64,000 bases of DNA from Aminobacter carboxidus (lineage in GTDB: Bacteria; Pseudomonadota; Alphaproteobacteria; Rhizobiales; Rhizobiaceae), in the NCBI RefSeq assembly GCF_014863355.1, contig NZ_JACZEP010000003.1, forward strand, positions 248,001 to 312,000, in the 5' to 3' direction. The translations under genes and the position numbers were made by a program. A model generated the notes under the pieces. The model was not told where the DNA came from, made no database searches, and was given only the letters and a program-made list of their open reading frames with translations. This document shows positions 1 to 64,000 of this stretch, in pieces (position 1 is the first letter of the stretch; each line of letters begins with the position of its first letter).

Positions 1-492
1 GTCAGGACGTTCCAGAAGGACGCCGAGTTTCCGACCATGACGGCGCGTGAAAATGTCGTCTGCGGAGCGGTCTATTGCGGCGGATTGCGACGCGATGCCG
101 CCCAGGCCGCCGCCGATGACGCGCTCGACGCCGTCGGTTTCGACAAAAGGCGCCAGTCGCTGCCGGCGATGGACCTGTCGGTTTACGAGCGCAAGCAGCT
201 GATGATTGCGTCCGCCGTTGCGGGCAGCCCGGCGATGCTGTTGCTCGACGAGCCGGCCGCTGGCCTGACCAAGCCCGAGATCAAGGAGCTCGGCGATCTC
301 GTGCTCAGCATCCGCGACCGGGGCGTGACGATCGTTCTCATCGAACACGTCCTGACATTGCTGCTGAAGGTGTCGGAACGGCTGATGGTTCTCAACCAGG
401 GTGCCGTGCTGGCACATGGCGATCCGCACGAAGTGGTGCGCGATCAGCGCGTCGTCGAAGCCTATCTCGGCAAACGGGAGCTCGTCCTATGA
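1..492 (+). CDS. livG: Branched-chain amino acid type ABC transporter ATP-binding protein (LivG-like), 5'-truncated by window edge
   Basis: The frame is open from base 1, so the N-terminal part with Walker A lies outside the window. The visible 163 residues open with the Q-loop motif RTFQ typical of LivG, then a divergent signature (LSVYERKQL), a Walker B segment (MLLLDEPAAGL) and the switch histidine (VLIEH). The signature lacks the usual glycine pair; an RK-containing variant is, from memory, seen in some LivG-like ATPases. It would energise import together with the LivF, LivH and LivM homologues that follow, and its stop overlaps the livF start by 4 bases (ATGA). The symbol marks family, not substrate. 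Confidence 0.88.
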   Translation, partial: VRTFQKDAEFPTMTARENVVCGAVYCGGLRRDAAQAAADDALDAVGFDKRRQSLPAMDLSVYERKQLMIASAVAGSPAMLLLDEPAAGLTKPEIKELGDLVLSIRDRGVTIVLIEHVLTLLLKVSERLMVLNQGAVLAHGDPHEVVRDQRVVEAYLGKRELVL

Positions 493-1217
493 CGCCAGAT
501 CTTGCACTTGAGGTCTCAGGCGTCCGTGCCGGCTATGACAGCTACGACGTGCTGATGGGGGTATCGCTCAAGGTCGGCATCAACGAGCGCGTCGGACTGT
601 TTGGCCCCAACGGCCATGGCAAGACAACCCTGCTGAACGCGATATCAGGCGTCATCAAGCCGCGCGTTGGCAATGTCCGCTTCATGGGCGACGAGATTGC
701 TGGCAAGTCGCCGCAAGCCGTCGTCGATCGCGGCCTGATTCATGTTCCCCAGGCCAACCTGCTGTTCCCGCAGATGGAAGTCATGGAGACGCTTGAGCTC
801 GCCGCTTTCTGCAAGCGGGCCAAGCCGGAGAAGTCGGCCAATCTCGACAAGGTGCTGCAGCTGTTTCCGCGCCTGAAGGAGCGGCGACGCCAGCAATGCA
901 AAACCCTGTCCGGCGGCGAACGGCAGATGCTGTCCATCGGCGTTGGGCTGATGTGTGCGCCGAAGATGCTGATGCTCGACGAGCCGACGCTCGGCCTGTC
1001 GCCCAAGCTGAAGGACGAGCTTGCGGTGGCGATCGGTGAAATTTCGCAGACCGGCATTCCGCTCCTGCTCGTTGAGCAGGACATTTCATTCGTCCTGTCG
1101 CTCGCCGACCGGATGTATCTCGTCGACCATGGCGAGATCACCCGTGAGGTCAGCAAGGGCCAGGACGTCGACCACGAACAGATAATGCAAATGTATTTCG
1201 GCGAGGAGCACGCATGA
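489..1217 (+). CDS. livF: Branched-chain amino acid type ABC transporter ATP-binding protein (LivF-like)
   Basis: A 242-residue ABC ATPase, the usual LivF length. Walker A (GPNGHGKTT) lies at residues 39-47, the signature is LSGGERQM and Walker B is MLMLDEPTLGLS; the switch region reads LLVEQD, the Gln variant common in LivF. It is the second cytoplasmic ATPase of a heterodimeric importer. It is translationally coupled on both sides, overlapping livG and livH by 4 bases each, so the five genes to 4226 form one operon. The ornithine cyclodeaminase at the end of the operon hints at a basic amino acid or related substrate rather than leucine, but that is inference. Confidence 0.92.
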   Translation: MTPDLALEVSGVRAGYDSYDVLMGVSLKVGINERVGLFGPNGHGKTTLLNAISGVIKPRVGNVRFMGDEIAGKSPQAVVDRGLIHVPQANLLFPQMEVMETLELAAFCKRAKPEKSANLDKVLQLFPRLKERRRQQCKTLSGGERQMLSIGVGLMCAPKMLMLDEPTLGLSPKLKDELAVAIGEISQTGIPLLLVEQDISFVLSLADRMYLVDHGEITREVSKGQDVDHEQIMQMYFGEEHA

Positions 1218-2098
1218 TGAGCCTTGATGCTTTCAGCGCCCTGCTTGTCAGCGGGCTCGTGCTGGGTTCGATCTATGCGATGATGGCCAGCGGCCTGTCG
1301 CTGGTCTGGACAACGCTCGGCATTTTCAACTTCGCCCACGGCGTGTTCATGGCGCTCGGCGCTTATGTCGCCTGGACGGTTTCGGACGCCGCCGGCCTCA
1401 ACCTGTGGCTCGGCTTTGCCATCGCCATGTCGGTGGCCTTCATGGCCGGCCTTGGCATTCTCATCGAGCGCACCGTGGTGCGGCCCTTCTACGGCCAGCG
1501 TGACATGCTGCTGATCACTGTGATGACGACACTCGCGGTCATGATGTTCCTGGAAAAGGGCATCCAGATGCTGTGGGGACCGCGCCTCAAGCAGCTGCGC
1601 CCGATCGTCGAAGGCAAGGTTTCGCTTCTCGGCATCACGATCTCCGCCCAGGAAGCGTTCATCATCGTCATCGCACCGCTGGTGCTGGCGGCGCTGTGGG
1701 CATTCTTGCGCTGGACATCGACGGGCAGGGGCATCCGCGCCGTCGGTCAGAACCCCGATGCAGCCAAGCTGATCGGCATCAACGCCTCGGCGATGTTTGC
1801 CGTCACCTTCGCGCTATCTGCCGTGTTGGCCGGCTTCACAGGCATTCTGCTCGGCTCGCTCAGATTGCTGACGCCGGGGCTTGGCGCCGAGCCGCTGATC
1901 AAGGCCTTCATCATCGTCATCTTCGGCGGCATGGGCTCATTGGCTGGTACCATCGGTGCTGCCTACATCATCGGCCTTGTCGAAGCGTTCCTGATCACCA
2001 CGGTTGGCTTCTACTGGGCGCCTTCGGCACTGTTCATCATCCTCATCGCGGTGCTTCTGGTGCGGCCCGAGGGACTGTTCGGAAGGAGGGTCGCATGA
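1214..2098 (+). CDS. livH: Branched-chain amino acid type ABC transporter permease (LivH-like)
   Basis: A 294-residue, very hydrophobic membrane protein with the LivH opening pattern (GLVLGSIYAMMASGLSLVWT, then FNFAHG) and the C-terminal stretch VIFGGMGSLAGTIGAAYIIG seen in the family. Around eight or nine membrane segments can be picked out by eye. It forms half of the membrane channel with LivM. The start overlaps the livF stop (ATGA) and the stop overlaps the livM start by 4 bases, so translation is coupled through the operon. Confidence 0.92.
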   Translation: MMSLDAFSALLVSGLVLGSIYAMMASGLSLVWTTLGIFNFAHGVFMALGAYVAWTVSDAAGLNLWLGFAIAMSVAFMAGLGILIERTVVRPFYGQRDMLLITVMTTLAVMMFLEKGIQMLWGPRLKQLRPIVEGKVSLLGITISAQEAFIIVIAPLVLAALWAFLRWTSTGRGIRAVGQNPDAAKLIGINASAMFAVTFALSAVLAGFTGILLGSLRLLTPGLGAEPLIKAFIIVIFGGMGSLAGTIGAAYIIGLVEAFLITTVGFYWAPSALFIILIAVLLVRPEGLFGRRVA

Positions 2099-3126
2099 TC
2101 CGCTCGCTCTCTGGCAATCGCGCGTTCGTCCTCGGGGCGGCACTCGTCATTGCGGTGCTGATGCCTTTCGTCGTCCAGGACACCTATTGGCGGCACCTGT
2201 TCATCATCGCCTTCATCTACGCGATGGTAGCGTCGAACTGGGATCTCAGCCTTGGTTATGCCGGCATCTTCAATTTCGGCCATGTCGCCTTCTTCGGCGT
2301 CGGCGTCTATGCGGCAGCCCTGTCGACCAAGTTCCTCGGCGCCGATCCGTGGATCGCCATTTTTCTCGGCGGTGTTGCTGCTTCGCTCGCCGGCGCGCTT
2401 GTCGCGCTGCCGGTGATCAGGCTCAAGGGCATCTACGTCGTGCTGGTGACTTTCGCCTTCGGTCAGCTCGTCCTGCAACTGGTGCTGAGCCAGTCCGAGA
2501 TCACCGGTGGCACGCAAGGCATCGTTCGCATCCCGGCGCTTGAGGCCTTCGGCTACAACTTCCTGCGCGATTTCAAGTTCGGCTACTACTATGTGGCGCT
2601 CGGCCTGCTTGTCATCTCGACGATCTTCCTGCGTTTTGTCGTCAGGTCGGATTTCGGCATGTCGCTGCGTGCTCTGCGCGATAACGAGGAATATGCAGTC
2701 GCCCGCGGCATCCCGACCGGGCTGCAGCGCCTCAAGGTGCTGGTTGTCAGTGCCTTCTTCACTGGCGTCGCCGGCGGGTTCTTCGCCATCTACCTGCGTG
2801 TCGCCTCGCCTGAGATCTTCGGCTTTCCGGTCCAGTCGTTGGTCCTGTCGATGGTGCTCGTCGGTGGCACCGGTACGATCTACGGGCCGATTGCGGCGGC
2901 TGTTATCCTCACATTCGCCTCGGAGATGCTGGGCAGCATCGAAGGGCTCGACGAAGGCCGCGTCATGCTGATCGCCGTGGCGATGATCATTGTACTGCTG
3001 TTCTTTCCCAATGGACTGGCATCGATCTGGCGCAGGCGCGCGCAACGCGCAGCGCTCGCAGACAGTGCTGATAAGGCCGTCGCCGAAACCCGCCTGATCG
3101 AAAATTCCGCAGGAGCTTCGCGATGA
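2095..3126 (+). CDS. livM: Branched-chain amino acid type ABC transporter permease (LivM-like)
   Basis: A 343-residue permease; the frame is open further upstream, but the ATG at 2095 overlaps the livH stop and is preceded by GGAAGGAGGG, so it is the natural start. Family hallmarks include NLSLGYAG-like (NWDLSLGYAGIFNFGHVAFF), RLKGIYVVLVTFAFGQ and the cytoplasmic loop SLRALRDNEEYAVARGI. It pairs with LivH as the membrane channel. No periplasmic binding protein gene is visible; it presumably lies upstream of the window edge or elsewhere. Confidence 0.92.
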   Translation: MIRSLSGNRAFVLGAALVIAVLMPFVVQDTYWRHLFIIAFIYAMVASNWDLSLGYAGIFNFGHVAFFGVGVYAAALSTKFLGADPWIAIFLGGVAASLAGALVALPVIRLKGIYVVLVTFAFGQLVLQLVLSQSEITGGTQGIVRIPALEAFGYNFLRDFKFGYYYVALGLLVISTIFLRFVVRSDFGMSLRALRDNEEYAVARGIPTGLQRLKVLVVSAFFTGVAGGFFAIYLRVASPEIFGFPVQSLVLSMVLVGGTGTIYGPIAAAVILTFASEMLGSIEGLDEGRVMLIAVAMIIVLLFFPNGLASIWRRRAQRAALADSADKAVAETRLIENSAGASR

Positions 3127-4226
3127 TTTCATCCTCCGTTACCCGCCCGGCGCAACCTCCCAAGACGTCCGCGCCGGGCACGCTGGCCATCGTTCCCTTC
3201 GTCAGCGTCGACAACATGATGAGGCTGGTGCTGGCCATCGGCGTCGAACGCTTTCTGGTCGAGCTCGCCGGCTACATCGAGGAGGACTTCAAGCGCTGGC
3301 CACTGTTCGACAAGACGCCGCGTGTCGCCTCGCACAGCCTGGAGGGCGTCATCGAACTGATGCCGACCAGTGATGGCAGCCTCTACGGCTTCAAATATGT
3401 CAACGGCCACCCCAAGAACACGCGCGACGGGCGCCAGACGGTGACCGCATTTGGTGTGCTGTCCGATGTCGGCAGCGGCTATCCGATGCTGCTGAGCGAG
3501 ATGACGATCCTGACGGCGCTGCGCACGGCGGCAACCTCGGCCGTCGCGGCCAAGTATCTCGCTCCGCAGGATGCCTGCTGCATGGCGCTGATCGGCAATG
3601 GCGCGCAGTCCGAATTTCAGGCCCTGGCGTTCCGGGCGCTGCTCGGCACCGACAAGTTGCGCCTCTACGACATCGATCTCGCGGCTTCACAGCGTTGCGC
3701 TGCCAATCTTGCCGGGCTGGGGTTTGACATCACCATCTGCGGCTCGGTGCAGGAGGCGGTGGAAGGCGCGCAGATCATCACGACCGTCACCGCCGACAAG
3801 CAATACGCGACGATCCTCACTGACAACATGGTCGGCAGCGGCGTCCACATCAACGCCGTTGGCGGCGATTGTCCTGGCAAGACCGAGTTGCACAGGGACA
3901 TCCTGCTGCGGTCGGGCATCTTCGTCGAATACACCCCGCAGACGCGGATCGAAGGCGAGATCCAGCAGCTCGATGCCGACCATCCGGTGACGGAGCTATG
4001 GCAGGTGATCGCGGATCAGGCTCCTGGCCGCACCAGCGCGCAGCAGATCACCCTGTTCGACTCGGTCGGCTTTGCTACCGAGGACTTTTCGGCGTTGCGT
4101 TACATCAGAGACCAGCTTGCCGCCACCGGGCTCTATTCAGAGCTCGATCTCATCGCCGATCCTGACGAACCGCGTGACCTGTTCGGCATGCTGCTGCGCA
4201 TGCAAGGCAACATCGCCGCGCACTGA
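3123..4226 (+). CDS. ocd: Ornithine cyclodeaminase family protein
   Basis: A 367-residue member of the ornithine cyclodeaminase/mu-crystallin family, which uses bound NAD to convert L-ornithine to L-proline and ammonia. The nucleotide-binding loop (LIGNGAQSEF) lies near residue 157, and the segments SLYGFKYVNGHPKN, GYPMLLSEMTILTALRTAA, GGDCPGKTEL and DSVGFATEDFSALRY are those I associate with true ornithine cyclodeaminases of rhizobia and Agrobacterium. It starts 4 bases inside livM, so it is the last gene of the transporter operon, which suggests that the importer brings in ornithine or a compound broken down to it. A related activity (lysine cyclodeaminase or an imine reductase) cannot be excluded. 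Confidence 0.88.
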   Translation: MISSSVTRPAQPPKTSAPGTLAIVPFVSVDNMMRLVLAIGVERFLVELAGYIEEDFKRWPLFDKTPRVASHSLEGVIELMPTSDGSLYGFKYVNGHPKNTRDGRQTVTAFGVLSDVGSGYPMLLSEMTILTALRTAATSAVAAKYLAPQDACCMALIGNGAQSEFQALAFRALLGTDKLRLYDIDLAASQRCAANLAGLGFDITICGSVQEAVEGAQIITTVTADKQYATILTDNMVGSGVHINAVGGDCPGKTELHRDILLRSGIFVEYTPQTRIEGEIQQLDADHPVTELWQVIADQAPGRTSAQQITLFDSVGFATEDFSALRYIRDQLAATGLYSELDLIADPDEPRDLFGMLLRMQGNIAAH

Positions 4227-4237
4227 TCGCGGCGATG
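4211..4237 (+). terminator. Inverted repeat spanning the ocd stop codon, candidate terminator
   Basis: Perfect 10-bp arms, CATCGCCGCG at 4211-4220 and CGCGGCGATG at 4228-4237, enclose a 7-base loop that holds the TGA stop of ocd. No T-run follows, so intrinsic termination is uncertain; it may instead protect the 3' end. It sits between ocd and the convergent VOC gene. Confidence 0.35.
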
Positions 4238-4253
4238 ACCCGGTTGGGTCTGC

Positions 4254-4667
4254 CTACACGGCGAAGACGCTGTCGAAATCCTTGAAGCCCTTGACCTCAA
4301 TCGGATTGCCGGAGGGGTCGAAGAAAAACATCGTGCGCTGTTCGCCGGGTTCGCCTTCGAAACGGATGACAGGCGGAATGTCGAACGCAATGCCGCCCTG
4401 TTTCAGCCGATCGGCGAGCGCGAACCAGTCGTCGAGCGGAAGCACGATGCCGAAATGCGGCATCATCACGAGGTGAGTGCCGACCTTGCCGGTGCGGGTG
4501 ACCTCGAACGGCTTGCCGAGATGCAGCGACAGCTGATGGCCGAAGAAGTCGAAATCCACCCAGCTGTCGGTCGAGCGCCCTTCGACACAGCCTAGCACGC
4601 CGCCATAGAAGCCACGCGCCGCGTCGAGGTCGGTGACGTGGATGGCGAGATGGAACAGTGATTTCAT
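4254..4667 (-). CDS. VOC (glyoxalase/dioxygenase superfamily) protein
   Basis: A 137-residue single-domain protein with the paired beta-alpha-beta modules of the VOC fold: it opens with FHLAIHVTDLDAARGFYGGVLG and ends with FFDPSGNPIEVKGFKDF. His in the first strand (HLAIHV), His in THLVMM and Glu in IEVKGF are plausible metal ligands. The frame is open to 4697, but the ATG at 4667 has AGGA about 10 bases upstream and starts exactly at the conserved first strand. It stands alone between two plus-strand genes. Substrate unknown. Confidence 0.75.
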   Translation of the reverse strand: MKSLFHLAIHVTDLDAARGFYGGVLGCVEGRSTDSWVDFDFFGHQLSLHLGKPFEVTRTGKVGTHLVMMPHFGIVLPLDDWFALADRLKQGGIAFDIPPVIRFEGEPGEQRTMFFFDPSGNPIEVKGFKDFDSVFAV

Positions 4668-4758
4668 TGCGGGTCGTTCCTGCTGTTTGACCGACATCTA
4701 GAACGTCGGATAGGAAAGGAAAACTACGGAATTCTGTTTCTCAGCCTAAGGAAATCCA

Positions 4759-5628
4759 TTGGACATCCGGTTTCTGCAAAGCCTGGTGGCAGTGGTCGAG
4801 ACGGGCTCGATCGTTGCCGCTGCGCGGCGGGAGAGGCTGACGCCGGCGGCTGTCAGCCAGCGCATTCAGGCGCTGGAGCGAACCCTCGGCTGCCCGCTTC
4901 TCGTACGTGGCGCCCATACCGCGCGGCCGACGGAGGCCTGCCTTTCGCTGCTGCCGCGGGCCCGGGCCCTGGTTCGCGACGCCTCGCTGCTCGTCGATGA
5001 CCTCGACGCCACCGGCCTGTCCGGAGATCTCAGGGTGGGTGCGATCTCAACCGTCCTGACCGGCCTGGTGCCGGTGGTGCTGGGCAGGCTTACAGAGCGC
5101 GCGCCATCGTTGAAACTGCGGCTGACGCCCGGAACGTCCGAACATCTCTACGATCAGAAGCTTGCCGGCCAACTCGACGTCGCCGTTCTCGTTGAACCGC
5201 CCTTCGCGCTTCCGAAACTGCTCGCCGCCACCTGCATATCGCGCGAGCCCCTGGTGTATCTGACGCGCGATGACATTGCGCCGGCTGATATCATCGACCA
5301 CGCGCGGAACACGCCGTTCATCCGCTACGACCCATCGTCCTGGGGCGGTAGGATCGTTGCCGGCTACATGGACAAGGCCGGGCTGTACCCTGACGTACGT
5401 TGCGACATGGATGCGCTGGAAACGATCGCGATCCTGGTGGCAAAGGGCATCGGCAGTTCGCTGGTGCCCCGTTGGCCAGGGCTTGTCGCCAATGGGTTCA
5501 ACATCGTCCCGGTACCGCAGGCTCATGCTCACGAACGCTCGCTGTCGTTTCTGTCGTCGAGCGTTCCGCAAAAGCCCAACGCCATCAGGCTCTTGCACGA
5601 CCTGTTTGTCGAGGCTGCGAACGCCTGA
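4759..5628 (+). CDS. LysR family transcriptional regulator
   Basis: A 289-residue LysR regulator. The first 60 residues form the winged helix-turn-helix (FLQSLVAVVETGSIVAAARR, then LTPAAVSQRIQALERTLG), followed by a type 2 periplasmic-binding-like effector domain. The start is TTG at 4759, preceded by a good Shine-Dalgarno sequence (AAGGAAA). It lies beyond the minus-strand VOC gene, from which it is divergent, and converges on the minus-strand operon with only two bases between the stop codons. Divergence makes the VOC gene its likeliest target; the target is not certain. Confidence 0.88.
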   Translation: MDIRFLQSLVAVVETGSIVAAARRERLTPAAVSQRIQALERTLGCPLLVRGAHTARPTEACLSLLPRARALVRDASLLVDDLDATGLSGDLRVGAISTVLTGLVPVVLGRLTERAPSLKLRLTPGTSEHLYDQKLAGQLDVAVLVEPPFALPKLLAATCISREPLVYLTRDDIAPADIIDHARNTPFIRYDPSSWGGRIVAGYMDKAGLYPDVRCDMDALETIAILVAKGIGSSLVPRWPGLVANGFNIVPVPQAHAHERSLSFLSSSVPQKPNAIRLLHDLFVEAANA

Positions 5629-5630
5629 GC

Positions 5631-6842
5631 CTAGACGTTGCTTCGCCCGATCGCGGCGCCGATCCAGTCCAGCCGTGCCGCCGGGATCAGGCCGTAATTG
5701 TAGAAATTGATGCCGTCGACTTCGGCCGCAAGCGCCGGCGCTACCTTGGCGGCGAGCACATCCGGCCCCGACATTTCGGGGTAGTAGAGCCGGTAGCAGG
5801 TGCCGAGAAATTTGTCGGGACCGAGCGCCCGGCGTCCGGTTGCGAGGAGCTCTGGCACTTGGTCGGCCTCCATGCCGTAGGCCGACAGGATGACACCGTC
5901 ACAGGCCTTGCCGATCGAGGCGAGGTCAGAGCCGCCGAGCCAGCCTTCCTTGAGGTCGATGACGACGACGTGGGTGGCTGGATGGGCAACTTCTCGCAGT
6001 TCGGCGACAAGGCTGGTCACCGGTTCGAAGCGCCAGGCGAAATAGGCATGCAGCTGCGGCCAGGGCGCGAAGGTATCAAGACCCCGCGCCGGGAAATCCG
6101 GAAAGCGCGGTGAGGGTGTAGCGCGCTCGCAAGCCTCGTTGATCCATTCGCAAACCAGCCGGCGCGCCGCCTCGCCATCGACGCCGGCCTTTGCTGCACC
6201 CGCGAGGCAGGACGGGCAAAAGCAGAGCGAGAGCAGGAAATCGTCCTCCGCCATCAGTCCGACACCGTCCTTCTCATGATGGTATTCGTGGGCGAAACCC
6301 ATGAAGGTCGGCGTTTCGAGCTCGATCATATCAGGCCGATAGCGATGGCTGATGTCTGCGATCAACGCTCTGACATAGGCGCGGGCATCGGCATTGGACG
6401 GACACAGGCTGTAATAGTTCGGATCGCCGAAGGCATTCCGGGTGACGGCGCGGGGATGCAACATGCCGAGCCGGGTGTTGTGCAGGCAGACAGTCCAGCA
6501 CGACACTTTCCGGCCGCTGCCGTCACGCCGCCGGATCAGTTCGGCAAGCACGTCCCCGCCCTCTGAGATGACATCGGCAACCTTTGGCTGGATGGCGAGC
6601 CCGTCCCAGCGCTTGGGCGTCGGCTGGAAATAGATGGTGCCGTCTTCGGGAAAATAGGCCTTGCGGCGTGGGCTGCGCGGCTGCAGGAAACGGCCGGCGT
6701 GATAGGACGTCGCCAGGCTGATCGTGTTCATGCCGGCGCGCTCGGCGAGTTCGCGTGCGACCGTGTCGTGGCCGATATCCTGGATGTCCCAGGGGTAGGT
6801 CCACATCGAAAGCTGCATGGGGTTCCTCGCGGGTTGCGTCAT
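5631..6842 (-). CDS. Protein of unknown function, TIM-barrel / glycoside-hydrolase-like
   Basis: A 403-residue protein I do not recognise by name. It starts at an ATG overlapping the upstream deacylase stop (ATGA), so it is the last gene of a four-gene operon; an internal start, MQLSMWTYPW, is possible. Features are a beta-strand-rich opening (LSMWTYPWDI), a histidine motif (SLATSYHAGRFL), the segment YSLCPSNADARAYVRALIAD that resembles the Pro-rich strand of glycoside-hydrolase-like TIM barrels, an acidic strand (DMIELETPTFMG) and a cysteine pair CFCPSC. No signal peptide is visible, so it should act in the cytoplasm on the product of its neighbours. A sugar-modifying or isomerase-like role is a guess. 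Confidence 0.6.
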   Translation of the reverse strand: MTQPARNPMQLSMWTYPWDIQDIGHDTVARELAERAGMNTISLATSYHAGRFLQPRSPRRKAYFPEDGTIYFQPTPKRWDGLAIQPKVADVISEGGDVLAELIRRRDGSGRKVSCWTVCLHNTRLGMLHPRAVTRNAFGDPNYYSLCPSNADARAYVRALIADISHRYRPDMIELETPTFMGFAHEYHHEKDGVGLMAEDDFLLSLCFCPSCLAGAAKAGVDGEAARRLVCEWINEACERATPSPRFPDFPARGLDTFAPWPQLHAYFAWRFEPVTSLVAELREVAHPATHVVVIDLKEGWLGGSDLASIGKACDGVILSAYGMEADQVPELLATGRRALGPDKFLGTCYRLYYPEMSGPDVLAAKVAPALAAEVDGINFYNYGLIPAARLDWIGAAIGRSNV

Positions 6843-7852
6843 GCCTGCACCGGCTCGGCGACCTGCAACAAGCAGTCGCCGGCTTCGCACATGGTGTGCA
6901 GCCGACGCGAGATGACGATGCCGGCCTCGGCAAAATGCAGCGCCTCTTCCGGCAAATCCAGGCGTTCCAGATCGTGATACCAACCGGCCAGCTGTCCCGC
7001 CGTGACGCGGTCGCCGAGCCTCGTTGCCGGCTCGAACCAGCCGCGGCGGGTAGCGTAGATACCCTGGCTGTGGCGCGACAACGACAGCAATCGCGTTTCG
7101 TCGACTGGCCCGGAGGGCGATGCCAGCACAGGCTCGCCGGTCACGTCGGCCGCAATGAGAAGGTTGTCGATGGCACGCGCGGTAATGGCCATGGAATCGA
7201 TGGTCGCCGTGCCGCCGCCGCCGAATTCGCCTGAAATGCCGATGGCACCGGCACGTCGCGCAGCGCCCATCGAAGTGGGAGACGCCGCACCATTGTCGGC
7301 GATGAAACCGTAGGGCATGCCGAGCGCCTGCATCAGCGCCACGGCGCGCTGGTGACGTGCAGGGTGGTCGGCGTTGCGTTCGACAAGTGCCGTCGGCAGG
7401 TGCTCCATCGAGGTGCCGCCCGAATGCAGGTCGAAGACGATGTCGTGGCGCGGGAACAGCTCTTTCTCGAGGAAATGCGCCAGCCGGCCGGTCGGTGTAC
7501 CCGCCAGGTCGCCGGGAAAGGCGCGGTTGAGGTTGCCGCCGTCGAGTGGCGAGCAGCGTTTGGCCGCCATCACTGCCGGTGTATTGGCCATCGGCAGGAT
7601 AGTGATGCGCCCCTTGATACGAGCCGCATCGAGCTTGCGGATCAGCCGCGCCAGCGACAGCTCGCCTTCATATTCGTCACCATGATTGCCGGCCATCAGC
7701 AGGACCGAAGGCCCCTCGCCATTGCGGACCTGGCAGATTGGCACCTTGACCTGGAAATAGGGTGAGCGGTCGATCGAGAACGGAATGCTCAGATGCGCGA
7801 GCGTCTTGCCGTCGCGGTCGAAATCGAGGCTGTGGACGAGGCCGGAATGCAT
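6839..7852 (-). CDS. Succinylglutamate desuccinylase/aspartoacylase family zinc deacylase
   Basis: A 337-residue M14-type zinc amidohydrolase. The metal site is visible as GNHGDEYEGE (His and Glu ligands) and FDLHSGG (second His), and NLNRAFPG is the usual substrate loop; the C-terminal beta domain follows. Family members remove acyl groups from N-acyl amino acids (N-acetyl-diaminobutyrate in DoeB, N-acetylaspartate in AspA, N-succinylglutamate in AstE). Its partners here, a D-amino-acid-lyase-like PLP enzyme and RidA, suggest that it frees an amino acid from an N-acyl conjugate. It overlaps the downstream gene by 4 bases and follows RidA by 11 bases. Confidence 0.85.
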   Translation of the reverse strand: MHSGLVHSLDFDRDGKTLAHLSIPFSIDRSPYFQVKVPICQVRNGEGPSVLLMAGNHGDEYEGELSLARLIRKLDAARIKGRITILPMANTPAVMAAKRCSPLDGGNLNRAFPGDLAGTPTGRLAHFLEKELFPRHDIVFDLHSGGTSMEHLPTALVERNADHPARHQRAVALMQALGMPYGFIADNGAASPTSMGAARRAGAIGISGEFGGGGTATIDSMAITARAIDNLLIAADVTGEPVLASPSGPVDETRLLSLSRHSQGIYATRRGWFEPATRLGDRVTAGQLAGWYHDLERLDLPEEALHFAEAGIVISRRLHTMCEAGDCLLQVAEPVQA

Positions 7853-7863
7853 GGACGATCCTC

Positions 7864-8208
7864 TCAGACGGCAGCGACGGCGGTGATCTCGATCCTGAGA
7901 TCCGGATCGGCGAGGCGTGCTTCGACGCAGGCACGGGCAGGCAGGCGGTCAGGATCGACCCAGGCGTCGTAGATACTGTTCATCGCCTCGAAATCGCCGA
8001 TCTGCGGTAGGAATACATTGACGGCAACAAGCTTGGACTTGCTGGTGCCGGCTTCGGCCAGCAACTGGTCGATCTTTGCCAGCACGTCCCTCGTCTGGCT
8101 CTCGATGCCAGCCTTGCGGTCGTTTGCGACCTGTCCGGCAATATGGACCATGCCGCCATAAGCGACAGCCTGCGACATGCGCGACCCCGACTGGAAGTAT
8201 TGTATCAT
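7864..8208 (-). CDS. RidA/YjgF family enamine/imine deaminase
   Basis: A 114-residue RidA-fold protein. The frame extends to 8334, but the ATG at 8208 has AAAGGA about 10 bases upstream and gives the normal RidA length. Conserved features are VHIAGQVANDRKAGIESQTRDVLAKIDQ-like strands and the C-terminal ARACVEARLADPDLRIEI, in which the Arg (PARACVEA) matches the catalytic arginine region. RidA proteins hydrolyse reactive 2-aminoacrylate-type enamines. Its place just after a PLP D-threonine-aldolase/D-serine-dehydratase-like enzyme fits clearing of the enamine that enzyme would release. Confidence 0.88.
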   Translation of the reverse strand: MIQYFQSGSRMSQAVAYGGMVHIAGQVANDRKAGIESQTRDVLAKIDQLLAEAGTSKSKLVAVNVFLPQIGDFEAMNSIYDAWVDPDRLPARACVEARLADPDLRIEITAVAAV

Positions 8209-8252
8209 TTCAGGTCCTTTCAGGTTTTCTCGGTTCGGCGTGTCGGGGGCGG

Positions 8253-9557
8253 TCAGCCGAAATAGGTTGGGAAGGCGTTGCGCACGTGCCCTGTCTCGTC
8301 GATGCCGAAGATGACGCGGTAGCGATCGAGGCACGTGCAGGGGTGGGAAATGCCCAACTCGACGACATCACCGACGGCGAGATCACTGTCCGATGCGAGC
8401 GAAAGAAACGCATGCTGGTCGTTGAGCTTGGCCACTGTCGGGAGCGAGCCGGTCAGCGGCAACGGCACGCCGGCGCGATAGCGGCCGAGCACGACCGGAA
8501 AACCTTGGTCGAAAGACACGTCACGCATGCCCATGCCGCAGATGACGGTGTCGGGTTCGGGGCGTGACAGCACTTCCGCCCAGAGCCGAAGGGCAGGGCG
8601 GAACGACTGCCGAGCCGAGACGGCGACACCGTCGAGTGCGAAACCATGGCGCTCATCGATAGCGGCCATGGCGCGGTCGTAGACGCCGTTGTCGTGGAAG
8701 AAGATCGCGCCGCTGCGCAGCACGAGCTTGGCGCGGCCGTCGCGGGCAATGACTGGTGCCAGGGCCGAAACGACCTTGTCGAAGAACACCGAACCGCCGG
8801 CGCTGAGGATCAAGTGGGCCTCGGCGCCAACCTGCTTGCGCAAAAGTGCAAAGACATTGGCGGTCAGTTCGAGCAGGCCCGAAATCGCCGTGTCGGTCTC
8901 GGCCTGGGTCTGTCGTCCGGCTGCACCCTCATAGGTCGCCACCCCTGCGGCGACGAGGCGGTCGCCGCTGCCAATGATCGCGTCGATGATGGCTTCGGCA
9001 TCGCCGAGCGTGCGCGCGCCGCCTCGCCCGGCGCCGGTCTCTACCAGTACGTGCAGTGGCGGCAGGGCGTCATTGGCGCGCCATGTCGCGGCCAGTGCGT
9101 CGACCGCTGCGACAGAATCGACAAAGACATGGAGGTCGGCTTGCGGGTTGGCCGCAATCAGCATGGCGAGCCGACGAGCACCGCCCTCACCGCCGACTTC
9201 ATTGGCGAGGATCAGCCTGTCGAGCCCGGCCCTCAGCATCACCGCGGCTTGCCTTATGTCGGCGACGGTCGTGCCCCAGGCACCCGCTTGCAACAGCGAG
9301 CGCGCCAGATCGGGAGCCATCGGCGTCTTGGCGTGTGGCGCGACCTCGACCCCGGCCTGCCTGGCATACCGGAAGAACAGGTCGCGATTGCTGACGAAAG
9401 CCTGTTCGTCGAGGGTCAGCACCGGCAACGACATCGCGCCGTCGGCGGGGTGCCAGCCCTTGGAGCTGACGAGGCTGCTGGCGAACGCCGTTGTGCCTGA
9501 CGGAACGCCACGGATGCGGTCGTCGAGCATGAAATTTTCGCGGGGGCCTGTCAGCAT
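8253..9557 (-). CDS. Fold-type III PLP enzyme of the D-threonine aldolase / D-serine dehydratase-like family
   Basis: A 434-residue alanine-racemase-fold PLP enzyme (COG3616 type). The PLP lysine is K77 in PHAKTPM, followed by GAWGTTVAD; near the C-terminus H405 and C407 in HPCTCLD match the metal-binding His/Cys of D-serine dehydratase and D-threonine aldolase. It probably cleaves or dehydrates a D-amino acid. The ATG at 9557 has GGAAG upstream; a second ATG at 9530 lacks one. It is the first gene of the minus-strand operon and diverges from the amidohydrolase at 9644. Deaminase versus aldolase activity cannot be told from sequence. Confidence 0.85.
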   Translation of the reverse strand: MLTGPRENFMLDDRIRGVPSGTTAFASSLVSSKGWHPADGAMSLPVLTLDEQAFVSNRDLFFRYARQAGVEVAPHAKTPMAPDLARSLLQAGAWGTTVADIRQAAVMLRAGLDRLILANEVGGEGGARRLAMLIAANPQADLHVFVDSVAAVDALAATWRANDALPPLHVLVETGAGRGGARTLGDAEAIIDAIIGSGDRLVAAGVATYEGAAGRQTQAETDTAISGLLELTANVFALLRKQVGAEAHLILSAGGSVFFDKVVSALAPVIARDGRAKLVLRSGAIFFHDNGVYDRAMAAIDERHGFALDGVAVSARQSFRPALRLWAEVLSRPEPDTVICGMGMRDVSFDQGFPVVLGRYRAGVPLPLTGSLPTVAKLNDQHAFLSLASDSDLAVGDVVELGISHPCTCLDRYRVIFGIDETGHVRNAFPTYFG

Positions 9558-9643
9558 GGCTGGTGCTTCCGTTTCATCTGGTGCTACCCCTTCGCGCGGC
9601 GGGCGCCGGCGCCTTGCCGTTCGGGGCGAAAAAAGGGGCACAC

Positions 9644-10588
9644 GTGGCGCATTATTCCGGTCCGATCATCGATGCCCATCACCATCTGTGGGATCTTGGC
9701 ATGGACCGTCATCCCTGGCTGGTCCCGGCGACCAATGGGCGCGACAGCCTCGGCGATCTTGGCCCGCTGCGCCAGAACTACCTTGCGGACGACTACCTGC
9801 GCGACGCGCATGGACACAATGTCGTTGCCACCGTCCACGTCGAAGCCGGCTGGGCCAGCGACGACACGACTGGCGAGACACGCTGGCTGGAAAGCCTCGA
9901 CAAAACTGGTGGCGTGGCGGCGCGCTATATCGCGCAAGTGCCGCTGGCCGGCAAATATGTGGAAGCGCGGCTTGAAGAGCAGGCGGCCTTTGCCCGCGTC
10001 GTTGGCGTGCGCGACATACTGAGCTGGGACACCGATCCGGCGCGGCGTTTTGCGCCTCGCGATGGCATCATGGACGAGCCCGGCTGGCGTGAGGGCCTGA
10101 GGCTTGTGCAGCGCCATGGTTTCGTATTCGACCTGATGGTTTTTCCGCGGCAGCTGGCAGGCGCCGCTCGACTGGCTTCCGAATTCCCAAACCTTCTCTT
10201 CGTCCTCAATCATTGTGGCAGCCCGATCGACAGGGATGCCGGGGGCATGCAGGTCTGGCGCGACGGGCTGCGAACACTTGCGCACCTCGACAACGTCGCC
10301 ATCAAGATTTCGGATCTCGTCGCCTACGATCATGACTGGACGCTCGACAGCCTGTGGCCGGTGGTCATGCACTGCATCGAGTGTTTCAGTCCCGGGCGCG
10401 CAATGTTCGGCAGCGACTTTCCCGTTGCCGGCCTGCATGCGACGTTCAGCGAGGTGTATGACAGCTTCAAGGCGATCACCTCGGACCTATCGGCCGCAGA
10501 GCAGAGCGCACTGTTCTTCGATACCGCCAAGAGGGTCTACCGGCTTGATGACATCTCATCGGCGGGCGGCCTCGCGGCCGGAGAGTAG
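9644..10588 (+). CDS. Amidohydrolase family protein (COG3618, lactonase-like)
   Basis: A 314-residue metal-dependent TIM-barrel hydrolase. It opens with IIDAHHHLWDL and HPWL, the HxH metal motif of the L-fuconolactonase/2-pyrone-4,6-dicarboxylate lactonase group, and later shows LNHCGSP and the catalytic Asp strand FGSDFPVAGL. The GTG at 9644 is chosen because AAGGGG lies 7 bases before it and it starts at the conserved strand; the frame itself opens at 9563. It diverges from the PLP enzyme gene and its 3' end overlaps the convergent permease gene by 33 bases. A sugar lactone from the neighbouring ribose-type importer is a possible substrate. Confidence 0.82.
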   Translation: MAHYSGPIIDAHHHLWDLGMDRHPWLVPATNGRDSLGDLGPLRQNYLADDYLRDAHGHNVVATVHVEAGWASDDTTGETRWLESLDKTGGVAARYIAQVPLAGKYVEARLEEQAAFARVVGVRDILSWDTDPARRFAPRDGIMDEPGWREGLRLVQRHGFVFDLMVFPRQLAGAARLASEFPNLLFVLNHCGSPIDRDAGGMQVWRDGLRTLAHLDNVAIKISDLVAYDHDWTLDSLWPVVMHCIECFSPGRAMFGSDFPVAGLHATFSEVYDSFKAITSDLSAAEQSALFFDTAKRVYRLDDISSAGGLAAGE

Positions 10589-11530
10589 CAGAAGACCAAG
10601 GATCAGCGAGCCGAACAGGATGCTGCGCCAGCCGGGCGAAGCGTTGACGACGGTGATCAGCGCGGTGATCGTGACCAGCAGGATCGAGCCCGGAATGGTG
10701 CCGGCATAGGTGCCGAGCCCGCCGAGGATCGACGTGCCGCCGAGCACCACGGCGGCGATCGAAGCCAAAAGATACGGATCGCCGATGCCGACATAACCCT
10801 GGCCGTTCATGCCGAGCACGAGCACGCCGGCGAGCCCCGCGGTCAGGCCGCTTACACCGTAGATGGCGATCGTGGTGGCAGGAACCGGCACGCCCGACAG
10901 TTCGGCAGCGCGCGGATTGGCGCCGATGGCAAAGATGCGGGCGCCGAACGGCGTCGCATGCATGACGAACAGTACGATCGCTGCGAGCGCGATCCAAAGC
11001 ACGACACCTGCCGGGATGCCGAGTGGCCGTGCGTTGCCGAGCCAGCCGACCAGCGGATTCTGCAGCGACACAGCGCTGCCGCCGGCGATGATGATGAGCA
11101 GGCCCTGGAGGAAGGTCGCCATGGCGAGCGTCATGATCATCGGGTGGACGCGGAGATAGGCAACGCCAAGTCCGTTCACCAGGCCGATTGCGGTGGTCAT
11201 CGTCAGCACCAGCAGGATCGCCGACAGTCCGGTCGGATCGGCCGACGAAGAGACCAAAGGCAGGCCGACGGCGGCGACGGTGACGATTGCCGCCACCGAC
11301 AGGTCGATACCGCCAGCGATGACGACAAAGGTCTGCCCGGCGGCAACCAGCCCGATGACGGCGGCAAGCTCGACCAGGTAGCGCAGATGGCCGAAGGCGC
11401 CAAAGCCGCGCGTGGCAAAGCTGGCGACGATCCAGACAGCGGCAACCACCAGCAGCGTCAGGAACGGGCGGCTTCCTAGCACGGTCATGATACGTGCCTT
11501 GGGCGACATGGATTGGCTCGCGCTACTCAT
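10556..11530 (-). CDS. Ribose-type ABC transporter permease (second permease)
   Basis: A 324-residue RbsC-family permease with the family segments VVIAGGIDLSVAAIV, VHPMIMTLAMATFLQG, IFAIGANPRAAELSGV and VVLGGTSILGGLGT. The ATG at 11530 overlaps the upstream permease stop (ATGA). It is the last gene of a four-gene operon running from 15072. Because its sequence differs clearly from the other permease, the channel is probably a heterodimer. The 3' end overlaps the convergent amidohydrolase by 33 bases. Confidence 0.9.
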   Translation of the reverse strand: MSSASQSMSPKARIMTVLGSRPFLTLLVVAAVWIVASFATRGFGAFGHLRYLVELAAVIGLVAAGQTFVVIAGGIDLSVAAIVTVAAVGLPLVSSSADPTGLSAILLVLTMTTAIGLVNGLGVAYLRVHPMIMTLAMATFLQGLLIIIAGGSAVSLQNPLVGWLGNARPLGIPAGVVLWIALAAIVLFVMHATPFGARIFAIGANPRAAELSGVPVPATTIAIYGVSGLTAGLAGVLVLGMNGQGYVGIGDPYLLASIAAVVLGGTSILGGLGTYAGTIPGSILLVTITALITVVNASPGWRSILFGSLILGLLLLSGREAARR

Positions 11531-12498
11531 CTTTGCACCTTGCGGAATTGCGGCAGCGCGACAGCGCCGATGATGATCAGGCCCTGCGCGACATATTGCG
11601 CGACCGGGGTGAATCCGAGGAAGAACATGACCGAGATCATCAGGCTGAGCAGCAGAGAGCCGGCGAGCGCACCGCGCATCGTGCCCTGCCCACCGAGGAA
11701 ACCGATGCCGCCAAGCACGGCGGCGGCAATGGAGTTCAAGGTGAAAGCCGCGCCGATGACCGGATCGCCAGAGCCGGTCTGGGCCGCGACGAACAATCCC
11801 GCGCCCGTCGACAGCAGGCCACTGAGCGCATAGGCAGCGATGCGCGCGGCATCGACCGGCACGCCCGAACGATAGGCGCCGACGGGATTTTCGCCGGCTG
11901 CATAGAGGCTGAGGCCGAGCGGCGTCGCGAGATAGAGTTTCCACAACAGCACGACCACCACCAGCAGCAGGAATGCCGCCGGGGTATTGCCGGCCAAAAG
12001 GTCGGACAGCCATTCGGGCATGGCGCCGCCGGGGCGCGGCAGGATGAGAAGGGCCGCGCCGCCGATGATGAACGAACCGGCGAGCGTCACGACGATGGCC
12101 GGCAAACGCAGCTTGACGACGATGAAGCCGGTGATGGCGCCGATGCCGAGACCCGTGGCGGCGACCAGCGCGGATCCGCCGGCGACGCCAAGCGGGCCAA
12201 CCATCGTCGTCGCCGCGATGACGGCGCCGAGGCTGACTGTCGCGCCGATGGCGAGGCTGATGCCGCCGGTCAGCATCAGCAGGGCTTGTGCCATGGCGAC
12301 AAGAGCCAGCGGGAACCAGCTCTGGGTGAATTTGGCGAAACCGGCCATGGTGAACAGGCCCGGGAACAGGAAGCCATATGCGACGATAAAGGCGAGCACG
12401 ACCAGGAAAAGGCCGCGTACGCCGACATTGCGGCCGGCCTGAACCGACCAGTAGAGCCGGCCTGTGCGTTGCCCTGAATTGGATGGGACGACGCTCAT
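11527..12498 (-). CDS. Ribose-type ABC transporter permease (first permease)
   Basis: A 323-residue RbsC-family permease. Recognisable parts are LMLTGGISLAIGATVSLGAVI, FIVVKLRLPAIVVTLAGSFI, LYAAGENPVGAYRSGV and AAVLGGIGFLGGQGT. It is coupled by 4-base overlaps to the ATPase gene upstream and the second permease downstream. Together with its partner it forms the membrane channel for the binding protein at 14023-15072. Confidence 0.9.
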   Translation of the reverse strand: MSVVPSNSGQRTGRLYWSVQAGRNVGVRGLFLVVLAFIVAYGFLFPGLFTMAGFAKFTQSWFPLALVAMAQALLMLTGGISLAIGATVSLGAVIAATTMVGPLGVAGGSALVAATGLGIGAITGFIVVKLRLPAIVVTLAGSFIIGGAALLILPRPGGAMPEWLSDLLAGNTPAAFLLLVVVVLLWKLYLATPLGLSLYAAGENPVGAYRSGVPVDAARIAAYALSGLLSTGAGLFVAAQTGSGDPVIGAAFTLNSIAAAVLGGIGFLGGQGTMRGALAGSLLLSLMISVMFFLGFTPVAQYVAQGLIIIGAVALPQFRKVQR

Positions 12499-14003
12499 GC
12501 GGCTACTTTCGGTTTGTCGGCGGCGACGGCTGCGGCAACGATGGCTTCTTCACTTAATGCGCCATGCTCCAGCATGGCGGCGACGCGGCCCTCGCGCACC
12601 ACCGCGACGCGGTCGCATAGATGCACGAGCTCGGGCGTATCGGAGCTCATCAGCACGACGGCCTTGCCAGCTTGGGCCAGTTGGCGGAGCATGATGTAGA
12701 TCTCGCGCTTGGTCTCGACGTCGACGCCGCGTGTCGGATCGTTGAGCAGAAGCACCAATGGCTCGTGCGGCATCCATTTTGCCAGTGCCACCTTTTGCTG
12801 GTTGCCGCCCGACAGCGCCTGGGCCGCCCGGCCAAGGTCGCCCTTGATACCGAGCTGGGTCGCCAGGCTATGCGCCAGTTCGCGTTCGTTGCCGCGGTTG
12901 CGCGGCTTGAGTGCCGGCAGCCGCGCGAAGGCGGGCAGCATCAGGTTGGTGATGATCGGATGGATGAGATGCAGGCCCTCACGCTTGCGGTCGGCAGGCA
13001 CATAGGCAAGGCCAAGCGCATTGGCCTTGGGCACGCCGCTAGGCAGGGCTTGATTTCCATTGACCATCGCCGAGGCCGCCTTGGCGGGGATCGCGCCATA
13101 GAGGCCGAGCAGCAGGTCTTCCTGTCCCTGGCCGACCAGACCGCCAATGCCGAGCACCTCGCCGGTCCTGATGTCGAGGTCGACATCTCGCATCAGCCCG
13201 GCCGAAAAGCCGCGAACTGAAACGGCCGCCGCGGTCGATGGCGAGGGCTGCCATTTGGGAAACAGGTCGCCGGGGTCACGGCCAACCATCAAGCGCACGA
13301 GGCCTGCCGCATCGGTTCCCTCCAGCGGCTGATCCGACGTCACCGAGCCGTCCTTCAGCACGGTGACATGCTGGCACAGCGCCATCACTTCATTGAGCCG
13401 GTGCGAGATGTAGAGGATGGCCGTTCCTTCGCTGCGAAGCCTCTCCAGCAGATCGGTCAGAATACGGGTTTCGGTTGCCGACAATGACGATGTCGGCTCG
13501 TCGAGGATCAGTACCCGGGGTTTGCGATAGAGCGCCTTGGCGATCTCGACCATCTGGCGCCGGCCAAGCGAAAGCTCGCCGACCGGCGTCGACAGCGGTT
13601 CGTGCAGTCCGACCAGCGCGCATGCCTCGCGGGCCCGCGACGCCAGCTCGGCATAGTCGACGAGGCCGAAGCGGCGCGGATAGGCGCCCAAGCCGATGTT
13701 TTCGGCAATCGACAGATTGGCCGTCAGCGAAAGTTCCTGCTGCACGACGGCAATGCCTGCCTGTCGTGCCTCCGGCGGTGTCATGTGCGACACCGCCTTG
13801 CCGTCCACTTCGATGGTGCCGCCGTCCGGCCGTAGAGCGCCGGACAGCATGTTGATGAGGGTCGATTTCCCGGCGCCGTTCTCGCCGAGCAGCGCATGCA
13901 CGCGCCCCGGCAGGAGTGCGATGGAAACGTCGCGCAGGACGGGGTTGCCGAAGAAAGCCTTCGACACCCCCCGCGCGGTAAGAAGCGGAGCCGTATTCGC
14001 CAC
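12495..14003 (-). CDS. Ribose-type ABC transporter ATP-binding protein with two ATPase domains
   Basis: A 502-residue RbsA/MglA-type protein with tandem ABC domains. Domain 1 has an intact Walker A (GENGAGKST), a signature LSLGRRQM and Walker B LILDEPTSSL; domain 2 has a degenerate Walker A (GLVGQGQ) with an intact signature LSGGNQQK and Walker B LLLNDPTRGVD, as is normal for carbohydrate importers of this class. It follows the binding protein gene after 19 bases and overlaps the first permease by 4 bases. Confidence 0.93.
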   Translation of the reverse strand: MANTAPLLTARGVSKAFFGNPVLRDVSIALLPGRVHALLGENGAGKSTLINMLSGALRPDGGTIEVDGKAVSHMTPPEARQAGIAVVQQELSLTANLSIAENIGLGAYPRRFGLVDYAELASRAREACALVGLHEPLSTPVGELSLGRRQMVEIAKALYRKPRVLILDEPTSSLSATETRILTDLLERLRSEGTAILYISHRLNEVMALCQHVTVLKDGSVTSDQPLEGTDAAGLVRLMVGRDPGDLFPKWQPSPSTAAAVSVRGFSAGLMRDVDLDIRTGEVLGIGGLVGQGQEDLLLGLYGAIPAKAASAMVNGNQALPSGVPKANALGLAYVPADRKREGLHLIHPIITNLMLPAFARLPALKPRNRGNERELAHSLATQLGIKGDLGRAAQALSGGNQQKVALAKWMPHEPLVLLLNDPTRGVDVETKREIYIMLRQLAQAGKAVVLMSSDTPELVHLCDRVAVVREGRVAAMLEHGALSEEAIVAAAVAADKPKVAA

Positions 14004-14022
14004 GTCTGGTTGCCCCCGAGAC

Positions 14023-15072
14023 TTACTTGCCGGCCAGGATCTTTTCGAACAGGGCCTGGTCGTAGGGCGAATAGATGTAGCCGTCGGCCGGGAAGTCGGC
14101 GGCGCGCGCCAGGTAGTCGCCGATGTTGGCGTTGTCGATCACCGGCAGCGGGATCTTGACAAAGGCCGGCACATCCTTGCCTTCCAGCGCCTGGACGGAA
14201 AGCCAGGTGGCGAAGGCACCGAGCCAGTTCGGCTGCATGGTTGCCCAACCCTTCAGGTCCTTTTCCTTCCACAGCTCAAGAAACTGGCGGGCATTTTCGC
14301 CGGTAATCGGCACCTGCGTGCGGCCTTGCTTGTCGAGCGCAAGCACGGCACCCGCCGAGAGCGCGCCGCCGAGCGACAGGATGCCGTCGATCTCGGGATT
14401 GGCGAAGAGCAGGCTGGTGACGGCTTCCTGTGCCGGGGCGACGTTGTAGGCGGTGTTGGTCTCGGCCAGGATCTTCACATTAGGGTTGGCTTCGAGCACT
14501 GGCGTCGCGCCCTTGCGGCGGTCGTCGCTGACCGAAACACCGGCTGGGCCGTTGAGCACCAGGATGTTGCCCTTGCCGCCCATCTGCTCGACCAGGAACT
14601 TGGCCGCCTGCTCGCCCCACTGGGCCGAATCCGTGTTGACCTTGGCGGTGACCTGGTCGGTGTCGACGAGGCTGTCGAAGTTGATGATGGCGATGCCCTT
14701 GGCGCAGGCATCGGCCAACACGCGTGCCGGAGCCGTCGACGAGCCGGCGATCAGGATGATCGCATCGACGTCGGAATCGATCATCGACTGGATCTGCTGG
14801 ATCTGGACGTTGGCATCGCCCTGCGCGTCGGTGATGACGAGCTTGTCGACGAGGCCCTGCTTCTTCAGATCCTCGATCTGGGCTTCGAGCGTACCCTGGG
14901 TCTGCTTCATCCAGGTCGGAACGGAATAGATGTTGGCCCAGCCGATCGTGTAGGGCGCCTTGCGGTCGCCCTTGATGCAGTTGGCGGCTGCCTCGGCTGC
15001 GGACGTCGCGCTAAAGCTGAGTGCCAGGCCCAGGCAAAGGGCGCTCGCGGATGCAAAATATGACAGTTTCAT
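14023..15072 (-). CDS. Ribose-type ABC transporter periplasmic substrate-binding protein
   Basis: A 349-residue periplasmic binding protein of the RbsB-like (Peripla_BP_4) family. The first ~30 residues form a signal peptide with an SSA/AEA-type end, followed by YTIGWANIYS, the hinge segment DVDAIILIAGSSTAPARVLADACAKGIAIINFDS and the ligand-site Asp/Asn strands. The ATG at 15072 follows GGAGGGAGAG and begins the signal peptide. It is the first gene of the importer operon. The substrate is unknown; a sugar or sugar acid is likely from family. Its promoter region holds a 20-bp-spaced direct repeat at 15204-15238. Confidence 0.88.
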   Translation of the reverse strand: MKLSYFASASALCLGLALSFSATSAAEAAANCIKGDRKAPYTIGWANIYSVPTWMKQTQGTLEAQIEDLKKQGLVDKLVITDAQGDANVQIQQIQSMIDSDVDAIILIAGSSTAPARVLADACAKGIAIINFDSLVDTDQVTAKVNTDSAQWGEQAAKFLVEQMGGKGNILVLNGPAGVSVSDDRRKGATPVLEANPNVKILAETNTAYNVAPAQEAVTSLLFANPEIDGILSLGGALSAGAVLALDKQGRTQVPITGENARQFLELWKEKDLKGWATMQPNWLGAFATWLSVQALEGKDVPAFVKIPLPVIDNANIGDYLARAADFPADGYIYSPYDQALFEKILAGK

Positions 15073-15203
15073 TGTTTTCTCTCCCTCCAAAGATTGTGCC
15101 TTGGGGCACCGGCAAAGACAGCTCCGCCCTCCGACTGCCGCGTCGCGGAAGTCGCCGGTCCGTTTGTCTTGTTTGTTCGGTTCGCTCTAAGACCTTGCTT
15201 GTC

Positions 15204-15238
15204 TGCTATATTGGACAGTATTGCTATATAGTGGACAG
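15204..15238. promoter_or_regulatory. Direct repeat, candidate operator of the ribose-type importer operon
   Basis: TGCTATATTGGACAG (15204-15218) and TGCTATATAGTGGACAG (15222-15238) are near-identical, and their TGGACAG cores lie exactly 20 bp apart, two helical turns. The pair is 130-165 bp upstream of the binding protein start. No local regulator gene is linked, so the binding protein is unknown. Confidence 0.4.
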
Positions 15239-15453
15239 CAACGCATGCTACACACAGCTGTGGCCAACTTTCAAGCTACTTGGCCTGAGAGGTCGAGAAA
15301 AATTCGGAGTTTGGGCAGGGGAGGTTCGATCTGTTCGAACCGCGCGGGCGTGTTGATGCTGTCAGCTTAGGGCAGGGCAACACCTGCTGAAGTAGGGGCA
15401 ATGTTGGTTCTCTCGGGCGTTTTCTGCTTTGCAGCAACAACAGTCCTGAACGC

Positions 15454-15481
15454 ACACAGGCCTCCGGATGGAGGCCTGTGT
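15454..15481 (-). terminator. Perfect 12-bp hairpin after the aminopeptidase gene
   Basis: ACACAGGCCTCC (15454-15465) and its exact complement (15470-15481) flank a GGAT loop, 32 bases past the aminopeptidase stop. There is no T-run on either strand, so it may be a Rho-assisted terminator or a 3' stabiliser. It is the only strong stem in this intergenic region. Confidence 0.5.
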
Positions 15482-15513
15482 CGAGTCATCCGCCAAAAGG
15501 GTTGCGACCGGGG

Positions 15514-17319
15514 TCAGACAGCCTGACAAGGCGCGCACATTCGCTGCAACCATTCGCGATCGTCGGCGGCCAACTTCGGGCTCAGCACCGATCTGACCTC
15601 GTCATGATAACAGTCGAGCCAATGCTTTTCCGTCGGGCTCAGCAGCCCGATATCTGCAAGGCTGAGGTCGAGCGGCACCAGTGTCAGGCTCCTGAACGTC
15701 ATGAAGCCGTCGCCGGCCTCAACCACCTCGACCTGGTTTTCAAGGCGGATGCCGTACTGACCGGCCTTGTAATATCCGGGCTCGATGGTGGTCACCATGC
15801 CTGGTTTGAGTGCGATCTCGTTGACGCGCTTGTCGAAGCGCTGCGGCTGCTCATGCACGGACAGGAAATGGCCAACGCCATGGCCGGTGCCGTGGTCGTA
15901 GTCGAGGCCGAGCTCCCACAGCGGGCGGCGGGCAAAGGCGTCGACGTGGTGGCCGCAGGTGCCGTTGGGAAATTTTAGCATCAGCATCGAAATCAGCCCC
16001 TTGAGCACCGCCGTGTAGGCGCGGCGGATTTCCGGGCTTATGTCGCCGAGTGCGGTCGTGCGCGTGGCATCCGTCGTGCCGGTGAGATACTGGCCGCCTG
16101 AATCAAGCAGGTAAACGCCGGCCGAGGTGATCGGTGCATTGGTCGCGGCGGTGGCGTTGTAGTGGCACATCGCGGCGTTGCCGGCGGATGCCGAAATGGT
16201 GTGGAAGCTCGGCTCGACGAACAGCCTGCTGTCGCGGCGATAGGTCAGTATGCGCTCTTCCGCTTCCAGTTCGCTCACCGGCATGCCTTGTGCCTCACGG
16301 GTTCGACCGTAGCGATCGAGCCAGGCCAGAAAACGCACCCAGGCCGCGCCATCGAGGCGATGACAGTCGCGGAAGCCTTGCAGCTCGATTTCGTTCTTCA
16401 GCATCTTGGTTAGCGTCATCGGGCTTCTTGCCAGATGGACCTCGCCGCCTGCCGCCCGAACGGCATGGACCACGGCCGAAGGCGCAAAGCCGGGGTCGAC
16501 GATCGCCGTCCGCCCCTTGGCCATCGCGCCGATACGTTCGATCAGCGCTGCCGGTTCGGCCATCGCGATGCCGTCCAGTTCGAAATCCGACAGGTCGTTT
16601 GGCAGCTTGCGGTGGTCGACAAGCCATTCGGTGCGGCCGTCCTTGTCGAAGATCAGGAAGGAATGCGGCATCGGGTTGAAAGCGACGTCGCGGCCACGCA
16701 CGTTGAGAAACCAGGCGATGTTGTCGGGCTGCGCCTCGACCAGGAAATCGGCTCCCTGTTGGGCAAGCATGCCGGCGATGCGGCGTTTCTTGTCGGCGAC
16801 GCTCTCGCCCGCATAGGCGCGCGAAAACGCCACGATTTGCCCAAGCGGCTTTTCCGGCTGGCCGGACCAGATGGCATCGACAAGATCGCCTGGCGTAGCG
16901 ACCCAGCTGCCGCCGGCCGCCGCCACCGCCTGGCCGCAGTCCTGATCCCAGCTCGAGGGCAGCAGCATGGCATTGAAGCCGATGCGCTGTCCCGGGCGCA
17001 CATTGTTGGCCAGCCATTGCTTGAGCGGCGCGTCGTGAAAGTGCTCGATGGCGAACATGTCGAGATCGACCTCGTCGCGGACCTGCACCTGGTAGCGGCC
17101 ATCGACGAAAATCGCCGCTTTGTCGGCCACTACGATGGCGACGCCGGCCGAGCCGGTGAAGCCGGTGACATAGGCCAGCCGGCAATCGTGCGGCGCGCAA
17201 TATTCGCTCTGGTGTTCGTCGAAGCGCGGGATGACGTAACCGTCGAGCCCTTCCTCCGCGAGCTTGTGGCGAAGCGCTTCAACTCGGCCGGATATGCCCG
17301 GCTTGCCGGTCGATGTCAT
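15514..17319 (-). CDS. pepP: Xaa-Pro aminopeptidase (aminopeptidase P, M24B)
   Basis: A 601-residue metallopeptidase of the long aminopeptidase P class, with two creatinase-like N-terminal domains and a pita-bread catalytic domain. The dinuclear metal ligands are visible: Asp pair in LLDSGGQYLTGTTDATRT, His in GHGVGHFLSVHE, and Glu in TTIEPGYY and ENQVEV. It releases the N-terminal residue from peptides with proline in second place. The ATG at 17319 follows AGGGAAAG. It lies 34 bases downstream of a dipeptide-type importer on the same strand, so it is probably the last gene of that operon and acts in the cytoplasm on imported proline peptides. Confidence 0.9.
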   Translation of the reverse strand: MTSTGKPGISGRVEALRHKLAEEGLDGYVIPRFDEHQSEYCAPHDCRLAYVTGFTGSAGVAIVVADKAAIFVDGRYQVQVRDEVDLDMFAIEHFHDAPLKQWLANNVRPGQRIGFNAMLLPSSWDQDCGQAVAAAGGSWVATPGDLVDAIWSGQPEKPLGQIVAFSRAYAGESVADKKRRIAGMLAQQGADFLVEAQPDNIAWFLNVRGRDVAFNPMPHSFLIFDKDGRTEWLVDHRKLPNDLSDFELDGIAMAEPAALIERIGAMAKGRTAIVDPGFAPSAVVHAVRAAGGEVHLARSPMTLTKMLKNEIELQGFRDCHRLDGAAWVRFLAWLDRYGRTREAQGMPVSELEAEERILTYRRDSRLFVEPSFHTISASAGNAAMCHYNATAATNAPITSAGVYLLDSGGQYLTGTTDATRTTALGDISPEIRRAYTAVLKGLISMLMLKFPNGTCGHHVDAFARRPLWELGLDYDHGTGHGVGHFLSVHEQPQRFDKRVNEIALKPGMVTTIEPGYYKAGQYGIRLENQVEVVEAGDGFMTFRSLTLVPLDLSLADIGLLSPTEKHWLDCYHDEVRSVLSPKLAADDREWLQRMCAPCQAV

Positions 17320-17353
17320 GTCGTCTTTCCCTGAATGAAGATGGTGGCGGCGT

Positions 17354-18363
17354 TCACGCCGCGGAGATGGTTTCGGCAAAGTGGCAGGCCGCCATGCCGG
17401 CGCCGACGGGCCGCAGCATCGGCTTTTCGATGCGGCAGCGCTCGGCTGCATGCGGGCAGCGCACGTGGAACGGGCAACCCGGCGGTATGTCGAGCGGGCT
17501 CGGCAACTCGCCTGACAGTGCCGGCGCGCGTTTTCGGTCGGCAGGATCCAGCGACGGCGCAGCAGCGAGCAAGGCCTGCGAATAGGGGTGGCGCGGCCGC
17601 GAAAACAGCGCCTCGGACGGACCGACCTCGACGATGGCACCGAGATAGATGACCGCGACGCGATGCGAGACATGGCGCACCAGCCTGAGATCATGCGCGA
17701 CAAACAGCACCGTCAGCCCGAGATTGTCCTGCAGCTCTAGCAGCAGGTTGACCACCTGCGCCTGCACCGACACGTCGAGTGCCGAGACCAACTCGTCGGC
17801 CACCAGGCAGGTCGGCTCGAGCGAAAGCGCCCGGGCGATGCCGATGCGCTGGCGCTGTCCACCCGAGAATTCGTGCGGATATTTGTCCGCTGCGCCCTCC
17901 GGTAGCCGCACCAGATCGAGCAGTTCGTCGATGCGCCGGTCGATCGCCGCACCTTCGCGCATCCGGTGTACCGAGATCGCCTCGCGCAGCGTATCGCGCA
18001 CCGTCATGCGCGGGTTGAGCGAGGTGTAGGGATCCTGGAACATCATCTGCACGCGCCTGTTGTAGGCGCGCCGGTTCGCGCCCTTGAGGCCGATGACGCT
18101 TTCACCCTCGAAGCGGATGTCGCCGCTGCTCGGCCGGTGCAGGCCCGCGATGCAGCGGGCGAGCGTCGACTTTCCGCAGCCGGACTCGCCGACGATGCCA
18201 AGAGTTTCGGCAGGCATGACGTCGAGATCGACGCCGTTCAGCGCCGACACGATCTGGCGCGGCCTGCCGGCGATCGTGTCGGACAGTGACCGGTTCTTGG
18301 CAAACCGCATCGACAGGTCGCGGATGGACAGCAGCGGCGCGGCGGGCTCCATGGTCAGCATGT

Positions 18364-18367
<4 letters not shown>
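17354..18367 (-). CDS. Dipeptide/oligopeptide ABC transporter ATP-binding protein (DppF/OppF-like)
   Basis: A 337-residue ATPase with Walker [10 protein letters not shown], signature [15 protein letters not shown]-like ([15 protein letters not shown]), Walker [15 protein letters not shown] and the C-terminal oligopeptide_ABC extension containing the cysteine motif [14 protein letters not shown], which in relatives binds an iron-sulfur cluster. The Glu after the Walker B Asp is present (DE). It overlaps the OppD-like gene by 4 bases. Confidence 0.92.
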
Positions 18368-19377
<1,010 letters not shown>

Positions 19378-19378
19378 C

Positions 19379-20248
19379 TCAGCGTCCCTTCGGTCGAAGC
19401 AGGTCAGCAAGCGCATCGCCGAGCAGGCTGAAGCCGAGGCCGGTAAGCACGATGGCGAGGCCGGGCATCAGGCTCATCCACCAGGCGGTGAGCAGGAAGT
19501 TGCGCCCCTCCGAGATCAGCACGCCCCATTCGGCCGCCGGCGGCTGCGCGCCGAGGCCGAGATAGCCGAGCGACGAGCCAAGCAGGATGGCCAGCGCCAT
19601 GTCGGTCATCCAGTAGACGATGATCGGCGACATCGCATTGGGCAGCAGGTGGCGGAAGATGATGCGGCGGTCGGAATAGCCGAGCACACGACCGGCGGCG
19701 GCGTAGTCGTTGGCCTTCTGCGTCATGATCTCGGCACGGGTGAGCCGGGCATAGTAGACCCAGTTCACGATGGTGATGGCGATGTACATGTTGACCAGGC
19801 CCGGCCCGAGCACAGCCACGATGGCGATCACCAGCACCAGAAACGGAAAGGTGATGATGGCATCGACGCAACGCCCGAAGATCGTGTCGGCGATGCCGCC
19901 ATAATAGCCGACGAAAGCCCCCACGGTGACGCCGATGGTCAGCGCGAAGATGGTCGCGAAAAGCGCCATCTGCATGTCGACGCGGTAGGCCCAGATGACC
20001 CGCGACAGCACATCGCGGCCGAAATTGTCGGTGCCGAAGGGATGCGCAAGACTCGGTGCCTGCTGGATCGCCGTCATGTCGAAGGCGAGCGGATCGTAGG
20101 GTGCGAAGATTTGCGGAAACAGCGCCAGCGCGATCGACATCACGATGATGGTGAAGCCGATGACGAAGGATGGCCGCGAAAAGGCACGGCCGATGAAAAC
20201 GCGGAAGCGGCCTGGCCGGTGCGGCTGGATCTGGGTAACGACGCTCAT
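19379..20248 (-). CDS. Dipeptide/oligopeptide ABC transporter permease (DppC-like)
   Basis: A 289-residue BPD-type permease. Features are the OppC N-terminal segment, HPFGTDNFGRDVLSRVIW, and the EAA loop area with AAGRVLGYSDRRIIFRHLLPNAMSPIIV. About six membrane spans. It overlaps the DppB-like gene by 4 bases and is followed after one base by the DppD-like gene. Confidence 0.93.
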   Translation of the reverse strand: MSVVTQIQPHRPGRFRVFIGRAFSRPSFVIGFTIIVMSIALALFPQIFAPYDPLAFDMTAIQQAPSLAHPFGTDNFGRDVLSRVIWAYRVDMQMALFATIFALTIGVTVGAFVGYYGGIADTIFGRCVDAIITFPFLVLVIAIVAVLGPGLVNMYIAITIVNWVYYARLTRAEIMTQKANDYAAAGRVLGYSDRRIIFRHLLPNAMSPIIVYWMTDMALAILLGSSLGYLGLGAQPPAAEWGVLISEGRNFLLTAWWMSLMPGLAIVLTGLGFSLLGDALADLLRPKGR

Positions 20249-21186
20249 GCCTTGCGAAGCCTCGGATCAAGCATTGATTGGACGATGTCGGTGAGCAGGA
20301 AGACGACCGACACCAGCACGGCAAAGGTCAGCGTCAGTCCCTGGATCAGCGGATAGTCGCGGGCGAAGATCGCCTCCAGCATCAGCCGGCCAACGCCGGG
20401 AATGGCGAACACCGTCTCGGTCACCAGCGTGCCGCTCATCAGATTGCCGATCGACAGCCCGAGCAGCGTGACGGTTGAGACCAGCGCGTTGCGCAGCACG
20501 TGGCGGGTCATGATGATCCGAGTAGACAGCCCCTTGGCGCGGGCGAACTGGACGTAATCGGCATCGAGCACCTCGATCAGCGAAGCCCGCAGGTTTCTGA
20601 GGATAATCGCCGAGGTGTAGAGCGCGACGCTCAGCGCCGGCAGGATCAGGTGGTGCAAATTGTCGAGGAAGTTTTTGCCGTAGCCGCCAACAGGGAACCA
20701 GCGCAACTGCGCCGCCAGCACTGTCAAAAGCACCAGACCGATATAAAACACCGGCATTGACAGCCCGATCTGGAAGACGCTGCGGATGACGACATCGGTC
20801 GTGGTGTTGACGCGTGATGCCGCCAGAAAGGCGAGCGGGCCGGCAAGTACAATGGCGAGGACCACGGAATACAGCGCGAGGAAAATCGTCGTTGGCAGCC
20901 GGTCGAGAATGACTTCGGTCACCGGCGCCTTCAGCATGATCGAGCGACCGAGGTCGCCGGTCAGCGTGTTCTTGACGAAGATGACGAACTGCACCGGCAA
21001 GGGCTGGTCAAGACCGAGATTGTGACGGATCTGCTCGACCTGGGCGTCGGTCGCCTTGGCTTCCGCCATGGCGATGGCGGGGTCTCCGGGCAGCATGCGC
21101 ACGAGCAGGAAGATGAAGACCATGACCAGTAGAAAGGTCGGGATGATCTGCAACAGCCGCGCCACGAGATATGAAATTGAAGCCAT
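20245..21186 (-). CDS. Dipeptide/oligopeptide ABC transporter permease (DppB-like)
   Basis: A 313-residue permease starting MASISYLVARLLQIIPTFLL, with HNLGLDQPLPVQF, the EAA loop (FARAKGLSTRIIMTRHVLRNA) and the C-terminal ETVFAIPGVGRLMLEAIFARDYPLIQG, all standard DppB marks. The frame is open to 21237 but only the ATG at 21186 begins at the conserved first membrane helix. It lies 65 bases after the binding protein gene. Confidence 0.93.
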   Translation of the reverse strand: MASISYLVARLLQIIPTFLLVMVFIFLLVRMLPGDPAIAMAEAKATDAQVEQIRHNLGLDQPLPVQFVIFVKNTLTGDLGRSIMLKAPVTEVILDRLPTTIFLALYSVVLAIVLAGPLAFLAASRVNTTTDVVIRSVFQIGLSMPVFYIGLVLLTVLAAQLRWFPVGGYGKNFLDNLHHLILPALSVALYTSAIILRNLRASLIEVLDADYVQFARAKGLSTRIIMTRHVLRNALVSTVTLLGLSIGNLMSGTLVTETVFAIPGVGRLMLEAIFARDYPLIQGLTLTFAVLVSVVFLLTDIVQSMLDPRLRKA

Positions 21187-21251
21187 TTGCCAAACCTTGT
21201 GCCGGATACCGGGCAGCGCGGGCCGCCCGGTGTCCACCGATCATGCTGACG

Positions 21252-22826
21252 TCACTTGGCGCGCCATGCGGCCGAGAAATCGTTGGCGCCGAGCGGGGTC
21301 TGGACATAGTCCTCGATCGACTTCGACACGGCGACGGCGAAGGGCGTTTCATAGAGGAACAGCAGCGGCGCGTTCTCCGCATAGATTTCCTGCATGCGCT
21401 TGTATTCGTCCTTGCGCTTGGCAGGATCGACCTCGGAGTTCGAAGCCTCGAACAGCGTGTTGAACTCGTCGTTGTTCCAGCCGGTGCCGACGGCCTGGCG
21501 CTGTTTGTAATAGCCGAGCCAGCCGGTCACCTGCGCCGGGTCGTTGACGTCGTTGGCCCAGCCATAGGTATGGATGTCGAACTCGCCGGAACGGTTCTTG
21601 GCGCCGCGTGTCGGGTTGTCGACCTGCTCGACCTTGAGGTTGACGCCGAGAGGCGCCCACATCTGCTGCAGGGCGGTGAACAGCGTCGCATCGTCGGCGC
21701 TGCCGGCAAGCGTGGTGAAGGTGATGTCGAGGCCGCCGTCGATGCCGGCTTCGGCGAGCAGTTGCTTGGCCTTTTCCGGATTGTAGGGGTAGAGCGGCTC
21801 CGGCCCGTAATGCAGCTGGGTTGCCGCAGACATCAGCGAGGTCATTGGCTTGCCGGTGTCGAAGGTCACCAGCTTGATCAGCATGGTTTTGTCGGTGGCG
21901 TAGTTCAGCGCCTGGCGCACCTTGATGTCGGCGAGCGGGTTCTTCGAGCCGTCCTTGCGGGTGTCGCGGGTGTTGATCGGCGCGTAGATGATGCGGGTCG
22001 AGGGGAACAGCTCCATCTTCAGATTGGCGTCGCCACGCAACTCGCCGACGCGGGCGAACGGGATGAATTCGGCGACATCGACCTCGCCGGCCTGCAGCTT
22101 GAGTATGCGGGTGGCGTCGTCGGGGATGACGACGAAATCGACCTCATCGAGATAAGGCAGCGGCTTGCCGTCTTCACCGGCACGCCAGTAGTTGGGATTG
22201 CGCGCGAAGCTCATGCTTGAACCGGCAACCCGGCTCTTCATCGTGAAGGGCCCTGACGTCACCGGGTTGTTGTCGAAATAGGCCTTGGCCTTTTCCTGGT
22301 CGTTGGCGCCTGCTGCCTTTTCGAATGCCGCCTTGGAGATGATCCCGGTGTTGAAGGTGGCAAGGATCGAGGGGATGGTTGGATCGGGCTGCTTCAACGA
22401 CAGCGTGAGCTTGCCGCCTTCGGCCGTCACTTTTTCGACCGAGCCGAGCAGGCCGGCCCAGGGGCCATCGGGGTTGCGGGCGCGGTCGAGCGAAAACACC
22501 ACGTCGTCGCCCGTGATCGGCGAGCCATCGGAGAATTTCAGGCCGTCGCGCAGCTTGAGCGCAATCGACTTGCCATCGGCGGAGACCTCGTAGCTCTCGG
22601 CAAGGCCGGGCTCGATCACACCATCCGCGCCGTTGCGCAGCAGCGTTTCATACAGGCTGGTGATCATCCACAGGTCGGGATTCCGGTCGGCCCAGACCGG
22701 GTCGATGATCGACGAGTCGTCATAGCGTGCGAAGCTCATCGAACCACCGCGCTCGATCGCCAATGCCGATGTGGCAGCGCTCAATCCCAGTGCTGCGCCG
22801 AGCAAGAACGGCAACAAACGTTTCAT
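21252..22826 (-). CDS. Dipeptide-type ABC transporter substrate-binding protein
   Basis: A 524-residue SBP_bac_5 family periplasmic protein. It begins with a clear signal peptide (MKRLLPFLLGAALGLSAATS, then ALA) and shows the family strands LKLRDGLKFSDGSPITGDDVVFS and MTSLMSAATQLHYGPEPLYPYNPEKAKQLL-like. The ATG at 22826 follows GGAGGAG. It is the first gene of the importer operon that ends with aminopeptidase P. A proline- or hydroxyproline-containing peptide is the likely ligand given the neighbours; this is inferred from context. Confidence 0.9.
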   Translation of the reverse strand: MKRLLPFLLGAALGLSAATSALAIERGGSMSFARYDDSSIIDPVWADRNPDLWMITSLYETLLRNGADGVIEPGLAESYEVSADGKSIALKLRDGLKFSDGSPITGDDVVFSLDRARNPDGPWAGLLGSVEKVTAEGGKLTLSLKQPDPTIPSILATFNTGIISKAAFEKAAGANDQEKAKAYFDNNPVTSGPFTMKSRVAGSSMSFARNPNYWRAGEDGKPLPYLDEVDFVVIPDDATRILKLQAGEVDVAEFIPFARVGELRGDANLKMELFPSTRIIYAPINTRDTRKDGSKNPLADIKVRQALNYATDKTMLIKLVTFDTGKPMTSLMSAATQLHYGPEPLYPYNPEKAKQLLAEAGIDGGLDITFTTLAGSADDATLFTALQQMWAPLGVNLKVEQVDNPTRGAKNRSGEFDIHTYGWANDVNDPAQVTGWLGYYKQRQAVGTGWNNDEFNTLFEASNSEVDPAKRKDEYKRMQEIYAENAPLLFLYETPFAVAVSKSIEDYVQTPLGANDFSAAWRAK

Positions 22827-22882
22827 GTCTTCTCCTCCTGTTGGCCTGCCGGCAGTGCCGGCGCTACGCCTCAACGGTCAGT

Positions 22883-22899
22883 TTGGATATTTTATCCAA
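22883..22899. promoter_or_regulatory. 17-bp perfect palindrome, candidate operator
   Basis: TTGGATA (22883-22889), spacer TTT, TATCCAA (22893-22899). It lies 57 bp upstream of the binding protein start and in the region shared with the divergent XRE-cupin regulator, so it is the best candidate site for that regulator. Confidence 0.5.
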
Positions 22900-23000
22900 T
22901 TTTGCCGGACAATTTTCTTTGCGTCCGGATTGCCGCGAAGGCATTGTGCAGTTCCCCATCAAAGCGGCTGTGCGGCGGCGATCTACGCTTGCGCAACCAA

Positions 23001-23017
23001 CTTTAGCTGGACTAAAG
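23001..23017. promoter_or_regulatory. Inverted repeat upstream of the XRE-cupin regulator
   Basis: CTTTAG (23001-23006), spacer CTGGA, CTAAAG (23012-23017). It lies 36 bp before the chosen start of the regulator. It could be an autoregulatory site; the arm sequence differs from the palindrome at 22883, so the two may bind different proteins. Confidence 0.35.
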
Positions 23018-23053
23018 TTCATCGAAATAATGAAGTCAAGCGGAAACACAGTG

Positions 23054-23674
23054 ATGCCCCTCGATATCGATGATGCGGTTGCAGCCGACGGGGATGCATC
23101 GCATCCGGACATGCCTGCCGTCGCCTCGATCGGGCAGATGCTGCGGGCACGCCGCAAGCTGATCGGCAAGACGATGAAGCAGGTAGCGGCCGAGGCGGGG
23201 CTGACCGAGGGCTTCATCAGCCAGATCGAGCGCGGGATTTCGACGCCCTCGCTGATTTCGCTCTACAATGTCGCCAACGCGCTCGAAACCAGCGTCGACA
23301 CCTTCCTGTCGCAGCCGCCGGAACATGCCCACTCGATGGTTTCGCACGCCGGCGCGCGCCGCGGCTACAATGTCGAAACCAAGGAACGCGTCTACGAGCT
23401 GCTCGAGCGTGGCTTTCCCGGCGCCCAGCTCAATGGCTGCATCACCCACATGCCGCAAGGTTATGCCTCGGAGATCACGACCCATCAGGGCGAAGACTTT
23501 CTCTATCTGATCGAGGGCGAGATGCTCTACGAGATCGACGGCAAGGAGTATCTGCTCAAGGCCGGCGACACGCTGCACTTCCCTGCCTCGCTGCCGCACC
23601 GCGCCCGCAATGTGGGCCCGGGGCCGGCCCGCGAGCTCTGGGTTGGCACCACGCGCATCATCTCCGAGACCTGA
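23054..23674 (+). CDS. XRE-type regulator with C-terminal cupin domain
   Basis: A 206-residue regulator: helix-turn-helix at about residues 20-75 (IGQMLRARRKLIGKTMKQVA, then GLTEGFISQIERGISTPSL), and a cupin domain in the C-terminal half (THQGEDFLYLIEGEM to LHFPASLPHRARN). Such proteins, like PuuR, control uptake and catabolism genes and sense a small ligand through the cupin. The ATG at 23054 has GGAAA 7 bases upstream; an ATG at 23030 is also possible. It is divergent from the dipeptide-type importer and convergent with the proline-racemase homologue, whose 3' end is 4 bases away. Confidence 0.88.
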   Translation: MPLDIDDAVAADGDASHPDMPAVASIGQMLRARRKLIGKTMKQVAAEAGLTEGFISQIERGISTPSLISLYNVANALETSVDTFLSQPPEHAHSMVSHAGARRGYNVETKERVYELLERGFPGAQLNGCITHMPQGYASEITTHQGEDFLYLIEGEMLYEIDGKEYLLKAGDTLHFPASLPHRARNVGPGPARELWVGTTRIISET

Positions 23675-23677
23675 CCG

Positions 23678-24709
23678 CTACTGCTTGCGCGGCCAGGTAT
23701 CGGCGAGCCGGTAACCGGCCGGCCAGGGATCGTCGGGGTCCAGCATCACTTGGTGCGTGCCGGTGATCCAGGCGCGGCCCGAAATTTCCGGAATGATCGC
23801 CGGCCGGCCGGCGACGGTGGTTTCACCGAGGATGCGGCAGTCGAAGGTCGAGTCGATGATCGAATACCCGCTGAAGCGCTGGCCGATGTTCATCAGGCCG
23901 CGGGCGTGCAGCACCGCCATGCGCGCCGAACAGCCGGTGCCGGTCGGCGAGCGGTCTAGCTTGGCCGGCTGGATCACGACCGTGTTGCGGCCATGCAGCA
24001 CGCCACCTCGCTCCTCGATCGGAAGCGCCAGCTGGCAAAAGGAGATATGGTCCCATTCGGGGTTTTCCGGATGCGAAAAGCCGAGCTGCTCGTTGGCGGC
24101 GCGGGTGATCCTGATGCCGGTTTCGGCAAGTTCGCGTGCCTCGTCCGGCGTCACCGAAAAGCCCAGCGCCCGCGCATCGGCAATGACAAAGCTGTCGCCG
24201 CCATAGGCGGTATCGACCGTCAGCGTGCCCAGGCCCTCGATTTCCAGCTTGGCGTCCAGCTTGTCGGCGAAGGACGGCACATTGGTGACCGCGATCCGCT
24301 CTGCCTTGCCATTGCGGCAGGTCGCAACGACGTCGACCAACCCGCCCGGCGCTTCCAGCACAAAACGCGTCTCGGGCTCCTGCATCGGCACGATGCCGGA
24401 GTCGAGCAGGACGGTGGAAACGCAGATCGAGTTGGAGCCCGACATCGGCGGGGTGTCTTCCGGCTCCATGATGATGAAGCCCATCGCGGCACTGGGATCC
24501 GTCGGTGGCACCAAGAGGTTGATGTGGCGGAACACCCCGCCGCGCGGCTCGTTGAGTACGAAGTTGCGCAGGGCCTTGTCTTCGGCGATGAAGCGGCGCT
24601 GCTCCCACAGCGTCTTGCCGGGTGGCGGCGCAACACCGCCGACGATGACGTCACCGACCTCGCCTTCCGCGTGGCACGAAACGATGTGGATCACCTTGCT
24701 TGTGCGCAT
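23678..24709 (-). CDS. Proline racemase family protein with Ser/Cys active-site pair
   Basis: A 343-residue proline racemase-fold protein. The first catalytic position is Ser90 in MSGSNS, where proline racemase and 4-hydroxyproline epimerase have Cys (MCGHGT); the second is the normal Cys260 in SPTGTGCSA. In this family, a non-Cys residue at the first position is linked to dehydratase activity (trans-3-hydroxyproline dehydratase has Thr) or altered specificity, so a hydroxyproline dehydratase or epimerase is likelier than a proline racemase. Start at ATG 24709; the longer frame adds no conserved sequence. It is divergent from a GntR regulator and close to a proline-peptide-type uptake operon. 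Confidence 0.83.
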
Positions 24710-24834
24710 CCTTCGCCTCCTCGCGAACTCGCCATACCCGCGCCAAGACCTTTGCCGGGGTTCGTCCTGCAAGCATTCCGACGCTCCTCGGGCCGCAATG
24801 CAAGCTCGGCATCCATAGAAAAATCGGATCCAAT

Positions 24835-24860
24835 ATACAATCTGAAATATTCGATTGTAT
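24835..24860. promoter_or_regulatory. Inverted repeat operator candidate between proline-racemase homologue and GntR gene
   Basis: ATACAATC (24835-24842) and GATTGTAT (24853-24860) are exact complements around a 10-base AT-rich spacer. TTGTAT half-sites are typical of FCD-type GntR regulators. It sits in the divergent promoter region, 92 bp before the GntR start and 126 bp before the enzyme start, so it likely controls both. Confidence 0.6.
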
Positions 24861-24951
24861 GGGAAGAGAAAGCTGGCATGTTGCCCCTCGCGCGCAATGC
24901 ACCTATCACCTGAGGCTGGCCGTTCGCCGAAATCCCGCGAGGTTGACCTTC

Positions 24952-25626
24952 ATGAAACTGGAAACCGTCGATATCAGGCAGGCCGCGTCGGCGGCCGATA
25001 TCGTCTATGAGGCGCTGCGCAAGGCGATCATCGAGGGTGATCTCGCCGAAGGTGAAAATCTGAGGCAAGACCAGATTGCCTCGATGTTCAACACCAGCCG
25101 CATTCCGGTGCGCGAGGCGCTGTCGCGGCTCGAGCAGAACGGCCTGATCACCACCGAGCGCTACAAGGGCGCGGTTGTCGCTGGCCTGTCGATCGAAGAG
25201 ATCGAGGAGATCTTCGAGTTTCGCGCCTTGGTCGAGGCCGAGGTCATCCGGCTTGCCGTGCCCAACATGAATGCGAGGACGCTCGACATCGCCCGCCGTC
25301 ATTGCGAGGAATTCGGCGGTGAGCCCAACTCGGCCAAGTGGGGCGAGATCAATCGCAATTTCCACTACAGCCTCTACGAGGCGGCGCGGCGGCCCTATTA
25401 CCTCCAGATCGTGCGTGCCTCGCTCGACCGCATCGACCGTTACCTGCGTGCGCAGCTGACATTGACCGACGGCATGAACCGCGCCCGCCGCGAACACCAG
25501 GGTATCCTCGACGCCTGCATCGGTGGCAACGCCGACAAGGCTGCCGAACTCACGCGGGACCATATTCTTGGCGCCGGCCGTGCCCTGGTGGCTTTCCTCG
25601 AGCAAACGCGCGGCAAGAACGACTGA
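24952..25626 (+). CDS. GntR family regulator, FCD type
   Basis: A 224-residue regulator. The winged helix covers residues ~15-80 (YEALRKAIIEGDLAEGENLR, FNTSRIPVREALSRLEQNGL) and the all-helical FCD domain follows, with the metal/ligand histidines in NRNFHYSLYE, RREHQGILDA and RDHILGAG. The ATG at 24952 follows GAGG by about 9 bases; the open frame to 24700 runs through the operator and is not used. It diverges from the proline-racemase homologue and probably represses it in the absence of a hydroxyproline-like ligand. Confidence 0.9.
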   Translation: MKLETVDIRQAASAADIVYEALRKAIIEGDLAEGENLRQDQIASMFNTSRIPVREALSRLEQNGLITTERYKGAVVAGLSIEEIEEIFEFRALVEAEVIRLAVPNMNARTLDIARRHCEEFGGEPNSAKWGEINRNFHYSLYEAARRPYYLQIVRASLDRIDRYLRAQLTLTDGMNRARREHQGILDACIGGNADKAAELTRDHILGAGRALVAFLEQTRGKND

Positions 25627-25736
25627 GGGTCGAGGGTTTGCCGTTGCCGGCGCCGTCCGCGCTGGCTTCCCCAAACGGCCAAGCAATGGACTGACGCGTT
25701 TTCTTGCATGAAGGCGGTCACAACGATGAGGGTAGA

Positions 25737-27086
25737 TTGGCCACGATAGGTTTCTTCTCGGCGCTCGCGCTATCGGCCTTTTGCGCGCTCGCATCGCTTT
25801 CAGGCGGTGCCTGGGCAGCGGAGCGCCGCGACCTTGTCATTGTCACGTCTTACCCGCCTTCCTTCATCGAGCCGTTTCAAAAGGCATTCGAGAGCCAGAA
25901 TGCCGATATCCGTCTTGTCGTGGTCCAGCGCAACACGGCGAGTGCCAGCCGTTTCATCATCGAAAAGACCGAGGTTGCCGCCGATATCTTCTGGGCCTCC
26001 GCCGCGGATGCGTTCGAACTGCTGAAGCGCACGGGCGAACTGCGCCCGATCGCGCCAAGGGCCACCGGTGCGCCCGACAAGGTGCTCGGCTATCCGGTCG
26101 ACGATCCAGGCGGCTACTATCTCGGCTTCGCCTTGTCGGCCTACGGCTTCGTCTACAATCCCTCCTATCTCGCGCAATACGGCCTGCCGGTCCCGCGCGA
26201 CTGGCAGGACCTGATCAAGCCTATCTATTCCGGGCATATAGGCATCACCTCGCCATCGCGCTCGGGCACGACGCACCTGATCGTCGAAGCCCTGCTGCAG
26301 ACCTATGGCTGGGACCGTGGCTGGGCGCTGCTGTCGCAGCTCGGCGGCAACCTGTCGACGGTCACGGCGCGCAGCTTCGGCGTTGCCTCCGGTGTCGCCC
26401 AGCGGCGTTTTGGCATTGGCATCACCATCGATTTCCTGGCGCGGGCGCCGGATTTTGCCAGTGCCGACAATGTCTTCATCGTTCCGCGCGATGCGGTCTT
26501 CGTGCCGGCGAGCATCGCCATACTTTCGCGCGCGCGCAACGTTGAGGGCGCCGAGCGTTTTGTCGACTTCGTTCTCTCGGAGGAGGGGCAGAAAATCCTG
26601 CTATCCCCGGCAGTCGGACGCATCCCGGTATTTGCGTCGTTGAACGGCGGGCTGCTGCCTGAGGAGTCCGGCAACGGCCTGCTGAAGTATCACAGCTTCG
26701 ACCCATCCGCCTCGGCGGCGCGATATGGACTCGTCAATCTGATGTTCGACGATTACATCGTGCGCCGCAGGGCAGTGCTGGCGCGGTTGTGGAAGCGGCT
26801 GACCGATCTGGAGACGGCGAACATTGACGATCCGCAAAGGCAAGACATGCTCGAGAGGGCACGGGCCCTGTTGAGCATGCCACCGCTCTCGGCCGACGAG
26901 ATGACCAGCCTTGCCGAGCCGCTGAAGACCGAGTGGCCGCGTGGTGCCGTGCGTTCGCCCGAGCAGCAGGCCTTTGCCCGCGCCTTGCGCAGCACCATCG
27001 AGCAAAATCTGGCTGCCGCCGAAACCCTGATCCTGACCGCATCGCGCGACCCCGCCAGCATGCGTTACCAGCCGTGGCGGCAATGA
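25737..27086 (+). CDS. Periplasmic binding protein of a sensing system (PgtC-like)
   Basis: A 449-residue type 2 periplasmic binding protein with a signal peptide (ALALSAFCALASLSGGAWAA) and the ligand-site motif SPSRSGTTHLIVEAL. The start is taken as TTG 25737, which has GAGGGT just upstream; TTG 25704 is an alternative. No transporter membrane gene follows; instead it overlaps by 4 bases a histidine kinase and then an NtrC-type regulator, the order of the Salmonella phosphoglycerate sensing genes pgtC-pgtB-pgtA (from memory). It is also clearly similar to the transporter binding protein at 30592-31911. It most likely presents ligand to the kinase. Confidence 0.82.
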   Translation: MATIGFFSALALSAFCALASLSGGAWAAERRDLVIVTSYPPSFIEPFQKAFESQNADIRLVVVQRNTASASRFIIEKTEVAADIFWASAADAFELLKRTGELRPIAPRATGAPDKVLGYPVDDPGGYYLGFALSAYGFVYNPSYLAQYGLPVPRDWQDLIKPIYSGHIGITSPSRSGTTHLIVEALLQTYGWDRGWALLSQLGGNLSTVTARSFGVASGVAQRRFGIGITIDFLARAPDFASADNVFIVPRDAVFVPASIAILSRARNVEGAERFVDFVLSEEGQKILLSPAVGRIPVFASLNGGLLPEESGNGLLKYHSFDPSASAARYGLVNLMFDDYIVRRRAVLARLWKRLTDLETANIDDPQRQDMLERARALLSMPPLSADEMTSLAEPLKTEWPRGAVRSPEQQAFARALRSTIEQNLAAAETLILTASRDPASMRYQPWRQ

Positions 27087-28990
27087 TGGCGGTAGATGAT
27101 CCCGGCACCGTCTCGACCAGAAACTGGCGCTTTGGCATCGGCGCCCGTCTCGCGCTGGCCTTCGTTGCCATTGTCGGCCTCGCAGTCGGGGCCTGTGTCG
27201 TCGGTTGGCTGTCTTACGAGCGTCTTTCCGGAGAACTGTCGCGCATCGCCAACGAACAGATGCCGCAGCTGGCATATGCCTCCCGGCTCTCGAAGGCGGG
27301 TGCCGACATCGGCTCGGTCACGGCCGTGCTCGCCGGTGCCGAAACGCGCACCGAGTTCAACGAGATCCGCGGCATCTACGCCGAACGACTGAAGATGCTG
27401 CAGTCACTGCTGGCCGAAAGCGACCCGAACTCGCCGGTCGGCGCGTTGCTGCCGCTGGCCAACGGCATCAACGACAATCTGCGCCAGATCGATGTCGCTG
27501 CCGGCAAGCGTTTCACGCTGCTGGAGGCCATGCGCTCGGACATCGACGAGCTCAGATGGGTGCAGGCTGATCTGCTCGACGAAGCCGAGCCGCTGGTCGA
27601 GGATATCAGGTTCAACATCGAGGCTGAGACACGCAACAGCCAGGGCACGGCGGCACTTGCCGAACAGCGCAAGAGCGAAGCGCTGCTGACCGCCGTGTCG
27701 CAGGCCAATCTGGCGACAGGTCTCATCGGCCGGCTGGTCAATGCAACGACCGCTGAAGAGGTGCAGGAAACCAACGCCTTCCTCGGCGACAGCGCCGACG
27801 AACTGGCGAGCCGGCTGGGGACACTCGTCAACTGGCCCGACAGCATCACCGTGCGCCAGCTGAGTGGCCGCATCCTGCAACAGTCCAACGCCCAGACCGG
27901 CATCCCCAACCGCAAGCGCTCCGAGATGATCCAGGCGGCCAAGCTGACCGAGCTTGCAGGCGAAAATGGTCGCCTCGTCGACGAACTCGGCCGCAAGATC
28001 GCAGCCGAAGTGGTGTCGATCGAGGCGAGCGCCAATGCCGCCGCCAAGCGGGCCACTGCTGCCATCGACACCGGGCGCAAGCTGCTTGCGGCGATCGCGG
28101 TATTGTCTGTCGTTCTGGCGCTGGTGATCGGCATCTTCTATGTCCAGCGCAACCTGCTCAGCCGCATTCGCCTGCTTGCCGACGAGGCCGGAGCCATCAG
28201 CAGCGGCCGCCAGGCTGCCGCTGTGCTGCCTGGCGGCGCCGACGAACTCGGCGATCTCGCCCATGCGCTGACGATGTTCCGGCAAACCCGTGACGAGCTC
28301 GTTCAGTCGGCCAAGCTTGCTGCCCTCGGCCAGATGGCGGCTGGTATCGGTCATGAACTCAACCAGCCACTGGCGGCCATCCGCGCCCATATCCACAGCG
28401 GCTCGACACTGATCACACGCGGCAAGGGCGAACAGGCGCTGGTCAATCTGGACAAGATCAAGGCGCTGACCGGCCGTATGGCCGACCACATCAGCCACAT
28501 CCGTCGCTTTGCCCGCCGCCCGGATTCGAAACTCAGGCCAACAGACCTGTCCGCTTGCGTGCGCGATGCTCTGGCGCTGCTCGAGCATCGTTTCGAAGAG
28601 GAAGGTGTGGTTCTCGAGATGAGCCTGCCGGCTGCTGGCCAGGCCGCAGTGATGGCCGAGCCGGTGCGGCTAGAACAGGTTGCGATCAATCTGATTGCCA
28701 ACGCACTCGACGCGGTCAAAGGCCGGCCTGAGAAGCATATCAGTGTCGTGGTGGAACCAGACGTTGCCGGCGCTCGGCTTATCGTCGGCGATACCGGCGT
28801 CGGCATTGCACCGGCCGATGTTGCCGCGGTGTTTGACCCGTTCTTCACCACCAAACCAGTCGGATCCGGCCTGGGTCTTGGCTTGTCGATCTCCTATAAC
28901 ATCGTCAAGGATTTCGGCGGCGACATCTCGATCATCGAGACCGGTACGCAAGGCAGCCGTTTTCTCGTCACCCTGAAAGGACCGGAATGA
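27083..28990 (+). CDS. Membrane sensor histidine kinase (PgtB/DctB-like)
   Basis: A 635-residue kinase. A membrane helix near residues 20-45 and another at about 333-353 enclose a ~285-residue periplasmic sensor region rich in helices; a HAMP-like linker follows. The phosphorylated His is H424 in GHELNQPLAAIRAH; the ATPase part shows NLIANALDA (N box), GDTGVGI (G1) and GSGLGLGLS (G2). The LNQPL H-box is that of DctB/PgtB-type kinases that activate sigma-54 regulators. The start overlaps the binding protein stop (ATGA). It should read the ligand state of the upstream binding protein. Confidence 0.92.
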   Translation: MMAVDDPGTVSTRNWRFGIGARLALAFVAIVGLAVGACVVGWLSYERLSGELSRIANEQMPQLAYASRLSKAGADIGSVTAVLAGAETRTEFNEIRGIYAERLKMLQSLLAESDPNSPVGALLPLANGINDNLRQIDVAAGKRFTLLEAMRSDIDELRWVQADLLDEAEPLVEDIRFNIEAETRNSQGTAALAEQRKSEALLTAVSQANLATGLIGRLVNATTAEEVQETNAFLGDSADELASRLGTLVNWPDSITVRQLSGRILQQSNAQTGIPNRKRSEMIQAAKLTELAGENGRLVDELGRKIAAEVVSIEASANAAAKRATAAIDTGRKLLAAIAVLSVVLALVIGIFYVQRNLLSRIRLLADEAGAISSGRQAAAVLPGGADELGDLAHALTMFRQTRDELVQSAKLAALGQMAAGIGHELNQPLAAIRAHIHSGSTLITRGKGEQALVNLDKIKALTGRMADHISHIRRFARRPDSKLRPTDLSACVRDALALLEHRFEEEGVVLEMSLPAAGQAAVMAEPVRLEQVAINLIANALDAVKGRPEKHISVVVEPDVAGARLIVGDTGVGIAPADVAAVFDPFFTTKPVGSGLGLGLSISYNIVKDFGGDISIIETGTQGSRFLVTLKGPE

Positions 28991-30327
28991 CGCCCGATAC
29001 GGACATCATCCTGATCGACGACGACGCCAATGTGCTGGACGCGTGCCGTGAAGTGCTGGAACTCGAGGACCTGCGCGTCGCCGCGCATGGCTCGGTCAAT
29101 TCGGCCCTGGCGGGGCTGAGGGCGGATACAGCCGCCGTCATCGTTTCGGATGTTCGCATGCCCGATCATGACGGCTTCGACCTCGTGGCGGCGGTGCGCA
29201 AGATCGACAGCGAGATTCCGATCATCCTGATGTCCGGACATGGCGACATCCCGATGGCGCTGCGCGCGCTGCGTGCCGGCGCGTGGGATTTCCTGGAAAA
29301 GCCGGCGGACCCGCTGCATCTGATCGAGACCGTCCGCCGCGCCCGCGAACACCGGCATCTGGTACTCGAAAACCGGCAACTTCGGCTGTCGTCGGACACC
29401 GATGCCTGGGAGACGCGGCTGATCGGCCATTCCGCGCCGATGGTCGTCTTGCGCGAGAAACTGAAGCGGGTTGCGGGTGCTGCCACCGACGTGCTGGTGA
29501 TCGGCGAAACCGGCACGGGCAAGGAAGTGACGGCCCGCGCCATTCATGATTTCAGTGGCCGCAAGGGCAACTTCGTCGCCGTCAATTGCGGCGCCATCCC
29601 CGAGACGATGCTCGAAACGGAGCTTTTCGGTCACGAGGCCGGTGCCTTCACCGGTGCCCGCGAGCGGCGGATCGGCAAGATCGAACATGCCAGTGGCGGT
29701 ACGCTGTTCCTGGACGAGATCGAATCCATGCCGCTTGTCGCCCAGGTGCGGCTGTTGCGCGTGTTGCAGGAGCGGGTCATCGAACGGCTCGGCTCCAACG
29801 TCGAGCTTGCGGTCGATATCCAGGTAGTCGCCGCCACCAAGGCGGACCTGCATCTGCTGGCACGGCAAGGCAAGTTCCGTGAGGATCTCGCTTACCGCCT
29901 CGACATTGCGCGCATCGAGATACCGCCGCTTGCCGCCCGCAAGGGCGATGTCGGCCTGCTGTTCCGCCACTTTCTCGGGCTCGCCGCCAAGCGCCAGGGG
30001 CGGACGCCTCCCAAAGTGGAGGCTGCCTGGCTGGCCGAGCTCGAAGGCCGGCCATGGCCCGGCAACGTGCGCGAATTGCGCAATGTCGCCGAACGTTTTG
30101 TGCTTGGCCTGGAAGATGGTGCGGTGTTCGATCGGCCTGCAGGCAACGCCGAAAGCCTGGAGGCCCAGATGGATCGGCACGAACGGGCTGTGATCCTGGA
30201 TAGCCTGGCTCATCACGACGGCCGGATCGGCGCGACCGCCGACACGCTTGGCATCTCGCGCAAGACGCTTTACCTCAAGATGCGGAAATTCGGCATCACC
30301 GCGGCCGGCGAGGCCGACGAGGAGTAG
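28987..30327 (+). CDS. Sigma-54 dependent response regulator (NtrC family, PgtA/DctD-like)
   Basis: A 446-residue regulator with three domains: receiver with phosphoacceptor D55 (VSDVRMPDHDG), AAA+ domain with Walker A GETGTGKE (residues 173-180), GAFTGA loop (219-224) and Walker B TLFLDEIE, and a Fis-type helix-turn-helix at the C-terminus (TADTLGISRKTLYLKMRKFG). GAFTGA shows that it activates sigma-54 RNA polymerase. The start overlaps the kinase stop by 4 bases. Its obvious target is the consensus -24/-12 promoter at 30526-30541 just downstream. Confidence 0.94.
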   Translation: MTPDTDIILIDDDANVLDACREVLELEDLRVAAHGSVNSALAGLRADTAAVIVSDVRMPDHDGFDLVAAVRKIDSEIPIILMSGHGDIPMALRALRAGAWDFLEKPADPLHLIETVRRAREHRHLVLENRQLRLSSDTDAWETRLIGHSAPMVVLREKLKRVAGAATDVLVIGETGTGKEVTARAIHDFSGRKGNFVAVNCGAIPETMLETELFGHEAGAFTGARERRIGKIEHASGGTLFLDEIESMPLVAQVRLLRVLQERVIERLGSNVELAVDIQVVAATKADLHLLARQGKFREDLAYRLDIARIEIPPLAARKGDVGLLFRHFLGLAAKRQGRTPPKVEAAWLAELEGRPWPGNVRELRNVAERFVLGLEDGAVFDRPAGNAESLEAQMDRHERAVILDSLAHHDGRIGATADTLGISRKTLYLKMRKFGITAAGEADEE

Positions 30328-30375
30328 TGCATGAACCCGAAAATCGGCTTCGATTTTCGGAAAGGGATCATGCAC
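30327..30375. repeat. Rhizobial-type palindromic intergenic repeat
   Basis: Outer arms GTGCATG (30327-30333) and CATGCAC (30369-30375) enclose an inner stem CCGAAAATCG/CGATTTTCGG with a GCTT loop. Elements of this shape and sequence are scattered between genes in Mesorhizobium and relatives, as I recall. It begins in the last base of the response regulator stop codon and may fold as a transcription or mRNA end element. Confidence 0.65.
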
Positions 30376-30393
30376 CACTTCAAAAGCGTCACA

Positions 30394-30473
30394 GCGTCCA
30401 TTGTGCGTGCAAGTGGACGCGCGGCGCTGTGATGTTACCTTCCTGACCCAGGCCGGGCAGGCCTGATGTTACC
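30394..30473. promoter_or_regulatory. Candidate upstream activating sites of the sigma-54 promoter
   Basis: GCGTCCA (30394-30400) and TGGACGC (30414-30420) form an inverted repeat, and TGATGTTACC occurs twice, at 30430-30439 and 30464-30473, 34 bp apart. These lie 55-130 bp upstream of the -24 element, where NtrC-type activators bind. Which of them is the true site is unclear. Confidence 0.4.
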
Positions 30474-30494
30474 CTTGTTTCCCATGTCTTACCT

Positions 30495-30520
30495 GAAAAG
30501 CCCGGAATTCCGGGCTTTTC
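30495..30520 (+). terminator. 26-bp perfect palindrome, likely terminator of the sensing operon
   Basis: GAAAAGCCCGGAA and its exact complement TTCCGGGCTTTTC meet without spacer. An A-rich/T-rich edge on a GC core is the form of a bidirectional intrinsic terminator. It ends 5 bases before the sigma-54 -24 element and so would insulate the transporter operon from read-through. Confidence 0.6.
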
Positions 30521-30525
30521 GCAAC

Positions 30526-30541
30526 TGGCACGCACCTTGCT
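30526..30541 (+). promoter_or_regulatory. Sigma-54 (RpoN) promoter
   Basis: TGGCACG-CACC-TTGCT matches the -24/-12 consensus TGGCACG-N4-TTGCW at every fixed position with the correct spacing. Transcription should start near 30552, 40 bases before the binding protein ATG. The adjoining NtrC-type regulator with a GAFTGA loop supplies the activator. Confidence 0.92.
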
Positions 30542-30591
30542 CTCCATGAATTGGCCGCCGGTATTTGGCGGTGTCATTGGGAGGAATACCT

Positions 30592-31911
30592 ATGTTGAAG
30601 ACCATTGCCGCGGCGATGCTGGTTTCGGCCGCTGCCATTTCGACCGTCTACGCCCAGGATGGCGGCAAGGTGACCGTCGTCACCTCATTTTCCAAGGACG
30701 TGACCGACCCGTTCAAGGCCAGCTTCGAGGCGGAAAACCCCGGCTTCACGCTTGACGTGCAGAACAAGAGCACCAGCTCGGGCGTGAAATATCTCGACGA
30801 AATCAAGGCCAACAACCAGGTCGACCTGTTCTGGGCCTCGGCGCCCGACGCGTTCGACAGCCTCAAGGGCAAGAGCCTGCTGGCGAAGTTCGCGCCTTTG
30901 GTGACTGGCCTGCCGGAGAAGGTCGGTTCCTATCCGGTCAATGATCCGGAAGGTTATTATTTCGGCTTCGCCGCTTCCGGCTACGGCATCATGTGGAACG
31001 ACCGCTACCTCGAGGCCAACAACCTGCCCAAGCCGGCCGAATGGAGCGACCTGACCAAGCCTGAGTTCCACGACCACGTCGCGATCGCTGCACCCTCGCG
31101 TTCGGGCACGACCCATCTCACCATCGAAACCGTGCTTCAGGGTGAAGGCTGGGACAAGGGCTGGGGCACGCTCAAGGGCATCGGCGGTAACCTGCAGCAG
31201 GTGACCGAGCGCTCCTTCGGCGTTCCGGATGCCGTCAATTCCGGCCAGACCGGCATCGGCATCGTCATCGACTTCTTCGCCTTCTCGGCACAGGCCGGCG
31301 GCTTCCCCGTCAGCTTCGTCTATCCGTCGGTGACGACGGTGGTTCCGGCGAACATCGGCATCGTCGCCAATGCTCCGAACCAGAAGGGCGCTGAAGCCTT
31401 CGTCAACTACCTGCTGTCGGAAAAAGGCCAGGCCGTCCTGCTCGAGCCATCGATCCGTCGTTTGCCGATCAATCCGGCGCTCTATGCAAATGCGCCTGAA
31501 GGCTTCCCGAACCCGTTCAAGGATCCGCGCTTCCAGTCGATGATCACCTTCGACTCGGATGTGTCGAAGAAGCGTACCGATGTCGTCGATACGCTGTTCG
31601 ACCAGCTCATCTCGTTCCAGCTCGATCCGCTGAAGGGTGCCACCAAGGCAATCTACGCGGCCGAAAAGGCACTGGCCGCCAAGGACGTGGCGGAAGCACG
31701 CACGCTGGTCAACGAAGCGCGCGGCCTGATCTCGGCAATGCCTGTCACCGCCGATGAAGCTGCAAGCCCGCAGATCCGCGATGCCTTCACCGGCGGCGAG
31801 CAGAAGACCGCCCGCCAGGCCGAGCTCGAGCAGCAGTGGGCATCGTTCGCGACCAAGAACTACGCCGAAGCCAAGGCCAAGGCTGAAAAGGCCCTGTCGC
31901 TCGTCGACTGA
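30592..31911 (+). CDS. ABC transporter substrate-binding protein (iron/phosphonate-type), paralogue of the sensing protein
   Basis: A 439-residue periplasmic protein with a signal peptide (MLKTIAAAMLVSAAAISTVY then AQ). It is related along its length to the sensing protein at 25737-27086: both have FWASA.DAF, GYY.GFA.S.YG, PSRSGTTHL, GGNL..VT.RSFGV and G.GI.IDF. The ATG at 30592 follows GGGAGGAA. It is the first gene behind the sigma-54 promoter and delivers ligand to the fused permease. A phosphorylated C3 acid or similar anion is suggested by the Pgt-like regulators and the phosphatase, but is unproven. Confidence 0.9.
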   Translation: MLKTIAAAMLVSAAAISTVYAQDGGKVTVVTSFSKDVTDPFKASFEAENPGFTLDVQNKSTSSGVKYLDEIKANNQVDLFWASAPDAFDSLKGKSLLAKFAPLVTGLPEKVGSYPVNDPEGYYFGFAASGYGIMWNDRYLEANNLPKPAEWSDLTKPEFHDHVAIAAPSRSGTTHLTIETVLQGEGWDKGWGTLKGIGGNLQQVTERSFGVPDAVNSGQTGIGIVIDFFAFSAQAGGFPVSFVYPSVTTVVPANIGIVANAPNQKGAEAFVNYLLSEKGQAVLLEPSIRRLPINPALYANAPEGFPNPFKDPRFQSMITFDSDVSKKRTDVVDTLFDQLISFQLDPLKGATKAIYAAEKALAAKDVAEARTLVNEARGLISAMPVTADEAASPQIRDAFTGGEQKTARQAELEQQWASFATKNYAEAKAKAEKALSLVD

Positions 31912-31926
31912 CGTTTGGGCCAAAGC

Positions 31927-31951
31927 GGCCGCCTGCCTGGCGCGGGCGGCC
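31927..31951 (+). other. Intercistronic inverted repeat after the binding protein gene
   Basis: GGCCGCC (31927-31933) and GGCGGCC (31945-31951) flank an 11-base loop, 16 bases past the stop. With no T-run it is more likely a stabilising or partly terminating stem that keeps binding protein levels above those of the permease. Confidence 0.4.
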
Positions 31952-32034
31952 AACCCCCTTCACATCCTTGATAGCAGGCGATCCTGGCGCATCGATGCAG
32001 CCGGGCCAGCCGATATCATTTCGGAGTCTGCCTC

Positions 32035-33744
32035 ATGGCATCAGTTGCATCCATCCCGTTTCGGCGGGTTACGGCCAAGCCCGGCCAAATCGCCGCGGTG
32101 GCATTGATCGGCCTGTTTCTGGCGATCTTCCTGATCGTCCCCGCGGGAACCGTGATCTACACGGCCTTCACCGAGAAGGGCACCGGCGCCCTGACCTTCG
32201 TCAACTTCCTGGATTTCTTCCGCACTGACCTGTTCCGCCGGTCGTTCTTCAACTCGGTCTATGTCGCGGGCATGTCCGTCGTCTGGGCGACGCTGATCGC
32301 CTTACCGCTCGCAGTGCTGACCACCCGCTTCGATTTCCGCGGCTCGATGGTGATCCAGACGCTGGGCTTCGTGCCGCTGATCATGCCGCCCTTCGTCGGC
32401 GCTGTGGCCATGCAACTGCTGTTCGGCCGCAACGGAACCGTCAATCTGATGCTGTACGACTGGTTCGGCGTTCGCATCCCCTTCATGGAAGGGTTGAACG
32501 GCGTCATCTTCGTCCAGTCGCTACACTATTTCCCGTTCATCCTGATCAACCTGTCGACCAGTCTGCGCAACATCGACCGGTCGATGGAGGAGGCGGCACA
32601 GAATCTCGGCTCGTCGGGCTTCCGCCTGTTCCGCCGCATCGTGTTTCCGCTTTCGATGCCCGGCTATCTCGCTGGTGCGTCGCTGGTGTTCGTCAAGGTC
32701 TTCGACGATCTCGCCACGCCGCTGCTGCTCAACGTCAAGGACATGCTGGCACCGCAGGCCTATCTGCGCGTCACCTCGGTCGGTCTGACCGATCCGATGG
32801 GTTACGTCATCTCGGTGATCCTGATCATCGTTTCGGTTTTTGCCATGTGGCTGTCGGCCGTGGCGATGCGCGGCAAGGACTATTCGACCGTACAGCGCGG
32901 CGGCGGCGGCTTGATGCGGCGAAATCTGAGCCGTGGCGAAAGCATCGTCGCTTATGGCGTCGTCGGCTTCATCCTGCTGCTGGTGCTGTCACCACATATC
33001 GGCCTGCTGCTGCTGTCCTTCGCGACCGTGTGGTCCTACAGCCCGCTGCCGGACGATTTCACAATGGTCCACTACGCCAGGGTGTTCGACGAAAGCTCGA
33101 TCTACATCAAGAACACGCTGATCTACGCTTCGCTGGCCGGACTGATCGACGTCGTCATCGGCGGCGCCATCGCCTATCTCCTCCTGCGCACCAAGGTCGT
33201 CGGCCGCCGCTGGCTCGATTGGGCCGCCACCTCGGCTCTGGCGATCCCGGGCGTCGTGCTCGGCATCGGCTATCTCCGCACCTTCTACGGCGTGACGCTG
33301 CCTGATGGCACGCCGCTGGCGACGCTGTGGGTGATGGTTGTCCTGGCACTGGCCATCCGCCGCCTGCCATACGCGTTGCGTGCCTGCTACGCCGCCTTGC
33401 AGCAGGTTTCGGAGTCGCTCGAGGAAGCCGCTGAAAATCTCGGTGCGACCAAGCAGCGGACCATCCGCCGCATCGTGCTGCCGTTGATGACCGGCGGTCT
33501 GCTTGCCGGTTTCGTCACCAGCTTCTCGACCGCGGCAGTGGAGCTATCGGCGACGCTGATGCTGATCCAAAGCAATTCGGACGCACCGATCGCCTACGGC
33601 ATCTACGTCTTCATGCAATCGCCGGCAGGGCGTGGGCCAGGTGCGGCACTCGGCGTCATCGCCGTCATCATGGTGGCACTGTGCACGCTGCTTTCGCACT
33701 ACGTCATCGAGCGCCGGCAAAAGGCTATCGGGTCGGCCAAATAG
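32035..33744 (+). CDS. ABC transporter permease, two fused channel domains
   Basis: A 569-residue iron/phosphonate-type permease holding two BPD transport domains in one chain, about 12 membrane spans. Each half has an EAA loop: EEAAQNLGSSGFRLFRRIVF and EEAAENLGATKQRTIRRIVL. One such protein makes the whole channel. It lies 123 bases after the binding protein, separated by a hairpin, and 20 bases before the ATPase gene. GGAG precedes the ATG at 32035 by about 10 bases. Confidence 0.93.
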   Translation: MASVASIPFRRVTAKPGQIAAVALIGLFLAIFLIVPAGTVIYTAFTEKGTGALTFVNFLDFFRTDLFRRSFFNSVYVAGMSVVWATLIALPLAVLTTRFDFRGSMVIQTLGFVPLIMPPFVGAVAMQLLFGRNGTVNLMLYDWFGVRIPFMEGLNGVIFVQSLHYFPFILINLSTSLRNIDRSMEEAAQNLGSSGFRLFRRIVFPLSMPGYLAGASLVFVKVFDDLATPLLLNVKDMLAPQAYLRVTSVGLTDPMGYVISVILIIVSVFAMWLSAVAMRGKDYSTVQRGGGGLMRRNLSRGESIVAYGVVGFILLLVLSPHIGLLLLSFATVWSYSPLPDDFTMVHYARVFDESSIYIKNTLIYASLAGLIDVVIGGAIAYLLLRTKVVGRRWLDWAATSALAIPGVVLGIGYLRTFYGVTLPDGTPLATLWVMVVLALAIRRLPYALRACYAALQQVSESLEEAAENLGATKQRTIRRIVLPLMTGGLLAGFVTSFSTAAVELSATLMLIQSNSDAPIAYGIYVFMQSPAGRGPGAALGVIAVIMVALCTLLSHYVIERRQKAIGSAK

Positions 33745-33764
33745 GAACTTGGGGAGAGAGAACA

Positions 33765-34865
33765 ATGAACATGAACACCACCACCGCCGGCCTTGCGCCA
33801 AGCCCCGCCAAGGCGATCAGCATTCGCGACGTCAACCTGTTCTATGGCGACCTGCAGGTGCTGAAGGACATCAACCTGGACATCCAGCCGGGCGAGTTCT
33901 TCGCCTTTCTGGGACCATCGGGCTGCGGCAAGACCACCTTGCTCAGGTTGATTGCCGGCTTCAATACCGCCCGCCAGGGTAGTGTCGTCGTCGGTGGCGT
34001 CGACGTGCTCGACATGCCACCATGGAAACGCGACATCGGCATGGTGTTCCAGTCCTACGCGTTGTGGCCGCATATGACGGTGGCCCGCAACGTCGCTTTC
34101 GGACTGGAAGAGCGCCGGCTGCCGCGCGCCGAGGTCGAGCGCCGCGTCGATGCCGCGCTCAACCTGGTCGGGCTGAAGCACCTGGCCGAGCGCCGGCCGT
34201 CACAGCTGTCAGGCGGACAGCAGCAACGCGTCGCCCTTGCCCGCACCATTGCCATCGAGCCGAAGGTGCTGCTGCTCGACGAGCCGCTGTCGAATCTCGA
34301 CGCCAAGATGCGTGTCGAGGTGCGGCGCGAACTGCGCGAGCTGCAGCAGCGCCTGCAATTGACGACGATCTTCGTCACCCACGACCAGGAGGAAGCCAAC
34401 ACCGTTTGCGATCGTATTGCGGTGTTCAACGAAGGCCGCATCCAGCAGGTCGGCACGCCGATGGGGCTCTACGAGAAACCGGCAAACCTGTTCGTCGCCA
34501 ACTTCCTCGGCACCGCCAACATCCTGGATGGTCACGTCGTCGGCGCCGGTGCTGACCGCCTGTTCGAGGTGCCTGGGGCCGGCAGCATCCCGATCCCGGC
34601 CGGTACCTCCGTGCCGCGTGGCGCCAAGCTCGTCTTCCGTCCGCAATATGCCACGATCGGCAGCGTTGCGCCTGGCGCGGTCGCGCTTGCCGGCACCGTC
34701 ACGCACCGGGAGTTCCTCGGCGCGACCGTGCGCTATGGCGTGCAGGTCGGTACGGCTTCGGTGCTGGTCGACGTGCCCTTCCATTCCGGCGACGCGTTGC
34801 TCGAGACGGGTACGCGCACGTCCGTGGGGCTGCAGCCGTCATCGGCCCAGTGGCTTGCCGAATGA
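33765..34865 (+). CDS. ABC transporter ATP-binding protein (iron/phosphonate/polyamine type)
   Basis: A 366-residue ATPase with Walker A GPSGCGKTT, signature LSGGQQQRVALART, Walker B LLLDEPLSNLDAKMR and switch His (VTHDQEEA), followed by a C-terminal TOBE domain (residues ~270-366). The ATG at 33765 follows GGGGAGAGAG; the longer frame from 33681 reads into the permease gene. It completes the sigma-54-driven importer. Confidence 0.93.
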   Translation: MNMNTTTAGLAPSPAKAISIRDVNLFYGDLQVLKDINLDIQPGEFFAFLGPSGCGKTTLLRLIAGFNTARQGSVVVGGVDVLDMPPWKRDIGMVFQSYALWPHMTVARNVAFGLEERRLPRAEVERRVDAALNLVGLKHLAERRPSQLSGGQQQRVALARTIAIEPKVLLLDEPLSNLDAKMRVEVRRELRELQQRLQLTTIFVTHDQEEANTVCDRIAVFNEGRIQQVGTPMGLYEKPANLFVANFLGTANILDGHVVGAGADRLFEVPGAGSIPIPAGTSVPRGAKLVFRPQYATIGSVAPGAVALAGTVTHREFLGATVRYGVQVGTASVLVDVPFHSGDALLETGTRTSVGLQPSSAQWLAE

Positions 34866-34870
34866 CATCG

Positions 34871-34896
34871 TGGCCGCCGGCTCAGCCCGGTGGCCA
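34871..34896 (+). terminator. Hairpin after the ATPase gene
   Basis: TGGCCGCCGG (34871-34880) pairs with CCGGTGGCCA (34887-34896), one G-T wobble, loop CTCAGC, followed by TTTCCTCCCATTTT. It could terminate or only reduce transcription into the histidine phosphatase gene 30 bases further on. Confidence 0.5.
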
Positions 34897-34926
34897 TTTC
34901 CTCCCATTTTCATCACCTAGAAATTT

Positions 34927-35559
34927 ATGCCCTTTCATTTTCCCGACATGCTCGTCATCCGTCATGGCGAAACCCAATGGAATGTTGCCGGCCGCCTGCA
35001 GGGCCACAAGGACACGCCGCTGACGGCCAATGGCGTGCGGCGCACCCTTGATGTCGGCGCCTATCTCGCGGCACGCGTCGCCGCATGCCAGGGCGCCCGG
35101 TTCTGGGTCAGCCCACTAGGCCGCGCCCGCCAGACGGCATCGATCCTGGCCGATGTCTGGGGCGTCCAGTTCGATCGCTTCGTCGATCAGACATCGTTGG
35201 TTGAACGTGCCTTTGGCGTCTGGGAGGGCCGCTCATACGATGAAATCGAGAGGGTATTTCCCGAACAATTCCTGGCTGACCGTGCCAATCCCTGGAGCTA
35301 TGCGATGCCCAGCGGCGAAAGCCATGTCGAGTTGATGGCGCGAATGCGATCCTGGCTCGTGGGTCTCGACCGTTCGATACCGCACGTCGTCGTTGCCCAC
35401 AGTGTCAGCCTGCGGGCGCTGCGCGGTGTCTACACTGGCGCCGCACCCCAGGACATTCTCGGCTACTGCGAACCACAAACCGCAGCATACTGGCTGTCAG
35501 GCGGCCGTGAGACCTTGCTGGACGCACTGGCCGAGCGGGCCATCAGCGTAGCCGGCTGA
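34927..35559 (+). CDS. Histidine phosphatase family protein (phosphoglycerate-mutase-like)
   Basis: A 210-residue protein with the catalytic motif RHGE at residues 12-15 (VIRHGETQWN), the following GRLQGHKDTPLTANG, SPLGRARQTA and the second His in VVAHSVSLRAL. Family members are broad phosphomonoesterases or phosphoglycerate mutases; the lack of the long mutase insert favours a phosphatase. Placed just behind an importer with Pgt-like regulators, it may dephosphorylate the imported compound. Its last 17 bases overlap the convergent Lrp gene. Confidence 0.88.
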   Translation: MPFHFPDMLVIRHGETQWNVAGRLQGHKDTPLTANGVRRTLDVGAYLAARVAACQGARFWVSPLGRARQTASILADVWGVQFDRFVDQTSLVERAFGVWEGRSYDEIERVFPEQFLADRANPWSYAMPSGESHVELMARMRSWLVGLDRSIPHVVVAHSVSLRALRGVYTGAAPQDILGYCEPQTAAYWLSGGRETLLDALAERAISVAG

Positions 35560-36013
35560 GATCGGCGGCGCGGTTTTCGATGATTGCTTCCATGGAAAAG
35601 AAGCCTGTCACCGTTGCCAGGTCGAAATTGGTGATCAGCTTCTGGTAAAAGGCGTCGTAGCCCGACATGCCCCTGGTCACCACCTTGATCAGATAGTCCC
35701 AATCGCCGCCGATGCGGTAGAAGTCGGTCACTTCGGGCATGCGCTCGACGTGCTTGCGGAAATTGTCCGCCCATTCCTTGGAATGGTGGCGGGTGCGGAT
35801 CATCACGAACACCGTCAGGTCGTAGCCGAGTGCCGCGAGGTCGATGTCGGCATGGGTGCCGCGGATCAGGCCTGACGCGTTGAGCCGCTGCAGGCGACGC
35901 CAGCAGGCGTTTTGCGACAGCCCGACGCGCTCGGCCAGATCGCGTTGGGAAATGGCGCCATCCTTTTGCAGACACGCCAGAATCTTGTGGTCGATTTCGT
36001 CGATTTTTTCCAT
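35543..36013 (-). CDS. Lrp/AsnC family transcriptional regulator
   Basis: A 156-residue regulator: N-terminal helix-turn-helix (IDHKILACLQKDGAISQRDL, SQNACWRRLQRLNASGLI) and C-terminal RAM ligand-binding domain (FYRIGGDWDYLIKVVT). ATG 36013 opens at the conserved first helix; the frame continues to 36079 with other ATGs, so the start is not certain. It is divergent from the class V aminotransferase gene 108 bases away and is its probable regulator, with an amino acid such as cysteine as effector. Confidence 0.9.
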   Translation of the reverse strand: MEKIDEIDHKILACLQKDGAISQRDLAERVGLSQNACWRRLQRLNASGLIRGTHADIDLAALGYDLTVFVMIRTRHHSKEWADNFRKHVERMPEVTDFYRIGGDWDYLIKVVTRGMSGYDAFYQKLITNFDLATVTGFFSMEAIIENRAADLSRLR

Positions 36014-36121
36014 TGTTCCGATCATATGACCCAAGTCTTCGGCAAAGTCGCGCGAAAACGATAAGGTTTCATCTGCCATATCCGATTAGAATCGTCCCCT
36101 GTTGATTGCGGGAGAGTTTCG

Positions 36122-37603
36122 ATGAAGACCGAGCGCTGCGAAAAGCCTGGCGGCACCGGCTTGCTGGACAAGTTCAAGGAATGCCTCGCCGTACGCGACG
36201 TCGTGACCGAGCTGAGAAGCGGTCTCGTCGGCAAGGACGCCACTGTCGACGGGCCGTTCGGCCCGAAGGCCATGGTCTATGCCGACTATGTCGCGTCGGG
36301 CAGGGCGCTGATGCAGATCGAGCGCTTCGTCCTCGAAGAGGTCTTGCCCTACTACGCCAACAGCCACACCGAAGCTTCCTACTGCGGTGGCATGATGACC
36401 CGTCTGCGCCGCGAGGCGCGTGCGGCGATCGCTCGATGCTGCGGCGCGAGCGACGCGCATGCCGTCATCTTCGCTGGGTCGGGTGCGACGGCTGGCATCA
36501 ACCGTCTGGTCAAGCTGCTGGGCGTCACTGATGCCGTAGCCGCCGGCAAGCAGGTCCGCGTCATCATCGGACCCTATGAGCACCATTCCAACATCCTGCC
36601 CTGGCGCGAAAGTGGGGCAGAGGTGATCGAGATCGCAGAATGCGCTGCTGGTGGGCCTGATCTCGCCGCACTGGACGAAGTTCTGCAATGGCAGGCCGAC
36701 CTCACCGTCTGCGCGTTCTCGGTTGCCTCCAACGTCACCGGCATCATCACCGATGTCGCTGCCGTCACCAGGCAGGTCAAGGCGGCGGGCGCAAAGATCG
36801 TCTGGGACTACGCCGGTGCCGGGCCTTATATGCCGATCGCCATGTCGCCGGCTTCCGAAGCCGAGATCGATGCGGTGGTCATCTCGCCACACAAGTTCCT
36901 CGGCGGTCCCGGCGCTTCGGGCGTGCTGATCGTGCGCCGCGATGCGGTTACGACGGACAGACCGTCATGGCCGGGCGGTGGCACCGTCAAATTCGTCTCG
37001 CCCTCGGGTCACGACTACAGCACCAGCCTGGAAGCTAGGGAGGAGGCGGGCACGCCCAACGTGATTGGCGACATTCGTGCCGCCCTTGCTTTCCTGGTCA
37101 AGGAGGCGCTCGGCGCCGACGCAATGCAGGCTCGCAACACTGATTTGGCCAGCCGCGCAATGTTGGCGTGGAATGGCGCCGAAAACATCGAGTTGCTCGG
37201 TGCCCTGGCACCGCAAAGACTGCCGATCTTTTCCTTCCGGGTGAAGGACGGCAAGGGTGGCTATGTTCACCAGCAGCTCATCACCCGCATGCTCAGCGAT
37301 CGCTTCGGCATCCAGGCGCGCGGCGGCTGCGCTTGTGCTGGCCCCTATGTCCATCGCCTGCTGTCAATCGGTGAGGCGGAATCGCAGCGCATGCGCGAAG
37401 CGATCCTCGCCGGCGACGAGATCAGCAAGCCGGGTTTTGTCAGGCTCAATTTCAGTGTGCTGTTGCCGGAAGACAAAGTGCAGTTCATCCTCGATGCGGT
37501 CCTGAAGCTGGCTTCGGACGCGGTGCAGTATCAGGAGCGCTACGATTTCGATGCCAGCCGCGCGATCTTCTACCCGCGTGCTGCCGAAATGGCGGAGGCT
37601 TGA
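36122..37603 (+). CDS. Class V aminotransferase-fold PLP enzyme (cysteine desulfurase-like)
   Basis: A 493-residue fold-type I PLP enzyme. The PLP lysine is in ISPHKFLGGPGASG, the aldimine-stacking region is GPYEHHSNILPW and the C-terminal part has RGGCACAGPY, where a cysteine desulfurase carries its mobile catalytic Cys. It is longer than IscS (about 400). A role in removing sulfur from cysteine fits the persulfide-dioxygenase-like hydrolase 3 bases downstream and the divergent Lrp regulator. A selenocysteine lyase or other lyase is possible. ATG 36122 follows GGGAGAG. Confidence 0.85.
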   Translation: MKTERCEKPGGTGLLDKFKECLAVRDVVTELRSGLVGKDATVDGPFGPKAMVYADYVASGRALMQIERFVLEEVLPYYANSHTEASYCGGMMTRLRREARAAIARCCGASDAHAVIFAGSGATAGINRLVKLLGVTDAVAAGKQVRVIIGPYEHHSNILPWRESGAEVIEIAECAAGGPDLAALDEVLQWQADLTVCAFSVASNVTGIITDVAAVTRQVKAAGAKIVWDYAGAGPYMPIAMSPASEAEIDAVVISPHKFLGGPGASGVLIVRRDAVTTDRPSWPGGGTVKFVSPSGHDYSTSLEAREEAGTPNVIGDIRAALAFLVKEALGADAMQARNTDLASRAMLAWNGAENIELLGALAPQRLPIFSFRVKDGKGGYVHQQLITRMLSDRFGIQARGGCACAGPYVHRLLSIGEAESQRMREAILAGDEISKPGFVRLNFSVLLPEDKVQFILDAVLKLASDAVQYQERYDFDASRAIFYPRAAEMAEA

Positions 37604-37606
37604 GAA

Positions 37607-38485
37607 ATGGCAAGACCGGATGTCGCCGCCTTTTTCGATCCACGCACCTGGTCGGTTCAGTACGTCGTTTCCGACCCGCGAACCCGCAAATGCGCGATCA
37701 TCGATCCGGTTCTCGACTTCGACGAAAAGTCGGGTGCGACGGCGACCGCCAACGCCGACAAGCTGCTCGATTTTGTGCGCGAACAGGACCTCGAGGTCCA
37801 GTGGGTCCTCGACACACACCCGCATGCCGACCATTTCTCCGCAGCCTCCTACCTGAAGGCGAAGACGGGCGCGCCGACGGCGATTGGGTCGCGCATCGTC
37901 GACGTCCAGAAGCTGTGGGCCGGCATCTACAACTGGCCGGACCTGCGCACCGACGGATCGCAATGGGACCGCCTGTTCGACAAGGGCGAAACGTTTGCGA
38001 TCGGCGACATCAAGACGGGCGTGATGTTTTCGCCTGGCCATACTTTGGCCTCCGTCACCTATGTCGTTGGCGATTCAGCCTTCGTGCATGACACCGTCTT
38101 CATGCCGGACTCGGGCACCGCGCGCACCGATTTCCCCGGCGGCAGCGCCAATGCGCTATGGTCGACGATCCAGGACATCATGGCGCTGCCTGGGGATACC
38201 CGCATCTTCGTCGGCCATGATTACCAGCCGGGCGGGCGCACCCCGCTGTGGGAGAGCACCGTCGCTGCCCAGAAAAGCCAGAACATCCACCTGACGCGTT
38301 ATGCACGCGAGGAGGAATTCGTAGCCTTCCGCAACGAGCGCGACGCCACCTTGCCGATGCCCAAGCTGATCCTGCATGCGCTGCAGATCAACATCAACGG
38401 CGGGCGGCTTCCCGAGCCCGAAGCCAATGGCCAGCGCTACCTCAAGTTTCCTCTCGATGCGCTGAATGGGGCCGCCTGGGGCTGA
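37607..38485 (+). CDS. MBL-fold hydrolase, persulfide dioxygenase / Blh-like
   Basis: A 292-residue metallo-beta-lactamase-fold protein. Metal ligands are visible in THPHADH (residues 70-76), FSPGHTLAS, VHDTVFMPDSG and FVGHDYQPGGR. The segment GTARTDFPGGSANALW is that of the ETHE1/SdoA/Blh group, which oxidises glutathione persulfide with one iron. It follows the desulfurase-like gene after 3 bases, so the pair would generate and clear persulfide sulfur. I have not seen a rhodanese domain. Confidence 0.88.
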   Translation: MARPDVAAFFDPRTWSVQYVVSDPRTRKCAIIDPVLDFDEKSGATATANADKLLDFVREQDLEVQWVLDTHPHADHFSAASYLKAKTGAPTAIGSRIVDVQKLWAGIYNWPDLRTDGSQWDRLFDKGETFAIGDIKTGVMFSPGHTLASVTYVVGDSAFVHDTVFMPDSGTARTDFPGGSANALWSTIQDIMALPGDTRIFVGHDYQPGGRTPLWESTVAAQKSQNIHLTRYAREEEFVAFRNERDATLPMPKLILHALQININGGRLPEPEANGQRYLKFPLDALNGAAWG

Positions 38486-38488
38486 GGC

Positions 38489-38539
38489 TCAGTCGAGCAG
38501 CGACCATGCAAACTGGGCCGACACGGCAAGCAGAAGGCG
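38489..38539 (-). pseudogene. Remnant of a TauE/SafE exporter gene (last 16 codons)
   Basis: Reading the minus strand, the last residues before a TGA at 38489-38491 are RLLLAVSAQFAWSLLD, nearly the same as the end of the intact TauE-type protein at 51295 (FLLAVSAQFAWALLA). Nothing upstream of this on the minus strand continues the homology. A sulfite exporter commonly accompanies persulfide dioxygenase genes, so this is likely the stub of a lost partner. Confidence 0.6.
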
Positions 38540-38604
38540 CTTAGGGCACAAACGACATCGCCCGGCCGCGCCAGGACAGCGCGGCACGTGCTGTCACATG
38601 CGGT

Positions 38605-39735
38605 TCAGTGAGCCGCGCGATAGATCGACAGGATGTCGTCGCGTGCCAGTTCACGCGGGTTGTTGTCGAGCAGGCGACGGATGGCGAAAGCGTCATCGGC
38701 CATCGTCTCCAGGTCGTTTTCCGGCACTCCGAGCTTCGACAGGCGCATCTCGATGCCGAGCGAGGCGCAATAGTCGTACGTCGACCCGAACACGTCCTGC
38801 ACCGCATAGGCTGCGGGCAGGCCGAGCGCTGAAAGGACATGGCCCGTCTTTTCGACAGCTGCCGGAAGGTTGAAGGCAAGCACATGCGGAAAGATCAGCG
38901 CGTTGGCAGCACCATGGGCGACGTGCCAGCGCGTGCCGAGCGGGTAGGCGAGCGCGTGACCGCCCGCCGTGTTGACCGGGCCGAGGCAGAAACCACCATA
39001 GAGCGAGGCGAGCGACAGGCCGGCGCGGGCCTCGACGTCGCTGCCGTCCTTGACCGCGCGGGTGAGATAGCGGCCGACCAGCTTCACGCCTTCCAGCGCG
39101 TAGAGGTCGATCATCGGATGCGCCTTCTTGTTGGTGTAGGCCTCGACGCAGTGAGCCATGGCGTCGACGCCTGTTGCAGCAGTGACGGCTGGCGGCACGG
39201 TCATCGTCAGCGCCGGATCGACGATTGCGATGTCGGCCAGCATCTCGATGCTTTCGACAGCGAGCTTGGCTTGCGTTTCGGGATCGGTGACGAGCGCACG
39301 GATGCCGGCTTCGCTGCCGGTACCAGAGGTCGTCGGCACCTGGGCGAGGGCGACGCGCCGACGCGCCGCCTTGCCGACACCGACGATGTCCTGCACCCGC
39401 TGGCTGGTGCCGACCATGACCGAGACCAGCTTGGCGAGGTCCATGGCGCTGCCGCCGCCGAAGCCTATGATCAGGTCGGCCTGCGAGCGGGCGGCCAGTT
39501 CGAGCACCTTTGCCAGATTGGGCAGGTCCGGCTCGGGCCGCACCTCGCCGAAGACGACGGTCTCGACACCGAGGGCGAGGGTGTCGACACGAGCAGCGTT
39601 GAAGGCGTCCGCGACGACGAGTGCCTTGCTGACATTGCGCGCCTTCACCCAGGGGTCGAGCCGCGCGGCGACGCCAGGGCCGAACTCGATGATTGGCGGA
39701 CGAACGATCGTGATGGGCGTGTTGAGACCGGTCAT
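38605..39735 (-). CDS. Iron-containing alcohol dehydrogenase family protein
   Basis: A 376-residue group III dehydrogenase. The NAD(P) loop is GFGGGSAMDLAKL, the phosphate strand PTTSGTGSEAG, and metal ligands lie in GVDAMAHCVEAY and THWHVAHG-like TRWHVAHGAANA. Members oxidise alcohols or reduce aldehydes, or act as maleylacetate reductases. It is the last gene of the minus-strand operon with the sialidase-like, DapA-like and PdxA genes. It may act on the aldehyde released by the aldolase. Confidence 0.9.
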   Translation of the reverse strand: MTGLNTPITIVRPPIIEFGPGVAARLDPWVKARNVSKALVVADAFNAARVDTLALGVETVVFGEVRPEPDLPNLAKVLELAARSQADLIIGFGGGSAMDLAKLVSVMVGTSQRVQDIVGVGKAARRRVALAQVPTTSGTGSEAGIRALVTDPETQAKLAVESIEMLADIAIVDPALTMTVPPAVTAATGVDAMAHCVEAYTNKKAHPMIDLYALEGVKLVGRYLTRAVKDGSDVEARAGLSLASLYGGFCLGPVNTAGGHALAYPLGTRWHVAHGAANALIFPHVLAFNLPAAVEKTGHVLSALGLPAAYAVQDVFGSTYDYCASLGIEMRLSKLGVPENDLETMADDAFAIRRLLDNNPRELARDDILSIYRAAH

Positions 39736-39778
39736 CGTCAGTGCTCCATCTGAATATGGCTGCCGCCGTCGCGCATGA

Positions 39779-40984
39779 TCAGAAAGCCCCTGAGGACAGG
39801 CGGATGTATTTGATGGCGCGGCGGAAATAGGTGAAGGCGACGTGGATCACCCCGTCCGTGGTCGCGAGGATCGACGGGTAGGAGAACTCGCGATTCAGCC
39901 CGTCCTTGGAATTGTTGGTCAGGCAGAAGCCGTCGCCGGTTTCGAGGTCGATCCGGTTGCCGAAGGTCTCACCGGCGTCGGACGAGAAGGCGAGGCAAAG
40001 CGGCGCGCGTGGGACGCCCCAGACTGCCTTGCGGCCCGAGAGCTGAACGGCTGCCGATATTGTCTCTGCCTCATCACCCTCGATTTCGTCATAGAGTGAC
40101 AGGCGCCTGTCGGCGGACATCGATGCATTGGCGTGGTTGTAGACGATGGCGATGCGGCCATCGCTCGTACGCACCGCCTGCACCGAAGAGTTGTTGTTGG
40201 GCAGGTCCGTTGCTTCAGGTGCGCTCCAGCTGCGGCCACCGTCATGTGAGCGGCTGCGCAGCACCTGCTCGGAAAAGCGGTTGCGGTAGAGCGCCACCAT
40301 CTCGTCGCCGCCGAGCGGCACGATGTTCATGTGCACCGCGCCGATGCTGTCGCGTACGTCGTGGATCGCCCAGCTGGCGCCGGCGTCGGTGGAGATCAAC
40401 ACTGCAGCGGTGTCGATATCGCCGCTCCAGCGCGTGCCTGAAATGCCAATGCATCGGAACACCGGCAGCAGCCACGCCCCGGAACCATTCACGATGATCG
40501 GCTGGCGCACGAAGGTGCCCGGGATGTCGCAGAGGACGGACACCTCGCCGAAGGTCCTGCCGTCATCGTCCGAAATGCGGCGCTTGACGACGGCGCCGTC
40601 CTGATGGCCCGAGGTCTGCGAGGTGTAGAGCAGCCAGACCTTGCCGTCAGGGGCATTGAACAGCAGTGGGTTCTGCTCGGATTTCTGCGCGTCGTCCGTC
40701 ATCTTCTCCGGCACGGACCAGACGTCCGAACCGGGCGTAAGTCGCGACATGTAGATCGAGATGTCGCCCATGCCCTCCATGGTGCCGCCGAACCAGACGC
40801 AGGCGAGCGTACCGTCGGAGAGCAGCGAAAGGTTGGCGGCGTGGTTCTGCACTGTCGGCGACGGCAGGAAGGCCTCAGTGCGGCCGGGCGCGGTCGCGCG
40901 CATTTTGCCGTCCATGCGGGCGGCGACCTCGGCGTGGGTCAGAACTGCTGCATCTGGGTCCGCTGGTGCCGTATTCGTGGTCAT
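39779..40984 (-). CDS. Sialidase/neuraminidase-fold (BNR repeat) protein
   Basis: A 401-residue six-bladed-propeller-type protein. Four Asp-box motifs (S-x-D-x-G-x-x-W/F) can be seen: SDDDGRTF, STDAGASW, SHDGGRSW and SSDAGETF. The opening GTLACVWFGGTMEGMGDISIY is typical of the bacterial COG4692-like group. No signal peptide is present, which is unusual for a sialidase and suggests action on an imported substrate. Catalytic identity is not certain. It follows the DapA-like gene by 10 bases. Confidence 0.8.
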   Translation of the reverse strand: MTTNTAPADPDAAVLTHAEVAARMDGKMRATAPGRTEAFLPSPTVQNHAANLSLLSDGTLACVWFGGTMEGMGDISIYMSRLTPGSDVWSVPEKMTDDAQKSEQNPLLFNAPDGKVWLLYTSQTSGHQDGAVVKRRISDDDGRTFGEVSVLCDIPGTFVRQPIIVNGSGAWLLPVFRCIGISGTRWSGDIDTAAVLISTDAGASWAIHDVRDSIGAVHMNIVPLGGDEMVALYRNRFSEQVLRSRSHDGGRSWSAPEATDLPNNNSSVQAVRTSDGRIAIVYNHANASMSADRRLSLYDEIEGDEAETISAAVQLSGRKAVWGVPRAPLCLAFSSDAGETFGNRIDLETGDGFCLTNNSKDGLNREFSYPSILATTDGVIHVAFTYFRRAIKYIRLSSGAF

Positions 40985-40994
40985 GGAACCCTCC

Positions 40995-41900
40995 TTACGG
41001 CAGCTGTTCGAGCTGCGGGTTAAGTGCGGCGATCTCGCCTTCGCTCAGCCCGACCAGCGGTGGCCGCAGACGCTGCCATGCCTTTTCGCCGTGCTTCAGG
41101 CCGACCATCGCCTTGATGGTCGGGATCTGGGCGTAGCTGTTGGAGAGATTGCGCCAGGCATTGATACGCGCCTGTGCCGCTTCGACCTTGGCCACTTCGC
41201 TCGGGATGGCGTGGTTGTCGAACACCGTGCGCAGCGAATCCGCGATCAGGTTGGAGGTGGCGGTGATGCAGCCGGCGCCGCCTTCGCGCAGAAGCGGCAG
41301 CATTAGCGGGTCAGCACCTGGAAATACGGCGAAGCCGGGATAGGCCTTCACCAGCGCCTGCATGTTGGCGAAGTCGCCTTTGGATTCCTTGATGCCGACG
41401 ACGGCCCTTGGGAAGGCCTTGATCAGACGGCCGACGAGTTCCACTGACAGCGAAATGCCCGACACCTGCGGGATATGGTAGAGCACGACCTTGAGCCGAT
41501 CGTCGGCGACGCCTTCAAGGATGCGTGAATAGGCGTCGAACAGGCCGTCGTCTGATACACCCTTGTAGTAAAAGGGCGGCAGCATCACCACCTTGTCGAT
41601 CCCAATGGATAACGCATGGCGGGTCAGGTCGATGGTCTCGGGGATGGCCGCGACGCCGGTGCCGGGCATCAGTCTGTCGACCCCGACGCCTGCCTTGACG
41701 ACGCTCTCCAGCATCGCCTTGCGCTCGCCAAGCGAGAATGAATTGGCCTCGCCCGTGGTGCCGAGCAGAGCAACGCCATGGCAGCCCTCATCGAGCAGCC
41801 GCTGGCAGTGCGCCGCGAGCAGGCCGTGGTCAGGCGAAAGGTCGGCATTGATCGGCGTGGCGGCGGCGGAGAAGACGCCAGAGATTGCGAATTTCGTCAT
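40995..41900 (-). CDS. Dihydrodipicolinate synthase/N-acetylneuraminate lyase family aldolase
   Basis: A 301-residue class I aldolase of the DapA superfamily. The Schiff-base lysine is in [10 protein letters not shown], the catalytic Tyr in [11 protein letters not shown], and the phosphate-like loop is [11 protein letters not shown]. These enzymes split or form 2-keto acids with pyruvate as one part. It overlaps the PdxA gene by 4 bases. Its substrate motif VLYHIPQ is shared with the second DapA-like protein at 56785, so the two are close relatives. A true lysine-pathway DapA is unlikely from context. Confidence 0.9.
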
Positions 41901-42886
41901 GCTGTCACCCGAGGCGTTCCGGCAAGCTTGCGCGCATAGGCGATCGCCGCATTCATGTTGACGTGGTTGGCCTTGCCAGTCCCGGCAATGTCGAAGGCGG
42001 TGCCATGGTCGACGGAAGTGCGGTCGATCGGCAGGCCGAGTGAGATGTTGACGCCGCTGTCGAAGGCCACCAGCTTCATCGGGATGTGGCCCTGGTCGTG
42101 ATACTGCGCGACGACGAGGTCGAAGGCGCCGGAATAGGCGCGGTGGAAGACTGTATCAGGTGGCACCGGCCCGTAGGCGTCGATGCCCTCGGCCTTGGCC
42201 GCGGCGATGGCTGGTGCGATAAACTCGTCATCCTCGGTGCCGAACAGGCCATTTTCACCGCAATGTGGGTTGAGGCCGGCGACCGCGATGCGCGGGTTTT
42301 CGACGCCGATGCGGCGCAGGTGGCGATAGCCGGTGCGGATGGTCTCGAGAATGCGCTCCGGCCTGACCCGGGCAATTGCTTCCTTGAGCGACACGTGGGT
42401 CGAGACATGGATAACCGACATGCGCTCGGCAGCGAGCAGCATCCAGGATGAGCGCGATCCGGTGAGATGCGCCAGCATTCCGGTGTGGCCGTCATAGTGG
42501 TGCCCGGCGAGGTTCAGCGCTTCCTTGTTGATCGGGGCGGTGACGATGCAGCCGATCTCGCCGGCGGTCGCAGCTTCCACCGCGCGTGCGATGAAGCGGA
42601 ACGAGGCGTCGCCGGCGCGGGTGTCAATCTTGCCGAAGGCGATCGGGCCGCCGTCGATGGCGACATGCTCGACGGCAACCGTGTCGACACTGTTGGAGGC
42701 GGGTGCAAATTTCAGCGCTGCGCCGACGATCTTGGCTGCAGCCTCAAGGCTGTCGCGATTGCCAAAGACGCGGATGGTGGCGCGGTCGGCGGCACTCATC
42801 TCGACGAGCGACTTGCAGATGATCTCGGGGCCAACCCCTGCGGGGTCTCCCATGGTGATGCCTATCGTGCGGCTAGAACTCGCCAT
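41897..42886 (-). CDS. pdxA2: PdxA family dehydrogenase (4-phospho-acid-sugar type, PdxA2-like)
   Basis: A 329-residue NAD-dependent, metal-dependent dehydrogenase: [14 protein letters not shown] at the N-terminus, [14 protein letters not shown] with a metal His, and [38 protein letters not shown] at the C-terminus. PdxA makes pyridoxal precursors; PdxA2 paralogues oxidise and decarboxylate D-threonate/D-erythronate 4-phosphate to dihydroxyacetone phosphate and work with DUF1537 kinases. The kinase at 48921 in the divergent operon supports the PdxA2 role. ATG 42886 is at the conserved start. First gene of its operon. Confidence 0.85.
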
Positions 42887-43269
42887 CGCTCCCTGTCCGT
42901 CTTGTCTGCCGGCGACACCAGGGTTGTGGTGCGCGGCTGCCTGGAATCCTCCCGAGCACATGCACCCGCGGTGCCAACTGCACTTGGACTATGGCCGGAA
43001 AACTGACCACAAGCAGGAAAGTTGTCAAGTTGCTTTTTCATCTCAGGGTCAACGGACCGCCGCGATGAATGCGCTAACAGTATGATATTACGATAGTATT
43101 TTGATGTCATTTTACCTGTGCCTAATTATTGCGGGTGGCGATCTGAAAAAATGAATTGACATGTTTACAATATGACGGCATTTGTTCGGCCACGGTAGCC
43201 GCTTCCGTGTCTGTTGCCTTTCGACTGACCAGAGCATCGCCGTTCACGGGTTTCAGGGAGGAAATTGTG
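42887..43269. other. 383-bp divergent promoter region
   Basis: This AT-richer stretch separates the PdxA operon (minus) from the dipeptide-type importer operon (plus). I see no gene. It holds an imperfect palindrome at 43085-43099 and a TTGACA hexamer at 43156-43161 without a clear -10 partner. It must contain promoters for both operons. Confidence 0.6.
43085..43099. promoter_or_regulatory. Imperfect palindrome, candidate GntR operator
   Basis: ATATTA (43085-43090), spacer CGA, TAGTAT (43094-43099), 5 of 6 arm positions complementary. It lies roughly midway between the two divergent operons. The GntR gene at 50000 at the end of the plus operon is the likely binder. Confidence 0.35.
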
Positions 43270-44919
43270 ATGTCGAAACGGAATACCGAGACTCCGTCGC
43301 GTGCCGGGATGACCCGCCGCGACGCGCTCAGGCTCGGCCTGGGCAGCGCTGTGGGCTTCACGCTGCTCGGCCTCAACGCCAAGATCGTCTTCGCTCAGGA
43401 AGGGCAGGTGCTGAAGGTCGCCAATCCGGCCTTCAATCAGGACTGGTCGCCGCTGCGCGGCGGTGGCGTGCCCTATCGCTGGAACTCGGCGTGGTGGGCC
43501 TCGCCGATGTATTTCGACAGCGAAGGCAAGATCCATCCTTATGTCTTCGCCAGCTGGGAAGGCTCGGCCGATTCCAAGACCTGGACATTCAAGCTCGACC
43601 CCAAGGCGACCTTCTCGGACGGCAGTAAGATCACCTCGGCCGACGTCGCCGGGTCGTGGAACGTGGCGGCCATGCCCGGCACCAAGAGCCAGCGTGCCGA
43701 CCAGGTGCTCGCCAAGGTAGCAGGCTTTGCCGAAGTGACTGGCGGCAGTGCGGATACCATTTCCGGCGTCGCCACACCCGACGAAGGCACTGTCGTCGTG
43801 ACGCTGAACGAGGCCGACCCGATCTATTTCATGCGCGTCGCCAATCACATCGTGCCGATCACCAAGGCATCGCAGTCACGCGGCGAGGACGGCAACGAGA
43901 TCCAGGACTGGTTCACGCCCGATGCAGGTGCGGTCTATTCCGGCCCGTTCAAGCTGACCAGCATCGACATCGACGCCGGCAAGCTGGTGTTCGAACCGAA
44001 CGAGCATTTCTTCGGTCCTAAGCCGAAGCTGGCCCGCATCGAGATCACCTCGATCGAGGACAACGTCACGGCAACCTCGTTGCTCAAGTCGGGCGAGTTC
44101 AACGCCCACACCGAGCTCGTCACCTCGACCATCGTGCAGGACCTCGGCGCCGAATTCGCCTCGGGCCCGCTGATCCCGACCAGCCAGCACTTCTGGTTCA
44201 ATTCCAAGCGTGCGCCGATGGACGATCCGAAGGTTCGCCAGGCGCTGATCATGGCCGTCGATCGCGATGGCCTGATGAAGGCATCGTTCCCCGATGGCCC
44301 GCACAAGAAGACCGACCAGGTGCTCAACTCGGTGCCCGGCGCTGACAATTCCGGCTTCGAGCCATACCCCTACGATCCGGAAGGTGCCAAGAAGCTGCTC
44401 GCCGAGTCGACCTATGGCGGCCCGGAGCGCCTGCCCAAGATCCTGTTCGTCGGCATCTCCTCGCCGGCAAACGAAGCGGCGGCCCAATTCATCGCCGAGC
44501 AGTGGCGCCAGAATCTCGGCATCACCGCCGTCGACATGAAGCCGCAGCAGGACGCCTATGCTGGACCCGACCAGAACGCGGTGCAGATCTTCCGCGACGA
44601 TGTCGGCACGCGCGTGCCCGACGCCGCGAGCTATCTCGCCGGCTCGATCGCCTCGACCTCGTCCAACGCCCAGAACAAGCTCGGCGGCTACAAGAACGAC
44701 AAGGTCGACCAGTTGCTGGCCGAAGCCGCTACCAAGGCGGCAGACGACCCGCAGCGCGTTGCTCTCGCCCAGGAAGCCCAGAAGGCCTTCCGCGAGGACT
44801 GGACCTTCATCCCCTGGTACGCACAGGCGATGTCCCGCTGGGCCAATGCAAATGTGAAGGGCATCGACAAGAACCTCGATTGGCAGGTTGTCGCCCCTTG
44901 GGAAATCACCATCGGCTGA
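43270..44919 (+). CDS. Dipeptide-type ABC transporter substrate-binding protein with Tat signal
   Basis: A 549-residue SBP_bac_5 protein. The N-terminus carries a twin-arginine motif (MTRRDALRLGLGSAVGFTLL) and an AQ cleavage area, so it is probably exported folded. Family strands WTFKLDPKATFSDGSKITSA and the C-terminal peptide-pocket region are present. ATG 43270 follows GGGAGGAAA. It starts the second peptide-type importer operon. Ligand unknown; the linked enzymes point to a carbohydrate- or acid-sugar-containing compound rather than a peptide. Confidence 0.9.
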   Translation: MSKRNTETPSRAGMTRRDALRLGLGSAVGFTLLGLNAKIVFAQEGQVLKVANPAFNQDWSPLRGGGVPYRWNSAWWASPMYFDSEGKIHPYVFASWEGSADSKTWTFKLDPKATFSDGSKITSADVAGSWNVAAMPGTKSQRADQVLAKVAGFAEVTGGSADTISGVATPDEGTVVVTLNEADPIYFMRVANHIVPITKASQSRGEDGNEIQDWFTPDAGAVYSGPFKLTSIDIDAGKLVFEPNEHFFGPKPKLARIEITSIEDNVTATSLLKSGEFNAHTELVTSTIVQDLGAEFASGPLIPTSQHFWFNSKRAPMDDPKVRQALIMAVDRDGLMKASFPDGPHKKTDQVLNSVPGADNSGFEPYPYDPEGAKKLLAESTYGGPERLPKILFVGISSPANEAAAQFIAEQWRQNLGITAVDMKPQQDAYAGPDQNAVQIFRDDVGTRVPDAASYLAGSIASTSSNAQNKLGGYKNDKVDQLLAEAATKAADDPQRVALAQEAQKAFREDWTFIPWYAQAMSRWANANVKGIDKNLDWQVVAPWEITIG

Positions 44920-44934
44920 TGCCGTGGTGACGCG

Positions 44935-44955
44935 CACGGGGGCTCGGCCCCCGTG
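44935..44955 (+). other. Intercistronic hairpin after the binding protein gene
   Basis: CACGGGGGC (44935-44943) and GCCCCCGTG (44947-44955) form a perfect 9-bp stem with a TCG loop, then TTATGC. Its place between binding protein and permease suggests partial termination or mRNA protection. Confidence 0.55.
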
Positions 44956-45001
44956 TTATGCTCCTCGTTAGGACTAACCGTGCGGTGGGAGGCCGCCCGC
45001 C

Positions 45002-45958
45002 ATGCTGCGTTATATTGCAACACGGCTGCTGCTGTGGATCCCGTCCGTTCTGCTGGTCATGCTGGCGGTCTATGCCATGGCCTATTTTGGCGCCGGCGAC
45101 CCGATCAAGCTGATCTTCCTGCGCGCGCCCGGCGACGTCGCCTACAATCCCGAAAAGATCGAGGCGATCCGCGATGCCGCCGGCCTCAACCGGCCGTTCC
45201 TCGTCCAGTTCGGCAGCTACATCCTCAACCTGATCCAGGGCAATTTCGGCAATTCGCTGACCTCGGGCCGCTCGGTCTGGGCAATGGTTTCAGCCGCCGC
45301 ACCTGTATCGTTCAAGCTCGGCCTGTGCGCCGTCGTGCTGACCGCCGTCGTTGCCGTTCCGCTCGGCATGATCGCGGCGATGAACCAGAATACCAAGGTC
45401 GACTACGCGATCCTCGGCTCGGCCTTGTTCCTCTGGGCCATTCCGGCCTATGTCGCCGGTCCGTTGCTGATGGTGCTCCTGATCCTCATCCTGCCCGGCG
45501 GCAGTGTTCCCTACGGCTGGGGCGGCATCTTCGATGTGCGTATTCTTTTGCCGCTGCTCGTGCTCTCGTTCCAGCCGATCGCGCTGATCGTGCGCCAGAC
45601 CCGGGCCGCCGTGATCGAGGTGTTGTCGGAGGATTTCGTTCGCACCGCTCGCGCCAAGGGCGTGCCCGAGATGGTGGTGGCCTTCCGGCACATCCTCCGG
45701 CCGGTGCTGACGCCCGTCGTCACCCAGCTCGGCCTGATCATGATCACCATCGTCAATGGCGCCATCTTCGTCGAGCTGGTGTTCGGTCTGCCCGGCCTCG
45801 GCCGATTGACCGTCTCGGCGCTGACCAATTCCGACTATCCCGTCATCCTGGCCATCACGCTGATCGGCTCGTTCCTGGTGATGCTGTCGAACCTTTTGGT
45901 CGACGTGCTCTATCCGCTGCTCGATCCGCGCGCCAACGACACGATGAGGAGCCGCTGA
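45002..45958 (+). CDS. Dipeptide/oligopeptide ABC transporter permease (DppB-like)
   Basis: A 318-residue permease starting MLRYIATRLLLWIPSVLLVM, with the EAA loop FVRTARAKGVPEMVVAFRHI and the C-terminal FVELVFGLPGLGRLTVSALT. GGGAGG lies 9 bases before the ATG at 45002. It is followed after one base by the DppC-like gene. Confidence 0.93.
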   Translation: MLRYIATRLLLWIPSVLLVMLAVYAMAYFGAGDPIKLIFLRAPGDVAYNPEKIEAIRDAAGLNRPFLVQFGSYILNLIQGNFGNSLTSGRSVWAMVSAAAPVSFKLGLCAVVLTAVVAVPLGMIAAMNQNTKVDYAILGSALFLWAIPAYVAGPLLMVLLILILPGGSVPYGWGGIFDVRILLPLLVLSFQPIALIVRQTRAAVIEVLSEDFVRTARAKGVPEMVVAFRHILRPVLTPVVTQLGLIMITIVNGAIFVELVFGLPGLGRLTVSALTNSDYPVILAITLIGSFLVMLSNLLVDVLYPLLDPRANDTMRSR

Positions 45959-45959
45959 C

Positions 45960-46925
45960 ATGACGATCACGCCCGTCAATCTCTCCTCGTCAGTGGCCGA
46001 CGACGAGCCCCCCGTCAGCTTGTGGCGCGATGCCTGGCACCGCCTGGTTCGCAACAAGCTGGCGGTCGCCGGTCTCGCCGTGGTCGTCCTGCTCGCCTTC
46101 GTCGCTGTCTTCGGCCCCTGGTTGACGCCCTACGACTTCCTGACCCAGGACCTGAACGCCCGCAACCAGGCGCCATCGTTGGCCCATCTGTTCGGCACCG
46201 ACGATCTCGGCCGAGACGTCTTCTCTCGTGTCGTTTACGGCACCCGCACGGCCTTCGTCGTGGCCATCGTCGTCACGACGATCGCAGTTGCCATCGGCGT
46301 GACGCTCGGCGCCATGGCCGGTTTCTTCGGCGGATTGTTCGACCGTACGGTCATGTGGTTCACCGACATGACCATGTCGGTGCCCAACTTGTTGCTGGTC
46401 GTGGTCATCAACGCTTCGCTGAAGACGCCGATAACCGCCTGGATGGAAGCGCGCTACCAGGCGACGCTGAACCCTTTCTACCGCGAAACCATCTGGGTCG
46501 ATTTCCTCTTGGTATTCGGCTCGATGGCGCTGATCAGCTGGCCGCCCTATGCCCGCTTGGTGCGCGCCCAGGTGTTGTCGATCCGCGGCCGGCCCTACGT
46601 CACCGCCGCCCGCGCACTTGGCCTGACCAACCGGCTGATCCTGATGCGCTACATCGTGCCCAACGCCATCGGCCCGCTGATCGTCTCGGTCAGCGCTGGG
46701 CTCGGAACGGCGATGGTGCTGGAGAGCGCCTTTTCCTTCCTCGGCGTCGGCGTCAATCCGCCCACGCCAAGCTGGGGCAACATGATCTCCGACGGCCTGC
46801 GCGTCTGGCAGCACTACCCACACCTGCTTGCCGCTCCAGCCGCCGTGCTCGGCCTCGCCACCGTCGCCTTCTCGTTCCTCGGCGATGGCCTCAACGACGC
46901 TCTCAACCCGAGGGGCAGCAAATGA
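45960..46925 (+). CDS. Dipeptide/oligopeptide ABC transporter permease (DppC-like)
   Basis: A 321-residue permease with FGTDDLGRDVFSRVVYGTRT near residue 80, the EAA loop YVTAARALGLTNRLILMRYI and the C-terminal SFLGVGVNPPTPSWGNMISDG. Compared with most DppC proteins it has an extra segment around residues 150-190 (TAWMEARYQATLNPFYRETI) that adds length to a periplasmic loop. It overlaps the ATPase gene by 4 bases. Confidence 0.92.
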   Translation: MTITPVNLSSSVADDEPPVSLWRDAWHRLVRNKLAVAGLAVVVLLAFVAVFGPWLTPYDFLTQDLNARNQAPSLAHLFGTDDLGRDVFSRVVYGTRTAFVVAIVVTTIAVAIGVTLGAMAGFFGGLFDRTVMWFTDMTMSVPNLLLVVVINASLKTPITAWMEARYQATLNPFYRETIWVDFLLVFGSMALISWPPYARLVRAQVLSIRGRPYVTAARALGLTNRLILMRYIVPNAIGPLIVSVSAGLGTAMVLESAFSFLGVGVNPPTPSWGNMISDGLRVWQHYPHLLAAPAAVLGLATVAFSFLGDGLNDALNPRGSK

Positions 46926-47932
46926 CCGCTCCCGAAATCCAGAAGCCGCTGCTCGACGTTCGCGGCCTGACCATCGAGATCGAAACCCGCCGTGGTCCTG
47001 CTGTCATCGTCGACGGTATCAACCTCACCGTTGGCAAAGGCGAGACGGTTGGCGTCGTCGGCGAATCCGGCTGCGGCAAGAGCCTGACCATGCTCTCCCT
47101 GGTGCGGCTGTTGCCCAACAAGATCAAGGTCAAGGGCGGCACCGCCGAGTTCGCCGGCCGCGACCTGTTAAGGATGTCGAAGTCGGAGCTGCGCCAGGTG
47201 CGCGGCGGCAAGATCGGTTTCGTCTTCCAGGATCCAATGACCTCGCTCAACCCGGTGATGCGCATCGGCGACCAGCTCTGCGAGCCGCTGATCTACCATC
47301 GAAGCATGAACAAGGCCGAGGCGCGCACGCGCGCGATCGAATTGCTGAGGCTGGTCGGCATCCCGGGCCCGGAGCAACGTATCACGGCCTATCCGCACGA
47401 ACTGTCGGGCGGCATGCGCCAACGCGTGATGATCGCCATGGGCCTTGCCTGCGACCCGGAACTGTTGATCGCCGACGAACCGACCACCGCGCTCGACGTG
47501 ACCATACAGGCGCAGATCGTCGACCTGGTGAAGGACCTGCGCAAGAAGCTCAACATGTCGGTGGTATGGATCACCCACGACCTCGCACTGATTGCCGGCC
47601 TGGTTGATCGTGTCGCCGTGCTCTATGCCGGAACCGTGGTCGAAGATGCTCCGGTTGGCGAACTCTTCGCCAGGCCGACCCATCCCTACACACGCGGATT
47701 GCTGGCCTCGATCCCGAAGCTGTCGGACGAGCGTGCGAGCCGGCTGTCCTCGATCGGTGGCACCCCGCCCGAGCCGGGACGTCGCCCCAAGGGCTGCCCG
47801 TTCGCGCCACGCTGCGCGCTGGCCGAAGCTGTGTGCCACGAACGTGTGCCGGCGCTTGAACCGGTTGTCGGCAGCAATGGCCACCGCGTCGCCTGCTTCG
47901 TCGCCCAGCGCCAGATGATGGAGGCCGCGTGA
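46922..47932 (+). CDS. Dipeptide/oligopeptide ABC transporter ATP-binding protein (DppD-like)
   Basis: A 336-residue ATPase: Walker [11 protein letters not shown], signature [15 protein letters not shown], Walker [15 protein letters not shown], and a C-terminal cysteine motif ([14 protein letters not shown]). The ATG at 46922 overlaps the DppC stop; the open frame further upstream is a shadow of the permease gene. It pairs with the next ATPase. Confidence 0.93.
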
Positions 47933-48924
47933 TGGCTGCCGAACCGCTGATCAAGGTCGAGAACCTCGTCAAGCATTTCGTCGTCCGCCTCGGCGCGTTT
48001 GGCGAACGCGGGGCGACCGTCTATGCAGTCGACGACGTCAACTTCGACATCTTCGCCGGCGAGACGCTGTCGCTGGTCGGCGAATCCGGCTGCGGCAAGT
48101 CGACCACCGGTTTCACCTTGCTCAACCTGCAGAAGGCAACCTCGGGCAAGGTCATCTTCCAGGGTGAGAATATCGTATCGCTCGACGAGAAGCGCATGCG
48201 TCCCTATCGCCGCGAGCTGCAGATCGTCTTCCAGGATCCCTATTCGACGCTCAACCCGCGCATGACAATCGGCGAAGTCGTCGGCGAGCCGATCCTGTTT
48301 CACAAACTCGCCACCAAGGCCGAGTTGCCGGAGCGGGTGTCGCGCCTGCTTGGAGATGTCGGCCTGCCCGCGCGTTTTGCCCAGCGCTACCCGCACGAAC
48401 TGTCGGGCGGCCAGCGCCAGCGCGTCGCCATTGCCCGGGCGCTCGCCTGCCAGCCGAAATTCATCGTCTGCGACGAGGCGATCTCGGCGCTCGACGTGTC
48501 GGTGCAGGCGCAGATCATCAACCTGCTGCTCGATCTGCAGGAAAAATACGGCCTGACCTATCTCTTCATCGCCCACGACCTCGCCGTCGTGCGTCATATC
48601 AGCGACCGGGTCGGGGTGATGTATCTCGGCCGTCTTGCGGAACTCGCGACACGCGAACAGCTGTTTTCCAACCCACTGCATCCCTACACCAAGGCGCTGC
48701 TTTCCGCCGTGCCGGAAGCGGACCCGGAACTGGAGAAGACGCGGCAGCGGCAGATCCTCGTCGGCGACGTGCCGAGCCCGCTTTCGCCGCCGGCCGGCTG
48801 TCGTTTCCACACGCGCTGCCCCATCGCCATGGACAAGTGCAGGGCCGTCGTGCCCGAGTGGCGCGAGGTGGTCACCGGCCACCACGTTGCCTGCCATGCC
48901 GTCGACATGGGAACCGCAGGATGA
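47932..48924 (+). CDS. Dipeptide/oligopeptide ABC transporter ATP-binding protein (DppF-like)
   Basis: A 330-residue ATPase: Walker [11 protein letters not shown], signature LSGGQRQRVAIARAL, Walker B FIVCDEAISALDVS, C-terminal cysteine motif (CRFHTRCPIAMDKC). The ATG at 47932 shares one base with the stop of the DppD-like gene; a GTG three bases earlier is an alternative. Its stop overlaps the kinase start by 4 bases, tying transport to catabolism. Confidence 0.92.
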   Translation: MAAEPLIKVENLVKHFVVRLGAFGERGATVYAVDDVNFDIFAGETLSLVGESGCGKSTTGFTLLNLQKATSGKVIFQGENIVSLDEKRMRPYRRELQIVFQDPYSTLNPRMTIGEVVGEPILFHKLATKAELPERVSRLLGDVGLPARFAQRYPHELSGGQRQRVAIARALACQPKFIVCDEAISALDVSVQAQIINLLLDLQEKYGLTYLFIAHDLAVVRHISDRVGVMYLGRLAELATREQLFSNPLHPYTKALLSAVPEADPELEKTRQRQILVGDVPSPLSPPAGCRFHTRCPIAMDKCRAVVPEWREVVTGHHVACHAVDMGTAG

Positions 48925-50003
48925 CGCTGATGCTCGCCATCGTCGCCGACGACCTGACCGGAGCGCTCGATACCTCGGCGCCCTTTGTCGCATCGGGACT
49001 GAAGGTGGCGGTGGCGATGACACCCGACGCGACCGGCAAGGCGCTGGCGAGCGAACCCGACGTCTTTGCCGTGAGCACGGCTTCGCGAGCGCTGTCGGCG
49101 GAGGTCGCCTCAGCCCGGATACGCGACGTGGCGAGCCGATTGATGCCGCATGCCCCTGGCATCGTCATGAAGAAGATCGACTCCCGGCTGAAAGGCAATG
49201 TCGGCGCCGAGGCCGATGCGCTGGCCGAGGCCTCGGGCCGCGAGGCTCTGGTGGTGGCACCTGCCGTTCCGGACCAGGGCCGTACCACACGCGACGGTGC
49301 GGTCGTCGGTCGCGGTGTCGATATGCCTTTGCCTATCTTGCCGATATTTTCTGGAATTGCCAGGCGCGTCTCCGTCCGCAACTCTGACACCGACGCCGAT
49401 CTCGATCAGGTCGTCGCTGGCACCGACTGGAGCAACAGCGTTGCGGTCGGGGCACGGGGGCTGGGCCTGGCATTCGCCCGTCGTCTGCGGGCCAACGACA
49501 ATTCGAAGCCTGCCGTCTCATTTGAAAGCGGCGGGAACGTGTTGTTCGCCTTCGGCTCGCGCGATCCCATCACAGACCAGCAGGTTGCCCGATTGCTGGA
49601 GGATTGTCGCCACGTCCAGATCATCGACGCCCCAAACGGCCGCTTCGCCTTGCCCGCCGACTGCACCTTGCCGACGGTGGTGCGCTGTATCGGAGAGATG
49701 ATCGAGCAGCCGGCACGCATCGCTGCGCGCTTCGCCGAAGCCGTCGCCGATGCCGTTTACCTGATGCGCCCCTCGACGCTGGTCATGGGCGGCGGCGATA
49801 CCGCATTGGCCATACTTGGCGCGCTTGGCGCCGACGTGTTATTTCCGCAGGGCGAGGTTGCGCCGGGCCTGCCCTGGTTCACCATTGCGACACACCATGG
49901 CGAGGGGCTGCGCTGTGTCGTAAAATCCGGCGGATTCGGGACGGTCGCGGTTCTCTCCGATCTCTTGCGGCCACCGAGCGGGGAACAGGCGGAACACACA
50001 TGA
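48921..50003 (+). CDS. Four-carbon acid sugar kinase family protein (DUF1537)
   Basis: A 360-residue kinase of the DUF1537 family. The N-terminal half opens with IVADDLTGALDTSAPF and has KKIDSRLKGNVGAEADAL; the nucleotide-binding C-terminal half has LVMGGGDTALAILGALGA and PQGEVAPGLPWF. Known members phosphorylate D-threonate, D-erythronate or related acids at O-4. At 360 residues it is shorter than the usual 400 or more. It is coupled by ATGA overlaps to the importer ATPase and the GntR gene. With the PdxA homologue it would send the acid sugar to dihydroxyacetone phosphate. Confidence 0.88.
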   Translation: MTLMLAIVADDLTGALDTSAPFVASGLKVAVAMTPDATGKALASEPDVFAVSTASRALSAEVASARIRDVASRLMPHAPGIVMKKIDSRLKGNVGAEADALAEASGREALVVAPAVPDQGRTTRDGAVVGRGVDMPLPILPIFSGIARRVSVRNSDTDADLDQVVAGTDWSNSVAVGARGLGLAFARRLRANDNSKPAVSFESGGNVLFAFGSRDPITDQQVARLLEDCRHVQIIDAPNGRFALPADCTLPTVVRCIGEMIEQPARIAARFAEAVADAVYLMRPSTLVMGGGDTALAILGALGADVLFPQGEVAPGLPWFTIATHHGEGLRCVVKSGGFGTVAVLSDLLRPPSGEQAEHT

Positions 50004-50785
50004 CGACCGAACTGCAGCAGGACGGAACAGAGCCTGATACCACCGACACCGGCGAAAAATCGGGCAACGGCAGCAAGGGTGTTTCCAAGGCGCCCAAGCT
50101 GGTCGACAAGGTGTTCGACCAGTTGCAGGAGCGCATCGTCTCAGGCGAGTTCCCCTCGGGGTCCAAGCTGCCGGGTGAACACGACCTGGCGACGCTGCTC
50201 GGCGTCTCCCGACCCGTGGTGCGCGATGCGCTGGGCCGCCTGCGCGAGGTCGGCCTAGTCTATTCCCGCCAGGGTTCGGGCACCTATGTCCGTGTCTTCG
50301 ACACCCAGAAGACCAGCCTCGGCTTCTCCCCGGTCAAGACCATTGCCGATATCCAGCGCTGCTACGAGTTCCGCCTGACAATCGAGCCGGAGGCTGCCTA
50401 TTTCGCCGCACTTCGCCACGACGCCGCCGCGATGCAGAAGATGCGCGCCGCGCTGTCGGAACTGCGCGACGCGACGCGCGACCAGACCCACCGCTCCGAT
50501 GTCGACTTCCTGTTTCACCGCTCGGTGGCGGAGGCAGCCAACAATCACTACTACACCGCCTGCCTCGATGCGCTGCGCCAGCACATCGCCGTTGGCATGA
50601 ACCTGCACGGCCTGTCGCTGATGGGCCCGCTGACCAAGCTCGAACAGGTCTATGACGAGCATCGCGGCATCTGCGATGCGATTGCTGCTGGCGAGGCGGA
50701 GTTGGCGCGCGACCGCATGCGCGAGCACCTCGAGGGCTCGCGCAACCGCCTGTTCGAAAACAAGGTGCTCGACCTCTCGCGCTGA
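50000..50785 (+). CDS. GntR family regulator, FCD type
   Basis: A 261-residue regulator. A polar, low-complexity stretch of about 35 residues precedes the winged helix (IVSGEFPSGSKLPGEHDLAT, SRPVVRDALGRLREVGLVYS); the FCD domain has ligand/metal residues in VDFLFHRSVAEA and YDEHRGICDAI. The ATG at 50000 overlaps the kinase stop. As the last gene of the importer operon it probably controls this operon and the divergent PdxA operon through the region 42887-43269. Confidence 0.9.
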   Translation: MTTELQQDGTEPDTTDTGEKSGNGSKGVSKAPKLVDKVFDQLQERIVSGEFPSGSKLPGEHDLATLLGVSRPVVRDALGRLREVGLVYSRQGSGTYVRVFDTQKTSLGFSPVKTIADIQRCYEFRLTIEPEAAYFAALRHDAAAMQKMRAALSELRDATRDQTHRSDVDFLFHRSVAEAANNHYYTACLDALRQHIAVGMNLHGLSLMGPLTKLEQVYDEHRGICDAIAAGEAELARDRMREHLEGSRNRLFENKVLDLSR

Positions 50786-50836
50786 CCTCTGGTCGGCTGA
50801 ACTTCAGCCGCGCTGGCGGCACGACTGCAAAGAACG

Positions 50837-51186
50837 ATGACAACGACGATTATCACGGTCGGCGGCCGCATGGCTGCCGAGGGCCTTGCCATGCTTGACC
50901 CCACTGCCTTCTCCGGCGAAGCGGCCTTCACCCGCCAGACCGCCAGACCGCCAGACCGCCAGACCGCCAGACCGCCAGACCGCCAGACCGCCAGACCGCC
51001 TGGCTCGCCGACGCCTGCCGCATCAACCCGCCGCGTCCCGGCGTCGAGCGTGTCCGTCTGCCTGGCGAAAGTGCTGCTGGGCGCAAGCACAAAGCGCTCG
51101 CCGACGGTGTGAGGCTGCATCAGGGCGTGTTCGAAAAACTGCTGGCCCAAGCCGCTCAGCTCGGCGTCGAGGCCGGGCCGGCTTAG
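50837..51186 (+). pseudogene. C-terminal remnant of an Ldh2-family (malate/L-lactate/ureidoglycolate) dehydrogenase, frameshifted
   Basis: The upstream part in one frame reads LAMLDPTAFSGEAAF and the part after 51000 in another frame reads WLADACRINPPRPGVERV followed by RLPGE and an end LLAQAAQLGVEAGPA; joined, these match the C-terminal end of Ldh2-type NAD(P) oxidoreductases. About 90 of roughly 340 residues remain and the N-terminal part is missing, since the GntR gene ends at 50785. The two frames are split by an 8-bp tandem repeat. Identification is from memory of the family tail. Confidence 0.55.
50932..51000. repeat. 8-bp tandem repeat, about 8.6 copies
   Basis: The unit CCGCCAGA is repeated eight times without a mismatch from 50932 to 50995, then CCGCC follows. 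Because 8 is not a multiple of 3, each gain or loss of a unit changes the frame; removal of one unit or gain of two would rejoin the two frames of the Ldh2 remnant. It is a likely slipped-strand site. Confidence 0.95.
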
Positions 51187-51294
51187 GGGCTGAACCCGAA
51201 GGTTTCGCGGAGCTGTTATGCCGGTATGAATGGGCGCGCCATTGGCGTCGCGTCCCCAATTCGTGGCCGAGCACAAGTTGGCGCTGGCGCAGCC

Positions 51295-52098
51295 TTACGC
51301 CAACAGTGCCCATGCGAACTGGGCCGAAACCGCAAGCAGGAAGACGCCGAAGGACAGCTCGAGCGTGCGTTTTGAAGCGGCGTGGGCCATGCGTGCGCCG
51401 AGCGGGGCGGTGAGCAGCGAGATCGGCATGATGAGCGCCACGGCCAGCATGTTGACATAGCCGAGCGAGTAAGCCGGCAGGTCGGTCTTGTGCCAGCCGG
51501 CGATGATCAGGCCGATGACGGCGGGAATGGAGATCAGCACGCCGACGCCCGATGACGTCGCCACCGCGCGCTTGATCGGCTGGTTGTACAGCATCATGAA
51601 GGTGTTGTTCATGATGCCGCCGCCGATGCCCATCAGCGTCGAGAAGAAGCCTATCAGCAGGCCGTAGAGCGAACGCACCGGCTGGCCGGGCAGGTCCTGG
51701 GCGACGACCCAGCCGGGCCTGTTGATGAGCATCTTGATGCCGACAACCATTGCGATGGCAGTGAAGATCCACTTCAGGCTGGCGCCCGAAATGACCGCGG
51801 CAACCGCCGAGGCGAGGATCGCGCCGACCGGCAGCACGATCGCCCAGCTCTTGAGCAGCGGCATGTCGACGGCGCCATGCTTGCGGTGGGCCATGAAGGA
51901 GCGGATCGAGGTGGGCACGACGATGCCGAGCGATGTCGCGACCGCGAGATGCATGCGGATGGCCTCGTCGACGTCGAGCAGCGCAAGCGCCTGGACCATG
52001 ACCGGGACGAGGATAGCGCCGCCGCCGATGCCGAACAGACCGGCCAGGAGGCCGGCGATGGCGCCGGAGAGGACAAGGGCAAGTGCAAGGGTCAACAT
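51295..52098 (-). CDS. TauE/SafE family membrane protein (sulfite/sulfoacetate exporter-like)
   Basis: A 267-residue membrane protein with two repeats of the TauE/SafE signature: LLAGLFGIGGGAILVPVM near residue 20 and FFSTLMGIGGGIMNN near residue 150, and about eight membrane spans. Family members export small sulfonates or sulfite, or other organic anions. It lies 102 bases after the orphan sugar-binding protein on the same strand, with a hairpin between. Its substrate and link to neighbours are unknown. Confidence 0.88.
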   Translation of the reverse strand: MLTLALALVLSGAIAGLLAGLFGIGGGAILVPVMVQALALLDVDEAIRMHLAVATSLGIVVPTSIRSFMAHRKHGAVDMPLLKSWAIVLPVGAILASAVAAVISGASLKWIFTAIAMVVGIKMLINRPGWVVAQDLPGQPVRSLYGLLIGFFSTLMGIGGGIMNNTFMMLYNQPIKRAVATSSGVGVLISIPAVIGLIIAGWHKTDLPAYSLGYVNMLAVALIMPISLLTAPLGARMAHAASKRTLELSFGVFLLAVSAQFAWALLA

Positions 52099-52128
52099 CG
52101 CTGGGTTCTCTGGAAGTGGTAAAGACGA

Positions 52129-52155
52129 GGGGAACCCGGACTGGCCGGATTCCCC
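52129..52155 (-). terminator. Hairpin between the binding protein and TauE-like genes
   Basis: GGGGAACCCGG (52129-52139) pairs with CCGGATTCCCC (52145-52155) with one mismatch. On the minus strand it lies 46 bases past the binding protein stop and is followed by TCGTCTTT; on the plus strand by TTT. A terminator is likely but read-through to the TauE-like gene is possible. Confidence 0.5.
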
Positions 52156-52200
52156 TTTGCTGAAGTGCCTGTCTGAAGTGCCTTTCGAGCGACTTGGCGC

Positions 52201-53145
52201 TTATGGCTGGTAGTCGGCCGGAGCGATGATCTTGGAGAAGTCGTAGTCGGCGACCTTCTCCTTGGTGACCAGCAGGGCCGGGGCCTCGATGCGGCCAAGC
52301 ACCTTGCCGCCCTCGATGGCGGCGATCGCCTCACGGGCGGCATCGCGACCCATGGCCACCGCCGGCTGCAGCGACGCGCAGGTCAGCTTGCCGTTTTCCA
52401 GGGCCGCGCGCGCGTCGTCGTTGAGGTTGGAGGTCGAGACCTTGATCTTGTCGACAGTCGCACCGAGCTGGTTGATCGACTCGACAGCCATGGTGTCGGC
52501 AGCGGTGAAGATGCCATGCATGTCGGGGTGGGCCTTGACCCATTCGACTGCGGCAACGCCCGCATCCTTGGTGCCGCCGGCCTTTTCGGCGACGATCTTG
52601 ATGTCGGGGAAGTCGGCTTCCATGGTGTTCTTGAAGCCGGTGACGCGCAGCTTGGCCCAGATCTCGTCAGGGCCGGCAAACAGGCCGACCTCACCCTTGC
52701 CGCCGATGGCGCGGCCAAGGCAGATGCCCTGCAGGCGGCCCATGCCGATGTTGTCGGCGCCAACGAATGACGTCAGGCGGTCGGACTTCGGCGGCACCGA
52801 CAGTGCGATAACCGGAATGCCCTTGTCGATGGCTTCTTCGACGGCGGGGCCGACGGCGGCGGCATCGGCCGCGCCGATGATGATGGCGTCCACCTTCTTG
52901 TCGATATAGCTGCGGATCTGTTCGATCTGGAGCTCAGCCTTGTCCTTGGCGTCGCCCTTCAGCACCGTGTAGCCTTTTTCCTTGCCGGCGGTCTCGACGC
53001 CGTAAAGGCCGGCCTTCCAGAACGGCGAGGCGAAGTAGGGAACCGTGACGCCGATCGTCTTTCCGGCAGCCAAAGCCGGGGCGGACAACATACTCGTTGC
53101 CGCCATAGCCAGAGCCAAAGTCAAATACCGTGCATTCTTGCCCAT
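52201..53145 (-). CDS. Sugar-type ABC transporter substrate-binding protein, orphan
   Basis: A 314-residue RbsB-like (Peripla_BP_4) protein with a signal peptide ending ALA, followed by GKTIGVTVPYFASPFWKAGL and the pocket strands VDAIIIGAADAAAVGPAVEEAI and GIFTAADTMAVESI. The start with GGAGGAG upstream gives MGKNARYLTLALAM. No permease or ATPase gene is next to it, so it must serve a transporter elsewhere or act in sensing. Its promoter has the same TATGCA repeats as the catabolic genes to the right. Confidence 0.87.
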   Translation of the reverse strand: MGKNARYLTLALAMAATSMLSAPALAAGKTIGVTVPYFASPFWKAGLYGVETAGKEKGYTVLKGDAKDKAELQIEQIRSYIDKKVDAIIIGAADAAAVGPAVEEAIDKGIPVIALSVPPKSDRLTSFVGADNIGMGRLQGICLGRAIGGKGEVGLFAGPDEIWAKLRVTGFKNTMEADFPDIKIVAEKAGGTKDAGVAAVEWVKAHPDMHGIFTAADTMAVESINQLGATVDKIKVSTSNLNDDARAALENGKLTCASLQPAVAMGRDAAREAIAAIEGGKVLGRIEAPALLVTKEKVADYDFSKIIAPADYQP

Positions 53146-53453
53146 GATTTCTCCTCCAGAATTCGGGTCTTGAATATCGCCGTTGCGCACCCTCGATGTG
53201 CCGGCGGCTACAGGTGCTGTGTAGTATGCAATACGATTACTATGTATGCACAACTAAGATTAAGAATGCAAATGATTTGATATGCACATTTGCGTTGATG
53301 CCTTGCGACATGCCTAAGGGTGCGCGAAAGCGCGTCGCGCAAGGGCGAGGAATTGGAAATGCGGGTGGGTCCGTGCTTCAGGCGCGGACGTGCGGACGCG
53401 ATCCGGCCACTGACCGGGTGCGGATCATTCGCCAGGTCGAGAGGGGCGTCTTG
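53146..53453. other. 308-bp intergenic region with repeated operator-like sites
   Basis: No gene is seen. The left 140 bases hold the promoter of the orphan binding protein and at least three TATGCA-centred sites (53225-53286). The right part is GC-rich and follows the 3' end of the GntR gene; small stems such as GTCCG/CGGAC near 53370 are visible but no clear terminator. Confidence 0.6.
53225..53286. promoter_or_regulatory. Array of TATGCA-centred sites, candidate GntR operators
   Basis: TATGCA at 53225-53230 and 53245-53250, AATGCA at 53265-53270 and TATGCA at 53281-53286; the first three are 20 bp apart. The flanks (GTATGCAATAC, TGTATGCACA) resemble the motif TGTGTATGCAAATA found before the VOC and FAH genes. 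They lie 80-141 bp upstream of the binding protein start. Confidence 0.6.
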
Positions 53454-54104
53454 CTATTTGGCTGCTTCTGCGGCGAAGCGGCTCATCACGCCGGCGCTGA
53501 GGCGGGCATTGTGCTGGTAGAGGGCAGCGAATGCGGCCGGGCCGTCATTGGCACGGATGGCGTCGACGACCTTCTGGTGCTCGTCGAGCGACTGCTGCAG
53601 GCGGATATCGGCCGGGCCAGCCTGGTGCTGGCGGAAAGGTGCCAGCCGCACACGCAGGTCGACGGCCATGGCCGTGATGGTAACGCTGTGGGCGCCACGG
53701 CAGATGGCGTCGTGGAACTTGCGGTTGATGTCGCGGCAGCCCTCGATGTCCTTGTTGCCGGCACATTCGGCATACTGGCGGTGCAGTTCGTAAAGCTGTT
53801 CGCGTTCAAGCGCGCTCATGCGCTGGGCCGCGAGCCGGGCGCACAGCGCCTCGATTTCGCATTCGGCCTCCAGCATGTCGGCCATCTGCTCGGTGTCGAT
53901 GCGGGCGACGACACCGCCGCGGCGCGGATTCATCTCGATCAGGCCGCGTGCACCAAGCTCGCGCAGCGCGTCGCGCACCGGGGTGCGGGAGACGCCGAAC
54001 TTCTCGGCGATGACCTTTTCCTCGAGTTTCTGGCCAGGCACCATCACGCCCTTGGCGATTTCCTCGGCGAGGGCCTGGTAGATCTGCGAGGCGATGGTGG
54101 TCAT
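53454..54104 (-). CDS. GntR family regulator, FCD type
   Basis: A 216-residue regulator with winged helix at residues 1-72 (IYQALAEEIAKGVMVPGQKL, FGVSRTPVRDALRELGARGL) and an FCD domain with DINRKFHDAI and LDEHQKVVDAI, the usual metal/ligand residues. It lies 82 bases after the hydroxyacid dehydrogenase gene on the same strand. It is the only regulator in the catabolic region 52-64 kb and so the best candidate to bind the TGTGTATGCA-type sites before three transcription units there. Confidence 0.9.
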   Translation of the reverse strand: MTTIASQIYQALAEEIAKGVMVPGQKLEEKVIAEKFGVSRTPVRDALRELGARGLIEMNPRRGGVVARIDTEQMADMLEAECEIEALCARLAAQRMSALEREQLYELHRQYAECAGNKDIEGCRDINRKFHDAICRGAHSVTITAMAVDLRVRLAPFRQHQAGPADIRLQQSLDEHQKVVDAIRANDGPAAFAALYQHNARLSAGVMSRFAAEAAK

Positions 54105-54185
54105 GCTTTCGGCTTTCCGGTCTTCACGGCAATGGGCGATCTGCCGCGACGGCAGACTCCAATCGATTTAGTGACAGCCCGAGAT

Positions 54186-55121
54186 TTATGCAAGCTGGGC
54201 TTTGAGTATACCACCGTTGCTATACGCGGTGAGGTTGTGGAGAAAGACGTCGATCTGGGCGCTTTCGGCGGCCGGAGAGCGTCCCGCCATATGCGGGGTC
54301 AGCACGACATTGTCGAGGCCTGCCAGAGCGGCCGGCAATTCGGGTTCGCCTTCGAAGACGTCGAGGCCGGCGCCGGCGATCCGGTGGTCGCGCAGTGCCT
54401 CGATCAGCGCCTCGGTGTCGACCACCATGCCGCGCGAGACATTGACGAGGAAGCCGTCGGGCCCGAGTGCCGTGAGCATGCGACGGTCGACGAGATGGCG
54501 CGTTGCCGGCCCGCCGGGGCAGGCAACGACGAGAAAATCGCTTTGGGATGCAAGTGCGACCGGATCGGCGACATGCGCCCAGGTTACGTCGGCCACCCTG
54601 TTGCGGCTGGCATAGGCGACGCGCATGCCGAAGGCTTCGCCGCGCCTGGCCACGGCCTTGCCGATATTGCCGAGGCCAATGATGCCGAGGGCGGCACCTG
54701 ACAGCGTCGGGCGGGCCGAGCGGATCGCGCCCCAGGCGCCCGCGCGCAGACGGCGGTCGCGCTGGCAGATGTCGCGGGCGACCGTCAGCATCAGGGCGAG
54801 CGCGTGGTCGGCCACGGTTTCGGTATTGGTGTTCGGCGCGTGGGTGACGTGGACGCCGCGGCGCCTTGCGGCCTCGACGTCGACATTCTCGTAGCCCGCG
54901 CCATAGGCAGAAACCAGCTTGAGGTCGGGCAGCCTGCTCATCTCGGTGTCGGAGAGGCCGGTGCTGCCGTTGGTGAGCACGGCCCAGACACCGCTGAAAT
55001 CGATATCCGGTGATCCGCTGCCCAACCCTGCGGGCAGCGTGATCACGTCGTAGGACTGGGACAGCCGCGACAGGCACGTGTCCGATACGGGGATTGTCAC
55101 CGCGATCGTGGACTTGACCAT
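54186..55121 (-). CDS. D-isomer-specific 2-hydroxyacid dehydrogenase family protein
   Basis: A 311-residue NAD(P)-dependent dehydrogenase. The Rossmann motif is GIIGLGNIGKAVARR, and the catalytic trio is seen as NVSRGMVVDTEAL (Arg), LDVFEGEPELP (Glu) and TPHMAGRSP (His). It probably reduces a 2-keto acid or glyoxylate/hydroxypyruvate, or the reverse. It shares the strand with the VOC gene 102 bases upstream and may be read from the same TGTGTATGCA-controlled promoter. Confidence 0.92.
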   Translation of the reverse strand: MVKSTIAVTIPVSDTCLSRLSQSYDVITLPAGLGSGSPDIDFSGVWAVLTNGSTGLSDTEMSRLPDLKLVSAYGAGYENVDVEAARRRGVHVTHAPNTNTETVADHALALMLTVARDICQRDRRLRAGAWGAIRSARPTLSGAALGIIGLGNIGKAVARRGEAFGMRVAYASRNRVADVTWAHVADPVALASQSDFLVVACPGGPATRHLVDRRMLTALGPDGFLVNVSRGMVVDTEALIEALRDHRIAGAGLDVFEGEPELPAALAGLDNVVLTPHMAGRSPAAESAQIDVFLHNLTAYSNGGILKAQLA

Positions 55122-55223
55122 CTCGAATGCTCCGTTCCGTTTTGTTGCCGCCGCCCAAGACCGGCGGCCGGGGCTGGCCCGATGCCAGGGTGCTAGTTTG
55201 CCCCGGCATTGGTGCGGGCCAGA

Positions 55224-55628
55224 TCAGGCGGCGTTGACGTTCTTGACCGCGCCCTTCCAGCCGTTCTCGGTGACGTCGAAAACGATGCCTTCGGGGGTCT
55301 TGTACTTCACTTCGTAAAAGACGTTCGGGTTCGATTCCTTGCGGCCGTTCATGTACGAGCCGCCGGCAGCCTTCACCAGTTCGTCGGTTTCCTCGACCGA
55401 ATCCACCCACATGCCGAAGTGGATGATGCCGTTGTAGTTCTTCTCGCTTTCGAAGCCTGGAATCGGCTCTTCGCCGAAGTTCAAAAGGGCGACGTTCATG
55501 ATGCCGTCGGTCATGTAGACGCCGCGCATCGCCTGGCCGGCGCGGGTCATGCCGAAGGCCTTCTCAAAGAACTGGGCCGCCGCTTCGGGGTCGGAGACGG
55601 CGATCGCGAGATGGCGCAACTTGGCCAT
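55224..55628 (-). CDS. VOC (glyoxalase/dioxygenase superfamily) protein
   Basis: A 134-residue VOC-fold protein starting MAKLRHLAIAVSDPEAAAQF, with FGMTRAGQ, IIHFGMWVDSVEET and VKYKTPEGIVFDVTENGW. First-strand His and middle His (IIHFGMW) could be metal ligands; the last ligand position reads FDVTE. ATG 55628 is at the conserved start; the frame to 55736 runs through the promoter. It is the first gene of the minus-strand unit controlled by two perfect 16-bp repeats. Reaction unknown. Confidence 0.82.
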   Translation of the reverse strand: MAKLRHLAIAVSDPEAAAQFFEKAFGMTRAGQAMRGVYMTDGIMNVALLNFGEEPIPGFESEKNYNGIIHFGMWVDSVEETDELVKAAGGSYMNGRKESNPNVFYEVKYKTPEGIVFDVTENGWKGAVKNVNAA

Positions 55629-55691
55629 TGGATTTCCTTTCACAGGTCTAGACGGCGAAGCGGAAGCCGCCTCGCAACACAGTATCTGTTT

Positions 55692-55736
55692 TCTGTGTAT
55701 GCAAATACTAATCTGTGTATGCAAATATGTTGTCAA
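55692..55736 (-). promoter_or_regulatory. Promoter with two perfect 16-bp direct repeats (GntR-type operator)
   Basis: TCTGTGTATGCAAATA occurs at 55692-55707 and 55712-55727, identical at all 16 bases and 20 bp apart. On the minus strand a TTGACA -35 hexamer lies at 55736-55731 and GATTAG sits at the -10 distance (17-base spacer, 55713-55708), so one repeat fills the spacer and the other covers the start area. This is the layout of a repressor site for the VOC gene. Confidence 0.72.
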
Positions 55737-55822
55737 GTGTGAAATTGACTGCTATCCAAGCCAAATGAGGGGCGTGGGTACACCTGCTTGATGGCCCCTC
55801 CGTAAGGAGCAGGGACAGCGAA

Positions 55823-56779
55823 ATGCGATTTGCGGGACTTTCCGCTGATGACCGGGCGCGGCTCGATGCCATCGGCAAGGTGTGGAACGACGATCTGGGC
55901 GCAAGCCGCCAGGTGGTGCTCGACGTCTATCGTGCCCATCACCGCGCCAAGGCCGAGAATGACGACATCGTCATCCATCGCGACCTCGCCTATGGTGCCG
56001 ATCCAGCCCATCGCCTCGACGTCTTCGAAAGCAGCAGCCGCTGCGCTTCCGGGCGTGGCCGGCCGGTCGTCGTCTTCGTGCATGGCGGCGCGTTCACGCG
56101 CGGGTCGAAGAGCACGGACGGCCTCATCTATGACAATGTGCTGCGCTGGTTCAGCCGCCAGGGCCTCGTCGGCGTCAATGTCGAGTATCGGCTGGCGCCG
56201 GGCGCACAATATCCCGAGGGCGCGCGCGACGTGGCCGCGGCGATCGACTGGATCGCCGCCAACATCGAGCGCTTCGGCGGCAATCCGCGCTCGATCCTGA
56301 TCGTTGGCCATTCCGCAGGCGGCTGCCATGTCGCCGGCTATCTCCACGACCCCCATGTTGGACGGCGCCCGAGCCCCGACATCCGAGGTGTTGTGTTGAT
56401 CAGCGCGCGGCTCAGGGCAGACAGCCTGCCAAGCAATCCCAACGCCAGCAATGTTCGCCAGTATTTCGGTGACGACGAGGCTGTCTATGAGGCGCTGTCG
56501 CCGGTCATCCACGCCGGCACCAACCCGCTCCCGGTGCTGGTCGCCGTCGCCGAGTTCGAGAACCGCTACATCGACGCCTATGGCGCCGAGTTCGTCCAGC
56601 GGCACGCGATGCGCAGCGGCAAGGCGCCGCGCTTTGTCCAGCTCAGCCGCCACAACCACACATCCATCGTCGCGCATTTCGATACGCACGAAGAAGAACT
56701 GGGACACGAGATCATGCGCTTCGCCATCGACGAATGCGGTCTCTTTCCCTGCGGCTTGTCCTGTCAAAAGCGAAAGTGA
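55823..56779 (+). CDS. Alpha/beta hydrolase (HSL-type carboxylesterase)
   Basis: A 318-residue hydrolase with the oxyanion motif HGGAF (VVFVHGGAFTRGS), the nucleophile elbow GHSAGG, and late His in LSRHNHTSIV; the Asp is likely in the strand before EFENRYIDAYG. Substrates are esters or amides of small acids; arylformamidase-type enzymes of tryptophan breakdown have the same architecture. It starts the plus-strand unit that continues with the aldolase and RidA genes; the gap to the aldolase is 5 bases. Confidence 0.86.
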   Translation: MRFAGLSADDRARLDAIGKVWNDDLGASRQVVLDVYRAHHRAKAENDDIVIHRDLAYGADPAHRLDVFESSSRCASGRGRPVVVFVHGGAFTRGSKSTDGLIYDNVLRWFSRQGLVGVNVEYRLAPGAQYPEGARDVAAAIDWIAANIERFGGNPRSILIVGHSAGGCHVAGYLHDPHVGRRPSPDIRGVVLISARLRADSLPSNPNASNVRQYFGDDEAVYEALSPVIHAGTNPLPVLVAVAEFENRYIDAYGAEFVQRHAMRSGKAPRFVQLSRHNHTSIVAHFDTHEEELGHEIMRFAIDECGLFPCGLSCQKRK

Positions 56780-56784
56780 GACCC

Positions 56785-57699
56785 ATGAACCAGGAGCTTC
56801 TCTCCGTCTACGCACCCGTGCTGACGCCGTTCAATTCGGACCTGACCGTCAACACGAAGCGTTTCCTGCGCCACTGCCGCTGGGTTGTCGACCAGGGTGC
56901 TGGCCTTGCGATCTTCGGCACCAACAGCGAAGCCGCCTCGCTGTCGCTGGTGGAAAAGCGCCGCCTGCTCGATGAGGTCGTTGCATCCGGCATCCCGGCC
57001 TCGGCGCTGATGCCAGGCACCGGCGCCAACTCGCTCGAGGAGACCGTCGAGCTGACGCGTGCGGCGGTGGACGCCGGTGCGCCGGCGGTGCTGGTGCTGC
57101 CGCCGTTCTTCTTCAAGCCGGCGTCGATCGAAGGGCTGATCCGCCACTACGGCCGCCTGATCGAGGCCGTGGGTTCGGACAAGCTGCAGGTCGTGCTCTA
57201 TCACATCCCACAGTTCACCGGCGTTCCTGTTACCGTCGAGCTGATCGAGGGCCTGCGCCGCCGCTATCCCAATGTCGTCGGCATCAAGGACAGCTCGGGC
57301 GATCGCGAAAACCTCGCGCGCTACCTAGAGATCGGCGATGGCTTCAAGGTGTTCCCGGCCTCCGAGATCCTGCTCGGCGAAACCATCGCCAAAGGCTCCG
57401 TCGGTTGCATCTCGGCGACCGCAAACGTCAACGCCAAGGGCATGGTCGACGCGATCGTGAACACGGCCAAGCTGGGCGCGTCCGATGCCTTTGCCAAGGC
57501 CACCATGGTGCGCACGCTGTTCCAGCAGTTCGCGATGATCCAGGCGATGAAGTCGCTGATCGCACGCGAGCTCGGCTCAGCGGAATGGCGGACGGTTCGC
57601 GCACCGCTGGTCGAACTCGACGCGCAGGCCGAGCAGAAGTTCTTCGCTGCCGTCGACCAGGCTGGCTTTTCGCCCTGGGCGCTGGAGAAGGCGGCGTGA
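56785..57699 (+). CDS. Dihydrodipicolinate synthase family aldolase (second copy)
   Basis: A 304-residue DapA-superfamily aldolase: Schiff-base Lys in VVGIKDSSGD, Tyr in [11 protein letters not shown], and LFGTNSEAASLSLVEK-type pocket loop (FGTNSEAASLS). The shared VLYHIPQ stretch makes it a close relative of the protein at 40995-41900. ATG 56785 starts at the conserved strand. It probably splits a 2-keto acid formed in this pathway to pyruvate plus an aldehyde. The RidA gene starts two bases after its stop. Confidence 0.9.
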   Translation: MNQELLSVYAPVLTPFNSDLTVNTKRFLRHCRWVVDQGAGLAIFGTNSEAASLSLVEKRRLLDEVVASGIPASALMPGTGANSLEETVELTRAAVDAGAPAVLVLPPFFFKPASIEGLIRHYGRLIEAVGSDKLQVVLYHIPQFTGVPVTVELIEGLRRRYPNVVGIKDSSGDRENLARYLEIGDGFKVFPASEILLGETIAKGSVGCISATANVNAKGMVDAIVNTAKLGASDAFAKATMVRTLFQQFAMIQAMKSLIARELGSAEWRTVRAPLVELDAQAEQKFFAAVDQAGFSPWALEKAA

Positions 57700-57701
57700 G
57701 T

Positions 57702-58100
57702 ATGGCTTTAACCGAACGGCCGACGCCGCTCGCCAATTATCCGTTCCTGCGCGAAGCAGGTGGCCTGCTGTTCCTGTCGGGCGTCAGCGCTCGGCGCAAG
57801 GACGGTACCATTGCCGGCGTCGACAGGCTGTCGGGGGAGGTGCGCTACGACGTGGCCGAACAGCTCCGTGCGATCGTCGCCAACATCACCGAGACATTGC
57901 ACGCGGCGGGAGGCACTCTTGCCGACCTCGTCGACGTCACGATCTTCCTCACCGACATGGCCGACTATCCGGCGATGAACGGCGAATACAACAGGTGGTT
58001 TGCCTCAGACGGTCCGGCCCGCACGACAGTGGGCGTCAGTCAGCTGCCGCACCCCGACATGGTCGTCGAGCTCAAGGTCGTCGCGCGCCGGCCGGGCTGA
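57702..58100 (+). CDS. RidA family protein, 2-aminomuconate deaminase-like
   Basis: A 132-residue RidA-fold protein. Its sequence (LFLSGVSARRKDGTIAG, FLTDMADYPAMNGEYNRWF, GPARTTVGVSQLPHPDMVVE) resembles 2-aminomuconate deaminases of aminophenol and 2-nitrobenzoate degradation more than generic RidA, where the corresponding end is GPARTTV.V..LPH. Such enzymes remove ammonia from a ring-cleavage enamine. It ends the plus-strand unit before a clear terminator. The 2-aminomuconate call is from motif memory. Confidence 0.82.
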   Translation: MALTERPTPLANYPFLREAGGLLFLSGVSARRKDGTIAGVDRLSGEVRYDVAEQLRAIVANITETLHAAGGTLADLVDVTIFLTDMADYPAMNGEYNRWFASDGPARTTVGVSQLPHPDMVVELKVVARRPG

Positions 58101-58162
58101 CGTTCTACCCAAGGCCTGGTTCAAGACTTTTCAAGCAACCGATTTTTTTGCACCCATAGCCT

Positions 58163-58191
58163 GCCCCCGGCGCTTGCGTCGGGGGCTTTTT
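58163..58191 (+). terminator. Rho-independent terminator after the RidA gene
   Basis: GCCCCCG (58163-58169) pairs with CGGGGGC (58180-58186), followed directly by TTTTT. It lies 63 bases past the RidA stop and separates it from the convergent RutE-like gene. Confidence 0.88.
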
Positions 58192-58207
58192 CTTGCGCAG
58201 AGCTCGG

Positions 58208-58819
58208 TCAGAGGACCGTGCAGGCTTCCTCGAAGGGCAGGCGGGGGTGCCGGGGAAATAGCTTGGCCGGGTCGCCATGCCCGATGCCACAGATGAAGTT
58301 GGAACGTATGGCGCTGCCGGCAAAGAAGATCTCGTCGGTGGCGGCGCGGTTGAAACCCGAGATCGGACCGCAGTCGAGGCCGAGCGCGCGCGCTGCCAGC
58401 ATGTAGTAGGCCGCCTGCAGCGTGGCGTTGCGGAATGCGGTGTCGTCGACGATGTGCCGGTTGCGCTCGAAATGGGCTTTGCCGTCGGTGTGCGGAAACA
58501 GGTAGGGCATCTTTTCGGCAAAGTCGTAGTCGGTGGCGAAGATGGCGACGACCGGGCAGGTCATGATCTTGGCGACGTTGCCGGCGGCGAGCGCCGGCTT
58601 CAGCCTTTCGCGCGCCGCATCCGTCGTCAGGTAGACGATGCGCAGCGGCGAGCAGTTCATGCTCGTCGGGCCCATCTTGGCGATATCGTGGATGCGCGCC
58701 AACAGCGCGAGTTCGACCGGACGGTCGAGCCAGCCGTTCTGGCTGCGGGCATCGAAGAACAGGCGGTCGAGCAAGGTCTTGCCGTCGTCCAGTGTGGCGA
58801 TCTGCATGGCGTGATCCAT
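58208..58819 (-). CDS. Nitroreductase family protein, RutE-like (malonic semialdehyde reductase type)
   Basis: A 203-residue FMN-dependent reductase very like RutE: LLDRLFFDARSQNGWLDRPV, AKMGPTSMNCSPLRIVYL, PVVAIFATDYDFAEKMPYLF, ARALGLDCGPISGF and GDPAKLFPRHPRLPFEEAC. RutE reduces malonic semialdehyde to 3-hydroxypropionate in uracil breakdown. No other rut genes are here, so it probably reduces a 3-oxo acid from the local pathway. ATG 58819 shares one base with the GST stop. Confidence 0.88.
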   Translation of the reverse strand: MDHAMQIATLDDGKTLLDRLFFDARSQNGWLDRPVELALLARIHDIAKMGPTSMNCSPLRIVYLTTDAARERLKPALAAGNVAKIMTCPVVAIFATDYDFAEKMPYLFPHTDGKAHFERNRHIVDDTAFRNATLQAAYYMLAARALGLDCGPISGFNRAATDEIFFAGSAIRSNFICGIGHGDPAKLFPRHPRLPFEEACTVL

Positions 58820-59628
58820 CAAAGCGATTCCATTTCCATTGTTGCGGTGTGGCCGAACGCCTCGGCGAGCAGTGCTTTGACGAGGCCAGTGTCGACGAGC
58901 GGATCGGGGCGAGCGCTGTCCGGCCCCTGGGCCGCGGCGAATGACGGACGGCTGCGGATGCGCGCCGCCCAGCCGGATGCCTTGGGAAAGGGCGAGAACA
59001 AGACAGGCATCGCCAGCCGGTCCAACCGGTCGATGAAGGCTGCCATCGCCACATCGGCGAGCGAGAAGCGGTCCGCTGCCAGCCAGTCGGTTGCGGCAAG
59101 CGCCCGCTCCATCTTTGCCAGCACGTCTCGAAAAATCCTGATGGAGTTGATGACGGCTGTGCGATCGAAGGCCGCGTTTGCCGCGGCCACATAAGCTTCG
59201 CGCCTGGCCGGAAGCGGATGCCGCGCGATCAGCTCGCCGAATTCGACGGCGGCGATCTTCGCCACGCGCGCCTTGAGGATCAGATTGAAGGTCGGCGGAC
59301 GAACGGCGGGATGTACCACCTCGTCCTCGAAGCGCGTCCAGACGCGCGCGCGCGCGCGTTCTTCTACCGCAAGGGGCAACTGCCCTCCGCCGGCAATGTC
59401 GACGAGCAGTTCATTGATGTCGGAGGATTCGACGAAGACCTCGCCGTTCCAGCGCAGCGCCGGCACCAGCCCCTTTGGGTTCACCGCGAGATACGCCGTT
59501 GCGAGATTGTCGAAGCGTGACAGGTCGATGCGGTGCGAGATCCAGGGAAGGCCGAGTTCCGCCAGGCACATGCGCACCTTGAAGGACTGAACCGAACCCC
59601 ATTCATGGAACAATTCGACCTCAGACAT
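58819..59628 (-). CDS. Glutathione S-transferase family protein
   Basis: A 269-residue GST. The thioredoxin-like half has SVQSFKVRMCLAELGLPWI, NPKGLVPAL and the glutathione-contact motif ESSDI; the helical half ends with LAADRFSLADVAMAAFIDRL. Such proteins include maleylpyruvate and maleylacetoacetate isomerases, which would suit an aromatic ring-cleavage pathway next to an FAH hydrolase. The ATG at 59628 is preceded by the inverted operator pair shared with the divergent FAH gene. Confidence 0.88.
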   Translation of the reverse strand: MSEVELFHEWGSVQSFKVRMCLAELGLPWISHRIDLSRFDNLATAYLAVNPKGLVPALRWNGEVFVESSDINELLVDIAGGGQLPLAVEERARARVWTRFEDEVVHPAVRPPTFNLILKARVAKIAAVEFGELIARHPLPARREAYVAAANAAFDRTAVINSIRIFRDVLAKMERALAATDWLAADRFSLADVAMAAFIDRLDRLAMPVLFSPFPKASGWAARIRSRPSFAAAQGPDSARPDPLVDTGLVKALLAEAFGHTATMEMESL

Positions 59629-59668
59629 TGTCAGAAACTCGCTTTCTGTGCGCACCTTACGCTTGACA

Positions 59669-59699
59669 TGCATACACAGATGATGAAGTGTATGCAATA
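59669..59699. promoter_or_regulatory. Inverted pair of TGTATGCA sites between the GST and FAH genes
   Basis: TGCATACACAGA (59669-59680) is the reverse complement of TCTGTGTATGCA, matching 12 of 12 bases of the VOC promoter motif, and GTGTATGCAATAA begins at 59688 in the other orientation. A TTGACA hexamer lies at 59663-59668. It would control both divergent transcripts. Confidence 0.65.
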
Positions 59700-59731
59700 A
59701 CAGTAGCAGGCAACAAGGAAGGAGCCAGCCA

Positions 59732-60670
59732 GTGGTGTGGCACGCGCTAGGACAACGAGTGATCAGGGACGAAGTTCGGCCCGTATTGGTGACGGAGCAG
59801 GGCGTCTATGACCTCGCGCTGGTGGCGCGCCTTGCGGGCAAGGATGACCAGGCCTGGGAGAAGTGGATCGCCAGTGGTGTGCCGGGCATCCTGGATCGCT
59901 GGCAGGACGTGGCGCCGGCCTTGGCCACCCTTGCCGAAAGCGTCGTTGCCGCCGGCCCGAAATACGAACCGCTGGGCACCGGCACGCAGCTTTGCGCTCC
60001 CTATCGCCCGATCCGCATTTTCGCCACCGCGTCCAACTATGTCGAACATGCTCAGGAGATGGGCACGGTGCTGGCCGCCAAGTCGGAAAGCCAGCCCTAT
60101 GTCTTCATGAAGGCGGATTCGAGCATCATCGGTCCTGATGAGGCGGTGATCCTGCCGCAGCATGCGCAGAAGGTCGATTGGGAGGTCGAACTGGCGGCAG
60201 TGATCGGCATCGGCGGCCGTGACATTCCGGTCGAAAAGGCGCTCGAGCATGTCGCCGCCTATTCGGTCATCAATGACATCACCTCGCGCGATCTCACGCG
60301 CCGCACCGATTTCCCCTTCAAATTCGACTGGTTCCGGGGCAAGAGCTTCGACACGTTCGCCCCGCTCGGTCCGTGGCTTGTGCCGGCCGCCTGCATCGGC
60401 GACCCGCAGAGCCTGCGCCTGACGCTGGACGTGAACGGGACGCGCAAGCAGGACGACAGCACCGGTTCGATGATTTTTTCCGTCGCCGAGCAGATTTCTT
60501 ATCTGTCGTCTATCCTGACGCTTAGGCCGGGCGACCTGATCGCCACCGGAACGCCTGACGGCGTCGGCATGGGGACCGGCGAATTCCTCAACTGCGGGGA
60601 CATCGTCACGGCGGCCGTCGAAAAGGTCGGCGCCATAACAAATCCGATACGGGCGATGCCGGTCGGATAA
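59732..60670 (+). CDS. Fumarylacetoacetate hydrolase (FAH) family protein
   Basis: A 312-residue FAH-fold protein with an ~80-residue N-terminal extension. Metal ligands are seen in DWEVELAAVIG (Glu) and NDITSRDL (Asp); other marks are ATASNYVEHA, GSMIFSVAEQISYLSS and TGTPDGVGMG. The family includes hydrolases, decarboxylases and hydratases of ring-cleavage products. Start at GTG 59732 (GTG 59735 possible) behind AAGGAAGGAG. It leads the plus-strand unit with the importer and extradiol-type VOC gene. Confidence 0.9.
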   Translation: MVWHALGQRVIRDEVRPVLVTEQGVYDLALVARLAGKDDQAWEKWIASGVPGILDRWQDVAPALATLAESVVAAGPKYEPLGTGTQLCAPYRPIRIFATASNYVEHAQEMGTVLAAKSESQPYVFMKADSSIIGPDEAVILPQHAQKVDWEVELAAVIGIGGRDIPVEKALEHVAAYSVINDITSRDLTRRTDFPFKFDWFRGKSFDTFAPLGPWLVPAACIGDPQSLRLTLDVNGTRKQDDSTGSMIFSVAEQISYLSSILTLRPGDLIATGTPDGVGMGTGEFLNCGDIVTAAVEKVGAITNPIRAMPVG

Positions 60671-60710
60671 GAAGCATTCAAAAACCAGGCCCAACACTGA
60701 GGAGGACAGT

Positions 60711-61709
60711 ATGGCAATGAGTTTCGGGAAGGCACTGCGCGGGTTAGCCCTTGCAGGTGCCGTAGCAAGCATGACGGCCGCCGCGTCGGCAGCCGAGAAG
60801 GTTTCTTTCAACATGTCGTGGCTGCCGCAGGGTAGCGTCGGCGGCATCCTGGTCGCCAAGGCCAAGGGCTTCTATGACGAGGCCGGCCTCGACGTCACCG
60901 TCTACCAGGGCTATGGCGGCCAGCGCACGGTCAACGAAATCGACCAGGGCCTGTTCGACATCGGCTACGGCGATCCGGTCTCCGTCATTCTCAACCGCGC
61001 CAATGGCGGCAAGGCCGTGTTCGTCGGCTCGATCAACACCGTCTGGCCGGGCGCGCTCTGCTACCTGACCAAGGAAGGCGAGAGCGAGAAGAAGCTCGCC
61101 GACTTCGCCGGCAAGTCCGTCGGCGGTGGTGCCACCTCGCCGGTGCAGAACATCGTTCCGAGCTGGCTCGAAGAGAATGGCCTGCCCAAGGATCACCTCA
61201 AGCTGCTGCGCATGAATCCGGCCGTCATCACCTCGGCCTTCCTGGAAGGCAAGGTCGATCTCGCCGAATGCTGGGAGGGCGCCAGCCTGCCGATCCTGAC
61301 CGAAAATGCCGGCGAGAGCGGCAAGAAGATCGGCATGATCAAGTATCGCGACTTCGGTCTCGACATGTATGGCAGCGGCTTCGTCACCACCGAGCAGATG
61401 CTGGCCGAGAAGCCCGAGGTCGTCGACAAGTTCCTCGACGCTTCTTATCGCGGCTACGAGTATCTCGCCCAGAATCCCGACGAGTCGGCCGAACTGATCG
61501 TCAAGCAGTATCCGACGCTGGAAAAGAGCATCGTGCTCGAGCAGGTCAAGCAGATCAACGCGCTGGTCCGCGATCCCAATGCCGAAAACAAGGACCTTGG
61601 TTTCGTCCGCGAGGACCGCATGGAAAAGACCATGGGCTTCGTGCGTGAGGCCTTCGTCGTCGACGACAGCATCAAGACTGCTGACCTCTACCGCAACATC
61701 AGCCGCTGA
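60711..61709 (+). CDS. NMT1/THI5-like (aromatic/sulfonate-type) ABC transporter substrate-binding protein
   Basis: A 332-residue type 2 periplasmic binding protein with a signal peptide ending ASA and the opening VSFNMSWLPQGSVGGILVAK, then VYQGYGGQRTVNEIDQGLFDIGYGDP, typical of the NMT1/SsuA group that binds pyrimidine precursors, sulfonates, nitriles or aromatic acids. It lies 41 bases after the FAH gene in the same orientation. Its channel and ATPase follow after the VOC gene. Confidence 0.9.
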   Translation: MAMSFGKALRGLALAGAVASMTAAASAAEKVSFNMSWLPQGSVGGILVAKAKGFYDEAGLDVTVYQGYGGQRTVNEIDQGLFDIGYGDPVSVILNRANGGKAVFVGSINTVWPGALCYLTKEGESEKKLADFAGKSVGGGATSPVQNIVPSWLEENGLPKDHLKLLRMNPAVITSAFLEGKVDLAECWEGASLPILTENAGESGKKIGMIKYRDFGLDMYGSGFVTTEQMLAEKPEVVDKFLDASYRGYEYLAQNPDESAELIVKQYPTLEKSIVLEQVKQINALVRDPNAENKDLGFVREDRMEKTMGFVREAFVVDDSIKTADLYRNISR

Positions 61710-61737
61710 GGGCTGACTTCACTCCTGGATGAGGACC

Positions 61738-62280
61738 ATGAAGAAGAAGATCAACGTCAGGAAGCTGGGCCACATGGTCCTGATGGTTCGCGACATCCAC
61801 AAGTCCGTCGACTTCTACACCAATGTCGTCGGACTGGAGGTCTCGGACTGGATCGAGGACAAGATGGTGTTCCTGCGCGCAGGCTCCGACCATCATGACC
61901 TCGCACTGTCGCAGATCCCGGCGGATTCGCCGGATCGTGACGACCTGCCGAAGTACTCGCGGCCCGGCCTCGAGCACTTCTCCTACCTGGTCGACAGCCT
62001 CGAGGACATGGAGGCGGCGGCCGACATGCTGCAGGAGCGCGGCGTCGAGATCGTCCGCGGCATCGGCAAGCATGGCCCGGGCGCCAACTGCTTCCTCGTG
62101 TTCAAGGATCCCGACGGCAACAACTGCGAGATCTATTGCGACATGATCCAGGTGACCGAGGAAAACCCGCATGTCGCGCAGGTCTGGGCACGCAACATCG
62201 ACGCCTTCGACCAGTGGCATTTCAAGCGCTTCGTCGTTCCACCGCCCCACCAGGTGGTGAAGGACAAGCTGGGCGAGTAG
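61738..62280 (+). CDS. VOC superfamily protein with extradiol-dioxygenase-type metal site
   Basis: A 180-residue single-module VOC protein. Metal ligands match those of type I extradiol dioxygenases: His in KLGHMVLMV, His in GLEHFSYLV and Glu in NNCEIYCDM, with FKDPDGN before the last. It may open a ring between or next to hydroxyl groups, although other VOC reactions are possible. The ATG at 61738 has GAGG 6 bases upstream; an ATG at 61729 is weaker. It sits between the importer binding protein and permease genes. Confidence 0.84.
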   Translation: MKKKINVRKLGHMVLMVRDIHKSVDFYTNVVGLEVSDWIEDKMVFLRAGSDHHDLALSQIPADSPDRDDLPKYSRPGLEHFSYLVDSLEDMEAAADMLQERGVEIVRGIGKHGPGANCFLVFKDPDGNNCEIYCDMIQVTEENPHVAQVWARNIDAFDQWHFKRFVVPPPHQVVKDKLGE

Positions 62281-62430
62281 GCCGAGGCCTGCGAGCCGAT
62301 AGAGACCGAGGGGCGCCGGCAATGCTGGCGCTCCTCCTCAAAGAGCGCACCGGCAACCGGATGCGACGAACAGATTTCCGGGGCCGCTGCCTGCGAGGCC
62401 ACCCTGGACGCCGATCAGGGAGGAGCCATC

Positions 62431-63195
62431 ATGTCAGGCGTTAGTCCAAGGCTTGTCGCCTACGCGCAAGTCGTCTTGTTTTTCGGAGCTTTCCTGCTCT
62501 TCTGGGAATACGGCGTCCGCTATTTCGAAGTGAAAAAATACATCCTGCCGCCGATCTCGGCGATCCTGGTGGCGATCTGGGAATCACGCGGCCAGATCTT
62601 CGAGCACTCGATGTATACGCTCGCCGAAGTGCTGATCGGCTTCATCGCCGCTGTCGTGGTCGGCATCATCATCGGCATGATCGTTTATGTCTCGCCCTTC
62701 GCCCAACGCACCATCTACCCGCTGGTGACGGCGCTGCAGACGACGCCGAAGAGCGCGCTGGCGCCGCTGATGATCGTCTGGTTCGGCTACGGCTTCGTTT
62801 CCAAGGTGGCGATGGCCTTCCTGTTCGCCTTCTTCCCGATCGTCGTTGCCACGCTGGGTGGCTTCGCCGGCACGGCCAAGAACCTGGAGGAGCACTTCCG
62901 CGCCCTCAACGCCGGGCCATGGACGACGTTCACGACACTGCGCCTGCCGAGCGCGCTGCCTGCTTTCATCGACGGCTGTCGCGTGGCCATGCCGCTGGCG
63001 ATGATCGGCGCCATCATCGGCGAGCTCGTCGGTTCCGACCGCGGCCTCGGCAACCTGATCATGCTGGGCACCGCCTCGTCGCGCACCGACCTCGTCTTCG
63101 GCTGCATCATCGTCATCACGCTGATCTCGCTGGTGCTCTACGCGCTGATCGAATTCGCGGCCAAGTCCGTCTGGTGGCGGGGTATCCAGGTATGA
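62431..63195 (+). CDS. ABC transporter permease (SsuC/TauC-like)
   Basis: A 254-residue permease with six or so membrane spans, PLVTALQTTPKSALAPLMIV, the EAA-like loop HFRALNAGPWTTFTTLRLPS and LGNLIMLGTASSRTDLVFG. It is the channel for the NMT1-type binding protein at 60711. The 150-base gap before it holds no gene. Confidence 0.93.
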   Translation: MSGVSPRLVAYAQVVLFFGAFLLFWEYGVRYFEVKKYILPPISAILVAIWESRGQIFEHSMYTLAEVLIGFIAAVVVGIIIGMIVYVSPFAQRTIYPLVTALQTTPKSALAPLMIVWFGYGFVSKVAMAFLFAFFPIVVATLGGFAGTAKNLEEHFRALNAGPWTTFTTLRLPSALPAFIDGCRVAMPLAMIGAIIGELVGSDRGLGNLIMLGTASSRTDLVFGCIIVITLISLVLYALIEFAAKSVWWRGIQV

Positions 63196-63218
63196 ATATT
63201 GCAGTTCGGGAGGAAACC

Positions 63219-64000
63219 ATGTCGGCGACGGCGACCATCGAGGCACACAAGGACAGCGTGACGCCGGCGGCACAGCCTCAGGCCTACCACATCGAGGCCA
63301 AGGGTCTGAACAAGGCCTTCGGCAAGGTGAAGGCGCTCGAAGACATCAACTTTGGCATACGCAATCAGGAGTTCGTCTCCGTGCTCGGGCCGAGCGGCTG
63401 CGGCAAGAGCACGCTTTTGCGCATCATAGCCGGCCTGATCCCGTATGAGAGCGGCGCGGCGACGGTCAAGGGCGAGGCTATCCATTCGCCCAGGCCAGAC
63501 ATCGGCGTGGTCTTCCAGACCAACAACATGCTGCCCTGGTTCACCGTGCGCAAGAACGTCGAGCTTGGCGCCCGCATCCGCAAGATGCCGGCGCAAGCCC
63601 GCGACCAGGCGGTCGACAAGGTGCTCGAGGTGCTGTCACTCAGCAAGTTCGCCGACGCCTATCCGCACCAGCTGTCGGGCGGCATGCGCCAGCGTGCCTC
63701 GATCGGCCAGGCGCTGGTGCTCGATCCGCCGATCCTGTTGATGGACGAGCCTTTCGGCGCGCTCGATGCGCTGACCCGCGACAAGCTCAATGTCGAGCTG
63801 CTGCGCATCTGGCAGGAACACCGCAAGACCGTGATGCTGATCACCCACAGCATCGCCGAGGCCGTGTTCCTTTCCGACCGCGTGCTCGTCATGGCCGACC
63901 GGCCCGGCAAGATCATCGAGGAGGTGGTGATCGACCTGCCGCGTCCTCGCGATGCCGCCGCCACCCGCGCCCTGCCGCAATTCGGCGAATATGTCGCTTA
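63219..64000 (+). CDS. ABC transporter ATP-binding protein (SsuB/TauB-like), 3' end outside window
   Basis: About 260 residues are present before the window edge. Walker [12 protein letters not shown], signature [15 protein letters not shown], Walker B ILLMDEPFGALDAL and switch His (LITHSIAEAVFL) are intact. ATG 63219 has GGGAGGAAA just upstream; the in-frame ATG 63192 overlaps the permease stop and is possible. It energises the importer of the catabolic cluster. Confidence 0.92.
   Translation, partial: MSATATIEAHKDSVTPAAQPQAYHIEAKGLNKAFGKVKALEDINFGIRNQEFVSVLGPSGCGKSTLLRIIAGLIPYESGAATVKGEAIHSPRPDIGVVFQTNNMLPWFTVRKNVELGARIRKMPAQARDQAVDKVLEVLSLSKFADAYPHQLSGGMRQRASIGQALVLDPPILLMDEPFGALDALTRDKLNVELLRIWQEHRKTVMLITHSIAEAVFLSDRVLVMADRPGKIIEEVVIDLPRPRDAAATRALPQFGEYVA

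Follow-up and report, generated by a model that had tools for sequence, protein, structure and literature searches.

The gene cluster lies in a 64,000-nucleotide stretch of the Aminobacter carboxidus genome, the whole of which is referred to as the window. On the minus strand are genes for an orphan Peripla_BP_4 substrate-binding protein (52201..53145; PF13407), a probably VanR-type GntR-family regulator with an FCD domain (53454..54104; PF07729), a D-isomer 2-hydroxyacid dehydrogenase (2HADH, 54186..55121; PF02826/PF00389) and a VOC family protein (VOC1, 55224..55628; PF00903). The last three are likely to form an operon with VOC1 as its first gene, and the GntR protein is the proposed repressor of the cluster. 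The plus strand then carries an alpha/beta-hydrolase gene (BD-FAE / Abhydrolase_3; 55823..56779) and genes for a DHDPS-family aldolase/lyase (56785..57699; PF00701) and a RidA family protein (57702..58100; PF01042). A RutE-like protein of the malonic semialdehyde reductase family (58208..58819; PF00881; 262.4 bits with NF003768, cut-off 152) and a GST family protein (58819..59628; GST_N and GST_C models) are encoded on the minus strand. The FAH family hydrolase gene (59732..60670, plus strand; PF01557) is the presumed start of an importer operon, which would continue with an NMT1/THI5-like substrate-binding protein (60711..61709; PF09084), a second VOC family protein (VOC2, 61729..62280; PF00903), an ABC permease (62431..63195; PF00528) and an ABC ATPase (63195..64000; PF00005), all on the plus strand. 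The ATPase gene extends about 30 bases beyond the window, and its end was located in L045. PDB sequence matches indicated that VOC2 resembles one extradiol dioxygenase domain, and its residues H12, H80, and E131 are invariant in 5 sequences.

Related repeats occur in three intergenic regions of the cluster. An identical 16-mer, TCTGTGTATGCAAATA, is present at 55692-55707 and 55712-55727, 20 bp apart as an earlier sequence-only reading had reported, and a minus-strand match with 3 mismatches is located at 59665-59680. With up to 3 mismatches, TCTGTGTATGCAAATA gave 3 matches against 0.08 expected, and 0 of 100 shuffles reached 3, a statistic that is indicative only because the pattern was derived from the same data. 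TGTGTATGCA is no rarity when up to 1 mismatch is allowed: the window contains 5 copies against an expectation of 1.43, and 5 was reached by 2 of 100 shuffles. The inverted 12-base core of that reading was recovered as TCTGTGTATGCA on the minus strand at 59669-59680, with the partner GTGTATGCA at 59688-59696. Each repeat comprises a single 8-bp near-palindrome, TGYATRCA. The centres of the near-palindromes are 53226.5, 53246.5, and 53266.5 before the binding-protein gene, 55699.5 and 55719.5 between the VOC1 and alpha/beta-hydrolase genes, and 59672.5 and 59692.5 between the GST and FAH genes, so that neighbouring sites of a group are always exactly 20 bp apart. This distance corresponds to two helical turns.

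The three groups are predicted operators. Ladder A, located 5' of the Peripla_BP_4 gene, consists of AGTATGCA (53223-53230), TGTATGCA (53243-53250), and AGAATGCA (53263-53270), and aligned counterparts are present in 6 orthologous loci. The TATGCA variants previously placed at 53225, 53245, and 53265 hold with respect to their 20-bp spacing; the third one reads AATGCA. A possible fourth, weaker element, GATATGCA (53280..53287), lies 17 bp from the third site and outside the 20-bp series, and its aligned block is conserved in part only. Pair B (55696..55723), between the divergent VOC1 and alpha/beta-hydrolase genes, has TGTATGCA at both 55696-55703 and 55716-55723. Pair C (59669..59696), between the divergent GST and FAH genes, has TGCATACA at 59669-59676 and TGTATGCA at 59689-59696. 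Both pairs are kept in orthologous loci; one pair C member is degenerate in Ensifer (AGAATACA) and one pair B member in L038. TGTATGCA and TGCATACA have the form of FadR-subfamily operators (GT and AC boxes with a centre of 2-3 nt), with one box reading GC.

The genome contains single TGYATRCA words at 75 places, whereas the reversed control occurs at 33. Phased pairs with at most 2 mismatches occur at 6 places in the 6.29-Mb genome (3 for the reversed control), of which 4 lie inside a 6.5-kb part of this cluster. A random spread of the motif over the genome, which the sequence-only reading had named as grounds for refutation, is not what the phased pairs show, and these pairs, not the single words, are the special feature. 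Another pair in the same genome (G000:C2:36166-36193) contains TGCATGCA twice with a 20-bp step and is also present in G002. A tblastn search of 12 kb around it found no GntR homolog, and the pair probably belongs to another system. A further place in this genome, C5:43274, matches the pair pattern with 1 mismatch.

The sites are conserved in related clusters. Seven other distinct clusters (2 from Aminobacter and 5 from Ensifer/Sinorhizobium/Rhizobiales) have exact TGYATRCA words at all three corresponding promoter regions; duplicate records (L049 = L040, L052 = L042, and L048 = L077) were counted once. An ortholog of the GntR protein was found in all 8 distinct Aminobacter/Ensifer-type clusters. 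Among 7 aligned sequences, 49 of 56 site columns are invariant compared with 166 of 543 other intergenic columns (Fisher p 6e-17, indicative only as the sequences are related). When steps of 9-60 bp were allowed, 18 of the 27 close pairs in the 8 clusters had a step of exactly 20 bp.

The operator pair also tracks the regulator among genomes. From 394 family genomes, the matches listed include 4 genomes with a GntR protein of at least 86% identity, and all 4 carry the exact N12 pair. Five of the other 390 genomes have this pair, and one of them (G214) contains a diverged version of the cluster with SRSPIR instead of SRTPVR in its GntR protein. The pair and GntR searches were taken as the same draw from a larger family because their handles agree; the GntR matches listed represent 72 of 394 rows with at most 7 candidates scored per genome, and G001 and G008 are outside the places listed for the pair. 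Stretches of 3 kb each were examined at 18 loci from the pair search of the family genomes and at 11 loci of the own genome. In the stretches examined, exact N12 pairs of G002, G262, G291, G146, and the second own-genome place had no GntR homolog. Among 12 chosen genomes, the pair (at most 1 mismatch) was present in 5 of 5 with a GntR ortholog and in 1 of 7 without it (G002, the TGCATGCA pair). A Burkholderia arboris cluster, whose GntR protein is 48% identical, has 20-bp ladders in two divergons when mismatches are allowed. In Niveispirillum, an FAH-NMT1-VOC2-permease-ATPase locus in which no GntR homolog was detected contains neither an exact site nor an exact pair over 20.9 kb.

Regions upstream of GntR homologs were compared for 21 chosen loci, namely L060-L074 (15 loci, from 52 genomes with a match among those listed), L044, L047, L050, L051, L075, and L076. 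They contain 33 exact sites in 10.5 kb, compared with 7 in 149 kb elsewhere, a 67-fold density; the control region is mostly coding, and several loci are from one genus. Positions were counted from where the aligned region begins, as a stand-in for the start codon. An exact site lies within 500 bp upstream in 14 of the 21 loci and is absent in 7. Among these 7, L047 and L075 carry ladders that are located elsewhere or contain mismatches, ladders with 1 mismatch precede the FAH gene in L063 and L066, and L044, L050, and L051 have no ladder within 500 bp upstream of the homolog. L044 is the weightiest counter-case, since its GntR protein is 71% identical with the same recognition helix, yet no cluster gene is present in 15 kb and the locus has no exact site. 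A 21-bp step was seen beside other FCD regulators.

The protein encoded at 53454-54104 belongs to the GntR/FCD family (PF00392, 66.8 bits, cut-off 27; PF07729, 81.3 bits, cut-off 24.3). Its recognition helix, S39-R40-T41..R44, is invariant in 8 sequences and has the Ser-Arg-Thr-x-x-Arg form. N127, H131, H176, and H198 are likewise invariant in 8 sequences and correspond, at the sequence level, to the Asn/Asp and three His residues of metal-binding FCD domains. The predicted model shows six helices in the C-terminal domain, the number (six, not seven) that would place the protein in the VanR group, but its mean pLDDT is only 61. A fold search with this AlphaFold model gave a TM near 0.3 in almost every one of the 50 rows listed, and the model is too poor for fold comparison. 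The best NCBIfam match was TIGR03338 (phnR_burk), and this identity was rejected because the score of 101.4 bits is below the curated cut-off of 271.5 bits. Profile searches of the window genes matched no cluster gene to a phosphonate family.

The TTGACA hexamer that had been noted at the 16-mer repeats is present on the minus strand (55736-55731). It was placed by eye as a -35-like element of the VOC1-2HADH-GntR operon (55731..55736); GATTAG (55713-55708), 17 nt beyond it, falls between the two pair B sites. A -35-like TTGACA of the FAH operon, also placed by eye (59663..59668, plus strand), adjoins the first pair C site. Both hexamers are invariant in 7 aligned sequences, and a consensus promoter scan returned none of the by-eye promoters. 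The sites are located between and just past the presumed -35 and -10 elements of the VOC1-2HADH-GntR promoter and directly after the -35 element of the FAH promoter. At the alpha/beta-hydrolase promoter, pair B is upstream of the likely -35 element (TTGTCA 55730-55735, with TATCCA 55753-55758).

We consider it probable (approximately 0.85) that the repeats are operators belonging to a single regulon of the GntR protein at 53454-54104, which would repress its targets, regulate its own gene, and be released by a catabolite. The computed sites, their spacing, the genome-wide rarity of pairs, their conservation, and their tracking with the GntR gene are the observations behind this reading. The proposal of a single regulon under this regulator had been made from the sequence alone, and it is favoured by site conservation, co-occurrence with GntR orthologs, palindrome enrichment upstream of homologs, and a second FCD-GntR gene that does not track the sites. 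The gene list proposed at that time is supported in what it contained and was incomplete; the divergent alpha/beta-hydrolase-DHDPS-RidA genes (55823-58100), which probably form an operon, VOC2, and the GntR gene itself should be added. One GntR dimer would bind to each 8-bp near-palindrome (GT-N2-AC type), and 2-3 sites at exact 20-bp steps would line the dimers up along the same side of the helix, where their binding would probably be cooperative. Because the sites sit between or past the -35 and -10 elements, or directly after the -35 element, GntR most likely represses transcription, including its own. A metabolite of the imported compound, probably an organic acid, may bind to the FCD domain at the conserved, putative Asn/His/His/His metal site. 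Its binding would release the DNA and switch on both import (the NMT1-type ABC importer and the Peripla_BP_4 binding protein) and catabolism (the two VOC proteins, FAH, GST, the RutE-like and DHDPS-like proteins, RidA, alpha/beta-hydrolase, and 2-hydroxyacid dehydrogenase).

It is unlikely, though the strongest of the alternatives, that the same GntR protein activates at least one unit, e.g. the alpha/beta-hydrolase operon, and represses the others. The location of pair B upstream of promoter-like hexamers on the plus strand and the conservation of the TTGACA/TTGTCA block fit activation, but the sites at the VOC1 and FAH promoters follow the -35 element, the usual place for a repressor, and Atu1419 is described as repressing its targets in the available part of the report (PMC7797058). 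Binding by a second FCD-GntR protein or an unlinked regulator is considerably less probable. Contrary to the claim that the GntR gene at 53454 is the only regulator gene nearby, another FCD-GntR gene is located about 2.7 kb away (50000..50785, plus strand). However, four genomes that lack such a pair (G005, G006, G007, and G009) contain 97% orthologs of it, while G003, which has pairs, gave no match at E 1e-30. The second protein also carries SRPVVR instead of SRTPVR and, like FadR-group proteins, is 13 residues longer behind the wing. The GntR protein at 53454-54104 lacks these residues, and it is the latter protein that is present in every one of the 8 clusters. The second FCD-GntR was set aside as the binder, as the presence of its orthologs does not follow the operator pair. 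Equally improbable is the explanation that the repeats are promoter elements. The TTGCATAC-N-TGTATGCA arrangements do contain TTGCAT and TATGCA, which resemble a -35/-10 pair, but conserved TTGACA hexamers adjoin the sites, ladders of three exist, and at 6 of the 15 paralogous GntR loci the sites are found roughly at -70, -235, and -315 relative to where the alignment begins, a layout not needed by promoters. Chance recurrence of an AT-rich word is hardly credible, for although single words are fairly common and the reversed pair control gave 3 places, 4 of the 6 genomic pairs lie inside one cluster and their phase and position are conserved.

For this uncharacterised catabolic cluster of Aminobacter and Ensifer/Sinorhizobium, diverged in Burkholderia, regulation by the GntR protein at 53454-54104 would supply an operator, a regulator, and a list of genes. 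The genes on this list limit the range in which the substrate has to be sought, and the fixed 20-bp step offers a clean system for asking how neighbouring GntR dimers cooperate. The encoded parts include a single-domain extradiol-like VOC protein, an FAH hydrolase, a GST, a DHDPS-like lyase, and an NMT1-type importer. More tentatively, the system might represent a VanR-type GntR branch acting on an open-ended palindrome ladder with strict two-turn (20-bp) steps, which controls an undescribed uptake and ring-cleavage-like pathway common to alpha- and betaproteobacteria.

With good support, the system can be counted as a new case of a familiar type of gene switch. A literature search by title and start of abstract returned nothing for the gene set or the spacing, and only seemingly unrelated titles for the motif with GntR. 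The GntR protein is 27-29% identical to Atu1419 in the fold search, and Atu1419 ranked fifth by E-value in the PDB sequence search. According to the available part of the report, Atu1419 belongs to the VanR group of FCD-GntR proteins and represses hydroxycinnamate catabolism in Agrobacterium fabrum, and its structure was solved on DNA containing ATGTATACAT, where Arg45 contacts G3 and Thr46 contacts A5 (PMC7797058). Both proteins combine GntR and FCD domains, bind or would bind similar palindromes (ATGTATACAT and TGYATRCA), and control, or in the present case would control, several units, including their own, from sites over the -10 element or between -35 and -10. Ser44-Arg45-Thr46..Arg49 of Atu1419 corresponds to S39-R40-T41..R44, and its metal residues N137, H141, H192, and H214 correspond to N127, H131, H176, and H198. 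The Y/R wobble tolerated at the fourth base here falls at operator position T4 of Atu1419 and its partner, and T4 is mentioned there solely as a phosphate contact (PMC7797058). In contrast, the Atu1419 palindromes serve another pathway and are 109-190 bp apart, for which a tetramer and looping were proposed, while the sites here are 20 bp apart. In the available part of the text of PMC4494728, the ortholog group and motif of this GntR protein were not met. As far as described there, the GT and AC boxes of some FadR-subfamily groups are separated by 2 nt, as observed here. In E. coli NanR, three FCD-GntR dimers on the repeated operator (GGTATA)3 similarly repress a catabolic gene set, but the available description concerns hexamer repeats and sialic acid genes instead of 8-bp palindromes at 20-bp steps (PMC8012715). 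Paired sites at a near-constant distance in divergons, as in pairs B and C, are also described for FadR-subfamily regulons, where they were interpreted as controlling the two operons co-operatively (Suvorova et al., 2015, PMC4494728).

All the repeat words in the window, read as symmetric sites, are one symmetric element, TGYATRCA, with AT in the middle. The sequence-only reading had placed a 16-mer at 55692 and 55712 and an inverted recurrence of its core at 59669–59680. Both are present in the sequence, and the distinction between direct and inverted repeats vanishes because the 8-bp unit is nearly palindromic. The sites are designated as ladder A (centres 53226.5, 53246.5, and 53266.5; AGTATGCA, TGTATGCA, and AGAATGCA), pair B (centres 55699.5 and 55719.5; direct), and pair C (centres 59672.5 and 59692.5; inverted), and the step is 20 bp throughout. 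The observation of the repeat is confirmed, and the cluster is well supported as a predicted regulon, whose modest surprise lies in the strict 20-bp phasing and the depth of its conservation.

Genes in the window were named from Pfam and NCBIfam. Ladder A precedes a Peripla_BP_4 protein gene (−), pair B lies between VOC1-2HADH-GntR (−) and alpha/beta-hydrolase-DHDPS-RidA (+), and pair C lies between GST-RutE-like (−) and FAH-NMT1-VOC2-permease-ATPase (+). This arrangement points to five transcription units, one of which contains the gene of the proposed repressor, the FCD-type GntR protein at 53454–54104 (−). VOC2 is similar to one domain of extradiol dioxygenases, and its H12, H80, and E131 are kept in five sequences. 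The FAH, GST, and DHDPS families often work on products of ring cleavage. The imported compound may be an acid that the enzymes of the cluster degrade by a ring-cleavage-like route.

In the genome of 6,287,532 bases, single TGYATRCA occurs at 75 places versus 33 for the backwards-read control, and two sites separated by 12 bases (N12 pair, ≤2 mismatches) occur at six places versus three. The six are two overlapping places in ladder A, pair B, pair C, and the places C2:36166 and C5:43274. With the looser core GYATRC and 13 or 14 bases between, 10 places were found versus one for the control; three are inside the window, and GCATGC stands on both sides in five of the other seven. At C2:36166–36193 (L046:6167–6194), the perfect palindrome TGCATGCA occurs twice, one 20-bp step apart, ahead of the probable start of a secreted protein, which we take to be LVIVD/selenium-binding-like, and the same pair is found in genome G002. 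No GntR homolog was found near this pair in 12 kb.

The protein at 53454 had been regarded as the sole regulator nearby, which does not hold: a second, FadR-like FCD-GntR gene is located at 50000–50785 (+). Short tandem repeats, with the translated reading RPPDRQTARPPDRQTA, lie between this gene and TauE (~50890–51000). Orthologs of the second regulator, at 97–98%, occur in the genomes of five further members of the genus; it is present at 97% in G005, G006, G007, and G009, all lacking the pair, and has no match in the pair-bearing G003. Orthologs of GntR 53454 (≥86%) were found in four of 394 family genomes (G000, the window's own, G003, G299, and G377), and matches of some kind at E 1e-36 in 52, the non-orthologs showing ≤45% identity. 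The exact N12 pair is present in all four ortholog genomes and in five of the other 390. Among these five, G214 carries a diverged cluster (GntR 37%, GST 47%, FAH 56%, NMT1 47%, VOC2 65%) with three sites before FAH at 20-bp steps, the first with two mismatches, while neither a GntR homolog nor a cluster gene was found around the pair in the 3-kb loci of G002, G262, G291, and G146. Among 12 chosen genomes (≤1 mismatch), the pair is present in all five with a GntR ortholog (G000, G001, G003, G299, and G377), the sole pair of G002 is that of TGCATGCA, and G004–G009 lack the pair.

A GntR protein scan of genome contigs gave seven loci: two from Aminobacter (99 and 86%), four from Ensifer/Sinorhizobium/Rhizobiales (85–86%), and one from a Pseudoxanthobacter MAG (71%). 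In six of the seven, the cluster order is kept and exact TGYATRCA stands at the three corresponding promoter regions. A tblastn search at 1e-15 detected no GST in loci L039 and L043, which retain the site upstream of FAH, and TauE comes next after the binding protein in Aminobacter loci only. Another distinct cluster with sites, borne entire on an 834-kb plasmid of Ensifer sp. PDNC004 (NZ_CP070354.1), brings the total to eight including the window. This plasmid location and the presence of GntR in three of 10 genomes belonging to the same genus as the window suggest that the cluster moved horizontally. When the three intergenic regions of the window and six loci were aligned, the conserved blocks were the sites and the neighbouring TTGACA, with 49 of 56 columns invariant in the sites versus 166 of 543 elsewhere; across the eight clusters, 18 of 27 site pairs with ≤1 mismatch have a step of 20 and the other nine have steps of 24 (three), 43 (three), 45, 52, and 56, although these columns and steps are not independent events because the clusters are related sequences.

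Upstream regions (500 bp each, 10.5 kb in total) of 21 chosen GntR homologs, 37–71% identical, contain 33 exact sites versus 7 in 148.8 kb elsewhere, a 67-fold density ratio that is not a clean statistic because coding sequence makes up most of the comparison DNA and one genus contributed several loci. At least one exact site is present in 14 of the 21 loci (13 of the 15 drawn from the family-genome search). The absence of exact sites within 500 bp upstream of GntR in L044 (71%), L050, and L051 counts against the association. The region upstream of the Pseudoxanthobacter GntR (L044:9600–10000) has no TGYATRCA and contains two GTGCAC words (TTGTGCACAATCGTGCACGA), perhaps an altered operator of this protein. 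In Burkholderia arboris (GntR 48%), a ladder at 14690/14710/14730 (2, 0, and 2 mismatches) occupies the hydrolase-VOC1 divergon, the position equivalent to pair B, while the stretch from FAH to GntR contains a pair at 11770/11790 (1 mismatch each). In Cupriavidus metallidurans, TGTATACA is located between VOC1 and GntR. A Niveispirillum plasmid with FAH-NMT1-VOC2-permease-ATPase has no GntR homolog (1e-8) and neither an exact site nor a pair in 20.9 kb.

Pairs with 13 bases between (21-bp step) were found in nine further genomes (L025, L028–L032, L034, L036, and L037), and since all nine adjoin another FCD-GntR homolog (32–36% identical) starting within ~160 bp, paired palindromes of this kind seem to be habitual among FCD regulators. 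In eight of the nine, the two sites flank a TGTCAA or TTGACA word. In six of 15 loci (L060–L074), paralogous FCD-GntR genes have three TGYATRCA upstream, at approximately −70, −235, and −315, another regular layout.

The VOC1 promoter has the order TTGACA (55736–55731), first site, GATTAG hexamer at 17 nt, and second site, and TTGACA of the FAH promoter (59663–59668) directly adjoins the first site; these hexamers were assigned by eye and are absent from the consensus promoter scan output. The site positions relative to the hexamers favour repression, which GntR would exert from the predicted sites at both promoters. GntR 53454 has S39-R40-T41-P-V-R44 and the metal residues N127, H131, H176, and H198, invariant in eight sequences. 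In the part of the report used here, Atu1419, a VanR-group FCD repressor, binds ATGTATACAT, has base contacts Arg45–G3 and Thr46–A5, with T4 mentioned solely as a phosphate contact, and has its sites at −10 or between −35 and −10 (PMC7797058). By the likeness of the S39–R44 segment, the Y/R wobble of TGYATRCA would fall at a position for which that part describes no base contact in Atu1419. Atu1419 is not the nearest to GntR 53454 by sequence, as four other solved chains score higher. GntR divergons with double sites at a near-constant distance were interpreted as co-operative in the portion of Suvorova et al. drawn on here (PMC4494728).
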